Shown piece by piece: positions 1-64,000 of a stretch of 64,000 nucleotides of DNA (the stretch's first letter is position 1; each line of letters starts with the position of its first letter). This stretch comes from Bordetella ansorpii (GTDB taxonomy: Bacteria > Pseudomonadota > Gammaproteobacteria > Burkholderiales > Burkholderiaceae_B). Location of the stretch: positions 186,001 through 250,000 of the forward strand of contig NZ_FKIF01000008.1 of NCBI RefSeq assembly GCF_900078705.1. Direction: 5' to 3'. Below the pieces are notes generated by a model that worked only from the letters and a program-made list of their open reading frames with translations, searched no databases and was not told the origin of the DNA. The translations under genes were made by a program, and so were the position numbers.

Positions 1-751
1 GATGGCCCGTCGCTCCAGCTAGAGCGTCGCCAACCTCTAGCAAGACGGCTAGTTCGAATTTGCGCCATGTCTCCATCCCAGGCAAGGTGTCACCAGCCAA
101 CAGCGCAGCCACACTCTCCGGCTGGAGCGCATCTATGCCAGCAAGGGTGGAGGCACAATCCCAAGAGAGCCGGTAAAGCGGTGCCCTGGCTTTGGCAGCC
201 TGCCTGCGCTCGTGCGATCCAATTCTCGCCCGTCCAGCAGGCGTGGCCAGCAGGTCTCTCATGGGAGCTACCTTTAGGGCATCGTCGAGAATGGCAAGCC
301 GCTCCTTGGCTGGGCCATCGAACAATCCACCTCTCACATGTAGCGCCGCCGCCCGGAGAGCCTTCCTTGCGGCGTCGAGGGTCTTTGCGAGCACGCGGTT
401 AGGGCCAGCTAACCAGGTTGCAGAAATCTCCGTCACGACGAACGCGGAAGGATCGAGCGTGATGGCTTGCAAGAGTGCTGAAGCCGCCGCGTCGGGTGGG
501 CCAGGGATCTCGCCGGAGACCTCCCGGCGGAAGCCGTCAAGTGCCGGAGATACTTCGCGTGGCCTCGTGGCAAGGCGAGCCGCCAATGCACCGACCGGCC
601 GGGAGAGTGCCCACCACATCCTGAGAGCATCTATATCCTCGTGGCGCACGGGGGCCACCGGCCCGTTATATGGAGACCGAGGCCCCTTGCTGAGCCAACG
701 GAGTAGGCCACGCAGGCAGATCTCATCCAAATCGGATGCAGAGACTGTCAA
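1..751 (-). CDS. Unknown protein coupled to the McrB-like ATPase (C-terminus outside window)
   Basis: An open frame runs from a TTG at 751 to the window edge with no stop, about 250 residues. The TTG overlaps the TGA of the preceding AAA+ gene (TTGA), the usual sign of translational coupling. The visible part is mostly helical (for example DALRMWWALSRP and RKALRAAALHVRGGL) and I recognise no domain. In McrBC-like pairs the ATPase is followed by a partner or nuclease subunit, so it may be the effector partner. The N-terminal part does not look like McrC. The first in-frame ATG is at 619, so the start is uncertain. Confidence 0.55.
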   Translation of the reverse strand, partial: MTVSASDLDEICLRGLLRWLSKGPRSPYNGPVAPVRHEDIDALRMWWALSRPVGALAARLATRPREVSPALDGFRREVSGEIPGPPDAAASALLQAITLDPSAFVVTEISATWLAGPNRVLAKTLDAARKALRAAALHVRGGLFDGPAKERLAILDDALKVAPMRDLLATPAGRARIGSHERRQAAKARAPLYRLSWDCASTLAGIDALQPESVAALLAGDTLPGMETWRKFELAVLLEVGDALAGATGH

Positions 752-2439
752 GCCGAGAACTCCGCGCAGTCGAGGGCTAGCCTCTCCGCTCTTCCCATGT
801 CGAGCGCCCATTCAGCAGAAATGCCGGTGGCTAGGTCGCCCGCCTCACGAGGGGAAAGTCCATCCATTAGGGGAAGGACGCACATGCGAAATGCGGAAAG
901 GAATGGCTCGGCGGTCGCACCGGCTGGCAGTGCAAAAAGATCGGCGGCGGGATCGAGAGCCTGGATCGTTCTGATGAAATCGACAATGGGCGCTCCGCCA
1001 ATTTCTCGGATGGTATTGACAGATCTCCACATCGCTCCAATAGGATTCACGGGAATGGGGTTAGGAACCGCGACACCGATTCTATTCGCCATTTCAGAGA
1101 CAAATACATCGAGATCGGCTGGAGCCCCGACCTTAATCCAGGCAAAGCGCCGGCTGAGAGCATATGAGATTTGACCCAGTTGAGTCTTGTCATAGGTGTT
1201 CAGTGTGCAGATAAGACGCCAAGCAGAATCCGGCGCATGCTCATGGGCCGCCATGCCGGGACGTGGCTCGGGATGGATGATGTGAAATGGGCTGGTCGGA
1301 TCGGCCGCATCTACACGGCACGGTAGAGTTGAGGACTGACCAGAGAGGATGGAGAACATCGGTCCAAGTACCTTGTCGATGGGACAGCGGTTAAGCTCGT
1401 CGATGATGGCCGGTTTGTCGAAATTCCTAAGGAGTGCACCGGGGATAAATCCGATAGCTCCTCCGCCGAGCGGTTGGTATCCGCCGACGAGATCCTGTTG
1501 ACTCCATGCTGATGAGGCGGTGAGCATTAGGTAAGAACCGTCGCCATCGTCCCTCTCAGAAAGTTCCCGAGCCAGATACTCGGCCAGAGTCGTTTTACCC
1601 GTGCCGGGCGGACCGTACAGGATAATGTGGCGTTTGCCGGAATTGACTGCGGCTTCGATCTGCCGATAGACCGATGGATCGATCCCGACGAGCGTTGTGT
1701 CTTCGGCAAGCACGAATGGGGTTTGGCCAGGTGCTGGCGCAAACACGGCCGCTAGATCGGTAACGAAACGGTCGCGGTCGGTGTCCTGCGTTCCGTCATA
1801 TAGGGTAGCGCCCAAAAATTGGGCGGTGGCAGCACCGACCTCGTCGTAGGTTGTCCCCGCCGCAGCAGTCAGAGTAACCGGTGCTTTGACGACGGCACGG
1901 AATGCGAGCGGATAGCTCGCCCTGGCGGTTCCGCCACCAAAATTAACCGTACCGTTCACTGGGTTAAAGTCGGTGAGTGGATCACCTGACGTTCCTGCCG
2001 GAAGCGGTATAGCGAAAGCCACCACAAGGAGGTATTCCCAGCCGGTAGGAAAAATCCACGCTGCGTCCGGGCCGGCCGGCTTCACGGCTGGCATAACTCT
2101 GAAAGCGCACACTGCGCAAGAGCCGTCCCGATTGTTAATATATCCAATGGTTCGGCTCATGCCCATAGGCTGCCCCGCGGGGTCAAGGGCGAACCGTGTG
2201 GCTACGCCGCCTTCGACTTGCCCCTCGACCTGGAGTATCCAACGGGGGGGCTTGCTTGAGACCGTATGAGGGTTCTGCCAGAAACCTGCCGTTGTGCTTA
2301 CGGGCTCACCCAAGGTTAGCGCCTTAGTCCCCGAACTCTTGATCGACAGACCGCGTGGACCAAGCATCGAGGTCTGGACATCGTCTTTGAGCGCTTTGAA
2401 CACTCCGAGAATATCTTGAGTTGGCAGAGGAGCGGCCAT
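748..2439 (-). CDS. McrB-like AAA+ ATPase/GTPase
   Basis: A 563-residue protein. Roughly the first 250 residues are a domain I do not recognise; the C-terminal half is a MoxR/McrB-type AAA+ module. Visible motifs are Walker A GPPGTGKTT near residue 275, Walker B AIIDELNR, and a CTLNTYDKTQLGQ segment resembling the McrB NTxD motif followed by the LSRRFAWI arginine-finger region. McrB proteins form rings that drive a partner nuclease on modified DNA. That fits its place between a methyltransferase gene and a coupled unknown gene. The ATG at 2439 is chosen because AAGGAAAGG lies just upstream; an in-frame upstream ATG at 2505 lacks this. The N-terminal domain may be the DNA- or ligand-sensing part (inference). 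Confidence 0.75.
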   Translation of the reverse strand: MAAPLPTQDILGVFKALKDDVQTSMLGPRGLSIKSSGTKALTLGEPVSTTAGFWQNPHTVSSKPPRWILQVEGQVEGGVATRFALDPAGQPMGMSRTIGYINNRDGSCAVCAFRVMPAVKPAGPDAAWIFPTGWEYLLVVAFAIPLPAGTSGDPLTDFNPVNGTVNFGGGTARASYPLAFRAVVKAPVTLTAAAGTTYDEVGAATAQFLGATLYDGTQDTDRDRFVTDLAAVFAPAPGQTPFVLAEDTTLVGIDPSVYRQIEAAVNSGKRHIILYGPPGTGKTTLAEYLARELSERDDGDGSYLMLTASSAWSQQDLVGGYQPLGGGAIGFIPGALLRNFDKPAIIDELNRCPIDKVLGPMFSILSGQSSTLPCRVDAADPTSPFHIIHPEPRPGMAAHEHAPDSAWRLICTLNTYDKTQLGQISYALSRRFAWIKVGAPADLDVFVSEMANRIGVAVPNPIPVNPIGAMWRSVNTIREIGGAPIVDFIRTIQALDPAADLFALPAGATAEPFLSAFRMCVLPLMDGLSPREAGDLATGISAEWALDMGRAERLALDCAEFSA

Positions 2440-2549
2440 GCCTTTCCTTTTCGTTCTTGTTTTTCCAAAGGCGGATATTTTCCGGGCTTGGAAAGTACAG
2501 GTCAACTATTCGGCAAACACTGTATCATCAAACAGATCAAAGCCGAGCG

Positions 2550-2565
2550 AAGCGGTGAACCGCTT
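2550..2565. repeat. Palindrome upstream of the AAA+ gene
   Basis: AAGCGGT and ACCGCTT are perfect 7-base inverted arms separated by GA, in the 220-base gap between the methyltransferase stop and the AAA+ start. It could be an operator or a weak hairpin. Function unknown. Confidence 0.35.
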
Positions 2566-2659
2566 AGATCTGAAGAGCGAGAGTCTGGTGACTTAGACGG
2601 CAAACTTGCGGCTACAAACTTGCCGCCCCCTTCTCGCTAAACCTATTTACAGTCGGCGT

Positions 2660-3838
2660 CTATCTTGTTGCGCCACCGTTTGCAACGAGCGGTACTTGAG
2701 TCTCATCTACGGGCTGTGAGCATGGCGTACTGATAGAGTAATTAGCGGGACGCGAGCGCGTCGTCTCCATTCCGTGTTGGAAGCGAGCCATCGCTCCACG
2801 AATATACTCACTCGAGAGCTCGATACAAGCCCACTTGCGATGCAAGTTTTCTGCAACCATGCCAGTAACGCACGATCCTGCGAATGGATCAATCACCAAG
2901 TCACCCGGGTCAGTCAACATCCGTATGAAATATTCGGGAAGCAATGCCGGAAACCGAGCTGGATGAATATCGATTCCGTTTTTTCGACAATAGTCCTGAT
3001 ATTGCCCATTGCTTTCTGTGTTGGCAATAGCGAGTAAGTTTGGAGGTACAGACCCACCATTGTCCTTCGAGAATTTCTCCGAGATATCATGCCCCGATGG
3101 TCGAAGCTTTGCTTTGTAGCCGTTTCTTAGAAGCCCTTTCATAGAGTCTGAATACGGTGCCAAGATACGTTTGTTATTTGCCTTTGGATATGGCGTTTTC
3201 GAGAGCCACCATACGCAGTTAACAGCGTCCTTCACGCGCACCCTACGAATGTTTACCCATTCAGCCGGGGATGGCAGTTTTGCAGGATTCCACCAGTAGT
3301 GCTCTTGTGCAAGATGGAATCCAAACTCTTCACAAAGCATAATTAAAAGCTTGAAGTGATAGAGCGATCGCGTTGGCATGCCAGGTTTCCATGCACCTCC
3401 GATGTCGATCACCAAACTTCCATCATCGCGTAACGCCCGATTGAATCCTTCGGCAAATGGCCGAAACCAGTCGCAATAGGCCGCTGCGTCTTCATTGCCA
3501 TAGGACTTCTTGCGCACCAAGCCGAATGGGGGGGAGGTCATGATCAGGTTGACGGAATTGGGCTTCGCTCGGTGATGTAGGTACTCGAGCGAGTTTCCGT
3601 TATAGATTTTCCCCAACTTGGTTTCATGGGCGACTGAGAAGGGGCCATAGCTTTCACCATTAACCCGTTCGGGCTTCTTGTCTTGCTTGGCTGCTACGTT
3701 ATGTAGATGACGAATGTAGTCGCTTAGCGACTTGAATCCCAGCACATTGGATGTCGCCTCCATTTCGTGCCGCTCATTGAGCGTTAGCCGAAGGCTCGCG
3801 ATGTTATCTCGAGGTTCGGAGATATGCGGACGGGCCAT
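2660..3838 (-). CDS. DNA methyltransferase (beta class, probably N4-cytosine) with N-terminal RHH domain
   Basis: A 392-residue modification enzyme. Motif IV (TSPPFGL) comes before motif I (DPFAGSCVTG), the beta-class order; SPPF is typical of N4-cytosine enzymes of the PvuII/DUF559-neighbour type. The C-terminal FxGxG-equivalent region is followed by EYIRGAMARF. Residues about 10-50 (ASLRLTLNERHEME, then LGFKSLSDYIRHL) look like a CopG/Arc ribbon-helix-helix domain, unusual for a methyltransferase and suggesting it represses its own transcription. The start at 3838 has GAGGAAA upstream; the longer frame to 3910 does not. It is divergent from an HNH endonuclease gene, together forming a probable type II restriction-modification system. 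Confidence 0.85.
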   Translation of the reverse strand: MARPHISEPRDNIASLRLTLNERHEMEATSNVLGFKSLSDYIRHLHNVAAKQDKKPERVNGESYGPFSVAHETKLGKIYNGNSLEYLHHRAKPNSVNLIMTSPPFGLVRKKSYGNEDAAAYCDWFRPFAEGFNRALRDDGSLVIDIGGAWKPGMPTRSLYHFKLLIMLCEEFGFHLAQEHYWWNPAKLPSPAEWVNIRRVRVKDAVNCVWWLSKTPYPKANNKRILAPYSDSMKGLLRNGYKAKLRPSGHDISEKFSKDNGGSVPPNLLAIANTESNGQYQDYCRKNGIDIHPARFPALLPEYFIRMLTDPGDLVIDPFAGSCVTGMVAENLHRKWACIELSSEYIRGAMARFQHGMETTRSRPANYSISTPCSQPVDETQVPLVANGGATR

Positions 3839-3857
3839 GCGTTTCCTCAAAATTTGC

Positions 3858-3874
3858 GCATGTTTTTCACATGC
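3858..3874. promoter_or_regulatory. Inverted repeat in the methyltransferase/endonuclease intergenic region
   Basis: GCATGT and ACATGC are perfect 6-base inverted arms separated by 5 bases. They lie 19 bases upstream of the methyltransferase start, where a bound repressor would block transcription or translation initiation. A candidate operator for the RHH domain of the methyltransferase (inference). Confidence 0.4.
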
Positions 3875-3890
3875 ATTTAACTGGCAGTTT

Positions 3891-3903
3891 ATTGTAATAC
3901 AAT
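3891..3903. promoter_or_regulatory. Palindrome ATTGTAATACAAT, candidate operator
   Basis: A 13-base near-perfect palindrome in the divergent promoter region between the methyltransferase and HNH endonuclease genes. On the minus strand TTGTAT, 17 bases, then TAAATG could serve as the methyltransferase promoter and would overlap this palindrome. A second candidate operator; function inferred from position only. Confidence 0.4.
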
Positions 3904-4004
3904 AACCCAAGATAGTGGTAGAATTTCTTTTGCAAGAAGACTCGCTAGAGAGCCCTCATCGGAAGGTAGGTATGATCTAGCAATGGCATTCACATGAGGG
4001 GTCT

Positions 4005-4979
4005 ATGGCATCCATTTCGAAAACCGATCTTTTGGCGGAATTGCTTGATGGAGTAAGAGCAGGAGGTTGGGTCCCTTTTGTCCTGGAAGAGAAGCATCCC
4101 TTTTTGCTCAAGGCTACGAAGGCCAACAAGAGCATCGAGTTTCGGGTTTACATTTGGAACTGTACGCACGGTGGTAAAAGTCGCGCACGAGACGAGTATC
4201 GAGTCCAATTCACGACAATGCCGCGCCAGCGGCTTCAAGAGAAAACACTACTGCTGGGCTGGCACGATGACACTCAGGTATTTGCCGCGTGGGATATAAC
4301 CACCCACGACAATCAAGATTCGATATCACCATCTGCGCAGATCAAGCTGAGCACCTTACAAGCAGCTCATGATGGGGCGTTTGCGACGCAGAAGAAAGAC
4401 AACGAAATTGTTGTCGCATTTCAACCATTTCTATTAATCGAATACGTGCAGGCGTTCTCGTTGCTGCATAGTTCAGGTAAAGCTCATCGAGACATAGCAC
4501 TGCTTGATGATCTCGAATCGCTGGATGACGAAGAAATTGCAGGCATATCAAACAAAGAGCGCCGAACGGTAATTGCTACAATCAAGAAAAAGTATCGAGA
4601 ACGCAGTTTCCGAGAGAAGGTGCTTCAGGCATACAAAAATCGGTGCGCTTTCTGCCGTGTACAGTTGGGCTTGCTAGATGCTGCCCACATCATCCCAGTC
4701 TCGGCACCGGGAAGCACGGATGAGGTCGTGAATGGTGTAGCGCTATGCAAACTTCATCATTTGGCATATGACACCAACTTAGTGGCATTTGATCAAGATT
4801 ACAAAATAAAAGTGAGCGCAGCCCGAGTACGGCAGTTGTCAAATGCAGATTTGAGCGGAGGTTTGAAAGGTTTTAAAGCGGCTCTTGAGGGGAGCCTCGC
4901 GCTTCCAGATAATGCTCGACATCATCCGAATCGTGGGTACATTCGGACCTCGCTTCGGCTCCGGGGGTGGAAACCGTAG
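4005..4979 (+). CDS. HNH restriction endonuclease
   Basis: A 324-residue protein. The C-terminal third holds a complete HNH nuclease site: YKNRCAFC, LLDAAHIIP, then ALCKLHHLAYDTNLVAFD, with two zinc-type cysteines (CAFC). Roughly the first 180 residues are a separate, probably specificity, domain with IEFRVYIWN and GWHDDTQVFAAWD resembling N-terminal domains of type II HNH enzymes. Divergent from the m4C-type methyltransferase across a 166-base promoter region, so the two are read as a restriction-modification pair. No controller (C) protein gene is present, which fits the RHH-bearing methyltransferase acting as controller. Confidence 0.8.
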   Translation: MASISKTDLLAELLDGVRAGGWVPFVLEEKHPFLLKATKANKSIEFRVYIWNCTHGGKSRARDEYRVQFTTMPRQRLQEKTLLLGWHDDTQVFAAWDITTHDNQDSISPSAQIKLSTLQAAHDGAFATQKKDNEIVVAFQPFLLIEYVQAFSLLHSSGKAHRDIALLDDLESLDDEEIAGISNKERRTVIATIKKKYRERSFREKVLQAYKNRCAFCRVQLGLLDAAHIIPVSAPGSTDEVVNGVALCKLHHLAYDTNLVAFDQDYKIKVSAARVRQLSNADLSGGLKGFKAALEGSLALPDNARHHPNRGYIRTSLRLRGWKP

Positions 4980-5186
4980 AAACGCTTTGAAGACGGCATA
5001 TGCCATCATGTACGCACTTTAGTCGGCAGCACATAAAGTACACGCTCGATGGACAAAAGTAGGTAGCGTGAGGTTCATTGCCGTGCCATGTAGGGCGCTA
5101 CTGCGATTTTCGATGCCTTTCGCAGATGAAAAATGATTGGCCAAAGCCAACTATCGCCCAAGATAGATGCTTGGGCGGTTTCCATA

Positions 5187-6113
5187 TCAGCATGACGGCT
5201 TCTTCCTGGCAGGAGGCGCGACTGCTAGTTTGCTGGCTTTGGACTGAATCTTGTCCGCAAGGCTGCTTGAGGGCGGTGAAACATTACCGCCATCCGGTCG
5301 TAGGCATGATGGTTTTTCAGAGAAAAACTCTTCCACTACAACCGGAATATCCTCCTCCGATTCCTCAACCGCGCCATTGGCATACCCGTGGCGGGCGGCT
5401 TTATCTAGCGCATCCTGATCGAAGCCGGCTTCGCGGCGCTGGGCTTTGAGCCGCTGCGCGTCCTTGATGGCATCCGCCAGCGACATCCCGCGGCCGACGA
5501 CCAGGTCCACGTAGTAAATGGCCGTACGAAAGCTCTGCGTGGTGGATTTGCCGCGCAGGCGCAGTTCCAACGGCAGGCAGGCCAGCAGTCCGCCCGAAAC
5601 GGCGTGGAAATAGCGCATCCGTGCCGCGAGCGTTCGGATCGAGTTGTACGACGTGGTGCGCAGCACGAAGGTACCCAGTTCGTCCTGATCGCCGATCACG
5701 ACATACAGCCGCCCGTAGGGCTTGCATTCCCGATTATGGAAACCGCAGCCGTCCGGTGCGGCGCAAGGCAGCGACTGCATCCCCTCGCTGGTCACGCGAC
5801 GGCAGGATTCGCCGTCGCCCATGCAGACGAGCCGCCCGTCCTCGCGATCGAAATAGGAATAGTCCGCTCGCAGGTTCAGGTCAGGATCGTTGAAGGGCAG
5901 CAGGATATTGATCGCCCGCAGCTTGTCGCCGCCATGCAGCTTGCGCTGCGCGTCGTCCTGGGGATGCAGCAGCCAGCCGTCGCGGGTCTGCACCTGCGTG
6001 GTGAGTTGAAATTCGTCGCTTTTCTCGGGAAGCCGTTTGCCGTTCTTCTCCACGACACGGCCAATGGAAATCCGCCCGACCACGGGCGGAGTGATCGCCA
6101 AGCCTTTCAGCAT
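5187..6113 (-). CDS. Integrative-element protein, Gp3/recombination-directionality-factor-like
   Basis: A 308-residue protein of the family usually annotated on integrative elements as hydrolase or metal-binding protein. Its N-terminal half (GLAITPPVVGRISIGRVV, then cysteines in CMGDGESC, CAAPDGCGFHNREC) resembles the Gp3-like fold of phage recombination directionality factors; this assignment is tentative. The ATG at 6113 has TAGGAGAACG upstream; the longer frame to 6305 runs through a decayed neighbouring gene. The C-terminal tail is proline/serine/lysine-rich and looks disordered. It is the last gene of the minus-strand integrative-element cluster that begins at 9070. Confidence 0.6.
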   Translation of the reverse strand: MLKGLAITPPVVGRISIGRVVEKNGKRLPEKSDEFQLTTQVQTRDGWLLHPQDDAQRKLHGGDKLRAINILLPFNDPDLNLRADYSYFDREDGRLVCMGDGESCRRVTSEGMQSLPCAAPDGCGFHNRECKPYGRLYVVIGDQDELGTFVLRTTSYNSIRTLAARMRYFHAVSGGLLACLPLELRLRGKSTTQSFRTAIYYVDLVVGRGMSLADAIKDAQRLKAQRREAGFDQDALDKAARHGYANGAVEESEEDIPVVVEEFFSEKPSCLRPDGGNVSPPSSSLADKIQSKASKLAVAPPARKKPSC

Positions 6114-6133
6114 GATCGTTCTCCTATATACAG

Positions 6134-6408
6134 TTAGAGAGGGGGATACGGACGCAAACTGACTTCCGAAACAGGCATCCAGGGCGAGCCGGAATCGAGC
6201 AGATAGCGCGCGCCCGTGGGCGTAAAGGGCGCAAGGATGGGTGGGCCGGTAAAGGCCAGTGACACGAAGCCGGAATTCGACGCCGGCCGGGTTCGTGTAG
6301 ATCACGCGGTCCCTTGAATCGCAGGGGCCGGCCGTTCTCCGGAGCGAAGGGTTTCATGGCGTCATGCCATGCCACGACCCTTTCTACCCATTCGTGGTGG
6401 CTATTCAT
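6134..6408 (-). pseudogene. Small integrative-element gene broken by two single-G insertions
   Basis: Three frames join into one coherent protein of about 90 residues. They are MNSHHEWVERVVAWHDAM with APENGRPLRFK in the first frame, then VIYTNPAGVEFRLRV to HPCALYAHG in the second, then ARYLLDSGSPWMPVSEV to a TAA at 6134 in the third. Each switch is explained by one extra G in a GGG run (AAGGGACC and CACGGGCG). The ATG at 6408 overlaps the stop region of the upstream exonuclease gene. Either the gene is decayed or the assembly has two homopolymer errors. Function unknown. Confidence 0.75.
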
Positions 6409-6413
6409 ACTGC

Positions 6414-7403
6414 TCAATCCCGGATCAGAAATCGACGAGTTCCCGGTTTCGTGACGGCGTATTCGGCCACAAGCGCCGGGTGATCCAGCAGCAGTCGGTC
6501 CACGTCAAGCTCGGTGCTGTCCTGACTACGCCGAAACAGCACGCGGCCCGTCTCGAAACGGGCTTCGGAGGCGTCCCCCATCGCCTGCTGGAGGGTCTGC
6601 CGGAATTTTTCGGTCTGCGCCTCGCTGACCTTGATGGCCGCGCGCAGGTTGACCAGGTCAGCGAAGGTGGCCGACAAGTTCCGGTCGTCGCTGAAATCCA
6701 CGGCAGGGGCGTTGCCGGGGTAAAGCACGCGCAGGGCGCGATCCGCCGATTTCGAACCATCGGCCGGGGGCGGAGTGTCGCTGGTGACGTATTCCCAGAA
6801 CCCGGCCTCCAGGGTGATGAGGCGGGAGATCAGTTCGTCGTCGCGCAGGATGCGATGGACTTCCAGCCGTTGGCCGCAAATCAGGACGGCGACATGGGCA
6901 GCCTGCTTGCCCGTGACGGCAAGCTGATGCTGGACTTGGAGTTGCACGTATTCGGGTACGCCATCGCACCAGAGCTTCGCGCCGAATTCCCCCGCCGTCT
7001 TGCATTCCAGCAGTTGCACAAGCGGCGTGCCGACCACTTCCCGGTCGAGGTTGGCGAGCATGAACCTGAACTGCGGATGTTGTAGGACGGCGTTGACCTT
7101 GCGCACACGGTTGCCGGTCTGCTGCGTGTAGGCCGCCGCCACGATAGGTTCGAGGTAGGTTCCCCAATACGTCGGGTGGGTGGTGTCCTTGGGGTCGATC
7201 TTGGGCAAGTCAGCATCGCGGCCGGTCTTTTCCATCCAGAGTTCGAGTTGGGATTTGTAGGGCGACAAACCCACGGCAGCCGCGGCGTCCGAGCCGCCAA
7301 TGCCGGTCTTGCGGACTTCCAGCCAATCCGCCCGTTCGAGTTTGCGGGTATTGACCAGGCGCAGGGCGGGCCGGTTTTCCGATTTGTGCTTAGGTAATGC
7401 CAT
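6414..7403 (-). CDS. YqaJ-family exonuclease/recombinase
   Basis: A 329-residue member of the YqaJ/lambda-exonuclease (PD-(D/E)XK) family. Visible signatures are the N-terminal RKTGIGGSDAAAAVGLSPY, the catalytic region YLEPIVAAAYTQQTG, FRFMLANLDREV and the LLECKTAGEFG E-x-K motif. Such enzymes resect double-strand ends in phage-type recombination, usually with a RecT/Bet annealing protein, which is not present here. Preceded by a strong hairpin and a GGAGG site. It sits in the integrative-element cluster between the DUF932 gene and the frameshifted small gene. Confidence 0.85.
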   Translation of the reverse strand: MALPKHKSENRPALRLVNTRKLERADWLEVRKTGIGGSDAAAAVGLSPYKSQLELWMEKTGRDADLPKIDPKDTTHPTYWGTYLEPIVAAAYTQQTGNRVRKVNAVLQHPQFRFMLANLDREVVGTPLVQLLECKTAGEFGAKLWCDGVPEYVQLQVQHQLAVTGKQAAHVAVLICGQRLEVHRILRDDELISRLITLEAGFWEYVTSDTPPPADGSKSADRALRVLYPGNAPAVDFSDDRNLSATFADLVNLRAAIKVSEAQTEKFRQTLQQAMGDASEARFETGRVLFRRSQDSTELDVDRLLLDHPALVAEYAVTKPGTRRFLIRD

Positions 7404-7427
7404 TTCAGACCTCCATAATGCAAAAGC

Positions 7428-7451
7428 CCGGTAGCCGTGTGGGGCTACCGG
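7428..7451 (-). promoter_or_regulatory. Leader hairpin of the YqaJ-family gene
   Basis: CCGGTAGCC and GGCTACCGG form a perfect 9-base stem with a 6-base loop, 24 bases upstream of the start codon and just before the GGAGG ribosome site. On the minus strand it is followed by GCTTTTGC, too short a T-run for a convincing terminator. One of seven such leader hairpins in this island. Confidence 0.6.
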
Positions 7452-7478
7452 ACCTATGCCGTGTGATTGATGAATGGG

Positions 7479-8441
7479 TCATGCGACGAGTTTCAGCGCC
7501 TCGTCCCATGCTTTCTGCTTGAGGGTGGCGCCGGCACCGAACCAGGCGGCGTCCAGGCGGTGATCGTCAGAACGGGCGCGGCGGTGGTGGTCGACGTACT
7601 CGGTGATGGAATTGACCAGGCCCCAGGCCGTGCCGGAAGCAGAGGCCAGATTCGCCCCCTTGCCCTGACCGGCGTAAAGACCCTGGACAGCCTTCAGTCC
7701 TCGCTCGTTCAACCCGACCATTTGCTGTTTCGGGTTGTTCGTCGGATAGGTCAGAATCTTGCGAAAAAATGCCTCGGCCGCCGCATCTGCGACTTTGCGC
7801 TCGGCCAGGGCTTTCGTGCGGGCCATGAAACCATCCCAGGCCGACACGGTGATGCCAAGCTGGCGCTTGACGGCTTGGGGGTCGAATTGACTGCGATGAC
7901 CGACCTTCACGGCGCCGGAACTGTCGCCCAGTGCAATGGTGAGCGTGTTGTTGCAAACGACACGAATTGATGTGAACTGTGCCGTAGTCGCCAGCGTGCC
8001 ATCGCAGGCGGTAGCCAACAGCAGGTAGCCTTTGACTTCATCCTTGCCTTTCAGGCGGACGGATTGGCCGGTCTTGGCGAGCGCCCAGAATTTGCGACCT
8101 TCCTTCAGGATGCCAGCAGTTTCCAGTTCGTAGCCGCCCGCTTCGGTCAGGTCTCGGTAGAACTCCAGCACTTCGCGGGGCTGCACGACCTGAAAGCGTT
8201 TGGAGACGACCGAGAGCGGAGTCTTCGTGTCCGAACGGTACAGCACCTTCTGCTCGGGGAAGCCGTGGATGGAACCGAGCCCTTCACCGGGAATGACATA
8301 GCGCACATCAGCGGCCTCGATCTGCCAGGCCATGCCGGCTTCGCGTTGCCACATTTCGATGGGCTGCCTAGGGGAAAGCGGATTGCCCAGGCCATGCCAG
8401 GGTTCTTGACCGACATAGGCCATGGTTTGCACGAGATGCAT
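7479..8441 (-). CDS. DUF932 (phage/plasmid-like TIGR03299) protein
   Basis: A 320-residue protein starting MHLVQTMAYVGQEPWHGLG, the characteristic start of the DUF932 family, with KVLYRSDTKTPLSVVSKRF and TSIRVVCNNTLTIAL further in. The family is widespread on phages, plasmids and integrative elements, and its biochemical role is not established. GGAGAA precedes the ATG and a long hairpin lies immediately upstream. Neighbours are the glycine-zipper protein upstream and the YqaJ exonuclease downstream, a combination typical of integrative-element maintenance modules. Confidence 0.88.
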   Translation of the reverse strand: MHLVQTMAYVGQEPWHGLGNPLSPRQPIEMWQREAGMAWQIEAADVRYVIPGEGLGSIHGFPEQKVLYRSDTKTPLSVVSKRFQVVQPREVLEFYRDLTEAGGYELETAGILKEGRKFWALAKTGQSVRLKGKDEVKGYLLLATACDGTLATTAQFTSIRVVCNNTLTIALGDSSGAVKVGHRSQFDPQAVKRQLGITVSAWDGFMARTKALAERKVADAAAEAFFRKILTYPTNNPKQQMVGLNERGLKAVQGLYAGQGKGANLASASGTAWGLVNSITEYVDHHRRARSDDHRLDAAWFGAGATLKQKAWDEALKLVA

Positions 8442-8463
8442 TTGAATTCTCCACAGGGCATAC

Positions 8464-8491
8464 CGCCAGACCCCTTATAGGTGGTCTGGCG
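8464..8491 (-). promoter_or_regulatory. Leader hairpin of the DUF932 gene
   Basis: CGCCAGACC and GGTCTGGCG are perfect 9-base arms with a 10-base loop. The pairing continues outward (CATAC on both sides) with one bulged base. It ends 22 bases before the start codon, just upstream of the GTGGAGAA ribosome site. Confidence 0.6.
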
Positions 8492-8520
8492 TGTATGACG
8501 TTGAAATGAAAGAGGGGTGA

Positions 8521-8967
8521 TTACTTGGCGTTCAGGCTGAAGCTGTGGCCGCAGTCATTGCACTTGTAGTCGTCCAGCACTTTCTGATCGACCAAGTTGC
8601 CGAGCGTGACGCCGGCCATACCACCCGCCACGGCGCCTGCTAACGATGCGACAATGGCACCGGAAATTGCTCCGGCGATGGGACCCGCGGGTGGTGCCAC
8701 GAAAGCACCGACGGCAGCACCCGTGCGTGCACCGGCTATCGCCACAGCGAAGGCGCTCGTCGCCCCTGCGGCGGCGCCGATTGCGCCACCAATGCGTCGG
8801 CCGACGTGACGCGCTTCGATATGCGCGGATTGGCACTTGGGACAGATGATGGGGACGTGCGGGGTTGCGGCATGCGGGAATGGACGCCCGGCATGAGGAA
8901 AGGAGTGGTTAAACATCTCGGGTTCGTCTTCGTCCGGGTCGGAGTAGGGGGCGGGGTGGTCATTCAC
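8521..8967 (-). CDS. Zinc-ribbon protein with glycine-zipper membrane core
   Basis: About 148 residues. A CPKC pair (IICPKCQSAHIEA) and a CNDC pair (YKCNDCGHSFSLN) flank a glycine/alanine-rich segment (GGAIGAAAGAT, GAISGAIVASLAGAVAGGMAG). The cysteines can form one zinc ribbon bridging a membrane-associated glycine-zipper hairpin. The GTG at 8967 is preferred because GGGGGAA lies 6 bases upstream; a GTG at 8982 is an alternative. The start overlaps the end of the small upstream gene (GTGAATGA), so the two are coupled. Role unknown; similar genes sit beside DUF932 genes on integrative elements. Confidence 0.65.
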   Translation of the reverse strand: MNDHPAPYSDPDEDEPEMFNHSFPHAGRPFPHAATPHVPIICPKCQSAHIEARHVGRRIGGAIGAAAGATSAFAVAIAGARTGAAVGAFVAPPAGPIAGAISGAIVASLAGAVAGGMAGVTLGNLVDQKVLDDYKCNDCGHSFSLNAK

Positions 8968-9070
8968 AAAAAATTCCCCCACGACGTTTGGTGTTCAGCG
9001 CCCAGACTGCGCCGGCAAGAAAGGCCACGGCAACTGTGGCCAGGATTTCATAGGAAGAAAAAATCATCAT
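8960..9070 (-). CDS. 36-residue single-span membrane protein
   Basis: A short frame (MMIFSSYEILATVAVAFLAG then AVWALNTKRR) with AGGAG 5 bases before its ATG. One hydrophobic segment is followed by positive charges, so it is probably a small inner-membrane protein with a cytoplasmic C-terminus. Its TGA overlaps the start of the zinc-ribbon/glycine-zipper gene, which implies coupled translation. A leader hairpin lies just upstream. Confidence 0.55.
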   Translation of the reverse strand: MMIFSSYEILATVAVAFLAGAVWALNTKRRGGIFCE

Positions 9071-9087
9071 CAATCTCCTGAAATGGA

Positions 9088-9111
9088 AAATGCCAGTTGG
9101 TGCTGGCATTT
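9088..9111 (-). promoter_or_regulatory. Leader hairpin of the small membrane-protein gene
   Basis: AAATGCCAG and CTGGCATTT form a perfect 9-base stem with a 6-base loop, 17 bases before the start codon and directly upstream of the AGGAG site. Same position and geometry as the other island leader hairpins, different sequence. Confidence 0.6.
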
Positions 9112-9504
9112 GTGGAGCAGCGCGCTTTGCTGTTCAGGAGCGTGATATATGCTTGAAAAAATCTGAAATTACTGCCGTATCTGGCGGCGGGTAGGTGGCA
9201 CTTGTATGCCCATGGATGTTGCTCACTAAAGGAGCGCTGCGAGGGTGCTCGTGAAGGACGGTTCTCGGCCAGAAGCGGAAGTTCGGTTGGTTCACGCGAA
9301 CGTCTGAGGAAGGCTGATTCCGGTACTTCACCAACGGCCGCTTAATGCCGGCTCTGCGGTGGACGATGATCTAGGGCTTTCGTGCTGTATCTCCGTCCAC
9401 CTTAAGCATATCTCGTCTACTATCATGGCGGGCTCAAACAACGTGAGATCCCCTGGTAATGACATCAAGACTAAGGCGCGTGGGCAGAGATAGGGAGACC
9501 AGAT
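9112..9504. other. Intergenic region between the integrative-element cluster and Gabija
   Basis: About 390 bases without a convincing gene. It must hold the promoters for the minus-strand cluster and for gajA. AT-rich stretches such as the one at 9150-9170 are present, but I cannot fix a promoter with confidence. Confidence 0.4.
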
Positions 9505-11541
9505 GTGAAGCTGTCCGAAATTGCCATCAAAAACTTCCGGCTGCTGCAGGACGCGCGGATGCGGCTGGACACGGCGGACATCACCACGATCCTCGTCGGC
9601 CCTAACAATAGTGGAAAAACCTCAGCGATTGAGGGAATGCTGACCTTTCTGCAAAGGCCGATTAAACATCTGTCAATTAACGACTTTTCTTTGGGTTGCC
9701 GCCACGCCTTCAAGAGCTTTGAACAGCATGTTCTGACATCCCCCGCGGCTCCGGCCGGTGGAGAGGCTGCCGCAGGTCCGGCGCCAGTGGTTCCTCCCCT
9801 CCCGGCCTTGCCTGCCATGTCGTTGCGGCTGAAGTTCGATTACGACGACACGGGCCCAGATTTGGCCATAGCGGGCGAACTCCTGATGGATCTGGACGAC
9901 ACGTCCAACTCGGTAGTGGTTGAAATCCGGTTCGTGGCCGTTGATCCTGATCTGCTGGCGCAGGCATACCTCAAAGACCGGGACCACGATCAGTCGCTTG
10001 TCGACTATCTCGCGTCCACACTGCATGATCACTACAAGCTGGACCAGTTCAAGCTGAGTTCCGACGGTAGCCAGGCGGAGCGTCTGCCGGACCGCGGCAT
10101 CTTGCAGCGGCTGATCCGTATCGACGTCGTCAGCGCACAGCGTCATATCGACGATCGCGAAGAAGGCAGCAAGGTCACCCGCCTGTCGACGCTGCTACAC
10201 GCCCACTACGAGCGCCGCTACAAGGTCGACTCGCCCAGCGATTTCAAGGCGCTCGAGAAGACGCTGCGGGACCAGTCCACGGCCCTCGGCCCCCAATACG
10301 TCAAGGCGTTCGACGGCCTCATGAAGGGGTTGGCCAGGTTTGGCCACCCTGAGTCTCCTAAGCTGACGGTCCGCGCCGAACTGAGCGCCGATGGCCTGTT
10401 CAAGGACACCACGCGCGTCTACTATGCTACCGTGAACGCAACTTCGACACCGGGCGAGGGGGCCGTGGCGGCGATTGACCAGGCGTTCGAGCTTCCAGAG
10501 CGCTATAACGGCCTCGGGTTCAAGAACCTAATCTACATCGTCCTGTGCCTGAAGTCCTTCCGTGAGGACGTGGAGTCCGATCCCGAGCACCGTCCACGCG
10601 TCCATCTAGTGGTCGTCGAGGAGCCAGAGGTGCACATGCATCCTCAGATGCAGGCGGTATTCGTTCAAAAAGTCAGCGAGTTCCTCAAACCCTCCGTAGG
10701 CGAAACTGCGGTGCAGCTGCTTCTGACGACACATTCATCGCACATGGCGGCCAACTGCGGTTTCGCTCCGATCCGCTATTTCCGGCGAAACAAGGGATCG
10801 GTCGAGATTAAGGACCTGTTGTCCTTTGAGTCTTCCGCGACGACTGCTCCCGAAAAGGCCGCAATGGAGTTCCTGCGGAAGTATCTGACGACGACGCGAT
10901 GCGACATGTTCTTCGCAGACAAGCTCGTGTTTATCGAAGGGCAGGTCGAACGCATGCTACTGCCGCGATTGATCACGGCCCTGGATGTCGCGTTGCGCGA
11001 TAAGCTCACCTCGACCTACGTCTGCACGGTAGAGGTAGGCGGTGCGTATGCACACCTCTTCCGAAAATTGATCGAGTTCCTGCAGTTGCCAGCGCTCGTC
11101 ATCACGGACCTGGACTCGATCGATGGCACATCCAAGAAGAAGGCGCCGGTCGCCAATGGGCACGCAAGCAGCAATGCAACTCTGTCTCAATGGCTGCCAG
11201 GAAGTTCTGATTTGCCAACGCTGATGGCTGCTGGTGAGGCGCAGAAGACGTCGGGTCGGGTCCGGGTTGCTTATCAGGTTCCCGAAGCGGCAGGCCAGCC
11301 GTGCGCCCGCAGCTTCGAGGAGGCATTCGTGTACGCGAACGCGGCTTGGCTGATCACGAACAAGGCCAAGCTTTTAGGCACCAGCGAAGCGTTTACTCAT
11401 GCAGATGCGGCAGATCTGGCCGCCGACGCATACAACGTTAGCCTGCCCAAGGTCGACTTCGCGCTTGACTTGCTGGCCAACGAAGGCTGGGTAACGCCCA
11501 TGTACATCCGCGAGGGGCTCGAATGGTTGGCGAAGCAGTAG
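9505..11541 (+). CDS. gajA: Gabija GajA: OLD-family ATPase-TOPRIM nuclease
   Basis: A 678-residue overcoming-lysogenization-defect (OLD) family protein. N-terminal ABC-type ATPase: Walker A GPNNSGKTS near residue 32, Walker B VVVEEPEVHMHPQ and the switch histidine TTHSSHM. C-terminal TOPRIM: glutamate in VFIEGQVERMLLPRL near residue 475 and ALVITDLDSIDG near 534. It overlaps a UvrD-like helicase gene by 19 bases, which defines class 2 OLD, that is Gabija. GajA cuts DNA when nucleotides are depleted during phage infection. It is about 100 residues longer than the Bacillus prototype, partly through an alanine/proline insertion near residues 80-105. GTG start with GGGAGA upstream. Confidence 0.9.
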   Translation: MKLSEIAIKNFRLLQDARMRLDTADITTILVGPNNSGKTSAIEGMLTFLQRPIKHLSINDFSLGCRHAFKSFEQHVLTSPAAPAGGEAAAGPAPVVPPLPALPAMSLRLKFDYDDTGPDLAIAGELLMDLDDTSNSVVVEIRFVAVDPDLLAQAYLKDRDHDQSLVDYLASTLHDHYKLDQFKLSSDGSQAERLPDRGILQRLIRIDVVSAQRHIDDREEGSKVTRLSTLLHAHYERRYKVDSPSDFKALEKTLRDQSTALGPQYVKAFDGLMKGLARFGHPESPKLTVRAELSADGLFKDTTRVYYATVNATSTPGEGAVAAIDQAFELPERYNGLGFKNLIYIVLCLKSFREDVESDPEHRPRVHLVVVEEPEVHMHPQMQAVFVQKVSEFLKPSVGETAVQLLLTTHSSHMAANCGFAPIRYFRRNKGSVEIKDLLSFESSATTAPEKAAMEFLRKYLTTTRCDMFFADKLVFIEGQVERMLLPRLITALDVALRDKLTSTYVCTVEVGGAYAHLFRKLIEFLQLPALVITDLDSIDGTSKKKAPVANGHASSNATLSQWLPGSSDLPTLMAAGEAQKTSGRVRVAYQVPEAAGQPCARSFEEAFVYANAAWLITNKAKLLGTSEAFTHADAADLAADAYNVSLPKVDFALDLLANEGWVTPMYIREGLEWLAKQ

Positions 11542-13280
11542 CCGCAGGCGTGGCCGAAAAGACGGCAGACGAGCGTATCGCCGAGTGTCTTGCCGAAGGC
11601 CGGAGTTTTGTTCTCGACGCCGGCGCCGGTGCCGGCAAGACCTACTCCCTCGTCGAAGGCCTCAAGAAGCTCTGCGCACCGCCGGTCGCCGACCGGCTGA
11701 GGCGTGATGGGCAGCAGATCGCCTGCATCACCTATACCAACGTGGCCAAGGATCAGGTGATCGAGCGCATCCAGGGCAACCCTCTAGTTCGTGTGTCCAC
11801 CATCCACGACTTTTTGTGGAACACGCTGCAGCCCCATCAGCAAGCCCTTCGGCAGGCTCTGCTCGAACTCAATGCGGCCCTCCCCGCCGGGAGTACCCGT
11901 CGCGTTGATCCGGCCGAACTGGAAGCAAGGGTCGCGGCACGGTTCGATGTGAAGTATTCGGATCGGGGATCCAAGTTCCTCGAAGGACGGATCCACCACG
12001 ACGACCTGCTGTCGATCGCGCGCATCGCCTACACCCGTTACGACAAGCTGTCGCGCATCGTAGCGAGCCGCTACCCGTTCATTTTCATTGACGAATATCA
12101 GGACACCAGCGAAGCCGTGGTCGACGTCCTGCTACGTCGGATGTTGCCGCTGGTCGGTGACTCGCTCGTGCTCGGGTTCTTCGGCGACAAGATGCAGAAT
12201 ATCTATCACCAAGGCGAGCACAAGGGAATTGGCGAGCTGCCTGCTGAGCTGGCAGCTCCGCTGGAGGTCATCGTCAAACGCGAGAACCGTCGCTGCTCTT
12301 TGCGCGTCATGGATGTCTTGAACAAGATCCGGACCGACATTACGCAGACTCCCGGGAACAATAACGCACAAGGCGATGTTGCATACATTCGCGTTGCGAC
12401 TGGCGCCGATGAAGCCGGTCTCCAGCGCGCTCGGGATCTGCTCGCGAACATGCTGAACTGGGACTTGACGGGCTCGGAAACGCGCGAGCTGTACCTGACC
12501 CATCGCTTGATCGCCCGCAAAGCTGGTTTTGCCGACCTGCTTCAGGCCTTCACTGATAGGGGGGCTTTTGCTAAGGACGCCCTCACCGATGGCTCTGACC
12601 GGCGGATCTCGTTTTTCCTGGACAAGGTTGAACCGCTGGCCCTCGCCTGGGATAAGGGGCAGATTGGCGAGACGCTGGGCAGGCTCCACGGTGCAGGCCA
12701 CCGACTCGCCAGTCGTGCAGCCAAGTCAGGTGTTCGCGATGCGCTCAACACACTGATGGCAAAGCGCGCTGCTGGGACGGTCCGTGAAGTGCTGGAGACG
12801 ATTCGAGATCGACAGCTTTTCCCGCTGACTGATGACTTGGCCCTTAGGCTTGCGAACACGCAACCCATCCTCACCGCGGACATGGACGACGCTGCGAAAG
12901 AGCGCGAGCAACTGGACGCGACTCTGTACGCAGCCTTTTTTGGGCTACCGTATCAGCAGGTCGCTGCGTTCGCCCAGTTTTACATGACCAGCACTCCATT
13001 CTCTACCAAACATGGAGTCAAGGGTGACGAGTTCGATACTGTGCTTGTCGTGCTAGACGACGCCGGCGCCGCCTGGAACTTCTACTCTTTCGACAAGTAC
13101 CTATCCGGTGCGGATGAGATGGCAAACCCGGGGCGTGCGAAGCGCTCTCGCAACGTCTTCTACGTTTGCTGCTCTAGATCTCGGAAGCGGCTGGCGGTAA
13201 TCGATCTTGCGGGCGCATCTGCAGCGAAAGCGGAGCGGATGCGCGCACTATTCGGTGCCGATCGATGCCATGAGGTTTAG
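11523..13280 (+). CDS. gajB: Gabija GajB: UvrD/Rep-like helicase
   Basis: A 585-residue superfamily 1 helicase: Walker A LDAGAGAGKTYSL near residue 32, motif Ia CITYTNVAKDQV, Walker B FIFIDEYQDTSE near 190, motif III LGFFGDKMQNIY, and C-terminal motifs KHGVKGDEFDTVLVV and NVFYVCCSRSRKRLAV. In Gabija, GajB senses DNA ends or ssDNA and stimulates GajA. The start lies within the end of gajA, so the two are coupled; a GTG at 11550 is an alternative start. It is longer than the Bacillus GajB of about 494 residues, mainly in the region between motifs III and V. Confidence 0.9.
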   Translation: MVGEAVAAGVAEKTADERIAECLAEGRSFVLDAGAGAGKTYSLVEGLKKLCAPPVADRLRRDGQQIACITYTNVAKDQVIERIQGNPLVRVSTIHDFLWNTLQPHQQALRQALLELNAALPAGSTRRVDPAELEARVAARFDVKYSDRGSKFLEGRIHHDDLLSIARIAYTRYDKLSRIVASRYPFIFIDEYQDTSEAVVDVLLRRMLPLVGDSLVLGFFGDKMQNIYHQGEHKGIGELPAELAAPLEVIVKRENRRCSLRVMDVLNKIRTDITQTPGNNNAQGDVAYIRVATGADEAGLQRARDLLANMLNWDLTGSETRELYLTHRLIARKAGFADLLQAFTDRGAFAKDALTDGSDRRISFFLDKVEPLALAWDKGQIGETLGRLHGAGHRLASRAAKSGVRDALNTLMAKRAAGTVREVLETIRDRQLFPLTDDLALRLANTQPILTADMDDAAKEREQLDATLYAAFFGLPYQQVAAFAQFYMTSTPFSTKHGVKGDEFDTVLVVLDDAGAAWNFYSFDKYLSGADEMANPGRAKRSRNVFYVCCSRSRKRLAVIDLAGASAAKAERMRALFGADRCHEV

Positions 13281-13906
13281 CCTGATGGGGCGGGTCCGTG
13301 ACATCTCGAACTTGCCTTCGGCCTCGCTTCCCAGACGAAGGTCGACGCAGGCGGTCAGTTTAGCTCGAACGTTCATGGACAGCTTTCGCGCGGTGAGTTT
13401 GAGGCTGTGACTGACGGCAATCGCTGCAAAGCCGACACCTACGCACGAAAGCGCAACGACTGCGACGGGTCGGAAGCGGGCGTCGACGTAGGTCTGCTAC
13501 GGCCAAGAGCAGTCTCCCGATTAGCAGAGACTGTTGGCTATACATAGGGCCGACAGCGGAAGTCCAATAAGCTGCTAAAGTGTGCCGGGAGTCCGAGACA
13601 GTACAGAGAGAGCCAACTGAAGCCAACACTTTTGTTGGTACTAGTGTTGGTATTTGGAGTCGAAAAAATTTAAGAAACCTAGGATTTATGCGCGTTTCAA
13701 GGCATGATAGGAATGACCCTCTGCCGCCAGTTACCCCAAACTCTACCGTCCGGTAGACGCTGGAAAGCACCAAGAATCTCTGATAAGTTGTTGATTCTGC
13801 GTGGTTTTTTGGCTTCTATACCGAACTAATAGCAACGGTAGCGATCGGTGGCACCTGGTTGGTATGTAGGTATCGGTGTAGGCATCCGCGCAAAACGGAG
13901 GCAGCG
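13281..13906. other. Integrase leader region with repeats
   Basis: About 625 bases without a credible gene. It holds CCAACA and TGTTGG arms (13623-13638) with a further TGTTGGTA at 13645-13652, and a CTACCG/CGGTAG palindrome (13743-13756). Repeats of this kind upstream of a P4-type integrase gene often include arm-type or attachment-site sequences. No tRNA gene is visible, so an att site cannot be assigned. Confidence 0.4.
13623..13652. repeat. Clustered TGTTGG repeats upstream of the integrase
   Basis: CCAACA, four bases, TGTTGG, then a second TGTTGGTA six bases later. The two TGTTGGTA copies are direct repeats and the first pairs with CCAACA. Possible integrase or excisionase binding sites (inference). 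Confidence 0.4.
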
Positions 13907-15133
13907 ATGCCTACAAATACCCTCAACGACACGCAATGCCGCGCTGCGCGGCCGGGCGAGAAGCCGTACAAGCTTTTTGATGGCGGCGGGCTCTACCTGT
14001 TCGTGACTCCCAGCGGTGCCAAGAGTTGGCGCCTGGCCTACCGCTTCAATCTTTCCTCCAAGACGATGACTTTCGGGCTATACCCGGAGGTGACGCTTGC
14101 CCAGGCCCGCGCCCAGCGCGATGAGGCCAAGGCCATCTTGCGTCAGGGGCGAGACCCTGGTGCGGAAAAGGCCAAGCCCAAGGAGGTCGAAACGGTACTC
14201 ACGTTCGTCAAAGCATCCGACGATTACTGGGATGGCCGGGAGGACATCTCCGAGAGCTATCGTGCCAATGCGAAGAATGCCATCCGGCAGCATCTCGTCC
14301 CGCAATTGGGGGAACGCGATGTGCGAACCATCACCAAGCAAGATCTGCTAGGCGCGCTCAATGCGATGGACGCGGCGGGCCTGCTTGACTACGTGCGCAA
14401 GACCCGAATGTGGGTATCCCAAGTGTTCGAATACCTGCTGGAGCAGGGCAAGGTCGAAAGCAACCCGGCAAGCCAGATCAATCCGCGCAAGGCGTTTCGT
14501 CGCCGCAAGGCTCAGCACATGGCGGCGCTGGAGCAGCGCGATATACCCGAATTCATGGCGCGGCTCGCGTTGGAGAATCCCAGCCTGCTGAGTGTCATCG
14601 CGTGCGAAATGCTCGCATTGACGTGGACGCGCACCAAGGAGCTGCGCATGATGAAGTGGGAGGAACTGGAATGGGAGCAAGCCTTGTGGCGGGTTCCTGC
14701 CGACAACATGAAGCGCGGTGAATACCACTTGGTGCCGCTGAGTAAGCAGGCGCTGCGTCTGCTGGCTCAACTGCGTCAGCGCAGCCGCGGGAGCGTCTAC
14801 GTATTTCCGCACGAGACGCGGCTCGACAGGCCCATGTCAGAGAATACGATTCTGTTCTTGATGTACCGGATCGGCTACAAGGGCCGCATGACAGGCCACG
14901 GATGGCGCAGTGTTGCATCGACGTGGGCTAACGAGCGCGGCTACAACCCCGATGCTATCGAGCGCCAACTGTCCCACGTGCCCCACGATCCCGTGCGTGC
15001 CGCGTACAACCGTGCGGCTTATCTGCCGCAGCGGCAACAGCTATTGCAAGACTGGGCGGACTGGCTAAAGTCATGCAAGCCGGATGCCGGCGTTGAGCAA
15101 AGTGGAGAGGCGCCAGCCCTTCGTCTTGCGTGA
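13907..15133 (+). CDS. P4-type tyrosine integrase
   Basis: A 408-residue site-specific recombinase with an N-terminal DUF4102 domain (DTQCRAARPGEKPYKLFDGG, then GLYLFVTPSGAKSWRLAYR). The catalytic C-terminal part shows Arg in TRTKELR, GHGWRSVASTW (His and Arg) and the tyrosine in VRAAYNRAAY. Start at 13907, with GGAGG upstream. It would integrate and excise the surrounding island. It lies next to an AlpA-like gene on the opposite strand that overlaps its 3' end by about 60 bases. No tRNA is adjacent in the window, so the target is not visible and the gene may belong to a nested element carrying Gabija. Confidence 0.92.
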   Translation: MPTNTLNDTQCRAARPGEKPYKLFDGGGLYLFVTPSGAKSWRLAYRFNLSSKTMTFGLYPEVTLAQARAQRDEAKAILRQGRDPGAEKAKPKEVETVLTFVKASDDYWDGREDISESYRANAKNAIRQHLVPQLGERDVRTITKQDLLGALNAMDAAGLLDYVRKTRMWVSQVFEYLLEQGKVESNPASQINPRKAFRRRKAQHMAALEQRDIPEFMARLALENPSLLSVIACEMLALTWTRTKELRMMKWEELEWEQALWRVPADNMKRGEYHLVPLSKQALRLLAQLRQRSRGSVYVFPHETRLDRPMSENTILFLMYRIGYKGRMTGHGWRSVASTWANERGYNPDAIERQLSHVPHDPVRAAYNRAAYLPQRQQLLQDWADWLKSCKPDAGVEQSGEAPALRLA

Positions 15134-15301
15134 CAGGTCCACGTCCGGCGGGGGCAATTTTCCTTCGAGAATCCACCGCCGGACAGTGTTGGAAGAAACA
15201 TCGAATTTCTGCTGTAAGTCCGGTCGCCAGATGATGCGGTCTTCACCGGGTGTCTGCCCAGTGTTGTCGGCACCAATGGGCGGCATCGCTTGCTCAGTCA
15301 T
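15071..15301 (-). CDS. AlpA-like HTH regulator/excisionase
   Basis: A 76-residue MerR-like winged helix protein: IIWRPDLQQKFDVSSNTVRR, then WILEGKLPPPDVDL and TKGWRLSTL, the AlpA/excisionase pattern. Such proteins activate integrase or act as directionality factors, which fits its convergent overlap with the integrase 3' end. Start at 15301, with GGAGG upstream and a hairpin just before it; the frame extends to 15322 without a ribosome site. Confidence 0.8.
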   Translation of the reverse strand: MTEQAMPPIGADNTGQTPGEDRIIWRPDLQQKFDVSSNTVRRWILEGKLPPPDVDLSRKTKGWRLSTLLNAGIRLA

Positions 15302-15319
15302 GTGAACCTCCAAGAAGGG

Positions 15320-15339
15320 CACGACTATATTTCGTCGTG
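15320..15339 (-). promoter_or_regulatory. Leader hairpin of the AlpA-like gene
   Basis: CACGAC and GTCGTG form a 6-base stem around an AT-rich 8-base loop, 18 bases before the start codon and directly upstream of the GGAGG site. Shorter than the others but at the same position. Confidence 0.45.
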
Positions 15340-15466
15340 ACCGACAGCGGCACTTGTTGGCAAAGCTCGCGGGGTCGAAATGACCGCTGCCGTCTTGCGT
15401 TTGCCTACCGTCAAGGACAAAGATTTTGCCGTGGTGGTGGCCAACTCTGCTATGAGTACCAGCCTC

Positions 15467-16003
15467 TCAAAGGGATATCCACTCCGGCAATTGTTCATTC
15501 TCTTTGGCATCTGATGGACGCCTGCCAGGAAGCCATGCCAGGCGATGAGTGGCCACCAGGTGGACCGCTAACTCGTTGCTATCGGCGGCATTGATTTGCA
15601 GCCGGCACCGAAAGCGCCGTTGTGACCCTACGGGCTGGAGGTCCACTGTGATCGTGGCATCGCGGTAGCCAGGCACGTTGTTGTACGCCACCAAACTTGC
15701 CGCCGCATCGAGTTCGCCACCAGACGGATCAGCCGTCAGCAGGGCATAGGTCCGAGCCAAGGTCTTCGCTTCGGTAGCCAAGCGTTCATGCTCAGCCACC
15801 GTCGCAGCAGCCATCGAGACGAGTGCGACCCACGATGCCCCGACTCTGTCCAGGGCCTGGGGAATGGTGTAGCCCATGCTGTCGAGCCAGTCATGCCGGC
15901 TCAGTACCAATGCAGCCATCAACTTCTCGCCGGTGGATTGCACGCCCCAGCCGCCGTTGGCCGCGTCGAGCACTTTGGCAACGATATGGTCGAATTCGGT
16001 CAT
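15467..16003 (-). CDS. Hypothetical integrative-element protein
   Basis: A 178-residue protein (MTEFDHIVAKVLDAANGGWG start) with AAGGAG upstream of the ATG. Contains an alanine-rich helical middle (SMAAATVAEHERLATEAKTL) and a C-terminal strand-rich part (ATITVDLQPVGSQRRFRCRL). I recognise no domain. Position between the AlpA gene and the toxin-antitoxin genes, and a leader hairpin, place it in the island's minus-strand gene set. Confidence 0.6.
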   Translation of the reverse strand: MTEFDHIVAKVLDAANGGWGVQSTGEKLMAALVLSRHDWLDSMGYTIPQALDRVGASWVALVSMAAATVAEHERLATEAKTLARTYALLTADPSGGELDAAASLVAYNNVPGYRDATITVDLQPVGSQRRFRCRLQINAADSNELAVHLVATHRLAWLPGRRPSDAKENEQLPEWISL

Positions 16004-16023
16004 GGTCGCTCCTTGGCAGAATC

Positions 16024-16039
16024 CCCGGTCCCGACCGGG
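16024..16039 (-). promoter_or_regulatory. Leader hairpin of the hypothetical gene at 15467-16003
   Basis: CCCGGTC and GACCGGG inverted arms with a 2-base centre, so a real stem of about five pairs with a six-base loop. It ends 20 bases before the start codon and upstream of the AAGGAG site. Confidence 0.5.
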
Positions 16040-16293
16040 CCAGCGCGTCGCGCCCGAAAGAGAAAGCGTTGCTTGGGCGCGGTGCAATGTCCGAAGGACA
16101 GGCGCAAACAGGGCACAGGCGGCCCTGGCGCTGCCGCCGAGGCCATCCCTGGTTGGGGAAGAAATGAAGCCCGCCAAGCCGATGGGAAAGGAGGCTTATG
16201 CCGAGCGATTCGGCGAGGGGGCGGCTGGGGAAAAGGCCTATAGACCGCTGGCAAGAGAAGTCGCGGCGGACCTACTGTCTCAAGGTGTCAAGC

Positions 16294-16569
16294 TCAGGGA
16301 TATTCCTGCCGTGCGTGCAGCACGCTGCGAACTACCACGCGGTCGGCCTCAACTTCGTAGACGACCACGTAGTTGGGGTGTGCAACGACTTCTCTGGTGC
16401 CCGGCACGCGACCGGCACGAAAAGCATAGGGGAACTCGGATGCCGGCAAGATTGCAGCTTCGATGCGGTCGTGCATTTCAATGGCTGCTCGGACGCTGAC
16501 TTGGGCGATGTAATCCGTGATGGCGTCAAGGTCATCCAGCGCGGCCGCACTCCAGATGATAGGCAACAT
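16294..16569 (-). CDS. ParE/RelE-superfamily toxin
   Basis: A 91-residue protein with the ParE pattern: IIWSAAALDDLDAITDYIAQ, then EFPYAFRAGRVPGTREVVAH and NYVVVYEVEADRVVVRSVLH. ParE toxins inhibit gyrase; RelE relatives cleave mRNA at the ribosome, and the sequence does not separate these firmly. An antitoxin-like gene lies 59 bases upstream. No clear ribosome site precedes the ATG, so the start is less certain. Confidence 0.85.
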   Translation of the reverse strand: MLPIIWSAAALDDLDAITDYIAQVSVRAAIEMHDRIEAAILPASEFPYAFRAGRVPGTREVVAHPNYVVVYEVEADRVVVRSVLHARQEYP

Positions 16570-16628
16570 GGTGAACGGTTAGGAGCAGGTGCTGGGCTCG
16601 GACGTGACCAGCAGGGCCGGCGGGATAA

Positions 16629-17093
16629 TTAGCCCGCGGAGTTTTCCTCGTCCGCCAGTTTCCGCCTGAGTTTTTCGCGAATACGCGCCATTGCCTGGTC
16701 GTGGGGAATCGGCGGGCGGGGATCGTCCCGGCTCGCTTGTACCTTCGCGCGAAGCCAGCGGTCGTAGCGCGCCGCTTGTTCCTCGGTTTCGAATTCCGAG
16801 ACGATAGGGGACAGGGTGTGGCCCATTGCGTTCTCCGTTGACCCCCTTAGTGTACGGTTTCCACGGCCTGTTGGCATTCGTTCGCGAGGAGTGGATTCAT
16901 GCCCGCTGTTGATCGAATCGATGAGGGCTTCCATGCCGGCGCTGACTTGGTCATGCGGGATGAATTTGGCCCCAGGCGCGTCGGCTTCGCGTACCGCAGC
17001 GTCGACTTCGGCCCGGAACCAGCGGTCATAGCTGGCAGCTTGGTCTTCGGTTTCGAACTCTGACGCACTGGGGGGCGGTGCGCGGTGGCCCAT
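16629..17093 (-). CDS. Antitoxin gene, two tandem copies fused in one frame
   Basis: A 154-residue frame made of two copies of one short antitoxin. Copy 1 has SEFETEDQAASYDRWFRAEV and FIPHDQVSAGMEALI; copy 2 has SEFETEEQAARYDRWLRAKV and PIPHDQAMARIREKL. A linker of about 30 residues joins them without a stop. An ATG at 16826 with CGGAGAA upstream starts copy 2, so the second antitoxin (65 residues) can also be made alone. The copy-2 product, next to the ParE-like toxin, is probably the working antitoxin. Copy 1 has lost its stop and its toxin, or the fusion is a new function. Confidence 0.75.
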   Translation of the reverse strand: MGHRAPPPSASEFETEDQAASYDRWFRAEVDAAVREADAPGAKFIPHDQVSAGMEALIDSINSGHESTPRERMPTGRGNRTLRGSTENAMGHTLSPIVSEFETEEQAARYDRWLRAKVQASRDDPRPPIPHDQAMARIREKLRRKLADEENSAG

Positions 17094-17168
17094 GACTTTC
17101 TCCAGTGATGGTCACACGCTGAGCGGGAACGGGCCGGGAAGAGGGCGAGGAACCGCTACCCCTTGCCT

Positions 17169-17420
17169 CTAGAGCCGCAGCGGCACGCCGAAGATGGAGG
17201 CGGTGACGTTGAACACGACCCTGATATACCACCAGATGAATTTCAACGTCGGCAACAGAACGTACCGCCACAGGCCGACCGCGAGCCGCGGTAGCCAGAC
17301 GGTGGTAGCCATGATGAGGACGGGCACGGCCGCGCGCCAGAAAGCGGCCCAGCGATCTTCCGGCGTGGGTTGGAGCGACGGGCATTTGGCCTGGTCGCGA
17401 ACAGGATGCGGAGTAGGCAC
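17169..17420 (-). CDS. Small membrane protein
   Basis: An 83-residue protein with a hydrophobic C-terminal two-thirds (AVPVLIMATTVWLPRLAVGL, then YVLLPTLKFIWWYIRVVFNV), probably two membrane spans. GTG start with GGGAGG eight bases upstream and a leader hairpin just before it. Starts 42 bases after the DUF1173 stop, likely in the same transcript. Function unknown. Confidence 0.6.
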   Translation of the reverse strand: MPTPHPVRDQAKCPSLQPTPEDRWAAFWRAAVPVLIMATTVWLPRLAVGLWRYVLLPTLKFIWWYIRVVFNVTASIFGVPLRL

Positions 17421-17438
17421 GATCAGCCTCCCACAAAT

Positions 17439-17461
17439 CGACCCGCCCGGGGATCGGGTCG
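17439..17461 (-). promoter_or_regulatory. Leader hairpin of the small membrane-protein gene
   Basis: CGACCCG and CGGGTCG form a perfect 7-base stem with a 9-base loop, 18 bases before the GTG start and directly upstream of the GGGAGG site. It lies in the gap after the DUF1173 stop. Confidence 0.5.
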
Positions 17462-17462
17462 T

Positions 17463-18746
17463 TCAGCGATAAGGCGACGAAACCGCATCAGGCAAAGCGG
17501 GAAACGCTTGCCCGGCGGATGCATCCCAGGACCACCAGCCGCCTACGTCGTATTTAGCATCGTAGTACTGTACCTTGTCAGCCCGGCGACGCAAATAGTC
17601 CGCGTCGCTGCGACCCCACGCCTCCATTGGAAAGTCCCGGCCCGCATCAAGCAGCCAGAAGTCGGGAAAGGTGTGCTCGTTGCTGGCATCGAAGCGCAAC
17701 GGCTTCTCGAAGCGGCGCCCTTGCGTGACCAACCAGTCGGCCGCCTGTGCCTCATAGGTCGAGTCCACGGGAATCCAATCGCTGGTCACACGCATCAACG
17801 CGACGTCTAGTACCGCGGCACGCGCAATGCCGTTGATAAGATCAGGGACATCGGTCTGCAAGACTGCGATTGTTCGGGCCCCCTTCCTCCAAGCGTTCAG
17901 TTCTGCGCCAAAGCGCTCATTCAGGTGGGTCCAGATGAGCGGTTTCACGGCCAAGTGGGGAATGCCATGAAAGCCAGCGATCGGCAACGTCGCGCCGCCC
18001 TCGGCCTTTGCCTGATGGCGCGCCAGTGGCGCGATGACGACCAGCCGGCGCGATTGCTTCGATGCCGCCTCGGCGGTGGCGCGATTGCGCTTGGCTTGGG
18101 GGCCGTCAGCCTGGGGTGTGGCAGCCAGCAAGAAATGAGACAGGCGGCTTCGTCCAGTCAAAATGTTGTCCGCAGCTTCGAGCAGGTGATGGTGCACTAC
18201 GCCTAGGTTCCGCTTGCCAGCCATTTTTGGCGACCACCGATTAAACCCCGCTTGTGTCCAGACGAAGTGCAACAGGCCAAGCAGTTTCATCGAAGGCTGC
18301 TTAGTGCCGCGCCCGCCAGGGGAGGGTGGAGCCGCCTGGGGCGTGTCTTCATCGTCCACTTGGTTAGGGGCACGGCGCAGCAGTCCGTGCCGCAGCCGAA
18401 TGCGCCATTCGCCGTCGTCGGTCTCCTGTACGACGCCTTGTTGGTAGGCGCCCAGGCCGGAGCTGGTCGGGTCGGCATGCCAGTACACGCAGTCGGCGGC
18501 ATGCTGCGGACCTGTGCCCGGGAAGCGTGCCAGGTGGTACGTGTCGGCATCCGCGCGGCATCGTATCGACAATCGCTTGGCGCCATTGCCCGAGCACCTG
18601 CACCTCACCGTTGCCTTGCCGTAGTTTTGTTGAAGCACGCTCTTCCAGGCCAGCGCAAACTCGCTGCCGCGCTGAAACGCCGCGTCGTAGATGTTTAAAC
18701 TACCTTTTTGCTCGATGACTGCTGGATAAAGCTTGCCGTCCATCAT
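17463..18746 (-). CDS. DUF1173 protein
   Basis: A 427-residue protein with an N-terminal cysteine cluster (TVRCRCSGNG, RLSIRCRADADTYHLARFPG, then HAADCVYWH) and a C-terminal segment ending FDASNEHTFPDFWLLDAG. This is the DUF1173 family found on integrative and plasmid elements, role unknown. The C-terminal part has a restriction-endonuclease-like feel (HTFPDFWL, then KVQYYDAKYDVGGWW), but I cannot assign catalytic residues. Start at 18746, preceded by GGAGAGCGAC; frames open further upstream lack it. Confidence 0.7.
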   Translation of the reverse strand: MMDGKLYPAVIEQKGSLNIYDAAFQRGSEFALAWKSVLQQNYGKATVRCRCSGNGAKRLSIRCRADADTYHLARFPGTGPQHAADCVYWHADPTSSGLGAYQQGVVQETDDGEWRIRLRHGLLRRAPNQVDDEDTPQAAPPSPGGRGTKQPSMKLLGLLHFVWTQAGFNRWSPKMAGKRNLGVVHHHLLEAADNILTGRSRLSHFLLAATPQADGPQAKRNRATAEAASKQSRRLVVIAPLARHQAKAEGGATLPIAGFHGIPHLAVKPLIWTHLNERFGAELNAWRKGARTIAVLQTDVPDLINGIARAAVLDVALMRVTSDWIPVDSTYEAQAADWLVTQGRRFEKPLRFDASNEHTFPDFWLLDAGRDFPMEAWGRSDADYLRRRADKVQYYDAKYDVGGWWSWDASAGQAFPALPDAVSSPYR

Positions 18747-18848
18747 GTCGCTCTCCATCTGGAACGCGCCAGTGTAAGGCGCTCCGACGGGCACACATTC
18801 GGACTGGAGCGCTCATGGAACGCCGGTTCGGATGTGTACGTATCGGTT

Positions 18849-18883
18849 GGGCCGTCAGCAAGATGCCACGATGCTGACGGCCC
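18849..18883 (-). promoter_or_regulatory. Strong hairpin upstream of the DUF1173 gene
   Basis: GGGCCGTCAGCA and TGCTGACGGCCC are perfect 12-base arms with an 11-base loop, the longest of the island hairpins. It lies 102 bases before the start, further than in the other six cases. Confidence 0.55.
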
Positions 18884-19466
18884 TCGGCGGGCTTTCACCG
18901 CGCAGGCTCGTTGGTCGCCGAGCCCATCGTCGCCCATCTGTTACCCGCCACAGAAGGCCTGCTTCTCAAGCTGGGGCGCTCACATGGGACGGGTCTTGGA
19001 CGACGATGCCTTTGCTTTTCCGGCCTGAACCAAGCCAGGAAAGCATCATGATGGTCAACGCTCGGCTGCGCCGCCGCGTGTTCGGTGGACACGCGGACTT
19101 GACCATCCCCTGTGAGACCAGCCCACCTGCCGCGCTCTGCACGCGACCCGCCTCTCGGCTGCTTGGTGTGCTGGATCTTGCCGCTGTCTTTAATGTCCGG
19201 GGCTGTGCGGCCTGCTGCTCCCCTACCGCGGCGCCATCACGGCGGACGCGAGACGAATTGGTGATTCGCTGGTTAAAGATCGAGGTAGCGAAACGCACCA
19301 ATACGGCGGTTTCGGTCCTTGTTGAGCACAAGATATCCGCAAAGCTCTGCTCGGTCAAGAACTTTGGTTGGCAATAGTTCGGTAAAAGTTTATTTCATTG
19401 TCGTGCGTTTGCGACGCCAACTGCTGGTCATGGCGAGAAAGTCCTGCAAGCAGGGTGGGGCGCTGG
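18884..19466. other. Region without a confident gene
   Basis: About 580 bases between the DUF1173 leader and the repressor gene. Several frames are open in this GC-rich stretch, but none has a ribosome site and a recognisable protein. Confidence 0.4.
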
Positions 19467-20078
19467 TCAAGGCGGAGTGCTATGGCCATCGCCTAGGGCG
19501 CCGGCAATGAAGTCAGACAGCCTCACATCTAGCTCGCGCTGTTTGATCGGAGAGAGCGACTCAAAATCGGCTAGCCGCGCAGCGTGGAAAGGCCAGTAGC
19601 CGGCTGGGTGCGGTTCCTGGGGGCGCGTGTAATCGCTCGTGTTGTTCGTTTGCTCGCCCGTCTCTATCCAGGCCAGCGGCACGTCCAAGGCCGCAGCCAA
19701 GGCCTCGTAGTACCGACTCCGGCTGCCGCGCTCGATCTTTGAAATGGCCGCACTGGATATCCCGGCCCGAGTGGCAAGCTCACGTTGGCTAAGACCCAGT
19801 TCCGATCGGCGCTGTTGGATTCGCCGGCCAATCTCAAGATGCCGATCATTCCGGCACGCGGCAGGTTTCGGGGCGTGCGCAGGGTCGCCAGAGGCCAGCC
19901 ATTGCATCGGAACATGCAGCCCTTCCGCCAGCTCCAGCATATAGCGGGTGCCACTGCCATTTTCGATCTTCCGAATGGCGGTATCCGAAATTCCGGCTCG
20001 AGCGGCCAGCTCACGCTGGGTGAGGCCAAGCTCCAGGCGACGCTGCCGCACGCGAGCGGCTAAGTTCACGGTGTCCAT
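19467..20078 (-). CDS. Repressor with two XRE-type HTH domains
   Basis: A 203-residue protein with two tandem helix-turn-helix domains that are clearly internal duplicates: LGLTQRELAARAGISDTAIR (residues about 17-37) and LGLSQRELATRAGISSAAIS (about 93-113). The C-terminal 45 residues (HAARLADFESLSPIKQRELD, then FIAGA) match the end of the 133-residue XRE-like protein encoded at 20475-20876. It is divergent from a Cro/YdaS-like gene across 94 bases, the layout of a phage-type switch. The promoter predicts a leader of only about two bases. Weak Shine-Dalgarno. Confidence 0.85.
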   Translation of the reverse strand: MDTVNLAARVRQRRLELGLTQRELAARAGISDTAIRKIENGSGTRYMLELAEGLHVPMQWLASGDPAHAPKPAACRNDRHLEIGRRIQQRRSELGLSQRELATRAGISSAAISKIERGSRSRYYEALAAALDVPLAWIETGEQTNNTSDYTRPQEPHPAGYWPFHAARLADFESLSPIKQRELDVRLSDFIAGALGDGHSTPP

Positions 20079-20086
20079 ATCCCGTG

Positions 20087-20115
20087 ATTTTATTCCAGTG
20101 GTGATAACTGAACAA
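20087..20115 (-). promoter_or_regulatory. Promoter of the double-XRE repressor
   Basis: On the minus strand TTGTTC (-35, 20110-20115), 17 bases, TAAAAT (-10, 20087-20092). Transcription would start near 20080 and the ATG is at 20078, so the mRNA would be almost leaderless. Confidence 0.5.
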
Positions 20116-20136
20116 GAACTTATAACAGGCTTCCCG

Positions 20137-20165
20137 TTGAGAAATGGCTACCTAAGTTCTATCAT
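20137..20165 (+). promoter_or_regulatory. Promoter of the Cro/YdaS-like gene, predicted leaderless transcript
   Basis: TTGAGA (-35, 20137-20142), 17 bases, TATCAT (-10, 20160-20165). Transcription would start about 7-8 bases on, at or next to the ATG at 20173, and no ribosome site precedes that ATG. Confidence 0.5.
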
Positions 20166-20172
20166 TGCAGTT

Positions 20173-20478
20173 ATGGGACAGCTTGATGACGATCACTCGA
20201 CAGACGACCCAGGGCCGTCATATTTCGGATTGCTCTCGGCCATGAGACTGGCGGGCGGGACGCAAACCGCACTGGCACACGTGCTCGGCGTGTCGCAAAG
20301 CGCTGTCCACAAGATGCTCAATAGCAAGCGTCCCCTCAGCCCTCATCACTGCACCACGCTGGAGCGGCAACTCGGTGTACCAAGGTGGTACACGCGGCCT
20401 ACGGACTACTGGACGATATGGCCGGATTTACCGCCGCCGGCATGTATATCACCCCGCGCCAGGCAGCCTCAACGCTAG
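20173..20478 (+). CDS. Cro/YdaS-like HTH protein
   Basis: A 101-residue protein with a Cro/YdaS HTH: GTQTALAHVLGVSQSAVHKM, then LSPHHCTTLERQLGVPRWYT. Partner of the divergent double-XRE repressor in a phage-like switch. Its end overlaps by four bases the end of the convergent 133-residue XRE-like gene. The start is set by the strong promoter whose transcript would begin at this ATG; in-frame upstream GTG codons near 20099 are alternatives. Confidence 0.7.
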   Translation: MGQLDDDHSTDDPGPSYFGLLSAMRLAGGTQTALAHVLGVSQSAVHKMLNSKRPLSPHHCTTLERQLGVPRWYTRPTDYWTIWPDLPPPACISPRARQPQR

Positions 20479-20876
20479 CGAGACGGTCGCTTGGACCGTT
20501 TTTTCGCAGCCTTCGCGGCTTTCTCCGCTTTGGCGCCGGCGATGAATTCACCGATGCGAATATCAAGCTCAGTTCGGGCGAACGGTGATAGGTCCTGATA
20601 GTCGGCGTAGGTGGAGTGGGCAAACGGCCAGAGCTGCTCAAGCTTGCTGGGCGGCGTGGGATCATCGCTCTCCAGATACCGCGGCGGTAGGTCGAGCGCA
20701 CGTTCCAGCGAACGCGCCCGGCGAGGGCCGAACGATTTGTCTCGCAGCAGAGAGGATATTTCACCCTGGCTCAGGCCGTAGTGTTTGGCGAATGCCGTTA
20801 TCGAAGGGAAGTGGTTGAAGATCCACTTCTTCAACTTGGCCCTCCGAACTTGCATATCTCGGTCATCGATGTCCAT
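20475..20876 (-). CDS. XRE-like regulator sharing a C-terminal domain with the double-XRE repressor
   Basis: A 133-residue protein. N-terminal HTH: FPSITAFAKHYGLSQGEISS, then FGPRRARSLERALDLPPRYL. C-terminal segment DYQDLSPFARTELDIRIGEF matches the double-XRE repressor tail, followed by a basic tail (KAAKAAKKRSKRPSR). The paralogy and the GGTGATA-type inverted repeat upstream suggest it regulates itself and perhaps the neighbouring switch. Confidence 0.7.
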   Translation of the reverse strand: MDIDDRDMQVRRAKLKKWIFNHFPSITAFAKHYGLSQGEISSLLRDKSFGPRRARSLERALDLPPRYLESDDPTPPSKLEQLWPFAHSTYADYQDLSPFARTELDIRIGEFIAGAKAEKAAKAAKKRSKRPSR

Positions 20877-20888
20877 GCCGCATTCTCG

Positions 20889-20909
20889 GGTGATAGTCTT
20901 GATATCACC
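20889..20909. promoter_or_regulatory. Inverted repeat GGTGATA-N7-TATCACC, candidate operator
   Basis: Perfect 7-base arms, 12 bases upstream of the XRE-like gene start. The half-site GGTGATA also occurs in the switch region around 20099-20105, consistent with shared recognition by the related repressors. Confidence 0.5.
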
Positions 20910-20910
20910 A

Positions 20911-20944
20911 AAAAGGAATTATGAAAAATTCCTTTTAAGGAATT
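20911..20944. promoter_or_regulatory. Triple AAGGAATT repeat with perfect 10-base inverted pair
   Basis: AAAAGGAATT and AATTCCTTTT are separated by six bases, followed directly by a third AAGGAATT. Placed between the 624-residue zinc-ribbon gene and the XRE-like gene. A candidate operator or a hairpin ending the upstream transcript. Confidence 0.5.
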
Positions 20945-20981
20945 GGAACGCTGACCAAGGTTTTCGGCGGCCATGCAATAT

Positions 20982-22856
20982 CTACTTGTCCGTGCCCCGG
21001 ATGAGCGAATTCAGCCAGCGCGGGCTGACGTCCAACTGGTCTGCTATCGCTTCACGAGTGCGATGCCGTAGCCGCGCGTGAATCCAGTGAATCAGCCGAT
21101 ACGTTGCACCGAACTCCATGCTGATCGCTCGAGATGGTGCCTGCGAAGCACGCCCGCATGTGTCGCACCGATAGATCGGCTGCGTCACGTGCAATCGCGT
21201 CGGAAGCCCGTCGATCGGGACGTCGCGCACGATGATGGTCCTGTTCTCATGCGCGGTAACTTTCCTCGAGCCGCAGTGCATACAACGGTCAACCTTCTGA
21301 GTCGATACGAGTGAGACGTGGTGCTGTCCTTTGCGCCGTCGGCAACTGCTGACGACATAACCGTTCAGATGCACTGTCCCGTTGAGATCGAGCAGTTCTT
21401 GGGCTTGCCCACGATCCCGCAACGCACGGACGATCCTGTGGACAACCGCACGGGACGCACCAGTTTGGGCAATTAGTTCGTCGACGGACTGCGATTTCAC
21501 TCGATCCGCCAGCCACAGGAGGAAACGATCGGTCGCTGCCAGTTCCAGATCGATGCCGGCGGTGAGCTGCTCGGTATTCTTCCAGCAGCGTTGGCATTGC
21601 ATCACGATCGAGCAGAAATCGAGTTTGACGGTAGCGTCGTCAGTCGGGATGTCCCAGACTGTGCGCCCCCGCCGCCAAGTCGGTTTGATGTCTGTCGACT
21701 CGCAATGCGGGCACATTGACATGGTCGGTTGAGCCTGTAGGCGGATCAGCACCTGTCGCTTGCCACTTGCTGGGGCCGTCTTCCTGGTCCGGCTTGTCTT
21801 CTTGCTTCCTGTGCGCGGACCGCCAACGACGATAGTATCCGGTGGTGGGATCCAGCCAGGTATCGGCACCGCATCAGGGGCAACGACCTGGTATATACCC
21901 GTGCTATCCAGGATCTTGCTAACTGCGCTGGCCGTTATGCCGCTGTCTTTTGCTATGTCTTCCTGGCTACGAGATGCACCCTGGGCGCATACCCAGTCGA
22001 CAGCACGCCGCGTCACCCGCGGCGCGGTATGAAGACCAGCGAGACTGGGTGCATCAATCCGAAACTGCCGCCCGCAATCCAGGCAGCGTCGGGTCTCGTA
22101 GTTCGATAGGACGAGCAGAACCTGGCGACCATCATGCGGCTCATCGCAGATTGTCAGCTCTTGGGTTTTGACGATCTTGCTACGGATCGATCCGCAGTCC
22201 GGGCATGCATGTGCCTGTTCGACCACCTTGACATGAACGATCCAGACTCTCGGTAAGGCGGCGTGATGGGTGGCCTCATATCCCGCCAAATCGAACCAGG
22301 CTGGAGCGCCTTCCACGAGATCGCCGTGTGTGCCAGCCTGATCCAAGAATATTTGCTGAATCGATGAGCGGCGCGCAGCCGTCTCGATCCTGACCTCCTC
22401 GACATCCCGATGGGCCTGCGTGGCAAGCCACTTTGCTAGGCGCTCGCTTATGAAAAGCCGCGTGTCGATCCCAGGTGGCGCGTCGAGCGGTCTGCGACAC
22501 AGCGTGCATCGCTGACCCCAATGGTGCAGCCATAGCGTGACACTTTCATCTTTGTAGGGTAGGTTCCGAATGCACAGCATTGGTAACGCGGTGGTGAGCC
22601 ACGGCTGGCCCCGAGAGCAGCGCTCACAATCTAGGGAAGGAGAGGCAAGCCGAACCTGTAGCGAATAGCCGCGTGCTGTGCGTTTCGCGCCGATAATTGT
22701 GTAGCCGAGCCCGCGCCAGTAGTCGTCCAAGGCCGCTCGTCTCAATGTTTCGGCGTCATCCTGATGTGACCTTATACTGTGTTCGCCTCCCGGTGCGTGA
22801 AGATCGAGAGGCCGACCCAGGTCCTCCGGTGGGTCGGATGAAGAAGTGGAGCCCAT
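20982..22856 (-). CDS. Four-module zinc-ribbon/HTH protein related to ISL3 transposase DNA-binding domains, no nuclease
   Basis: A 624-residue protein of four successive modules, each a CxxC pair, 34-40 residues, a second CxxC pair, then an HTH. Cysteine pairs: 77/80 and 117/120; 218/221 and 258/261; 382/385 and 421/424; 525/528 and 564/567. HTH examples are SRSQEDIAKDSGITASAVSK and TREAIADQLDVSPRWLNSLI. Segments such as RRCLDCGRQFR and VRDVPIDGLPTRLHV are typical of the N-terminal zinc-binding domain of ISL3 transposases, but no DDE catalytic domain follows. It is therefore probably a sequence-specific DNA-binding protein built from transposase parts. A GAGG site precedes the ATG. It closes the island beside the XRE switch. 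Confidence 0.75.
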   Translation of the reverse strand: MGSTSSSDPPEDLGRPLDLHAPGGEHSIRSHQDDAETLRRAALDDYWRGLGYTIIGAKRTARGYSLQVRLASPSLDCERCSRGQPWLTTALPMLCIRNLPYKDESVTLWLHHWGQRCTLCRRPLDAPPGIDTRLFISERLAKWLATQAHRDVEEVRIETAARRSSIQQIFLDQAGTHGDLVEGAPAWFDLAGYEATHHAALPRVWIVHVKVVEQAHACPDCGSIRSKIVKTQELTICDEPHDGRQVLLVLSNYETRRCLDCGRQFRIDAPSLAGLHTAPRVTRRAVDWVCAQGASRSQEDIAKDSGITASAVSKILDSTGIYQVVAPDAVPIPGWIPPPDTIVVGGPRTGSKKTSRTRKTAPASGKRQVLIRLQAQPTMSMCPHCESTDIKPTWRRGRTVWDIPTDDATVKLDFCSIVMQCQRCWKNTEQLTAGIDLELAATDRFLLWLADRVKSQSVDELIAQTGASRAVVHRIVRALRDRGQAQELLDLNGTVHLNGYVVSSCRRRKGQHHVSLVSTQKVDRCMHCGSRKVTAHENRTIIVRDVPIDGLPTRLHVTQPIYRCDTCGRASQAPSRAISMEFGATYRLIHWIHARLRHRTREAIADQLDVSPRWLNSLIRGTDK

Positions 22857-22974
22857 CTCAGCCTCGTTGTGCGAGACAACCTTCTGGTCGTCAAACTCCT
22901 TTGGGTTTGCACCCAGGTCGCAAGGGGCAAACTACACCCCCGTCACATGCACACGCCAAACCCCTGACTTTATC

Positions 22975-22997
22975 GCCGTGGCGTCAGCCGCCACGGC
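22975..22997 (-). terminator. Hairpin after the filamentous-haemagglutinin gene
   Basis: GCCGTGGCG and CGCCACGGC pair perfectly with a 5-base loop, 19 bases after the stop of the exoprotein gene. The following minus-strand bases (GATAAAGTC) are not a good T-run, so a Rho-independent terminator is possible but not certain. Confidence 0.45.
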
Positions 22998-23016
22998 TTC
23001 TCAGGACTCCTCGGAG

Positions 23017-26000
23017 TTACTGCGCGTTAAAGCTCTCCTGGGCAGTCAGTTGCGCCCGGTCGCCGGGATTCAGCGGGCCATTGGCCACTACCTGGATCGT
23101 CTTGTTAGGATCGTAGGCGACCTGCTGGCCAAGCCCCTGGACCCGGGGCCCTGACCGCGAGGTATCAGGCGGTGACGCGGCTGGTACTGCGCCGTCATCG
23201 CCAAAGCCCAAGATCTGCACGCTGATGATGGACGGCAGGTTCTGGCGGGCCGCGGCCTGGCTCTGGCGCATAACGTCTTGCGCGGCCGTGGCAGCGCTCG
23301 AGGCTGCCGCGCTTGCCGAGGTCAGCGCCCCGACGTTCACCGCAGCGATGACAGGTACGCCGGTGGCCTCTCCCTTGGCCTGGATGTTGGCCGCGTTGAC
23401 GACTTGCAGGGCCGCGACGTTGACGCTACCCGAAGACCGAATCCCGGCTTCGCTCGCATCGATGATGCCTTCCGGTGCGATCAGATTGATGCCACCTGGC
23501 GGCACCTCCGGCACCGGGTCTTGGGTCGAAACACCCGCCCCGGTGGCTGGCACGCTGGGCGATTGTGACACATTGCCCATGCCGTCGTAGGCACGCAGCA
23601 GCGGCGTGTAGACCACTGTGCTCTTGGCACCGCGGCCGGCGTTGATATTGCCGTATTGCGACCAGGCCAGGATGTCGCCGCCGTAGGTGGTCATGATGCG
23701 CGACAGTCCCAGCAGGATGCTGTCGCTGGAGTACACCTGGATGTTGCCCGAGCCCTGGGTAATTAGGCCCGCAGGCGGGACGCCATTCGCAGTGGCTGGG
23801 GGTACGCTTTCTACGCCGATGGTCGTGCCGCCAGCGGGCGCTAGCACCTGGATGTCGCCGCCGCCCAAGGTGCGGATGGCGCCGTTGGTGGTCGTACCCT
23901 GGAACAGCGTCAGATTGCCGCCACGATCGATGGGCGCGTACATTTCCGCATAGCGCTGATCCTCCGAATCGCGCAGATTCGCAATGACAGCCGCTTTCTG
24001 CGTGGCGGACAAATCAGCGGCGGCCACGCCCAGCCGGACTGCCTCTTCACTGATGGCGATATCGGCAGCCAAGCTGGACTGAATCCGCGCCTGAATATCC
24101 GTGCCCGTGTCATAGGTTGGGAAGAGCATAGCGATGGCGGCGCGGCCGCGCAGATAGCTGCCCGTGCGCGGACTGCTGGCATCGTTGTACTCGCGCCCGC
24201 CTGCATTCAGTTCGGCGTAGTACAGGTTGCGCGCATACACGCGCTGCTGTTCGGCCGGCAGGCGGCGGAAGAAGGCCTGGGCTTGCGCTTCACGTTGGCG
24301 AGCCTGTTCCTGAGCAATGGCCGGGTCGGTGTCGGCGCCGGGCAGCGAAACCGCTTCGAAAACCAGCGGTGCGCCGTCGTCGGTGGCGCGCACGCCTGTG
24401 TTCGTGGCGAACCGCGTGCTTAGCCAATTGACCAGGCGAAGCTGACTGGTCTGCTGATACTCGTTGGTCAGATCGCGCCGGGCAAAGGCCGGATCGTTGG
24501 GGTTGGCGGCGTAGGCGGCGTTCAGCTCGGCTTGGCGTTGATCAAGGAAGGTCTGCGCCCCGGCCTCGTCGCCGGTGTAGCCGAAGTTTTCTCGCAACCA
24601 GTCGGCCAGCGTCAGCTCGCTGCCGTAGGTCATGACTACCTTGCCAGGCTGCCTGGCCAGCGCGATATCCGGGTCAGCCAGATTGGCTCCGTCCAAATAG
24701 TGCAAGGCGAACCCGGTGTAATCGACTGGGTGATCGCCCAGCCCCACACTGACCGCGATGCCTGCACCACCTGTTCGGTTCTCGCCTCCGTTGATCAAAC
24801 CCAGGCTTTCTAGTTGAGCCGTGTCACCTTGGTAGAGGTGGCGTCCGGCACTGACTTCCAAGAGGCCGGGGCCGGCGATGCGTGCATTAGCGTACTGAAT
24901 ATCGCGCCCAGCCGAAATCATCGAGATATCCGTGCTGTGGTAGTTCAGAAACACTCCGCCAGCGTTGATAATATCGCGCCCTGCGCGCATACGCACCGGC
25001 TTGCCGATCATGTATAGAAGCTCATCAGCAGACTGCCAGAATGATCCCACCGAAACGCCGACAATATCCCCGCTATCTGCGTAGACCCGCACAGGAGTAG
25101 GATCATTGCCATAGAGCGAGCCTGAAGCAGTATTTGCACCGAACGCGAATAGATCGTTGCGTGCGCCCGTCTGTGTGTTGTCGACGAGGTCACTAAATCC
25201 ATCGGGAGACCGACCGATGAAGGCGGGTCGGAACGGCGTCGGTATGGCGGTGGAGGCAGCTCCCGAAGGGTCTAGTCCAAAGCCTCCGCCGTATATGGAG
25301 CCACCTGCCAACAGGTTCATCCAGCCTACACCTTGAGCATTGGGAGCAAAAATCAAACGGTTGGCGCCGGTGCCGCCGGAGACCGTACCGTTGCGCGCAT
25401 AGTAGATGTTCCCTTGTGCTGCGACCGCGTCGAAGCGCGATGGATAGTTCATCTCGAGAAGTGTCGTGTTACCGACAACGGTTCCCGCACCGGGGGCATA
25501 GTGTTGCATTGTGACTGGCGTGAGGTTCCCGCCAGCGGCGAAAAGGCTGACTGCTGTCGTACTTGTCCACAGCGAATACCAACTGATTCCGCCTCCGGCG
25601 TAGCTCTCGAACGGTAAGTAGTTGCTTTGGCTCAGTCGGCCAGGGTCGCCTACGCCGTCGATGACCAAATCTCCGCGGGAAAGAAGTGAGGTTGTTGCAT
25701 CGCCCAGCATCACAACAGGTCCGCCACTAGGGCGGCCCAGACTGGGATATAGCGGATCGACTGCCCGCGCATCGGTAACATCCACGACGCCATAGAGCGG
25801 GTCTACCCGGCCGATGGCGCCTGCTTGCAGAGCCAGCGACCCGCGCAAGTTGGTGAAGACTCCGTTCAGGTCGCTGGGAATGCTGCTGTAGTTCAGGCGG
25901 CCCGGTTCCGTGCCGCTGGCTCGAACCCCCTCGTTGAGCGATCCTCCAACGGCCAAGCGCAAATCCCCCCCTCCGGTGAGAGTCAGTTTCCCATCGACCA

Positions 26001-36269: not shown

Positions 36270-37604
36270 TTAACCGCGGCCAGCAACGCTGTTGCAGTAG
36301 GCCGGGCCGTTACCGATTTGCAACTGGCCACCCAGCAAGCTGCCGTTGATGAAACGGTTGCGGATGCCCGTCACCAGGGTCGGGGGCAGCGGCACGAGGC
36401 CGTGAGCTTCGATCTGGTCGATGTTGTCGTAGTGCGCATCCAGGTAGTTGCGCACGGCTGCTTCCACCGCGTTGGGGTTGCTACCCGTGCGGGCGCCGAC
36501 ATAGCACTGGCTGACCAGGATATTGGTCGTGCCGACGATCGGGTAGCCGGCTGCCGGGCTGGGAACGGTCGTGACCCAAGCGGCGGGGTTGGCCGGGTTG
36601 GTGGCCGTGCCGAAGTTGCCCGCGAGATGGTTGTACTGGGGAGCGCCGCTGGGAACGGGCAGGTTGCCGAGGGCGGCGGTCACCGATTCGGTGGATGCCT
36701 CGATGGCGGTGGCGTTCGGGTCGGTGATGTTCGGATTGAACAGCGGTACTGCCACGGCGTGAGGGGCAGGGAAATAGTCCGGGTCCGGGCTCAGGTAGGC
36801 GATGGCCTCGGGCGTACCATCAGCCGGGTCCGTGTCGGCGTCATCCAGAGCGGCGGTAACGCCACCGCTACCTTGCACGCCCACGAAACGCGCGGGCAAT
36901 GCGGGTTCGCCGGCACCTCCGAATTCGTTGGCGAACACACCCAGGCCCTCGAAGGTGACGCCGCCGGTCTCAGCGGTGGTGCAGTTGGCGGCCAGGAACT
37001 GCGTGAGCAGGGTGGTCGTGCCGCTCGACTCGGTGCGGTAGATCACCTTGATCGGGGTGGCAGGCAGCGAGGAGTCGACAGCTTGCCACGTCGCCAGGGC
37101 GCCGCTGAAGATGCCGCACAGCTGCGACTTGTTCAGCTCCAGGCCCGGCACGCTGTTCGTCACCGACTTCGCGTAGATCAGCACGGGCGTGCCGGCCAGC
37201 GGTACTTGGATGAAGCGGCCGTGGCCCGTGGACGGGTTGGCCAAGTTGCCCAGGCCGCTGGTGCCGTAGTACGTGGTCACTTCGCTTTGCGGCACGTTGG
37301 CATCGCTGACGCCGAAATGGACCGTCACAGCCGGTTGGCCGGGGTAGTGGAGCGCCGAGTTGTTTTGGTAGAAACCGTTACGGCCGCCGCCACTGCCGAC
37401 GCCGCCGTAGCGCCACGTATCGGAGTCGCTGGTGATCTTGAAGGCGGGGTCACCGGAAATGCCGAACTCTTCTTCGAGCAGGGGTTGCGGCAGAGTGGCG
37501 CCGCCACCGTTGACGTTGACCGCGTGAGCGGCGATGCTGGTCGCGCCCAGGCTGGCGAACAGCAGAGCGCCGACCAGGCGCTTGAGTTTGAATTGCGTTT
37601 GCAT
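36270..37604 (-). CDS. DING/PstS-like secreted phosphate-binding protein
   Basis: A 444-residue protein with a signal peptide (LLFASLGATSIAAHA). The mature start VNVNGGGATLPQPL is close to the DINGGGATLP signature of DING proteins, a branch of PstS phosphate-binding proteins. SSGTTTLLTQFL supplies the phosphate-binding SGTT loop. In P. aeruginosa a DING protein is secreted through the Hxc type II system, so this is probably a substrate of the adjoining secretion system rather than a periplasmic transporter component. No pst permease genes accompany it. Own promoter region of 207 bases with a candidate Pho box; terminator downstream. GAGG precedes the ATG. Confidence 0.85.
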   Translation of the reverse strand: MQTQFKLKRLVGALLFASLGATSIAAHAVNVNGGGATLPQPLLEEEFGISGDPAFKITSDSDTWRYGGVGSGGGRNGFYQNNSALHYPGQPAVTVHFGVSDANVPQSEVTTYYGTSGLGNLANPSTGHGRFIQVPLAGTPVLIYAKSVTNSVPGLELNKSQLCGIFSGALATWQAVDSSLPATPIKVIYRTESSGTTTLLTQFLAANCTTAETGGVTFEGLGVFANEFGGAGEPALPARFVGVQGSGGVTAALDDADTDPADGTPEAIAYLSPDPDYFPAPHAVAVPLFNPNITDPNATAIEASTESVTAALGNLPVPSGAPQYNHLAGNFGTATNPANPAAWVTTVPSPAAGYPIVGTTNILVSQCYVGARTGSNPNAVEAAVRNYLDAHYDNIDQIEAHGLVPLPPTLVTGIRNRFINGSLLGGQLQIGNGPAYCNSVAGRG

Positions 37605-37786
37605 GATGAAATTACCTCGTCCAAGTTAAGGGAACTTCTGAATTGCAGCGGGGGTCAGATGGGTATCTGGGTGATCCCGCACCATCAGCGTTGATGGCAG
37701 GGACAGTTTGCCCAGCCAAGACGGCATTCAGGTTACGGAAAGTCTGGACATCGATAATCGAGGTGCAATTTCGGGCCGCAATTTTG

Positions 37787-37804
37787 ATGACTGGAGTATG
37801 ACGT
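37787..37804 (-). promoter_or_regulatory. Candidate Pho box upstream of the DING-like gene
   Basis: On the minus strand ACGTCAT, four bases, CAGTCAT: two direct repeats 11 bases apart, as in the CTGTCAT-N4-CTGTCAT PhoB site. They match 5/7 and 6/7 of the half-sites. It lies 183 bases before the gene and just past the gspF stop. Binding not shown. Confidence 0.45.
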
Positions 37805-37811
37805 GCTCATG

Positions 37812-39023
37812 TCATAGAACGAGCTGGTTCATTTCCATGATGGGCAGCATCACGGCCAGCACGATAGTGAGCACCAACCCGCCCATAATCACTGTCATCA
37901 AGGGCTCGAGCAGGGCGGTCATCGCCATCGCCCGGCGTTCGAGATTTTTCGACAGTGTGTCCGCCGCCTGATCGAGCATCAGGGGCAACTCCCCCGTTTT
38001 CTCGCCGCTGGCCACCAGCCGGCAAAGCAGCGACGGGAAATATTTCTGTGCTTTGAGCGCCGCGCCCAGGCTCGTGCCACCCTCGACCTGGCCGGCTGCC
38101 TCCAGCACGCAGGCACGCAACCGCTGGTTGCCCAGGGTCTGGCGCGCCGCCTCCAGCGCGCGCATCAACGGCACACCCGCATCGGTCAAGATCGCCAGCG
38201 TCGACGCAAAACGCGCAGTGTTGACTTCCAGGATGAAGCGGCCCATCAAGGGCAGGTGCAGCAGACGGCTGTCCCAGGCCAGGCGCACCGCACTATCACG
38301 CAGCCGCCAGCGCCAGTACCCGAATCCCGCGGCGAGCGTGAGCGCCGTCAGCCAACCCCAGTTGCGCACGAAGTCGCTGGCCATCAGCATCACCTGCGTG
38401 AGCATGGGCAGATCCCGCTTCGCTTGCGAGAACGCGCCAATGACCTGGGGAACCACATAGGTCAGCAGGAAAATCACGATGCACACCGATATCACCGCGA
38501 CCACCGCAGGGTAGATGAAAGCGGTCAAGACCTTGGCCCGCAGCACGTCGCGCGACTCGATGTAGTCGGCCAGGCGCCGCATCACCTGGGCCAGATCGCC
38601 CGAACTCTCGCCGGCGGCCACCAGCGCCCGATAGACCTCGGGATAGTCCCGTGGCCGGCGTGCCATCGCATCGGCCAGGCGCATGCCGCCGCGCACATCT
38701 GCCCGAACTGCGGACAAGCTCTCGGCAATATGTTTCTTCTCGGCCTGCTCGACGACACCGGTCAGCGCTTCCTCCAACGGCAGGCGTCCGGTCAATAGAC
38801 TCGACAACTGGCGGGTCGCCCAGGCCAGTTCGCTGTCCTTGAGCTTGGGCGCAAAGAGGCTTGCCCCGGCCGCGCCCGCCGAGCCTTGCGCCTCGGCCAC
38901 TTCCAGCACAGCCAAGCCGCGCCCGCGCAACTGCGCGCGCGCCGATCGGGGGCTATCGGCGTCGAGCTGCCCGCGCACGATCTTGCCCGCTCCATCAGCC
39001 GCTCGGTAGCGAAAATGCGCCAT
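37812..39023 (-). CDS. gspF: Type II secretion inner-membrane platform protein GspF
   Basis: A 403-residue PilC/GspF protein with the duplicated GspF domain (VYRALVAAGESSGDLAQVMR and LVASGEKTGELPLMLDQAAD) and three membrane spans, for example VVAVISVCIVIFLLTYVVPQ and LLEPLMTVIMGGLVLTIVLA. It couples the ATPase to pseudopilus assembly in the inner membrane. Starts 5 bases after gspE; last gene of the gspG-to-gspF run. HxcS-equivalent. Confidence 0.93.
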   Translation of the reverse strand: MAHFRYRAADGAGKIVRGQLDADSPRSARAQLRGRGLAVLEVAEAQGSAGAAGASLFAPKLKDSELAWATRQLSSLLTGRLPLEEALTGVVEQAEKKHIAESLSAVRADVRGGMRLADAMARRPRDYPEVYRALVAAGESSGDLAQVMRRLADYIESRDVLRAKVLTAFIYPAVVAVISVCIVIFLLTYVVPQVIGAFSQAKRDLPMLTQVMLMASDFVRNWGWLTALTLAAGFGYWRWRLRDSAVRLAWDSRLLHLPLMGRFILEVNTARFASTLAILTDAGVPLMRALEAARQTLGNQRLRACVLEAAGQVEGGTSLGAALKAQKYFPSLLCRLVASGEKTGELPLMLDQAADTLSKNLERRAMAMTALLEPLMTVIMGGLVLTIVLAVMLPIMEMNQLVL

Positions 39024-39028
39024 GTGCT

Positions 39029-40531
39029 TCAGTCCTCGCCCGTCACGCGCACCAGTTCTTCCAGCGACGTGACTCCGCTGTCGACCCAGCGCTGGCCGTC
39101 CTGGTACATCGTGCGCAGCCCCGCCTTGATGGCGGCCGCGCGTAGCGCCTGCTCGGAGACTTGTTCGTGGATCAGCGCCTGAACCCCCGCATCCACCGTG
39201 AACAGTTCATGCACGCCGGTGCGCTTGCGATAGCCCTGGTTATCGCATTCCGCGCAGCCCACCGGCTCATAGACGACACGGCCAGTGGGCAGCGTCACCT
39301 GTCGGCGGCACACCGGACACAGGCAACGGATCAGGCGCTGCCCCAGCACGCCCAACAAGGTCGAAGCCAGCAGAAACGGCTGCACGCCCATGTCGATGAG
39401 CCGGGTGACCGCAGCGACCGAATCATTGGTGTGCAGCGTGGCCAGCACCAAGTGCCCGGTCAAGGAGGCCTGCACTGCTATCTGCGCGGTCTCCAAGTCG
39501 CGGATCTCGCCGATCATGATGACATCCGGGTCCTGGCGCAGAATGGATCGAAGCGCCTCGGCAAATGTCAGACCGATTTCGCTGTTCACCTGGATCTGGC
39601 TGATGCCAGGCAGGTCGTATTCCACCGGATCTTCCACCGTCATGATCTTGTTGGTGGCAGCGTCCAACTGGCCCAGCGCCGCGTACAGCGTGGTCGTTTT
39701 GCCGCTGCCGGTCGGCCCTGTGACCAGAACGATGCCGTGCGGCATATGCACCATCGCGTCCAGGCGCGTGAGTAGCGTCGGGTCCATGCCCAGCCGTTCC
39801 AGCTTCAAGCGACCGGCTTCTTTGTCCAGCAGGCGCAGCACCGCGCATTCGCCATGTCCAGTGGGTACGGTCGAGACCCGGATGTCGATCGGGCGCCCGC
39901 CCACACGCAGTGCGATACGCCCGTCTTGCGGCAAGCGTTTTTCGGCAATGTCCAGGTGCGCCATGATCTTGATGCGCGAGATCAAGGCCGCGTGTAGCGC
40001 TTTGCGCGGCCGCACCACCTCACGCAACGTGCCATCCACGCGGTAGCGCACCACCGAATGCACCTCGTAGGGCTCGATATGGATGTCGCTGGCCCCCTCA
40101 CGCGCGGCCTGGGTAAAGAGCGCATTCATCATGCGGATTACCGGCGCATCGTCCTGCGCGTCCAGCAGGTCCGTCACCTCCGGCACATCCTGCATCAGCC
40201 GGTCCAGATCCACATCGTTCTGCGCCTCGCCAACCACCGATGCCGCGTCGTTGGTCTCGGCATACGCGCTCGCCAACAGCCCTTCGAGTTCCTGGTCGTC
40301 GATTTCTCGCACGTTCGTGGCCTCTGGCCGAATCGGGCGGCGCAAGGCCTCGGTGATGGCCCAGCCCGGCGTCTGCGGACTGATCAGCAGCTCGGGCCGG
40401 TTCTGCTCGTCCCAGCGCAGTAGGAGACGGTTGGCGCGTGCCCACGCATACGGCAGCGGCCGGCGTGTCGATGCCGAATCCTCGGCGCTCGCGTCGTCGG
40501 CGGTAGGGGAGTTGATGATGACGTCGCTCAT
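39029..40531 (-). CDS. gspE: Type II secretion ATPase GspE
   Basis: A 500-residue secretion ATPase: [20 protein letters not shown], Walker [14 protein letters not shown] near residue 275, Asp/His boxes and Walker [21 protein letters not shown], and a zinc-binding loop CPVC with CAEC. It powers pseudopilus extension at the cytoplasmic face. The N-terminal 120 residues are acidic and variable. Its ATG overlaps the gspD stop, so translation is coupled. HxcR-equivalent. Confidence 0.95.
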
Positions 40532-43392
40532 GGCCCGACCACCAACTCCGGCTGATAACCCAGCTCGCGCAACACCTGCACCGCGTTGTCGACGGCGCGC
40601 GGATCGCGAGGTACGTCCACGCGAACCACGTAGCCCATGCCGCCCGGACCGGTCAGGCTGTACGCCTTCAAGCCGCTGATGCGCGTGCGCTGCACGGCCT
40701 GCTCGGCTTCCTGCTCGGTGCGGGCCTCGGTAAATTGCAGAATATTGGTATTGCCTTCCGGTCTGCCGTACAACGCGGCCGGATCGCCTGATACGGTCAG
40801 GCCGGCCGGCAGGCGCGTGCGCACCGGCTGCGGCGCCTCTTCGCCGCCGCTGTTGACCAGCCCCGGACGAAACGTGCTGGAATTCGTGCTCTCCGGTCCG
40901 GGCTGGCTCAGCGTCTCGGCCGCGGCCTCGGGGCGCAAGTCGTAGGTCTGGCGGTCCCGCGTCGATTGCAGGCCGATCGGCGGCAGCACGGGCGAACCCA
41001 TATCCGGTAACGCCCAGTTCTCGGGCGGCTGCACGCGGCCCTGGGCGCGTCGCATGTAGTCGTAGCGGCTGGCAGTCAGGCCCCGGCCATCCTGCGCATT
41101 GCGCACCACGTAGGGTCGCAGAAACACCATCAAGTTGGTCTTGACGCGGCTGCGCCGGTCATAGCGAAACAAGGCGCCCAGCCCTGGGATCGAGCCCAGG
41201 ATCGGCACGGCATCGCGCGTGGTCTGCACACTGTCTTCGAGCAAGCCGCCCAGCACCATGATCTGCCCATCGTCGAGCAGCACGGACGTGTCGATGGCTC
41301 GCTTGTTGGTCACCACGCCGCCCAGGCTGGCCGAGGCGACGTCGTCCAGCGTACTGACCTCCTGGTAGATGTCCAGCTTGACCGTGCCGCCTTCCGATAT
41401 CTGCGGGCGAATATTGAGCTTCAAGCCCACGTCTTCCCGCTCCACGGTCTGGAACGGATTGTTGCTGCCCCCGCCGCCATCGGTGATGTACTGGCCGCTG
41501 ACAAAGGGCAGCGTGCGCCCGACCATGATGCTGGCCGCCTCATTGTCTAGCGTCAGCAGGTTCGGCGTGGACAGGATGTTCACGCCGCTGCGCGATTGCA
41601 GTGCGCGAGCCAGCAGTTCGATATTCAACACCTCGCCCACACCTGGCAGGTTCACCGTGCCGTTGATCAGACCCACGCTCAGACCACCTGGCGCGGCATC
41701 GAGCGTGGTCCTGGCGCTGGCGTTGATGCCCGACCCCAAAGAAGATCGGTTACCCGCGAACCAGCGGCCATTGCCGGTCATCCACTGGATGCCGAGTTCG
41801 GCCGCGTCATCCTCATTGACTTCGACGATCAGGCTCTCGACCAGTACCTGCGCGCGGCGCTGATCCAGCATGTCGATGACCTTGCGCAGGCTGCGGTAGA
41901 TCGGCTCCGGGCCGGAGATGATGAGCGCATTGGTGGTCGCGTCGGCCTGCACAGTCATGCCGCCGGCCGCGAAGCCCTGCAGCGGCCCGGACCCGTTCAG
42001 GTTCGAGCTGGTGCCCGTGCCCGCTCCGGTGGCGCCCTGGCCGGCAGCGCCGCGCAGGCTGCTACCCAGCCCCGATGTGGTGTTGCCACTGGTATTGCGC
42101 GTGCTGTTGGTGCCGCTCGATGTGCTGTTCGTGTTCGATCCGTTGTTCGTTCCTGACTGCATGCCGCCCGCGCCCAGCGCCGCGCGCACAGCGGCATCGG
42201 CCCCGCTCGCCTGGCCCGAACTGCCTGGGTCCCCCGTGAGCACGCCGCGCAGCACCTCCGCCAGATAGGAGGCCTGCGCATTGCGCAAATACACCACATG
42301 CATGGTGTCCGGGTCGGCCTGCGCCTCATCCAGTTGCAGCACCAGGTCGCGCGCCAGCTTCGCGCGCGCCGGACTGGTGGCACGGATCACCACATTGTTG
42401 GCGCGCGGGTCGGCCACGATGATGATGCGCTGGGTGCCTTCGCCGCCTTGGGCCTGGGCGTCGAGCAGTTGATTGGCCACATCGGCAATGTCCACGGCAA
42501 TACCCTGGCGCAGCCGCACGACCGCCGTGCTCAATGAGGTGGGAGTGTCGATGCTGGCGATGATGCGCCCGATACGCTCCACGTTGTCCGCATAGTCCGT
42601 CACGACCAGGCTGTTGCTGCCGGCCGACGCGGTGATCGGGTTGTTGGTCGCGATCATAGGGCGCAGCACCGGGACCAGTTCGGCTGCGTTCTCGTAGCTC
42701 AAGCGAAAGGTCCGCGTGACGATCTCGCCCCCCGCGCGCGCCGGCTCGCTATCCCGGCCGGCACCTGGGCCGGCCGCGCTGCTCTGTACCGGCCCGCCTT
42801 GCAGCTTGGCGTCCGCCTCGGGCACGACGCGCGTGCCGCCGGCCACGTCCACCGCCGCAAAGCCTGCCATGCGCAAGGAGGCCAGCAGCATGTCATACGC
42901 CGTGCCAGCCGAGACGCGGCCCTCGGACACCAGCGTCAATTGGCCCTTGACTCGCGGGTCGACCAGGAAGTTGCGTTTGGTGAACCCGGCCATGACCCGC
43001 AAGACCGCAGGAATGTCCGCATCCACGAAATTCAACAGCACCTGCTCGCCCTCATCTTCCTGAGCGCGTGTGCTATCGCGACGGGGCGTCGGCGCGGCCG
43101 TGCGGGGCTGGACCGCAGGCTCGGTGCGCACGCGCGGCGGCGCCTCGCTGCGGGCGGGCCGGGAGGGCGCAGTCTCCCGGCGCTCGGGCACATCGCTGAC
43201 GGGCTGCGCCTGAGCGCTTGTCAGCACGCGCGGCCCGGCACTGCGTTGCAGATCGGCCACCGGATCGTCCGCGGCCTGTCTCGGTCCCGGTTCAGGCGGC
43301 GCGGCGCAGCCAGCCAGCGCTGCCATTACCAGCAGGTGCAGCATTTTGATGCGGCCACAACGGCGCGCAGAGAACGGACCGATCCTTGTCAC
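40528..43392 (-). CDS. gspD: Type II secretion secretin GspD, predicted lipoprotein
   Basis: A 954-residue outer-membrane secretin. The N-terminus ends in a lipobox (MAALAGC, Cys29), so it is probably lipidated, as HxcQ of P. aeruginosa is, and could reach the outer membrane without a pilotin. N-domains follow ([25 protein letters not shown]-type repeats), with a Gly/Asn/Ser/Thr-rich insertion of about 60 residues in N3, then the secretin core ([32 protein letters not shown]). The C-terminal 100 residues look like a SPOR-type domain ([20 protein letters not shown]), unusual for GspD. ATGA overlap with gspM; an internal ATG at 43344 also gives a lipoprotein signal. Confidence 0.93.
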
Positions 43393-44156
43393 GATTTGTC
43401 CTTCGGAGGTGTGCGCGGGCCGAGAATGGCCAGGCCCGAGAGTCGGCCAGGCTCGGGATTCCGTACCGCAGCGTCAGGGGAAGAATCCTCATCGGCATCG
43501 CGCGAGACTACCGTCAACCCCGGCGGTTTGGCGCGCTCGATCTCCGGCCGCGTCAAGGTCACGCGCCGGGGGGAGAGCCCCAGCTCGTGCGGGCCGTCTA
43601 GCAGCCAGGGCACCAGGGCCTGTACAGGGGCGTCGGTGAACCGGATGGTCCAGTCCCCTGGCCGCGCGTTGGCGTGCGCTGTTTTGGACGGTTCCGCCTT
43701 GGTTTTTTCGGCTTCGGTTTGTTCGGTCTCGGTTTTTTCAGCCTCGGTCGGTTCGGTTTTTTCCGAGGCCAGCGCCAGGACATAGCTGTTTGCCAGGCCC
43801 GCCGCATCCAGCGACTGCGCCAGCGCCTGTTCGCTGACCACGGCAGACGACGCGCCCGCGTCTGCACGATGGCGTGCCGCGTCGCGCACGATCGCATCGA
43901 TCTCGGTGCTTTGAGCGGCCAGTTGCGGTAGCTCCCCTTCCCAGCGCTCGATGCGCGCCAAGGCGGGCGCGATGCCTAGCACCCATGCGCCGGCGACCAG
44001 GCAAATCACCGCGCATAATACGGATAAACGCTTCTCACGGGCCGCCCGCTGTGTCCACCAGGCCCGCGCTTGCGCGCCTGCCGCCTCCCACTGCTGACGC
44101 CACGCGGCAGGCAGGGCAGGGCGCTTGAGCCGGGGCGCTTTCGTGGATATTTTCAT
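43389..44156 (-). CDS. gspM: Type II secretion platform protein GspM
   Basis: A 255-residue bitopic inner-membrane protein: basic cytoplasmic N-terminus, one span (LSVLCAVICLVAGAWVLGIA), periplasmic C-terminal part (DWTIRFTDAPVQALVPWLLD). Assigned GspM/HxcZ by position between gspL and gspD. Odd feature: a Glu/Lys/Thr-rich run of about 30 residues (TEPTEAEKTETEQTEAEKTK) made of repeated EKTE-like units, encoded by near-repeats at about 43678-43770. ATGA overlaps with gspL and gspD. Confidence 0.8.
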   Translation of the reverse strand: MKISTKAPRLKRPALPAAWRQQWEAAGAQARAWWTQRAAREKRLSVLCAVICLVAGAWVLGIAPALARIERWEGELPQLAAQSTEIDAIVRDAARHRADAGASSAVVSEQALAQSLDAAGLANSYVLALASEKTEPTEAEKTETEQTEAEKTKAEPSKTAHANARPGDWTIRFTDAPVQALVPWLLDGPHELGLSPRRVTLTRPEIERAKPPGLTVVSRDADEDSSPDAAVRNPEPGRLSGLAILGPRTPPKDKS

Positions 44157-45523
44157 GGCGAGCGCCTGGCCACAGTGACGGCCGCAGCGGATTGGGCAGG
44201 CCGCCCCGTCGTTCCCTCTGCCGAGCGCACCGCGGCCTGCGGCGCCGGCGCTGCGCGCCGCAAGCGCCAGCCTCGCTCAATCGGTTCGACTTCGAGCCCA
44301 GCCTGCTCGGCGGCCGCGATCCAGGCGGGTTGCGCCGGTTCGCCGGCCTTCGCCGGCTGGTCGCTGGCACGGCGCCTGCCCGACGACCCGGTGCCCGGCG
44401 CCGGACTGCTCGCCGCCGACACCGGCGTGACTGCCGGCGCCCCGCTCGTACCGCGCATCAACACCACATCCAGCGCGCCATCACGGTAATCCAGGCGTTG
44501 CACCTGGCCGGCCGCGAATGCCATATGCTCGCGGGCGCCTTCCAACAAGAAGGCCAATTCCGCTTCCTCTGCCTGCGCTGCGGCCACCTGCTGCGCGTCC
44601 CGTTGTTGCCGCGCCTGACGCAGCGGCTCGACGACCGTGCGCACGTTCGGAAATGCCGTTTTGACACGCTGCGCGATATCGCTTTTGAGCGTGCGGCCTG
44701 CGTGATCCAGACGCGCGGCGTATATGTTCAGGCCGCCAATCCAGATCAGCGCCGCCGCGGCGGCCCAGGCGGTTGTCCGCAACCAGCTCGAGGCGCCCGT
44801 GCCATCCTGAACGCCCAGCGTTTGCACACCGATCGACCACGGTGGCGACTGAACCTGCCAGCACGCCTCCAGCGGCACGGCGGTTGCGGCGATCAGTCCT
44901 TGCGCTGACCACCATGCCGGCACTTCGCCAATCCAAACCATCTGTGCCAGTCCCTCCTGGGCACTCTGCGCCAGCAGTCGTGCTTTGGCCGCGTCGGCTG
45001 CGATTGGCAGCACGAATCCTTGATCCTGGGCAGACCGCACGGCCACGTAGTCATCTCGGCACCAGGCCACCCAGCCGCCGTGCGGCGCGGGCAAGAAAAA
45101 CGGTGTTGGCCACAGCGTGCGCAGCATCAGTCCGCACTCGCGCAAACAGTGGCTCGCGGCGCGCGCATCGTCCCGATCGACCCAGCCGACCGAGACGCCG
45201 CCATCGGCTGCGCGTGGCCCATAGCCGATCAACGTCGTCGACGGATCTCCCAGCATGAACGGCTCGATCGCGGCGGTGACCGCCACGCGCCTGTCCTGCG
45301 CGGACAGCGGCGGCAGACGAATCTGCGCCAACGTCAGATCTGCCGAGTGCAGGATGGCGTCCACCTTCGCGCCCGGCCAGCGCCGGCCCAGTTCAGCCAA
45401 CGTTTGCTGTCCGCGCTCGATGGGGGGCGCTGCGCGGCTATACGCGGCGAACTCCAGCACCGAATCGGGCTGGACATCCCGCAACGGCGGCAAGACGAGG
45501 CGCAGTGCTGGCAACCCTTTCAT
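44153..45523 (-). CDS. gspL: Type II secretion platform protein GspL
   Basis: A 456-residue protein with the cytoplasmic actin-like GspL fold (ADLTLAQIRLPPLSAQDRRV, SVGWVDRDDARAASHCLREC), one membrane span (TAWAAAAALIWIGGLNIYAA) and a periplasmic part. It links the ATPase GspE to the inner-membrane platform. Start at 45523, with GGGAGGG upstream and ATGA overlap with gspK. The periplasmic end carries a proline/alanine-rich linker. Confidence 0.87.
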   Translation of the reverse strand: MKGLPALRLVLPPLRDVQPDSVLEFAAYSRAAPPIERGQQTLAELGRRWPGAKVDAILHSADLTLAQIRLPPLSAQDRRVAVTAAIEPFMLGDPSTTLIGYGPRAADGGVSVGWVDRDDARAASHCLRECGLMLRTLWPTPFFLPAPHGGWVAWCRDDYVAVRSAQDQGFVLPIAADAAKARLLAQSAQEGLAQMVWIGEVPAWWSAQGLIAATAVPLEACWQVQSPPWSIGVQTLGVQDGTGASSWLRTTAWAAAAALIWIGGLNIYAARLDHAGRTLKSDIAQRVKTAFPNVRTVVEPLRQARQQRDAQQVAAAQAEEAELAFLLEGAREHMAFAAGQVQRLDYRDGALDVVLMRGTSGAPAVTPVSAASSPAPGTGSSGRRRASDQPAKAGEPAQPAWIAAAEQAGLEVEPIERGWRLRRAAPAPQAAVRSAEGTTGRPAQSAAAVTVARRSP

Positions 45524-46524
45524 GCGCCCTCCCGGCTCCAAACAAGGTGCGCGGCGGCACCATCGCGTGCAAAGAGCGCACGCACCGGCATGACGGCCGT
45601 CGGGTTCAGCCTTGCTGCGCCGACCAAGGTGAACCAGTCGCTATGCACCGCCACCCGCACGCTGTTCGGTGCCAGATCCTGCATGTTCAAGCGGTTGACG
45701 AAGTCCGCATTGTTCAGAAACCACTGCCCGCCATTACGCTGCGCGATCAGGCCCCTGGCCTGCTCCAGGCCCAGGCCAGGCACCCAGACGGCCAGCACCT
45801 CGGCGCTGGCCGTGTTCGCATTGACCAGGGTCACGCCAGGCAGCAGCGTCAGGTGCGGGCGCAGTTTGGCGATGACGGCCTCGTCCACGCCCTGCACACT
45901 GCGCAGGTCATCGATCGACCGGGGGAAGGGCGCTTGGGCTTGCTGTGCGGCGCGCTGCGCATCGGCATCCTCGGCCGCCAGCGAGACGCCATCATTGCCC
46001 GAGCCGGGCTGCGAGATGAGGACACGCTGCGCGATGCGATCGGCGATCTCCGGCGCCACGTCCACCATCGTGCAGAGCCTGCGTAGTTGGTCCACCGCGT
46101 AGGTATCCAATGCGCCGTTTGAAATGAGGTTGCGCAGGTTGTATTTGCCTTGCTCGTCCTCAATGCGTCCGACAAAAACCGGCAACGGGCGCGCTGTGCG
46201 CGTGCCATCCGCCAGCCGCGTATCGACGATCGGCTGTGCCCAGGCGCCATCGCTGTGTGTCTGCGACGTCCGCGCGCCATCCTCACGCAACAGGCGGGAC
46301 GCGCTTTGCAGGCCGCCGCGCACGCTGGCTTGCAATTCGGCACGGACCTGCTGGCTCTGGACGGCACGCACATAAGTCGTTTGGCGCTGCATCAGTGTCG
46401 CCACGATGACGGTAGTCACCGCGACGGCGAGCAGCGCCACGATCACGGCCATGCCGCGCTGCGTGGACGGCGGTGCGCAATGCTGTGCGTGACGCCCGGT
46501 GCCGGGCCGATGATCGAGCTTCAT
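45520..46524 (-). CDS. gspK: Minor pseudopilin GspK
   Basis: A 334-residue protein with a prepilin-type N-terminus (RGMAVIVALLAVAVTTVIVA; Gly then hydrophobic helix lacking Glu at +5, as usual for GspK), the large alpha domain with a helix-hairpin-helix (PGVTLVNANTASAEVLAVWV) and NRLNMQDLAPNSVR. GspK caps the pseudopilus tip with GspI and GspJ. Starts 12 bases after gspG and overlaps gspL by four bases. Confidence 0.9.
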   Translation of the reverse strand: MKLDHRPGTGRHAQHCAPPSTQRGMAVIVALLAVAVTTVIVATLMQRQTTYVRAVQSQQVRAELQASVRGGLQSASRLLREDGARTSQTHSDGAWAQPIVDTRLADGTRTARPLPVFVGRIEDEQGKYNLRNLISNGALDTYAVDQLRRLCTMVDVAPEIADRIAQRVLISQPGSGNDGVSLAAEDADAQRAAQQAQAPFPRSIDDLRSVQGVDEAVIAKLRPHLTLLPGVTLVNANTASAEVLAVWVPGLGLEQARGLIAQRNGGQWFLNNADFVNRLNMQDLAPNSVRVAVHSDWFTLVGAARLNPTAVMPVRALFARDGAAAHLVWSREGA

Positions 46525-46536
46525 CCTCGGCAGCCG

Positions 46537-47016
46537 CTACAACTGCCAGGAACCGATGTCGGTATCGACGCCCTCGCCACCGGGCTCGCCATTCGCACCG
46601 AAAGAATAGATGTCGATCTCGCCGTGCTCGCCCGGATTGGCGTATTGGTACGGATTGCCCCAGGGATCGTTAGGCACGCGATCCAGATACGAGCGCCAGT
46701 TGTTGCCCGCCAGGCCAGGCGGTTTTTCGGCCAGGGCCCGCAGGCCCTGATCCTCACTGGGGTATCGCCCTTGATCAAGCCGATACAACTGCAGGGCTTG
46801 CATCAGCGCACTGATATCCTGGCGCGCTGCAACCACACGCGCTTGGTCGGGGCGATCCATGATGTTGGGCACGATCAGCGCCGCCAGGATTCCCATGATC
46901 ACCACCACGATCATGATCTCGATCAGCGTGAAACCGCGCTGGCGTAGAGATTGGCGGTTCCTGCTTGAGCGTAGATCCCTCTGCATCGCGTGAGGGGCGC
47001 GGTGGCTGTCTGACAT
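46537..47016 (-). CDS. gspG: Major pseudopilin GspG
   Basis: About 159 residues with a clear prepilin site (RG then FTLIEIMIVVVIMGILAAL) and the conserved GspG C-terminus (GLRALAEKPPG, YLDRVPNDPWGNPYQYANPG, SFGANGEPGGEG) that binds calcium. The leader is unusually long. The start at 47016 has TGGAG upstream; the frame continues to 47052. First gene of the gspG-K-L-M-D-E-F run. The prepilin peptidase needed for cleavage is not in the window. Confidence 0.92.
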   Translation of the reverse strand: MSDSHRAPHAMQRDLRSSRNRQSLRQRGFTLIEIMIVVVIMGILAALIVPNIMDRPDQARVVAARQDISALMQALQLYRLDQGRYPSEDQGLRALAEKPPGLAGNNWRSYLDRVPNDPWGNPYQYANPGEHGEIDIYSFGANGEPGGEGVDTDIGSWQL

Positions 47017-47052
47017 CACATGGACTCCAGAAGTAGCTAGCGACATGGTCAT

Positions 47053-47608
47053 CGGCGCTCATGTCAGAAGCATGGACGAATGTCTTGAGATCAGGGCCGA
47101 CCTCGCAGAACCGCCCGGCCGACGGCGCGCCGGTAACACGAAATGGCCAGGAGAAGGAAACTGGTCGTGCCATGTATTCACGCAGCAACACTCCCGTGTT
47201 GTCCCGTCATTCCTTTCACGGAACAGTCATAAATATCCGCGTAGAATCCCAAATTGGGCTCTACGGCCATGAAGTGGCTGACGATAGTTCGCTATCCGAG
47301 GCTTTGCTTCCATGCACGTCCAAGCGCTAGATTGGTCGCTAGAGCCCACCTTCTTTCCCGCCGGGCCGGCACGCCGGTCCGGCGCGGTACTCCTCTCGCC
47401 CCCCCACGGGCGTCTGTCCGACAAGGCCGCAGCAAAGCGGTCCCCGCACCGCCTACCTACTCGATGCTGATTTCGTGCTGTCCGATCTCTGGTGCTGTGC
47501 GATCTGACGGGACCGCGGCAAGGACCTCAAATCCTACTCGTCACATATATCGAAAATTTGACAAGATCTCCTGTCATTTGGCCAGGTTCGAGTGTTTACG
47601 TCTGGGGA
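47053..47608. other. 556-base non-coding gap inside the type II secretion cluster
   Basis: Lies between gspJ and gspG, which are usually contiguous. I see no credible gene. It contains a GC-rich inverted repeat (about 47359-47384: CGCCGGGCCGGC with GCCGGTCCGGCG, one mismatch, two-base centre). It also holds an AT-rich stretch near 47541-47580 with TTGACA and a TGACA/TGTCA inverted pair. It probably holds a separate promoter for gspG-F. Confidence 0.5.
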
Positions 47609-48235
47609 TCAGCCCCGCAGGCTGAACACCCGGCGGTAGGGCAGCGGCCTGGATGCCGACCCTTGCGTGATGACGACCTCGAGGCCCAAGGCAGGTGTTT
47701 CGGAAGAGCCCGGCGCAGGCAAACGCACCCAGCCGCGTCCCGGCATCAAAGCCCGGACTTCAAAATTGGTGATGTCTTCAACGGCCACGGCCGCCATTGC
47801 GGCTGCGGGGGCAGGTAAGGGGTAGTGCTCCGCAGCCGGGCCGGCTGCGCGATACAACCTCGAGCCGGCGCGCCACCATTGCACCCGCTGCCAGGTGCCC
47901 GGCCGGCTACCCGCCCGCACGATCTCCAGCCGCAGTGCACCACTCGAGCCCGCCAGTGCGGACACCGAAGGGGTGACCGGGATCGCATCCGTGGCGCGTT
48001 GCGCGGGCACTTCGATGGTCGAGCGCCAGCCCACGTCGCGCTCCATCTGGTCGAAGGCCTGCACCAGCGTATTGACCTGTATGGTGGCGTGATCCAGATG
48101 CTCGCTCACGCGGATGGCGTTGGTGATCGCCCGCCAAGCCATGATCGAAAGGAGTGACATGATGAGCATGGCCACCATGACCTCAATGAGCGTCAATCCC
48201 TGTTGCTTGGCTGGCGAGCGCGATGGATCAGGCAT
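47609..48235 (-). CDS. gspJ: Minor pseudopilin GspJ
   Basis: A 208-residue protein with prepilin motif QG-LTLIEVMVAMLIMSLLSI and GspJ-type domain (AFDQMERDVGWRSTIEVPAQ, RLEIVRAGSRPGTWQRVQWW, LEVVITQGS). Part of the GspH-I-J set; starts 21 bases after gspI. It builds the pseudopilus tip complex with GspI and GspK. Confidence 0.9.
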   Translation of the reverse strand: MPDPSRSPAKQQGLTLIEVMVAMLIMSLLSIMAWRAITNAIRVSEHLDHATIQVNTLVQAFDQMERDVGWRSTIEVPAQRATDAIPVTPSVSALAGSSGALRLEIVRAGSRPGTWQRVQWWRAGSRLYRAAGPAAEHYPLPAPAAAMAAVAVEDITNFEVRALMPGRGWVRLPAPGSSETPALGLEVVITQGSASRPLPYRRVFSLRG

Positions 48236-48256
48236 GATCTTGCTCTCCCGTATCGT

Positions 48257-48655
48257 CTACTGCGGTTCGACCACGCCTTGCAGCGTGGCCAAGCGGGGGT
48301 GGGGCTGGCTCGGTCGATAGACCTGAACGGTCACCCGGCGCGCGCCGCCAGTGAGTGCGACCGTCTGCGTCTCGCAGGTGAAGGCATGCGCGCCTTGCGG
48401 GCAGGGCGCGCGCGCAGTCCCCGGCGCAGGCAGGGCGGTGTCGATCTGCAGTTCGACGATCCGGTTTTGTGCCGAGAGTAGCGCGAGCGAACGGTCGCGC
48501 ACCGCGTCATTGGTCCCGGCCAGCAAGCCCGTTGCGCGCGAGATCGCTGTCAGAGCGAATGCCATGATTGCCACCGCCACCAGCACTTCAATCAGGGACA
48601 GGCCGCGTTGGTGGCGCCGATCGCGGGTAGGGCAGACGAGTGCATTAGCAGACAT
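48257..48655 (-). CDS. gspI: Minor pseudopilin GspI
   Basis: A 132-residue protein: prepilin motif RG-LSLIEVLVAVAIMAFALTAI and RSLALLSAQNRIVELQID, typical of GspI. It initiates pseudopilus assembly with GspJ and GspK. Starts 12 bases after gspH. Confidence 0.9.
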   Translation of the reverse strand: MSANALVCPTRDRRHQRGLSLIEVLVAVAIMAFALTAISRATGLLAGTNDAVRDRSLALLSAQNRIVELQIDTALPAPGTARAPCPQGAHAFTCETQTVALTGGARRVTVQVYRPSQPHPRLATLQGVVEPQ

Positions 48656-48667
48656 GACAATGACCCC

Positions 48668-49180
48668 CTATTGCACCGTGTAGGTGCCACCTGGCGTACG
48701 ACGCAGCACCACATGCGCCGAGCCTGACGACAACGTGAGATCCCAGGCCTCTTGAAACCATTCGTCCGTCAGGACGATGGGGCCGGCCGGCTTGACCACG
48801 ATCTCGCCCGATTCCCAGCGGCGTGGCCGTAATGTCTCGTCGCGGGCGAAGTCGTCCAGGCCGGCGGCGGTCGAGACTTGCGGCACGCCGCCGACATCAA
48901 CCCACACGCCGCGCACGAAGCGATAGCCTTGCTCATCGGCCTGCCACGCGATGACGCGCCCATCTATGCGTACCAGGTTCTGCGCGGTAATGAACTGGCT
49001 GGCCAGCCGTTGTGCATCCTGGCGCAGCGCACGCCCCGAGTCGCTAGGGATACGCATGGCCACCGACGCCGTGGCCACGCCGACAATGACCAACACCACC
49101 ATGACCTCAAGAAGCGAGAAGCCCCGCTGAAGGTCACGGCTGGCACGGCGCATTGACGAGCAAAACCGATGTGCAGGCAT
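48668..49180 (-). CDS. gspH: Minor pseudopilin GspH
   Basis: About 170 residues with prepilin motif RG-FSLLEVMVVLVIVGVATAS and the GspH beta domain (VRIDGRVIAWQADEQGYRFV, WDLTLSSGSAHVVLR). First gene of the minus-strand secretion cluster, divergent from gspC. Start choice is uncertain: ATG 49180 (AGGG upstream), TTG 49204 and ATG 49153 are all in frame. Confidence 0.88.
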   Translation of the reverse strand: MPAHRFCSSMRRASRDLQRGFSLLEVMVVLVIVGVATASVAMRIPSDSGRALRQDAQRLASQFITAQNLVRIDGRVIAWQADEQGYRFVRGVWVDVGGVPQVSTAAGLDDFARDETLRPRRWESGEIVVKPAGPIVLTDEWFQEAWDLTLSSGSAHVVLRRTPGGTYTVQ

Positions 49181-49266
49181 CGGCGCAACCCTATTTGCAA
49201 TCAAGGACTCGTATGATAAGAGACCGAACGTGATCGCAGTATGACCTGAAGTCTTGTGATTTTTCG

Positions 49267-49294
49267 GCAGGTCCGCCGCACCGGCGGCACCTGC
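49267..49294 (+). repeat. Hairpin in the gspC leader
   Basis: GCAGGT-CCGCCG pairs with CGGCGG-C-ACCTGC with one bulged base around a tiny loop, 33 bases before the gspC ATG in the gspH/gspC divergent region. A possible leader structure. Confidence 0.45.
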
Positions 49295-49327
49295 TGCTGC
49301 CTGCTCTGGCCACCCAACGGGACCGCC

Positions 49328-49780
49328 ATGTTGACACGCTTTGCCCCTTCCGCGTCGCTATCCAAACCCGGTCTGCTGCGAGCCGGCGCGTTCGCGTTGG
49401 CCTTGACCGGCATCGTGTTCTGGACCTACCAGATCACCAAACCATTGCCGCAAGCCGTACCTGCCTCCACTCCGCCGGCGATCAGCAACACGGAACAGGG
49501 CAGCGCCATCGCGAACTGGCTCGCCCCTGGACCCGCCAAGGTCCAGGTCAAGGTCGTCGGTGTCTTGGTCGCCGGCCAGCGCGGCGGGGCTGTGCTGTCT
49601 GTCAACGACGGCGCCCCCCGCGCCTACGCGGTGGGCGAGCAACTGGCCGCAGGCGTGGTCCTCGAGCGCATCGATCCCGATGCCGTCGTGCTCGAGCAGT
49701 CGGGCCGGGCGATGCGTCTACCGCTTCCCGCCTTGCCGGCGGGGCCTGAAGACGGCATCGTCCGTGTCCCGTCAAACTGA
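49328..49780 (+). CDS. gspC: Type II secretion inner-membrane protein GspC (short)
   Basis: A 150-residue bitopic protein: one N-terminal span (AGAFALALTGIVFWTYQI), then the HR domain (IANWLAPGPAKVQVKVVGVL, GGAVLSVNDGAPRAYAVGEQ, LERIDPDAVVLEQSGRAMRL). It lacks the C-terminal PDZ or coiled coil of the classical GspC, like HxcP. It contacts the secretin N0 domain. Alone on the plus strand, divergent from the rest of the cluster. Confidence 0.82.
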   Translation: MLTRFAPSASLSKPGLLRAGAFALALTGIVFWTYQITKPLPQAVPASTPPAISNTEQGSAIANWLAPGPAKVQVKVVGVLVAGQRGGAVLSVNDGAPRAYAVGEQLAAGVVLERIDPDAVVLEQSGRAMRLPLPALPAGPEDGIVRVPSN

Positions 49781-50090
49781 TCCTCTCTGCCGCGCCCCTC
49801 GTTAATTTTCTATGACGCCTCGTCGAGACATTTTGACGCTTGCGCGCCTCAGTCCATTCCTATAATGTAATGAATATAAAGTTCTTTTTAGGAATGAGAG
49901 CCGGCCAGTGCTCATAGGGAAATCACCTGCAACCACGGGCCTTTAGCCGTGTTGATGCGTAGCGCAATCGCGCACAGCGGTGCCTCGACTTTGCTTCATG
50001 TTCGGTGCATTTGCGGTCTCTAACATGACCGGATGACAACCAATCGTCGAGACAGCACGGCGCATCAAAACGCCACAAGGAGAGCGGCGC
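49781..50090 (+). promoter_or_regulatory. Region with a TATAAT promoter element upstream of the Phd-DUF772 gene
   Basis: No gene. A perfect TATAAT at 49861-49866 is preceded by CTTGCG 16 bases upstream, and a TTGACG lies further up. The region 49861-49905 is AT-rich. Transcripts from here would have a leader of about 220 bases before the next gene. Confidence 0.45.
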
Positions 50091-50693
50091 GTGAATCTGT
50101 TCAAGCATGACATCGGGCTACGCCAGTTGGACACCGAACGAACCTACTACGTCCACCGGGCGCATGAGGGTGAGCACGTGCTGGTTCGCAATCGCGGCAA
50201 ACCCTACGCCTGCATCGTCTCCTACGAAAGCATCCGCAACATGCCCACGCATCTGGGCGACTGGGTGCCGGCGAGCCACCCGCTGCGCTCGTTGAACGAA
50301 ACCGTCGAGCATCTGCTGCATACCGGCGGCGAGCAGACGCTGAGCGACGTCCAAGCCGAGCGCGAATGGTCCGCGCCGGTTGCCGAACTCTATCGCGCGC
50401 TACTGCTGCAACTGGTGTATTCGTTAGGCGATGCCGGACAGCTTTACACCGCCATCCACGGCAACCTGATATATCGATGGTTCATCGGGAAAAGGGACAT
50501 CTTCCTGCTTGACGGCCTGCCCGCCAAGGACAGGTTCGTCGTGGACGTGGAGCTGCTGCCCAACCACACAAGCGTCTTGACGCTGCTGCGGCAAGCCATC
50601 GACAGCCTGCCAGAGTCCGACCGCATGGGCGAGCAGAGCTACCACCTGAACTACGGCCTGCTGCAGGTGTGGCAGCATCGCGCCCGACGCTAG
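50091..50693 (+). CDS. Phd-like/IS5-DUF772 fusion protein, copy 1
   Basis: A 200-residue protein. Residues 1-60 resemble a degenerate Phd/YefM antitoxin DNA-binding domain (GEHVLVRNRGKPYACIVSYE). Residues about 95-160 match the N-terminal DUF772 domain of IS5-family transposases (ELYRALLLQLVYSLGDAGQL, then NLIYRWFIG), without any DDE catalytic region. GTG start with AAGGAGAG upstream. A paralogue lies at 52126. Probably a transcription regulator assembled from an antitoxin and a transposase domain, placed beside the secretion locus. Confidence 0.7.
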   Translation: MNLFKHDIGLRQLDTERTYYVHRAHEGEHVLVRNRGKPYACIVSYESIRNMPTHLGDWVPASHPLRSLNETVEHLLHTGGEQTLSDVQAEREWSAPVAELYRALLLQLVYSLGDAGQLYTAIHGNLIYRWFIGKRDIFLLDGLPAKDRFVVDVELLPNHTSVLTLLRQAIDSLPESDRMGEQSYHLNYGLLQVWQHRARR

Positions 50694-50786
50694 GACTCAA
50701 GCCCGACCCCGTACCGCCGCGCGCGGCAATGCGGCCTTCCCGCTTTATGGCCGCCTGGCCATCATCCGTGCGGGCGGCACCGTCTC

Positions 50787-51641
50787 TTACGCAGCCGCCC
50801 GCGGCTCGCCCCAATGTTGCACGAGCAAATCGGCGACTTGCTCAAACAAGGGGTTGACATCGCCGTGTGCCGCGATCGACAGATGCACATCCGGCAGGGG
50901 AGGGAAGCCGTGCCGCTTTTCTTCGAGCACGACCGTGCCGTCCGGGACCAGACTGCAAGGCAGCACGGCCACGCCCATTCCAGCAGTCGCCGCAGCCTGG
51001 ACGATGTGGACCTCCGCCGACACGCACGCGAGCCGCCACGGCCGTCCGAGCAGCGACAAGCTATCGATCGCCGCCGTGCGGAAAAGGTTGCCGTCACGAA
51101 AGGTGGCCAGCGGCACCAGGCAGTTCTCGTCGATATGGATCTCTCGCGCGGCGACCCAGCACAAGGGCTCGGAGTACAAGGGCCGGGACGCATGCCGCTG
51201 TAAGGTTCCTTCCAGTGCCCGGAATATCACGACATCAAGCTCCAGACGCTCGAAATCCCGCAACAGGTGCGTTGACAGGTCGGTCACTGTCGATAGTTGC
51301 AATTGCGGCAAGAACGCAGTAACGCCGGTTTCCAGGAGCTGGCGCAACCGTGCGAAAGCATCGGACGGCAAGCCCAACCTGACGCGCCCAGGCTGTTTGG
51401 CAACTGCCACCGACAAATCGAATCGGCGCAACATTTGGCTGACCACCACCAGAAACTGTTTTCCCGCTTCGGTAAGGGCTGCGCCTTTGCCGCGACTGCG
51501 CTCGAGCAGGTCCACGCCCAACGTTTTTTCTAGTTTCTTGATCCGCTGCGTGACGAGCGGCGGGGAGCGGAATTCGGCTTCGGCTGCCTCCTTGAAACTC
51601 CCCCGTTCGGCGACCGACAGAAAACTGCGCAACTGGTCCAT
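50787..51641 (-). CDS. LysR-family regulator
   Basis: A LysR regulator with N-terminal winged HTH (MDQLRSFLSVAERGSFKEAA, then PLVTQRIKKLEKTLGVDLLE) and an effector domain (RVRLGLPSDAFARLRQLLET, AAATAGMGVAVLPCSLVPDG). Start set at the canonical LysR position (51641); the frame opens to 51722. Convergent with the Phd-DUF772 gene. It may control the secretion or exoprotein genes, but nothing in the sequence proves this. Confidence 0.88.
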   Translation of the reverse strand: MDQLRSFLSVAERGSFKEAAEAEFRSPPLVTQRIKKLEKTLGVDLLERSRGKGAALTEAGKQFLVVVSQMLRRFDLSVAVAKQPGRVRLGLPSDAFARLRQLLETGVTAFLPQLQLSTVTDLSTHLLRDFERLELDVVIFRALEGTLQRHASRPLYSEPLCWVAAREIHIDENCLVPLATFRDGNLFRTAAIDSLSLLGRPWRLACVSAEVHIVQAAATAGMGVAVLPCSLVPDGTVVLEEKRHGFPPLPDVHLSIAAHGDVNPLFEQVADLLVQHWGEPRAAA

Positions 51642-51722
51642 CGTGATGGCTCGGCTATATTCCCAGGCCGCGCACGGTTGTGTACCGCAACTTTCGTGCT
51701 TTGGTTTCATCATCCATCTCAT

Positions 51723-52125
51723 TAGTAGGCGCCGCGTCGATACTGCCGCTTTGTCGTTGTTATTGCTGAGGCCGAGTCTTACGGGACTGTGGCCAGCTTA
51801 TGACAGTCTGCCGGGGCGACATGAAAGTTCAATGGCGAAAGTTGTGGAACACTACAATCAGATGACAGGTTTTGTATGTGACAGGCAATGATTCAGCAGA
51901 AAGTAATCACTAGTCGCAGTATTTCTAAATTTACAAGACCTTGCCGTATGAATAGATTAGGGGCATCTGCCATGTCGCGACATTCGCCACGGCGATCTTC
52001 TGGCAGCGGCGCTTCTGCGCGTTCCGCCGGCATGGCGCACAGTCTGGCGCCGGCACCCACAGGTGCCGCCCCCCTTTATGCGAATCCGGGGCTGATCGTC
52101 CCGGGCTAACTATGAGAGGACACAT
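51723..52125. other. Region without a gene upstream of the second Phd-DUF772 gene
   Basis: About 400 bases, more AT-rich in 51830-51960. Must carry promoters for the LysR gene and the second fusion gene. No precise promoter could be fixed. Confidence 0.4.
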
Positions 52126-52905
52126 ATGAAAATGGACTGCAACACGGTCTCAGTATCGGAGTTGAATGGGGATACATCCAAGATTCTTGATCGCGTCCAG
52201 GCTGCGCAATGTATAAAAGTGACCAAAAACGGCCAACTGTGTGCATATGTGATTTCTCCCGCCCGGTTGCAGCGCGATCGTGAATACCTGAACTATATCC
52301 CCGCAACCGATCCGCTGTTCCTGCTGCGTGACGCGTTGGAATTCCAGCTTTCCAAAGAGAATGACCCTTGGCGTGAGGTGGCAGACCTGGGTCTTGCTGT
52401 TTCACCCCGGTATCTCGCTCACGCCCTGCTGTTGCAATTGCTCTACAGCATCCCATCGCTCGAGAGTTTGTATCGACAGATCGGCGTCAATATGGCATTC
52501 CGTGAGTTCGTCGGTATCGATTCCGGTTTGTCTTTGTGGCCCTATCCGCAGTTTGAACGAGGCGCGCAAATACTGTGCCGAACGCGCATCATGGTGCGGT
52601 TGGGCGAGTTTGCCTTGTCGCATCCTGCGGTTTGCGCGGATAAGGAGCTGCGTATCAACGAGTCCTTGCTCGACGGCTGGCGCAAGCAGGGAACCACGGA
52701 CCTCACACAAAGTACGTCGTCAGGTGTTGCTGGCTCCCAAGCCGAGTCTCGTCCATTATTGTCCTTGCCCAAGCCGAAATCCAAATCAAAACCCAAGAAA
52801 AAGTCCGCCAGCGGTCTTTGTGATGCGGTGGCGCAGCCGCCGGTCGCGGTAAAAGACGGCGCTTCGCTTCAGCCAGTCATTGGCCGCTATGTCGCCTCGC
52901 GTTGA
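52126..52905 (+). CDS. Phd-like/IS5-DUF772 fusion protein, copy 2
   Basis: A 259-residue paralogue of the protein at 50091. Clear Phd/YefM-type N-terminus (NTVSVSELNGDTSKILDRVQ, then CIKVTKNGQLCAYVISPARL), then a DUF772-like domain (LAHALLLQLLYSIPSLESLY, then VNMAFREFVGIDSGLSLWPY). A lysine/proline/serine-rich tail (LPKPKSKSKPKKKSASG) is probably disordered. No catalytic residues of a transposase. GAGG precedes the ATG. Predicted DNA-binding regulator; targets unknown. Confidence 0.7.
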   Translation: MKMDCNTVSVSELNGDTSKILDRVQAAQCIKVTKNGQLCAYVISPARLQRDREYLNYIPATDPLFLLRDALEFQLSKENDPWREVADLGLAVSPRYLAHALLLQLLYSIPSLESLYRQIGVNMAFREFVGIDSGLSLWPYPQFERGAQILCRTRIMVRLGEFALSHPAVCADKELRINESLLDGWRKQGTTDLTQSTSSGVAGSQAESRPLLSLPKPKSKSKPKKKSASGLCDAVAQPPVAVKDGASLQPVIGRYVASR

Positions 52906-53148
52906 GCGATCGGTTTTTTGAAACCTGAGCGTGTATGTCCGCATAACGGGCGATAATCCAAGTCCCGACATTTGTTCATATGCTCGTCTAATTACCGAGG
53001 GATACTTATCGTTTTCGTGCGTGCTAGCAGCATCCTCGACGACCATTCTTGGCCCCTTCGCCAATCCGAGCCTGTCTCGAGTTTGTCACAGTGACGGCAC
53101 GACCCTGCGTGCCGCGCCTCAGCGGGCGCTCCCGTGCGAGAGACAGGC

Positions 53149-53790
53149 ATGAACGAGACCAGCGATACGGATGACCCGCACTGCCCGGCACCGACAGCGG
53201 TCAGTGCCGCGCCCCTGCAGGACGCGCTTGTAGCGCACTACGACTGGCTAAGCGAAAGACTCAATCGCTTCCTGAGCTGCTCGGACCTGGCGATGGAGAG
53301 CTTGCACGAGACCTGGCTCAAAGTCGTCACGATGCCGGTGCCGACGTCGCCGATTCGCCAGCCCCGCGCATATTTGTTTCGCTTGGCCTGTAACTTGGCG
53401 CTCGATCGCCTTCGTGCGGATAGCGGTTACGGTCGTCGCTCCGACGAAGGAGAGGCGTTCCTTCATGAGATCCCAGACGAGCGTCAAGGCCCGATGGAGC
53501 AAACCGAGGCTCGCGCCGCGCTACGCAACGTGAGCCAGGCCCTAAAAGGGCTATCCACGCGCCAGCAAGCCATACTGATAGATGCGCGTATCGAGCAGCG
53601 GCCGTATCATGAAATCGAGCAGCGTTACGGCATTGCTCGCTCGGTCCTGCGGCGTGAGCTGCGAGATGCGCAACAATTCTGCCTCAGCCAGATCGGCGAC
53701 ACGCTGCTTGAGCTGCCCCGTTATCATCCCAAGCCGCACTCGCGCAAACTCAAAGCCCATATCAAGCGACAGCGTGCCGCCCATTTTTGA
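53149..53790 (+). CDS. ECF-type RNA polymerase sigma factor
   Basis: A 213-residue sigma-70 family protein. Region 2: AMESLHETWLKVVTM, RQPRAYLFRLACNLALDRLR. Region 4: ALKGLSTRQQAILIDARIEQ, then YHEIEQRYGIARSVLRRELR. The FecI-like pattern and the location beside an Hxc-type secretion cluster and PdtA-like exoprotein recall VreI (PUMA3) of P. aeruginosa. No anti-sigma or TonB-like receptor gene accompanies it in the window. Start at 53149 with GAGAGAC upstream. Confidence 0.83.
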   Translation: MNETSDTDDPHCPAPTAVSAAPLQDALVAHYDWLSERLNRFLSCSDLAMESLHETWLKVVTMPVPTSPIRQPRAYLFRLACNLALDRLRADSGYGRRSDEGEAFLHEIPDERQGPMEQTEARAALRNVSQALKGLSTRQQAILIDARIEQRPYHEIEQRYGIARSVLRRELRDAQQFCLSQIGDTLLELPRYHPKPHSRKLKAHIKRQRAAHF

Positions 53791-53868
53791 CATCGGAAAT
53801 TGCGGACATCAACCTTTTGCTGGCTCGATGGCCGCCCAATGGGATACGTCGTCGGCCTGACTGGCTCG

Positions 53869-54189
53869 TTACTTGTCCCGCTTGGAGCCCGCGATCAGCA
53901 TTTGATGCAAACTCGTAAAGAGCCCAGTTTGTGTCGGCGGCAGGCGGGTGACGCGCTCGGAGGCGAGCGCTGGGTTGGGAATGTCAGGGTGACGGGACTT
54001 TTTCTCGGGCGGGGTCAGCCGTTGCGCCAAACAGCCATATGAAAGGCTGCGCGCGTCACCGATTTGTACATCAATGCAGGACGGCGCGACCTGTTTGTCC
54101 AGGTCGGCGGTGGGCGTTTGCGCGGTAGCCGCACCCATCAGACCGAGCCCCAGTATCACTGCGGTGCGTCGGCAAAGCGTCGCAGACAT
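53869..54189 (-). CDS. Small exported protein
   Basis: A 106-residue protein with a signal peptide (MSATLCRRTAVILGLGLMGA, cleaved near ATAQ) and a short mature part with two cysteines (PSCIDVQIGDARSLSYGCLA). GAGG precedes the ATG at 54189; the frame opens to 54228. Convergent with the sigma-factor gene. Function unknown; perhaps a periplasmic accessory or secretion substrate. Confidence 0.6.
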   Translation of the reverse strand: MSATLCRRTAVILGLGLMGAATAQTPTADLDKQVAPSCIDVQIGDARSLSYGCLAQRLTPPEKKSRHPDIPNPALASERVTRLPPTQTGLFTSLHQMLIAGSKRDK

Positions 54190-54302
54190 GGCGAAATCCT
54201 CATCGAAAGTCATACTGAGTGGGCGCAACCAGCATATACCGATTCAGTATAAGGCTAGTCACGCCATATCAGATGACCTGTCTGTGTCAACGATTCAGGT
54301 TT

Positions 54303-54668
54303 TCACTGCGCGATCAGGAACTCGTCTCGGGCCTTGCCTTGTGCTTCGGCTTCGGCCAGCCACCGAGGTGCTTTGCCGCGTCCAGACCACGATGCTCCCG
54401 TGTCAGGATGGCGGTACTTCGCAGGAACAGACGCACGTGGCTTGGCACCTGGAGCGTCGGCGCTTTTACGTAGTTGGGCCCGGCCCCCGCGACGCGGCCG
54501 CACGCTGGCCAAGGCATCCTGCAGCTCCTGTGGGGTCACGTCGTATTCCTGCATCGACTTGATAATTGCGGCGATGACAGGCTTGCGGCGACGTTGCCGC
54601 AATTTTTCTCTCTCCCGCTCCAATTTACGAATCTGTGCTTCAAGCGTTTTCAGATTGACTTGTCGCAT
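54303..54668 (-). CDS. H-NS-family nucleoid protein
   Basis: A 121-residue H-NS/BpH3-like protein: N-terminal coiled coil (LEAQIRKLEREREKLRQRRR), a basic linker, and the C-terminal DNA-binding motif YRHPDTGASWSGRGKAPRWL. Proteins of this kind silence AT-rich and horizontally acquired genes, so it may restrain the surrounding accessory loci. Monocistronic. Confidence 0.9.
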   Translation of the reverse strand: MRQVNLKTLEAQIRKLEREREKLRQRRRKPVIAAIIKSMQEYDVTPQELQDALASVRPRRGGRAQLRKSADAPGAKPRASVPAKYRHPDTGASWSGRGKAPRWLAEAEAQGKARDEFLIAQ

Positions 54669-55194
54669 GATTTACTCCCAATCGCGGCTTTCGCCATGAA
54701 AAATGTCCGCTGTCAAGTCTTTGATGTAGACGGACAGTTCCGTAAAAGGTCTTATGGAATAACAGGTTAGTCCATATTTTGGTCGCTACGCATCCTTGCT
54801 GATTTGCGAGCTAGGTGCCACATAGGCGCTTTGCAGTGGCAAACGTAAGGATGTCTCAGCGAGCAAAGTCGCATCATCAAAGTTTCGGTCTATCACCATC
54901 TTCCTACAGAAGGCAGTTCGAGAAGGGCGTTTATCGTGTTTGCCCCCCCAATCTGCCAATCGATAGCTCGCACCGTCGAAGCCGATGATGCGGGCGATCC
55001 ATTTCGATGTGGCACTTGCGCCTGCGTCCGGTGATGTTGGCCGCGTGTGTCCTGTGCCAATGGGATCGCGCCCATGGGGCGCTTGCGCAACGCGAAGGCT
55101 GAGGCGGGCGGTAGGATGCTCTCGAAGCGTTCGCCCCAACGAGGTCTGCTTCTATGGGGCATGCCAGTGCAAGCGACTGCTGGAGGCGCAGTAA
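54669..55194. other. Region without a confident gene
   Basis: About 525 bases between the H-NS gene and the methylenetetrahydrofolate-reductase-like gene. Open frames exist on both strands, but none has a ribosome site or a recognisable protein. Confidence 0.4.
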
Positions 55195-56097
55195 TCACAT
55201 GGGAGCCGTGTCGATGGGTTGTTCAGGCTCGGCACGCGAGCAGTACTGCTCTACCCACTTCACGGACTGAGCGATGCCTCCGAATGGAAAGAAATGCAGG
55301 CTCACCTTTCCATGTGCTTCGGTCAGGCGGGTGGTCAGACGATCCACAAAGAGATCCGGGCCTGCTATGCCGAACAGCTTGCTGATCGAGATGCCGTACT
55401 TGGACAACATCGACGCGCATGCGCTAACGCCACACAAGGCGGCATAGCGCGCCAGCACCGCCACGCCTGCAGGGCCCGGCACGCCCACGCGTACGGGATG
55501 TTCGACGCCACGCCCGCGCAGGGCTTCCAGCCAGGCCAGCACGATGTCGGCATCGAAGGCAAATTGCGTGACGATCAAGGGCGCCATGCCGCGCCCTTCG
55601 ATGCAGCGACACTTGTGTTCGAGCACTTTCCAACGATCAGATGTGCTCATGACCGGATGGCCCTCGGGATGGCCACCCACGCCGACCATCTGAATGCCCG
55701 AGCGCTCGAACACGCCTGATTCGATCAGTGAGGAGCTGTCGGCAAACGGCCCCAGCAGGGTGGACGGATCTCCAGCGATCACGAAGCAACGCTTGACGCC
55801 GGCTTCCGCGACCGCGCGCTGGATGAACGACTCCAGTTTTGCGAACGAGGCGATACGGCGTGCAGCGAGGTGAGGCATGGGCTCAAAGCCGAGTCCGCGA
55901 ACGGCCTGCGCTGCGGCCAGTCGCGCGTCGTTGTCCTGGTTCGCCAGGTAGGGAATGGAAATGGTTGACCCGGGCAATACACGCGGCGCCGCTGCGGTCA
56001 GCGCAGAGATATCCTTCGCGTTGACCTCTAACGAATAGGCGTCGGTGATGTTGCCGATGGGCTTGGACTTGTCGGAATGAAGCAAGGGGCTTGCCAT
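55195..56097 (-). CDS. Methylenetetrahydrofolate-reductase-like protein
   Basis: About 300 residues of the MTHFR (beta/alpha-barrel, FAD) family: SLEVNAKDISAL, ISIPYLANQDNDARLAAAQA, CFVIAGDPSTLLGPFADSSS, VTQFAFDADIVLAWLEAL, SLHFFPFGGIAQSVKW. It has the barrel landmarks but is divergent from housekeeping MetF, so its substrate may differ (for example one-carbon units from demethylation). The start is uncertain: ATG 56097, or GTG 56214 which would overlap queH by 26 bases; neither has a good ribosome site. Probably co-transcribed with queH. Confidence 0.75.
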   Translation of the reverse strand: MASPLLHSDKSKPIGNITDAYSLEVNAKDISALTAAAPRVLPGSTISIPYLANQDNDARLAAAQAVRGLGFEPMPHLAARRIASFAKLESFIQRAVAEAGVKRCFVIAGDPSTLLGPFADSSSLIESGVFERSGIQMVGVGGHPEGHPVMSTSDRWKVLEHKCRCIEGRGMAPLIVTQFAFDADIVLAWLEALRGRGVEHPVRVGVPGPAGVAVLARYAALCGVSACASMLSKYGISISKLFGIAGPDLFVDRLTTRLTEAHGKVSLHFFPFGGIAQSVKWVEQYCSRAEPEQPIDTAPM

Positions 56098-56188
56098 ATC
56101 TGGCGACTGTTGGGAGAGTTCCGACCCGCCAGCGCTGATCGGGTCGGTTGGAAGCCATGGAGCGGCATCGCTCACCCGGCAAGGCGCG

Positions 56189-56857
56189 TCAATCTTTGGG
56201 GGGCTGTTCGTCACCGTAGAACGTCACGCCGAGCTGGATGCGCTCGCGGCCGCTTTCCACGCGGTGGCGGTTCGTGTCGCGCAGCGAGTAGACGCAGCCG
56301 CAGTATTCCTGTTGGTAGAAGTTCTCGCGCTTGCTGATCTCGATCATGCGCGCCGAGCCGCCGCCCTTGCGCCAGTTGTATTCCCAGTACATCAGGCCAG
56401 AGTACTTGGCCGCCGCACGCACGCCGCAGTCATTGATCTGCTGCATGTTCTTCCAGCGCGAGATGCCCAGGGAACTGGTGATCACCGGAAAGCCGTGCTC
56501 ATGCGCATACAGCGCCGTGCGCTCGAAACGCATGTCGAAGCACATGGTGCAGCGCACGCCGCGTTCGGGCTCGTGCTCCATGCCCTTGGCGCGCTCGAAC
56601 CAGTTGTCCCGGTCGTAGTCCGCATCGACGAAGGGCACGCCGAACTGCTCCGCGAAGCGGATGTTCTCGTTCTTGCGCAGCTCGTATTTCTTGAGCGGAT
56701 GAATGTTGGGGTTGTAGAAAAAGATGGTGTAGTCAATGCCCGAGGCCAGCATGGCCTCCATGACCTCGCCTGAGCACGGCGCGCAGCACGAATGCAGCAG
56801 CACCTTGTCGTGGCCTCCGGGCAGCGCAAGCGCTTTGCGTTCGACGGTGGTGTTCAT
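56189..56857 (-). CDS. queH: Epoxyqueuosine reductase QueH
   Basis: A 222-residue DUF208 protein: [13 protein letters not shown] (Cys24, 25, 28), [44 protein letters not shown] and [11 protein letters not shown], all conserved for the non-cobalamin epoxyqueuosine reductase that completes queuosine synthesis in tRNA. Its ATG overlaps the end of the metR fragment by four bases. Confidence 0.93.
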
Positions 56858-57354
56858 CCCTTGGCTCCTTGGGCAATAGCGGTGGTGGCAGTTGCAGGCT
56901 GGCGGGCCAGTTCGACGAAGGCCCGCACGTAGTCAATGGCGGTATCCGCCTCGCGTGCGCCCAGGAAGATCTGCTTGGCAATACCGCGCGCGCCCAGCCG
57001 CACAGGCACCACGTCCATCCTGGCCGCATATTCCTCGACCAGCCAGCGCGGCAGCGCGGCGACACCGCGGCCGCTGGCCACCATCTGCACCATGATGTCG
57101 GTGGTTTCGATGGCTTTGTGGCGCTTGGGCGTCACGCCGGCCGGCAACAGGAACTGGCTGTAGATGTCCAGGCGTTCGATGTCCACGGGGTAACTGATGA
57201 GCACTTCCCGGGTCAGCTGCTGGGGCTTCACGTAGGCCGTAGAAGCCAGGGGGTGGTCTTTGGCCACGACCAGCACCTGCTCGTAGTCGAACACGGGTTC
57301 GAACTTCAGCCCCGGCTTGAACAGCGTGTTGATTTCCACCCAGAAGTGACCCAC
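56854..57354 (-). pseudogene. metR: MetR C-terminal fragment truncated by the IS3-family element
   Basis: A LysR effector domain matching MetR (FEPVFDYEQVLVVAKDHPLA, VLISYPVDIERLDIYSQFLL, TTDIMVQMVASGRGVAALPR). The DNA-binding N-terminus is missing; the frame enters the terminal repeat of the mobile element at about 57327, which supplies the first residues (GHFWVEIN). The missing 5' part is not on the far side of the element, so insertion was accompanied by deletion or rearrangement. Not expected to bind DNA. Confidence 0.85.
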
Positions 57355-59004
57355 TAGCCCCCGGTGGGGGTGCGGATAAAAACTTGGACTGGTTTTATGC
57401 GGCTAGGCCAAGTTTGTGCCGGTATTCCACAGGACTTAAACGTCCCAGAGATACCTTGATACGTTTTTCGTTGTACCAACGAATGTACGCATCGACAGCT
57501 TCAATGAACTGCTCAATCGTTGTTGATTGCCAGTTGTTGGGATAGAACAGCTCCATCTTTAGCCTTCCAAAAAAGCCTTCGCACGCAGCGTTGTCTGGTG
57601 AGCACCCTTTGCGAGACATCGAGCGAGTCAACTTTGCATCATGGACCCTCGAGAGCCAGCCTGGCCAGCGGTAGTGAGCTCCACGATCAGAATGAATCAC
57701 AGGGCGGCTCTCGCTGCCTTGAACAGCATCAATGGCCGCATCCAGCATTGTGTTGACGAGATGTGCGTTGGGATGAGTCCCAATCGACCAGCTCACCACC
57801 AGCCCGTCAAAGCAATCAATGACTGGCGACAGGTAAACCTTGCCAGCAGGAATCTGGAGTTCAGTAATGTCGGTGAGCCACTTCTCATTGGGCGCAGCGG
57901 CACGGAAGTCTCGATTGATGAGGTTTTGCGGGGCGGCACCTATCTCTCCAAGGTAGGAGTTATATCTGCGGCGTTTGGGCTTGGCCACGATCAACCCCTC
58001 CTGCTTCATCAGCCGACGAACCACCTTCTCTGAGATGCCCGTGCACTCCTTGAGCAGAGATGCCTGCACCCTGCGATATCCATAGCAACGGTAGTTGTTG
58101 TCGAAGATCTCTGTGATGCTTCGGCGTAAATCAACGTATTTGTCAGCCAGCTTCAGCCGAGCACGATGGTAAAAATACGAGCTTCTAGCAAGGCCAACAA
58201 GAGAAAGCAGTTCTGGCAATTCATACTGCCCGTGCAACGCTTCAACCAGCACAGCCTTATCTTTGTTTGCCAGCCTATGCAGATCAATGTCAGCCCCATT
58301 TTTTAAGATTTCATGGGCCTGCTTGAGAAGCTCACGTTCTATCTTCAGCCGCCGAACATCCTGGCGCAATGATTCAACTTGGCGCCTGAGTGCTGCTTCA
58401 TCCAACACTGGCGATCGCTTTGGACTGTGTTTCATTGAGGCTGGGGCACAAGGGCCAAGCAACTGATTTTTCCAGTTGTACAAGGTCCCCCTACACACCC
58501 CTAACTTGTCCGCAATCTGCTGTGCACTTGATCGACGGGCACACAGCTGCACCACGCCCTCACACATCAAGGCATCAGGCTTTGTAGCCGGCCAAGATCT
58601 GCCTACTCTCGATTTGCAGGTGTCAGGGCAGTCTTGCCGAACCCACGCAGTCAACGTTCCTCGACCCGGATAACCCAAAGCCCTCATCGTTGCAGCAATA
58701 CAGCGATCATGGGCGAGGTAATGAGCAATAGCCACCTGCCTTTGCTGCAGCGAATATTTTGGTGCTCTTGGAGCTTGGCTTGCTGGCAAATCCTGATGCT
58801 TCAGGTAGTGCTGATACCAGCCTTTCAATGCGTTCTTGGTTGGGTACCCCAACTGGCGAATCGTGGCTCTGACACGCAAGCCAAGCTTGATGTAAAGCGC
58901 AACTGCACGAATCCTGTCTGCGTATGAGTACATGAACTACCTCCCCTGGTAGTCCAAGTTTTTGTCCGCATCCCCGGCGGGTCAGTTCTGCGTGGAAATC
59001 AACA
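57327..59004. mobile_element. IS3-family insertion sequence with extended inverted ends
   Basis: The core element runs 57371-58970: imperfect terminal repeats TGCGGATAAAAACTTGGACT and, inverted, TGCGGACAAAAACTTGGACT, TG...CA ends as in IS3. Outside these, both flanks carry a further inverted repeat of about 25 bases beginning TGTTGATTTCCAC at each end (57327 and 59004). These outer ends resemble IS21-type termini (from memory, untested). No target duplication is visible on either boundary. Confidence 0.8.
57395..58933 (-). CDS. IS3-family transposase (single ORF)
   Basis: A 512-residue transposase in one frame rather than the usual frameshifted orfAB. Several N-terminal HTH domains (RVRATIRQLGYPTKNALKGW, SAQQIADKLGVCRGTLYNW) and a coiled coil (LRRQVESLRQDVRRLKIERE). 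The rve catalytic core shows D in WLTDITELQIPAGKVYLSPV, D in PVIHSDRGAHY and E in NAACEGFFGRLKME. Appears intact. Confidence 0.92.
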   Translation of the reverse strand: MYSYADRIRAVALYIKLGLRVRATIRQLGYPTKNALKGWYQHYLKHQDLPASQAPRAPKYSLQQRQVAIAHYLAHDRCIAATMRALGYPGRGTLTAWVRQDCPDTCKSRVGRSWPATKPDALMCEGVVQLCARRSSAQQIADKLGVCRGTLYNWKNQLLGPCAPASMKHSPKRSPVLDEAALRRQVESLRQDVRRLKIERELLKQAHEILKNGADIDLHRLANKDKAVLVEALHGQYELPELLSLVGLARSSYFYHRARLKLADKYVDLRRSITEIFDNNYRCYGYRRVQASLLKECTGISEKVVRRLMKQEGLIVAKPKRRRYNSYLGEIGAAPQNLINRDFRAAAPNEKWLTDITELQIPAGKVYLSPVIDCFDGLVVSWSIGTHPNAHLVNTMLDAAIDAVQGSESRPVIHSDRGAHYRWPGWLSRVHDAKLTRSMSRKGCSPDNAACEGFFGRLKMELFYPNNWQSTTIEQFIEAVDAYIRWYNEKRIKVSLGRLSPVEYRHKLGLAA

Positions 59005-59020
59005 GCCTAGATTCATTGAG

Positions 59021-59284
59021 ATGCATCAAAGCAGTCTATCGGCGACAACGCACCTCGTCGTCTGCGTGAACTCTAAGGCAGACCCTAAAGGGGCGAGGGA
59101 GACACTTTCGGCGGTGCATCTCAACACTCTGCGCAGTGCGGTTGTATTAGACCTAGGGTTCAGCCGTGCAGTCCAAGAACTCGCAAAGCAGCGTCACCTC
59201 TACTACGAGCCGAATGTAATGACCTCAGCTGAAACGTCCTGGGTTGAAACCACTATCAGAGGCCAAGAACGATCAGTGTTGTAG
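59021..59284 (+). pseudogene. Possible gene remnant beside the insertion sequence
   Basis: An 87-residue frame without a ribosome site, directly after the right end of the element. LRSAVVLDLGFSRAVQELAK and YYEPNVMTSAETSWVETTI are protein-like and faintly recall a LysR effector domain, but I cannot assign a family. Probably the truncated 3' part of a gene cut by the element. Confidence 0.35.
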
Positions 59285-59510
59285 CCTGACCCCTCGAAGT
59301 ATCTGGTGTTTGCCATGCGCCCATTTGGGCTTACCCCATGAGCTGCGCCGTGCAGAGAACATCATCGCTAAACCACTTCGATGATGACTCAAGTCATTTC
59401 CCCTTGGCGAGCAGGATGGCATCACACGGGCAGGTTGCACCCAGCCATAGGACATAGGCTCTGAAGCCGCGCCCATTTCAGCTGGCGTGCAAACCGCCGA
59501 GCAACCATAC

Positions 59511-60494
59511 CTATGCTGCCGCGCTGGCCTCGACAGCAACATCACTCAAACTCTCGCCCCTGAGTGAGCGGACTAGGTTCTCAGCAGCCCGCATTTCAAT
59601 TTCGAACCGTACGCGTCTCACAGCCGAGCCGATGTGGGGAGTGAGTACTGTTCTGGCGTTGTTGGTCAATCCCGGATGAATTTCGCGAGGTCTGTCTGGA
59701 AGTAGCCAATCTTCCATCTCATAGACGTCAGCGGCGTACGCGCCAAGTTGCTCATTCGCCAAGGCATCGACAACCGCCCTTTCGTCGACCACAGACCCCC
59801 TACCCACGTTTACAAGGATCTGGCCCTTTTTCGATAGTTGAAGCATCCTGGAGTCAACCAGGTGGCGCGTATCGCTAACAAGAGGCACTGCCAGGAACAC
59901 ATAGTCCGATGTGCTGACAGCCTCATCAAGCGTGACCAGTTCGACCTGATCTAGACGCACACTTGGGTCTACACCAAGCAGCCGCGCGCAGCCAAAGCCC
60001 GCGAGTCGCGCCAATATGGCCTGCCCAACTTTTCCGAGACCGATCACGCTGGCCACCGACCCATGAAGCCCGGTTCCGTATAGAGCTGGCCTCCACCCAG
60101 AGTAGCCTGCTCTTGTAGCGGCGTCACCCTGAAGCACGTTCCTGCCAGCAGCAATAGCCAATCCGATGGCCAGCTCGGCTGTGGGCTCTGTGAGGAGGTC
60201 AGGAACAAAGGTGACGCTCACCCCGGCTTGTGCGCAAGCCCTCAGGTCGAAGTTGTCGTACCCCTTGAGTGCACAGGAGATGGTCTTGAGCCTGGGAGCG
60301 TTCAGCAGCGACTCTTTGGTCACACTGTCTGTCATGAAGGCCATCATGGCATCAGCATCCACGAGGTACTCCCTGAGCTGGCTGGGGCTCCAGGGGTCAG
60401 GCCCTGGATTCATGATGACCTCACCCTCAGCCTGGAGCTTCCTTAGAACCTCTTCATGAACTGGCTGCGTTACGACGATTTTCCGATGATTCAT
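59511..60494 (-). CDS. ptxD: Phosphite dehydrogenase PtxD
   Basis: A 327-residue D-2-hydroxyacid-dehydrogenase-family enzyme that oxidises phosphite to phosphate with NAD. It carries the PtxD-specific landmarks: MMAFMTDSV, CALKGYDNFD (Lys77), TFVPDLLTEPTAELAIGLA, GWRPALYGTGL, VGRGSVVDE (Arg), YAADVYEMEDW (Glu) and TPHIGSAVRRVRFEIE (His). The Rossmann motif is ASVIGLGKVGQAI. Last gene of the ptxABCD operon, 8 bases after ptxC. Confidence 0.92.
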   Translation of the reverse strand: MNHRKIVVTQPVHEEVLRKLQAEGEVIMNPGPDPWSPSQLREYLVDADAMMAFMTDSVTKESLLNAPRLKTISCALKGYDNFDLRACAQAGVSVTFVPDLLTEPTAELAIGLAIAAGRNVLQGDAATRAGYSGWRPALYGTGLHGSVASVIGLGKVGQAILARLAGFGCARLLGVDPSVRLDQVELVTLDEAVSTSDYVFLAVPLVSDTRHLVDSRMLQLSKKGQILVNVGRGSVVDERAVVDALANEQLGAYAADVYEMEDWLLPDRPREIHPGLTNNARTVLTPHIGSAVRRVRFEIEMRAAENLVRSLRGESLSDVAVEASAAA

Positions 60495-60502
60495 TTTTCG
60501 AT

Positions 60503-61303
60503 TTACTTGAGACGCTTTCGCAGCATCGATCCAATGCTGTCAACCACGAGGACACAGGCAAGAATCGACAGAAGGATGGCTGAGACCTCGTCATACTTGA
60601 CAAGGCGAAGTGCTGCCATCAGCTCGAAGCCGATGCCACCTGCACCGACAATGCCAAGTACTGCGGAGGCCCTGAAGTGGTACTCCCAGCGATAGATGGT
60701 TATGTCTGCCAACTGTGGAAGGACTTGGGGGATAACGGCATGCGAGATGACCTGAAAGCGGCTTGCGCCTACCGCAGCAGCTGCTTCAAGTGGCTTCGGA
60801 TCCACGTGCTCAATGGCTTCCGCGTAAAACTTTGCGACCATTCCCGTGGAATGCAACGCTAGTGCGAGCACCCCAGGTAGAGCACCAAACCCTACGGCTG
60901 CCACGAACAGAATGCCAAGAATGATTTCTGGCACGGACCGGAATGCCGCCAGGATGACTCTGGCCACTCTTCCCACCAAAGGATTGGGGGTGGTGTTTGG
61001 AGCCGCCAGGAGCGCCAGCGGAAGTGAAAGCACGATAGTCAGTGCTGTGCCGGCAATCGACATCGCCAAGGTGTCCCTCAGCGGGATGACCCAGTGCTCC
61101 CAGCGGTCGAAGTTGGGAGGGACCATCTCAGATGAGAGCTGCTTGACAGCCGGGGCGCCTTCGATGAACCGCTGTGCATCGAAGAACCCCGTGACGTACA
61201 GGGCTACAAGGCAAACCAGAAGGACGAACGCTGTATTGCGCAGTCCAATGAACTGCTCCCGCTTGTCGCGACTGATGATGTTCTCGAATGCAGCCGAGGT
61301 CAT
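60503..61303 (-). CDS. ptxC: Phosphite/phosphonate ABC transporter permease PtxC
   Basis: A 266-residue inner-membrane permease with about six spans (NTAFVLLVCLVALYVTGFF, LAMSIAGTALTIVLSLPLAL, AILLSILACVLVVDSIG) and the EAA loop EAAAAVGASRFQVISHAVIP that docks the ATPase. PhnE/PtxC type. ATGA overlap with ptxB. Confidence 0.9.
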   Translation of the reverse strand: MTSAAFENIISRDKREQFIGLRNTAFVLLVCLVALYVTGFFDAQRFIEGAPAVKQLSSEMVPPNFDRWEHWVIPLRDTLAMSIAGTALTIVLSLPLALLAAPNTTPNPLVGRVARVILAAFRSVPEIILGILFVAAVGFGALPGVLALALHSTGMVAKFYAEAIEHVDPKPLEAAAAVGASRFQVISHAVIPQVLPQLADITIYRWEYHFRASAVLGIVGAGGIGFELMAALRLVKYDEVSAILLSILACVLVVDSIGSMLRKRLK

Positions 61304-62178
61304 TGCATACGGCCCAAATCAAGCTTCAGGATGGTTGCGGTATCCCTAAGGACGTCATATGCAGCGTCATCAGTGGCGGCAAACGCCTGGACACGAAACG
61401 CCTTGAGCACCTCAGCATCCTTCATGTCCAGAAAGGCAGAGCGGATGGCAGCTTTGAGCTCAGGCTTGAGGTCCCCCTGCATGACGACCGGATAGTTTGG
61501 AATGGGAGCAGAAAGGTCAAGCTGAACAATCTTCGTGGCATCAATGCTTCCTCGAGCGATGAGGTTGTCCAGAATCGGCTTGGACAGAGCCCCGGCTGGA
61601 ATCTGACCCGACTGCACCGCACGTGCGACCGCGTCATGTGCCCCAAGGTGAACTGGCCGATAGTCCTTCTCACCATCAAGCTTGTACTTCTTGAGCAGGT
61701 GTGCACGTGGTGCAAGGTGGCTTGATGTGGACGCCTGGTCGCCAAATCCGAAGGGCTTGCCGCGCACGTCTTCAAGCGTTTTCACCGGCCCTCCGGCCGT
61801 TGCGATGAGGACCGACTGGTATGTGGGCGACCCACGTTCAACGCCCACCGCAAAGGGCTCAATCCCGGACGCCTTAGATTTGGCCAAAACGTACGAAAAC
61901 GGTCCAAAGTACGCTACCTCAATCCGACCGAACCGCATTGCCTCGATCATCGAGGAGTAATCGGTAGTCACCACAATCTCAACATCCTTCTTGAGCTGCT
62001 GTTCAAGATAGCGCTTAAGAGGCTGCGCGTTCTGGATGATGCTGGCAGCGTTCTCATCTGGAAGAAGGGCGACACGAAGCTTTGATGGATCCTTTCCCTG
62101 CGCATGAGCCCACAGAGGAAGGAGTGCAGCAAAAGAAGCTGCGCTGACAACAAGAGAGAAGTTACGGCGATTCAGCAT
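61300..62178 (-). CDS. ptxB: Phosphite/phosphonate-binding protein PtxB
   Basis: A 292-residue periplasmic binding protein of the PhnD family: signal peptide (FSLVVSAASFAALLPLWAHA), LRVALLPDENAASIIQNAQP, VTTDYSSMIEAMRFGRIEVA, YFGPFSYVLA and GFGDQASTSSHLAPRAHLLK. It delivers phosphite to the PtxAC transporter. Overlaps ptxA by 7 bases. Confidence 0.9.
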   Translation of the reverse strand: MLNRRNFSLVVSAASFAALLPLWAHAQGKDPSKLRVALLPDENAASIIQNAQPLKRYLEQQLKKDVEIVVTTDYSSMIEAMRFGRIEVAYFGPFSYVLAKSKASGIEPFAVGVERGSPTYQSVLIATAGGPVKTLEDVRGKPFGFGDQASTSSHLAPRAHLLKKYKLDGEKDYRPVHLGAHDAVARAVQSGQIPAGALSKPILDNLIARGSIDATKIVQLDLSAPIPNYPVVMQGDLKPELKAAIRSAFLDMKDAEVLKAFRVQAFAATDDAAYDVLRDTATILKLDLGRMQ

Positions 62179-63011
62179 GGCAAGAGCTCCTTGGTTTGAC
62201 TGGATTGAAGAGTTCGGGGGCTATCAGTGGACGCACTCGTGTTGGAAGCGTTGGACTGCTTTGCATAGAGGTTCCGCGCAACATCAGGACTCAGCTGCTC
62301 TGCCCTACCCTCGAATACAACAGCTCCCTGGCGGAGCCCAATGATTCGGTCTGCAAACGAGCGCGCGAGCTCCACCTGGTGAAGACTCACGATTGCGGTG
62401 AGGTGGTCCTTTTTGCAGATCTCATGCAACAAGGTGAGCACGCTATGTGCGGTTGCCGGGTCCAGGCTGGCAACAGGCTCATCGGCCAGCAGGATTCGTG
62501 GCTTCTGTATTAGCGCCCTAGCTATGCCTACGCGCTGCTGCTGCCCCCCAGACAAGGCATCAGCCCGGGAGAGCGCCTTTTCGAGCAGCCCGACACGCTC
62601 AATCACTGTGAGCGCCTCCAGCTTGTCCTTCTTGCTCCACGGCCATAGCGAAGCGAATGCACCCCTGTCACCGAGCTTTCCCATCAGAACATTCCTGAGG
62701 ACCGACTGACGTCCAATCAGATGATGCTGCTGGAAAACCATCCCACAGCGCTTGCGGTGCTCTCTCAGCGTCTTTGCGTTGACTACCCCACCTGCCAGGC
62801 CAGGTATCGATACCTCGCCTTTTGTGGGCAGCACCAGTCCATTGATGCTTCGTAACAAGGTGGACTTCCCTGCGCCCGAGGCGCCCAGAAGCACCAAAAA
62901 CTCTCCCTGCTTCACATCCAGACTCGTCGGGTGCAAGGCCACGGTCGAGTCAACGTAGCGGACGGAAACTCCCTTGAGACTCAGAACGTCTCGGTCCTTC
63001 TCCAACTTCAT
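62172..63011 (-). CDS. ptxA: Phosphite/phosphonate ABC transporter ATPase PtxA
   Basis: A 279-residue PhnC-type ATPase: Walker A LLGASGAGKSTLLRSINGL, Q-loop MVFQQHHLIGRQSV, signature LSGGQQQRVGIARAL, Walker B ILLADEPVASLDP, switch histidine TAIVSLHQVELA. The serine/threonine-rich C-terminal tail is an extension. First gene of the ptxABCD operon, divergent from a LysR gene over 171 bases. Confidence 0.92.
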   Translation of the reverse strand: MKLEKDRDVLSLKGVSVRYVDSTVALHPTSLDVKQGEFLVLLGASGAGKSTLLRSINGLVLPTKGEVSIPGLAGGVVNAKTLREHRKRCGMVFQQHHLIGRQSVLRNVLMGKLGDRGAFASLWPWSKKDKLEALTVIERVGLLEKALSRADALSGGQQQRVGIARALIQKPRILLADEPVASLDPATAHSVLTLLHEICKKDHLTAIVSLHQVELARSFADRIIGLRQGAVVFEGRAEQLSPDVARNLYAKQSNASNTSASTDSPRTLQSSQTKELLPC

Positions 63012-63164
63012 GTTGTTACCTTTGCAAGTTTCTGCCTGCGAGCAGCGCGAGAGCGCTTATGACGCACATTTGCCGCAGAAAGAAGTTCGATACGGCTAGG
63101 CATGCGTGCAGTTTGTTCGTGGAACGTGTCATCAATATGAAACTTGCACCCCGAAAAATAGGGG

Positions 63165-63176
63165 TATCTATAGATA
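63165..63176. promoter_or_regulatory. Palindrome TATCTATAGATA, candidate LysR box for the ptx genes
   Basis: A perfect 12-base palindrome 6 bases before the LysR gene start in the ptxA/ptxE-like divergent region. It contains ATC-N4-GAT symmetry expected of a LysR autoregulatory site. Candidate only. Confidence 0.45.
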
Positions 63177-63182
63177 ACACCT

Positions 63183-64000
63183 ATGTCTGGACTCACGCTA
63201 CTTGCGGCTTTGAAAGCCTTTGATGCGACGGCAAGGGCCGGAAGCATGACTGCTGCTGCGAAGCTGCTTGATCTACAGCAGCCCACCATCTCAGCGCATA
63301 TTCAGCGCCTGGAGAATGAGTACGGCGTGGAGCTTTTTCTTCGTCAAGGCCGCCGGCTTGAGCTGACTACCTTTGGCAGGACTCTGCTGGACTACACGCG
63401 GCGGGCATTCAGCGGCGAGGAAGATGCGCACGCCCTTTTGGCAGCAGCCAAAAACCGATTCGTCGGGCGTCTTGTGATTCACGCGATCGGCCCGTACAAC
63501 GTAGTCCCTGTTCTGAAGGCCTTCGGGAGCCGCCATCCCCAGGTCGAGGTCTCTGTCCGTGTAGGCGACTCCCGCTCAATCACGGAAAAGCTCCTCGACT
63601 ACCAGGGTGATGTCGGCGTGGTCCTCAATCACGCCGAGCACCCCGAACTCCATTGCATGCCATACAGGTCACAGCGCCTGGTGGTCTTTGCGAACCGAGA
63701 GCACGCCCTAGCCCGGTGCGGTGAGATAGTGCTCAAGGACCTTCAGAGCCAGCGCTTCGTCATACGTGAGGAAGGTTCAACGACAAGAAGAGTCTTCGAG
63801 AGCGAGCTAATTGCCCGCAATATCAACATCCAGGTTGCGCTGGAGATGGGAAGCCGGGAGGCTGTCCGCGAGGCAGTCGCACAAGGAATAGGACTAGGCG
63901 TCGTTGCCGAGACAGCCTATGTTCCAGATCCGCGTCTTGTGAAGCTGAAGATTCTGGATACAGCAATGGCCACCCACGTCGACTTCATCTGTCGTCGCGA
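63183..64000 (+). CDS. ptxE: LysR-family regulator, PtxE-like (C-terminus outside window)
   Basis: The first 272 residues of a LysR regulator: HTH ARAGSMTAAAKLLDLQQPTI, then RLENEYGVELFLRQGRRLEL; effector domain RLVIHAIGPYNVVPVLKAFG, RFVIREEGSTTRRVFESELI, AVREAVAQGIGLGVVAETAY. In Pseudomonas stutzeri PtxE is the LysR protein of the ptxABCDE locus; here it is divergent from ptxABCD. It may instead be a phosphonate-type (PhnR-like) regulator. The frame is open to the window edge. Confidence 0.8.
   Translation, partial: MSGLTLLAALKAFDATARAGSMTAAAKLLDLQQPTISAHIQRLENEYGVELFLRQGRRLELTTFGRTLLDYTRRAFSGEEDAHALLAAAKNRFVGRLVIHAIGPYNVVPVLKAFGSRHPQVEVSVRVGDSRSITEKLLDYQGDVGVVLNHAEHPELHCMPYRSQRLVVFANREHALARCGEIVLKDLQSQRFVIREEGSTTRRVFESELIARNINIQVALEMGSREAVREAVAQGIGLGVVAETAYVPDPRLVKLKILDTAMATHVDFICRR

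Follow-up and report, generated by a model that had tools for sequence, protein, structure and literature searches.

Transposases of the ISL3 family (IS204/IS1001/IS1096/IS1165; NCBIfam NF033550, with Pfam PF14690 and PF13542 in addition to a DDE domain) grip the ends of their element with an N-terminal domain. That eukaryotic hosts have turned the DNA-binding domains of transposases into regulators is well documented; in bacteria, TldR proteins derive from TnpB. The Hxc system of Pseudomonas aeruginosa is under the control of VreI. TldR proteins are presented in the excerpted text of one report as exapted transcription factors of TnpB type that are guided by RNA (PMC13418256), and the protein considered here, P0001, would resemble them, as they are portrayed there, in being a transposon protein turned transcription factor, whereas it would differ in being a protein array derived from a DDE transposase. 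A second point of comparison is the Hxc/Psp (DING) locus of Pseudomonas fluorescens SBW25, which brings together a T2SS, a protein with a haemagglutination domain and an exoprotein that binds phosphate (PMC2225411); the locus of P0001 recalls this layout of T2SS, phosphate-binding and haemagglutination-domain genes, and the excerpt of that report makes no mention of an ISL3-module protein. VreI, as it appears in the excerpt of a further paper (PMC7035377), is grouped here with the Hxc T2SS as a comparison system. Extra T2SS loci likewise occur in Bordetella ansorpii, where T2SSb and T2SSc have been described and T2SSb was judged likely to be horizontally acquired, with no modular protein mentioned in the corresponding extract (PMC5045587). 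Among the literature matches listed, which consist of titles and the starts of abstracts and come from a coverage that leaves out most subscription journals, there are no bacterial arrays of transposase N-terminal domains, and the bacterial examples among them are proteins of a different sort. Regulators that began as transposon proteins are a known kind, of which the P0001 array would be a new variant; if the reading developed below is true, it would provide a clear bacterial case of a nuclease-free tandem array of a DDE-transposase DNA-binding domain that is kept in a secretion locus.

P0001 is a protein of 624 residues encoded on the minus strand at positions 20982..22856 of the 64,000-nucleotide stretch of DNA that was analysed (hereafter the window). 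Its eight CxxC motifs, at residues 77/117, 218/258, 382/421 and 525/564, form four pairs spaced by 36, 36, 35 and 35 residues (modules 1-4), a number of motifs reached in none of 10,000 residue shuffles of the protein (mean 0.67, maximum 6), and the layout of strands, CxxC, 35-36 residues, CxxC and HTH is present in four copies. Module 1 (residues 52-172, CERC...CTLC plus HTH, 22341..22703, minus strand) is the weakest and has no Pfam match of its own; module 2 (residues 190-316, CPDC...CLDC plus HTH, 21909..22289, minus) and module 3 (residues 369-477, CPHC...CQRC plus HTH, 21426..21752, minus) are delimited, like the other two, by our own HMM, and module 4 (residues 495-611, CMHC...CDTC plus HTH, 21024..21374, minus) gives the best match to Zn_ribbon_ISL3. 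NF033550, the profile of ISL3 transposases, matches four stretches of P0001 (E 2e-29) with a score of 102.8 bits, below its whole-protein family cut-off of 180 bits. PHROG 5749, annotated "transposase", matches three stretches (E 4.2e-40), the best of which covers only positions 24-131 of a profile of 421 positions. Our own N-terminal HMM, for which we used the first ~140 residues of 17 ISL3 transposases (15 taken from order-draw loci, two from the family draw), scores modules 1 to 4 at 23, 44, 36 and 65 bits, or 169 bits in all against 5.8 for the best of 1000 shuffles of P0001; it finds an ISL3-type zinc ribbon in all four modules and covers the HTH part after the ribbon in each of them. Taken together, NF033550, this HMM and the CxxC pairs describe P0001 as a fourfold repeat of the DNA-binding unit found at the N-terminus of ISL3 transposases, each module resembling that domain over most of its length, and bear out the four ISL3-type zinc-ribbon/HTH modules of the original prediction. 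The further claim that the modules cover nearly the whole protein was too generous, as the HMM-covered part amounts to 474 of the 624 residues, about three quarters.

The search of each module against ISL3 families that had been proposed as a check gives a divided answer: our own HMM matches all four, and the Pfam Zn_ribbon_ISL3 cut-off is passed by module 4 only, modules 2 and 3 having a Pfam score below the cut-off or none, module 1 having no Pfam match at E up to 10 and HTH_Tnp_ISL3 reaching 17.7 bits, under its cut-off of 27.4. The predicted absence of a DDE domain holds: a complementary HMM of the DDE part of the same transposases finds nothing better than E 0.66 on P0001, its modules or its relative (see below), and returns no line for any frame of the six-frame translation of the 64-kb window at E up to 10. 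Pfam contains no ligand-sensing or catalytic domain for P0001, and none of the PADLOC families matches it, i.e., no known anti-phage defence protein is recognised. AlphaFold2, run on a two-row alignment, gave a poor model (pLDDT 54.5, pTM 0.27) whose low-confidence secondary structure runs four times through a block of strands and then three helices, so that structure prediction, another of the proposed checks, returns the repeat but not a dependable fold; a search of solved structures gave a best E of 0.083, which is chance level. The net charge of P0001 is +17 (pI 9.1), with module 2 at 0, and that of its relative is +19 (pI 9.5). At the level of sequence we consider derivation from ISL3 transposases and a modular architecture well supported, and P0001 presumably binds DNA.

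The sole multi-module relative found, at 33-34% identity to P0001, is a B. ansorpii protein (L039/L004) of 490 aa as its longest frame, with three modules and no DDE domain; the whole protein passes the Pfam cut-offs for both Zn_ribbon_ISL3 and HTH_Tnp_ISL3 (29.1 bits for the latter). Met41 would be a likelier start of this protein, because a strong hairpin lies across the nominal one (L009 14746-14777). The modular proteins differ from ISL3-family transposases in having three or four copies of the domain and no DDE, and the four-module layout sought in homologues is matched in kind but with three modules. A truncated transposase, the case that the prediction had set against itself, was rejected: no DDE domain is found in the protein or in the six-frame window, the homologue elsewhere has none either, and since that homologue has three modules, P0001 is not a freshly truncated transposase.

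At E<=1e-3, five of 200 genomes match P0001 in the family draw, namely its own, that of the B. ansorpii relative (G068) and three with ISL3 transposases, two of which have transposase-length frames (447 and 449 aa) and the third of which (G188) has them in pieces. Matches are found in 2 of 15 genomes of the genus (its own and G068), in 13 of 399 in the order draw (its own and 12 with one module in frames of 460-507 aa), in 3 of 398 in the phylum draw, and in 2 of 60 relatives of G068 (G068 itself and one transposase); the module profile matches 18 of 369 genomes in the class draw, with several modules per frame in the own genome only. These draws overlap, so that the counts are not additive, and the candidates scored per genome numbered at most three in the order and phylum draws and at most 11 in the class draw. 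A scan of genome_contigs with two peptide patterns returned 128 stretches, of which one, B. ansorpii SMC-8986T, was confirmed; distant members may have been missed, since patterns taken from two sequences reach close relatives only. The ISL3 N-terminal domain is present in 101 ORFs across the loci examined, nine of them copies of the two modular proteins and the remaining 92 with no more than one domain each, leaving two members within the searched genomes. P0001 has no match in the phages and plasmids collections, nor do six peptide patterns match in viral_contigs, and a phage or plasmid gene was accordingly set aside as a candidate. A second copy in the own genome was likewise rejected: the match at C1:87178 (E 0.03) lies inside an ORF that by eye is outer-membrane transporter-like, and is noise.

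The original prediction placed the gene at the end of an island, next to a phage-like repressor switch. Comparison of the two genomes does not sustain this placement, as the neighbour common to both is a T2SS/PstS-like/haemagglutinin locus, one end of which is closed by the modular gene in each genome, with the common part on the upstream side of that gene. In the window, the immediate upstream neighbour is a haemagglutinin-type gene (23017..36051, minus strand; 4344 aa, with a TPS domain and DUF3739), beyond which lie a gene for a PstS-like periplasmic binding protein (PBP; PF12849; 36270..37604, minus), the T2SS genes F, E, D, M, L, K, G, J, I and H in this order (37812..49204, minus), gspC (49256..49780, plus), which is divergent from the other T2SS genes, and an ECF-type sigma factor gene (53134..53790, plus), relatives of which are found close to further T2SS loci of the same kind. 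Of the T2SS gene products, F, E, D, M, L (GspL_C), K, G and I score above the Pfam cut-offs of their protein-specific models, J matches T2SSJ but stays under the cut-off of that model, and H has an N-methylation motif only and is named by position. Identity to the B. ansorpii locus is 81% for GspE, 78% for GspG, 68% for GspD, 66% for GspF, 61% for GspH and GspI, 56% for GspK, 52% for GspJ, 51% for the PBP, 42% for GspL and 37% for GspM, and the haemagglutinins are 62% identical over 2914 aa. The order in B. ansorpii is T2SS, two PBP genes and modular gene, with the haemagglutinin gene on the far, gspC side in the company of FecR, ECF sigma, small TonB_2-type and DUF772 genes; the modular gene is followed by a MarR gene and then a FUSC gene rather than by a phage repressor, and past FUSC two further frames extend to the end of the stretch (L009), 3.7 kb beyond the modular gene.

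In the stretches examined of six further T2SS/PBP/haemagglutinin loci, no ISL3 domain was found (0/6). Four of these loci are in G181, G197, G138 and G044, genomes with no genome-wide match to P0001 in the family draw; the others are the second such locus of the own genome (C6; L055/L061/L130) and the second of B. ansorpii (L059/L065), neither of which has a modular gene in the stretches examined. The modular gene is thus an addition to one lineage of the locus. Its GC3 of 0.65, against 0.81-0.83 for GspE, GspD and the PBP, argues against a long joint history of gene and locus, though the haemagglutinin gene stands at 0.67.

The two modular proteins are most alike between modules of the same number (35, 35 and 31% identity, against 17-28% for other pairs), and when the seven modules are aligned with 33 transposase N-termini (40 rows), no column is invariant apart from those of the four cysteines and one arginine. 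In an 82-row tree, the first modules of P0001 (Pm) and of the B. ansorpii protein (Am) pair at 100/96 and the second at 100/90, the latter flagged as long branches meeting, and Am3 and Pm3 stand beside Pm4 (97/65 within 100/87); a 24-row tree gives the same pairings with less support. Because the modules pair in order between the proteins, the array is probably older than the divergence of the two loci, after which the number of modules has changed by one. This difference in module count makes the gain or loss of DNA-reading heads directly testable. A single origin of the modules was considered and rejected as an established result: the full tree sets all seven as one clade apart from 75 transposase N-termini (100/99), but this separation is lost in a reduced control, where, with the P0001 rows removed, the B. 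ansorpii modules split, Am2 falling with transposases (95/84) and Am1 joining Am3 (84/91). In a second control with Am1 and Am3, run as a quick tree only, the two join with 85; in the 24-row tree the modules are not joined and the forks are weak. The branches between modules and transposases are long, at about 0.8-1.3 changes per column, and one capture followed by internal duplication is a plausible history.

The explanation that we favour, and to which we give an even chance, is that P0001 is a nuclease-free, multi-headed DNA-binding protein of transposase derivation that has been kept at an Hxc-like locus, probably as a regulator. An ISL3-type transposase would have supplied its N-terminal zinc-ribbon/HTH domain, captured and strung into an array of three modules in B. 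ansorpii and four in P0001, and a Bordetella lineage would then have retained this array at one end of an Hxc-like locus with a T2SS, a PstS-like protein and a giant haemagglutinin. Each module would fold round one zinc and read a short segment of DNA, so that the array could recognise, with high avidity, a site that is long or multipartite, and the protein could repress transcription of the locus, of its own gene or of both, or serve them as an architectural regulator. As Pfam shows neither a ligand-sensing nor a catalytic domain, its activity would hang on its own amount or on zinc. The simplest reading is a regulator, probably of the T2SS locus or of itself; against it, six related loci manage without the gene, and the ECF sigma factor and FecR would be expected first as local regulators. 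A more far-reaching version, which we put forward tentatively and with less confidence, makes P0001 the bacterial counterpart of the poly-zinc-finger proteins of eukaryotes: the DNA-binding domain of a transposase in tandem array, changing in module number (three to four) and evolving fast in sequence, that would serve the host as a young regulator at a secretion/adhesion locus by reading a long composite DNA site.

Of the three roles originally proposed (host-encoded regulator, element silencer and target-site selector), the regulator fits best and the other two are not favoured, as no ISL3 transposase was matched in either genome: at E<=1e-3, an ISL3 transposase profile made of eight transposases matches only the modular genes themselves in the two assemblies, both drafts (10 contigs in one, about 30 in the other). 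P0001 therefore probably does not serve a resident ISL3 element. This result weighs directly on the silencer, in which a relative free of the catalytic domain would occupy the ISL3 terminal repeats and block transposition. The modules do stem from the domain with which ISL3 transposases grip element ends, and repression of a parent element by its own shortened transposase is known elsewhere, but the branches that separate modules from transposases are long, synteny is with the T2SS and not with an IS, and we think such a role quite unlikely. Selection of target sites in trans for a transposon, in the manner of TnsD/TniQ, is very improbable: arrays of zinc and HTH domains also occur in Tn7-type selectors, and a short gene with a DUF772 match lies on the gspC side of both loci, but these genes (259 and 267 aa) are far from the modular gene, Pfam finds no TniQ in P0001 at E up to 1 or in the relative and the seven modules at E up to 10, and the missing ISL3 transposase again tells against it.

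The modular gene could also be neutral or decaying debris, a duplicated ISL3 fragment on its way to being lost, and its presence in only 2 of 15 genomes of the genus, the 33% identity between the two proteins, the low Pfam scores of modules 1-3 and a GC3 unlike that of GspE, GspD and the PBP would all suit this account. What makes it unlikely in our judgement is that both frames (624 and 490 aa) have stayed open at such identity, in the same kind of locus and with module order kept, and that among the cysteines of the relative aligned to P0001 residues all 12 motif cysteines are kept, against none of the four others. Finally, the modules might bind protein or RNA rather than DNA and so provide the secretion locus with a scaffold; protein contacts are another use of zinc ribbons, and the T2SS neighbourhood is found in both genomes. 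Coverage by the ISL3 HMM of the HTH part after each ribbon, the three helices predicted there with low confidence and the basic pI speak for DNA instead, and we rate a scaffold as rather improbable.

For P0001 as a regulator, the DNA around the gene offers some candidate sites. An imperfect palindrome, GTTTGCACC-N10-GGGGCAAAC (22905..22932), about 50 nt upstream of the P0001 start codon, is a weak candidate for a self-operator; it was not seen in the stretches of the B. ansorpii modular-gene locus (L009, L129). This palindrome, in the form GTTTGC-N14-18-GCAAAC, is the only motif followed genome-wide; it has three sites in the own genome, the one at 22905-22932 included (two for the reversed control), and one in that of B. 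ansorpii (two for the reversed control). One of the other two own sites (L061:6824-6852; like the first of the form GTTTGC-N16/17-GCAAAC) overlaps the gspC start of the own second T2SS locus, a lead of little weight that was picked after the fact. The best 14-mer intergenic matches between the two loci, sought as a shared operator, are not clearly above shuffles (three per pair, none for the longest pairs), e.g., a match of 11 between the gspH-gspC stretch and the B. ansorpii modular gene start, with shuffles at 10, 9 and 9. Between the haemagglutinin stop and the modular gene there is a perfect hairpin of 9 bp (22975..22997) that may end the upstream transcript; it has no U-run and was not called in the terminator scan. 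Hairpins part the modular gene from the gene upstream in both genomes, which suggests that it has a transcript of its own, and no sigma-70-like promoter was found in 20300-23300, where 1.0 is expected in shuffles. The same interval contains 11 pairs of inverted repeats of at least 14 nt, counted with no shuffle baseline and all having one or both arms inside a gene; a single weak pair (18 nt, 78%; 20528-20545 and 23195-23212) brackets P0001, its arms inside the neighbouring genes. Direct repeats between 1-20400 and 20075-23060 include three of 13 bp and none longer, and give no clear att pair.

Several other features of the window were recorded. Just upstream of an HTH gene (20475-20876), overlapping perfect inverted repeats AAAAGGAATT/AATTCCTTTT and AATTCCTT/AAGGAATT (20911-20944) are operator-like. 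A gene for a tyrosine integrase with an Arm DNA-binding domain lies at 13859-15133, and genes for a DUF1173 protein and a RelB/PaaA2-type antitoxin at 17463-18794 and 16629-17093, respectively. PADLOC identifies a Gabija-type defence pair at 9505-13280 (GajA, E 2.3e-172; GajB, E 6.5e-157) and, at 2660-4979, a Type II methyltransferase-like gene (E 1.2e-121) beside an HNH-nuclease-like gene (E 2e-15), a pair that is likely to be restriction-modification; between these, at 6414-8441, are genes for a RecE-like exonuclease that matches phrog_434 (E 2.1e-81) and for a protein of phrog_1221 (E 4.6e-68). The short genes with a match to DUF772, a transposase domain, lie at 52126-52905 in the window and at L129:11570-12373 in B. 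ansorpii (30 and 24.1 bits, with a cut-off of 23.1), each near the ECF sigma gene of its locus; the one in the window also has a Phd/YefM match below the cut-off, and similar short genes were noticed by eye in L063, L065 and L130.
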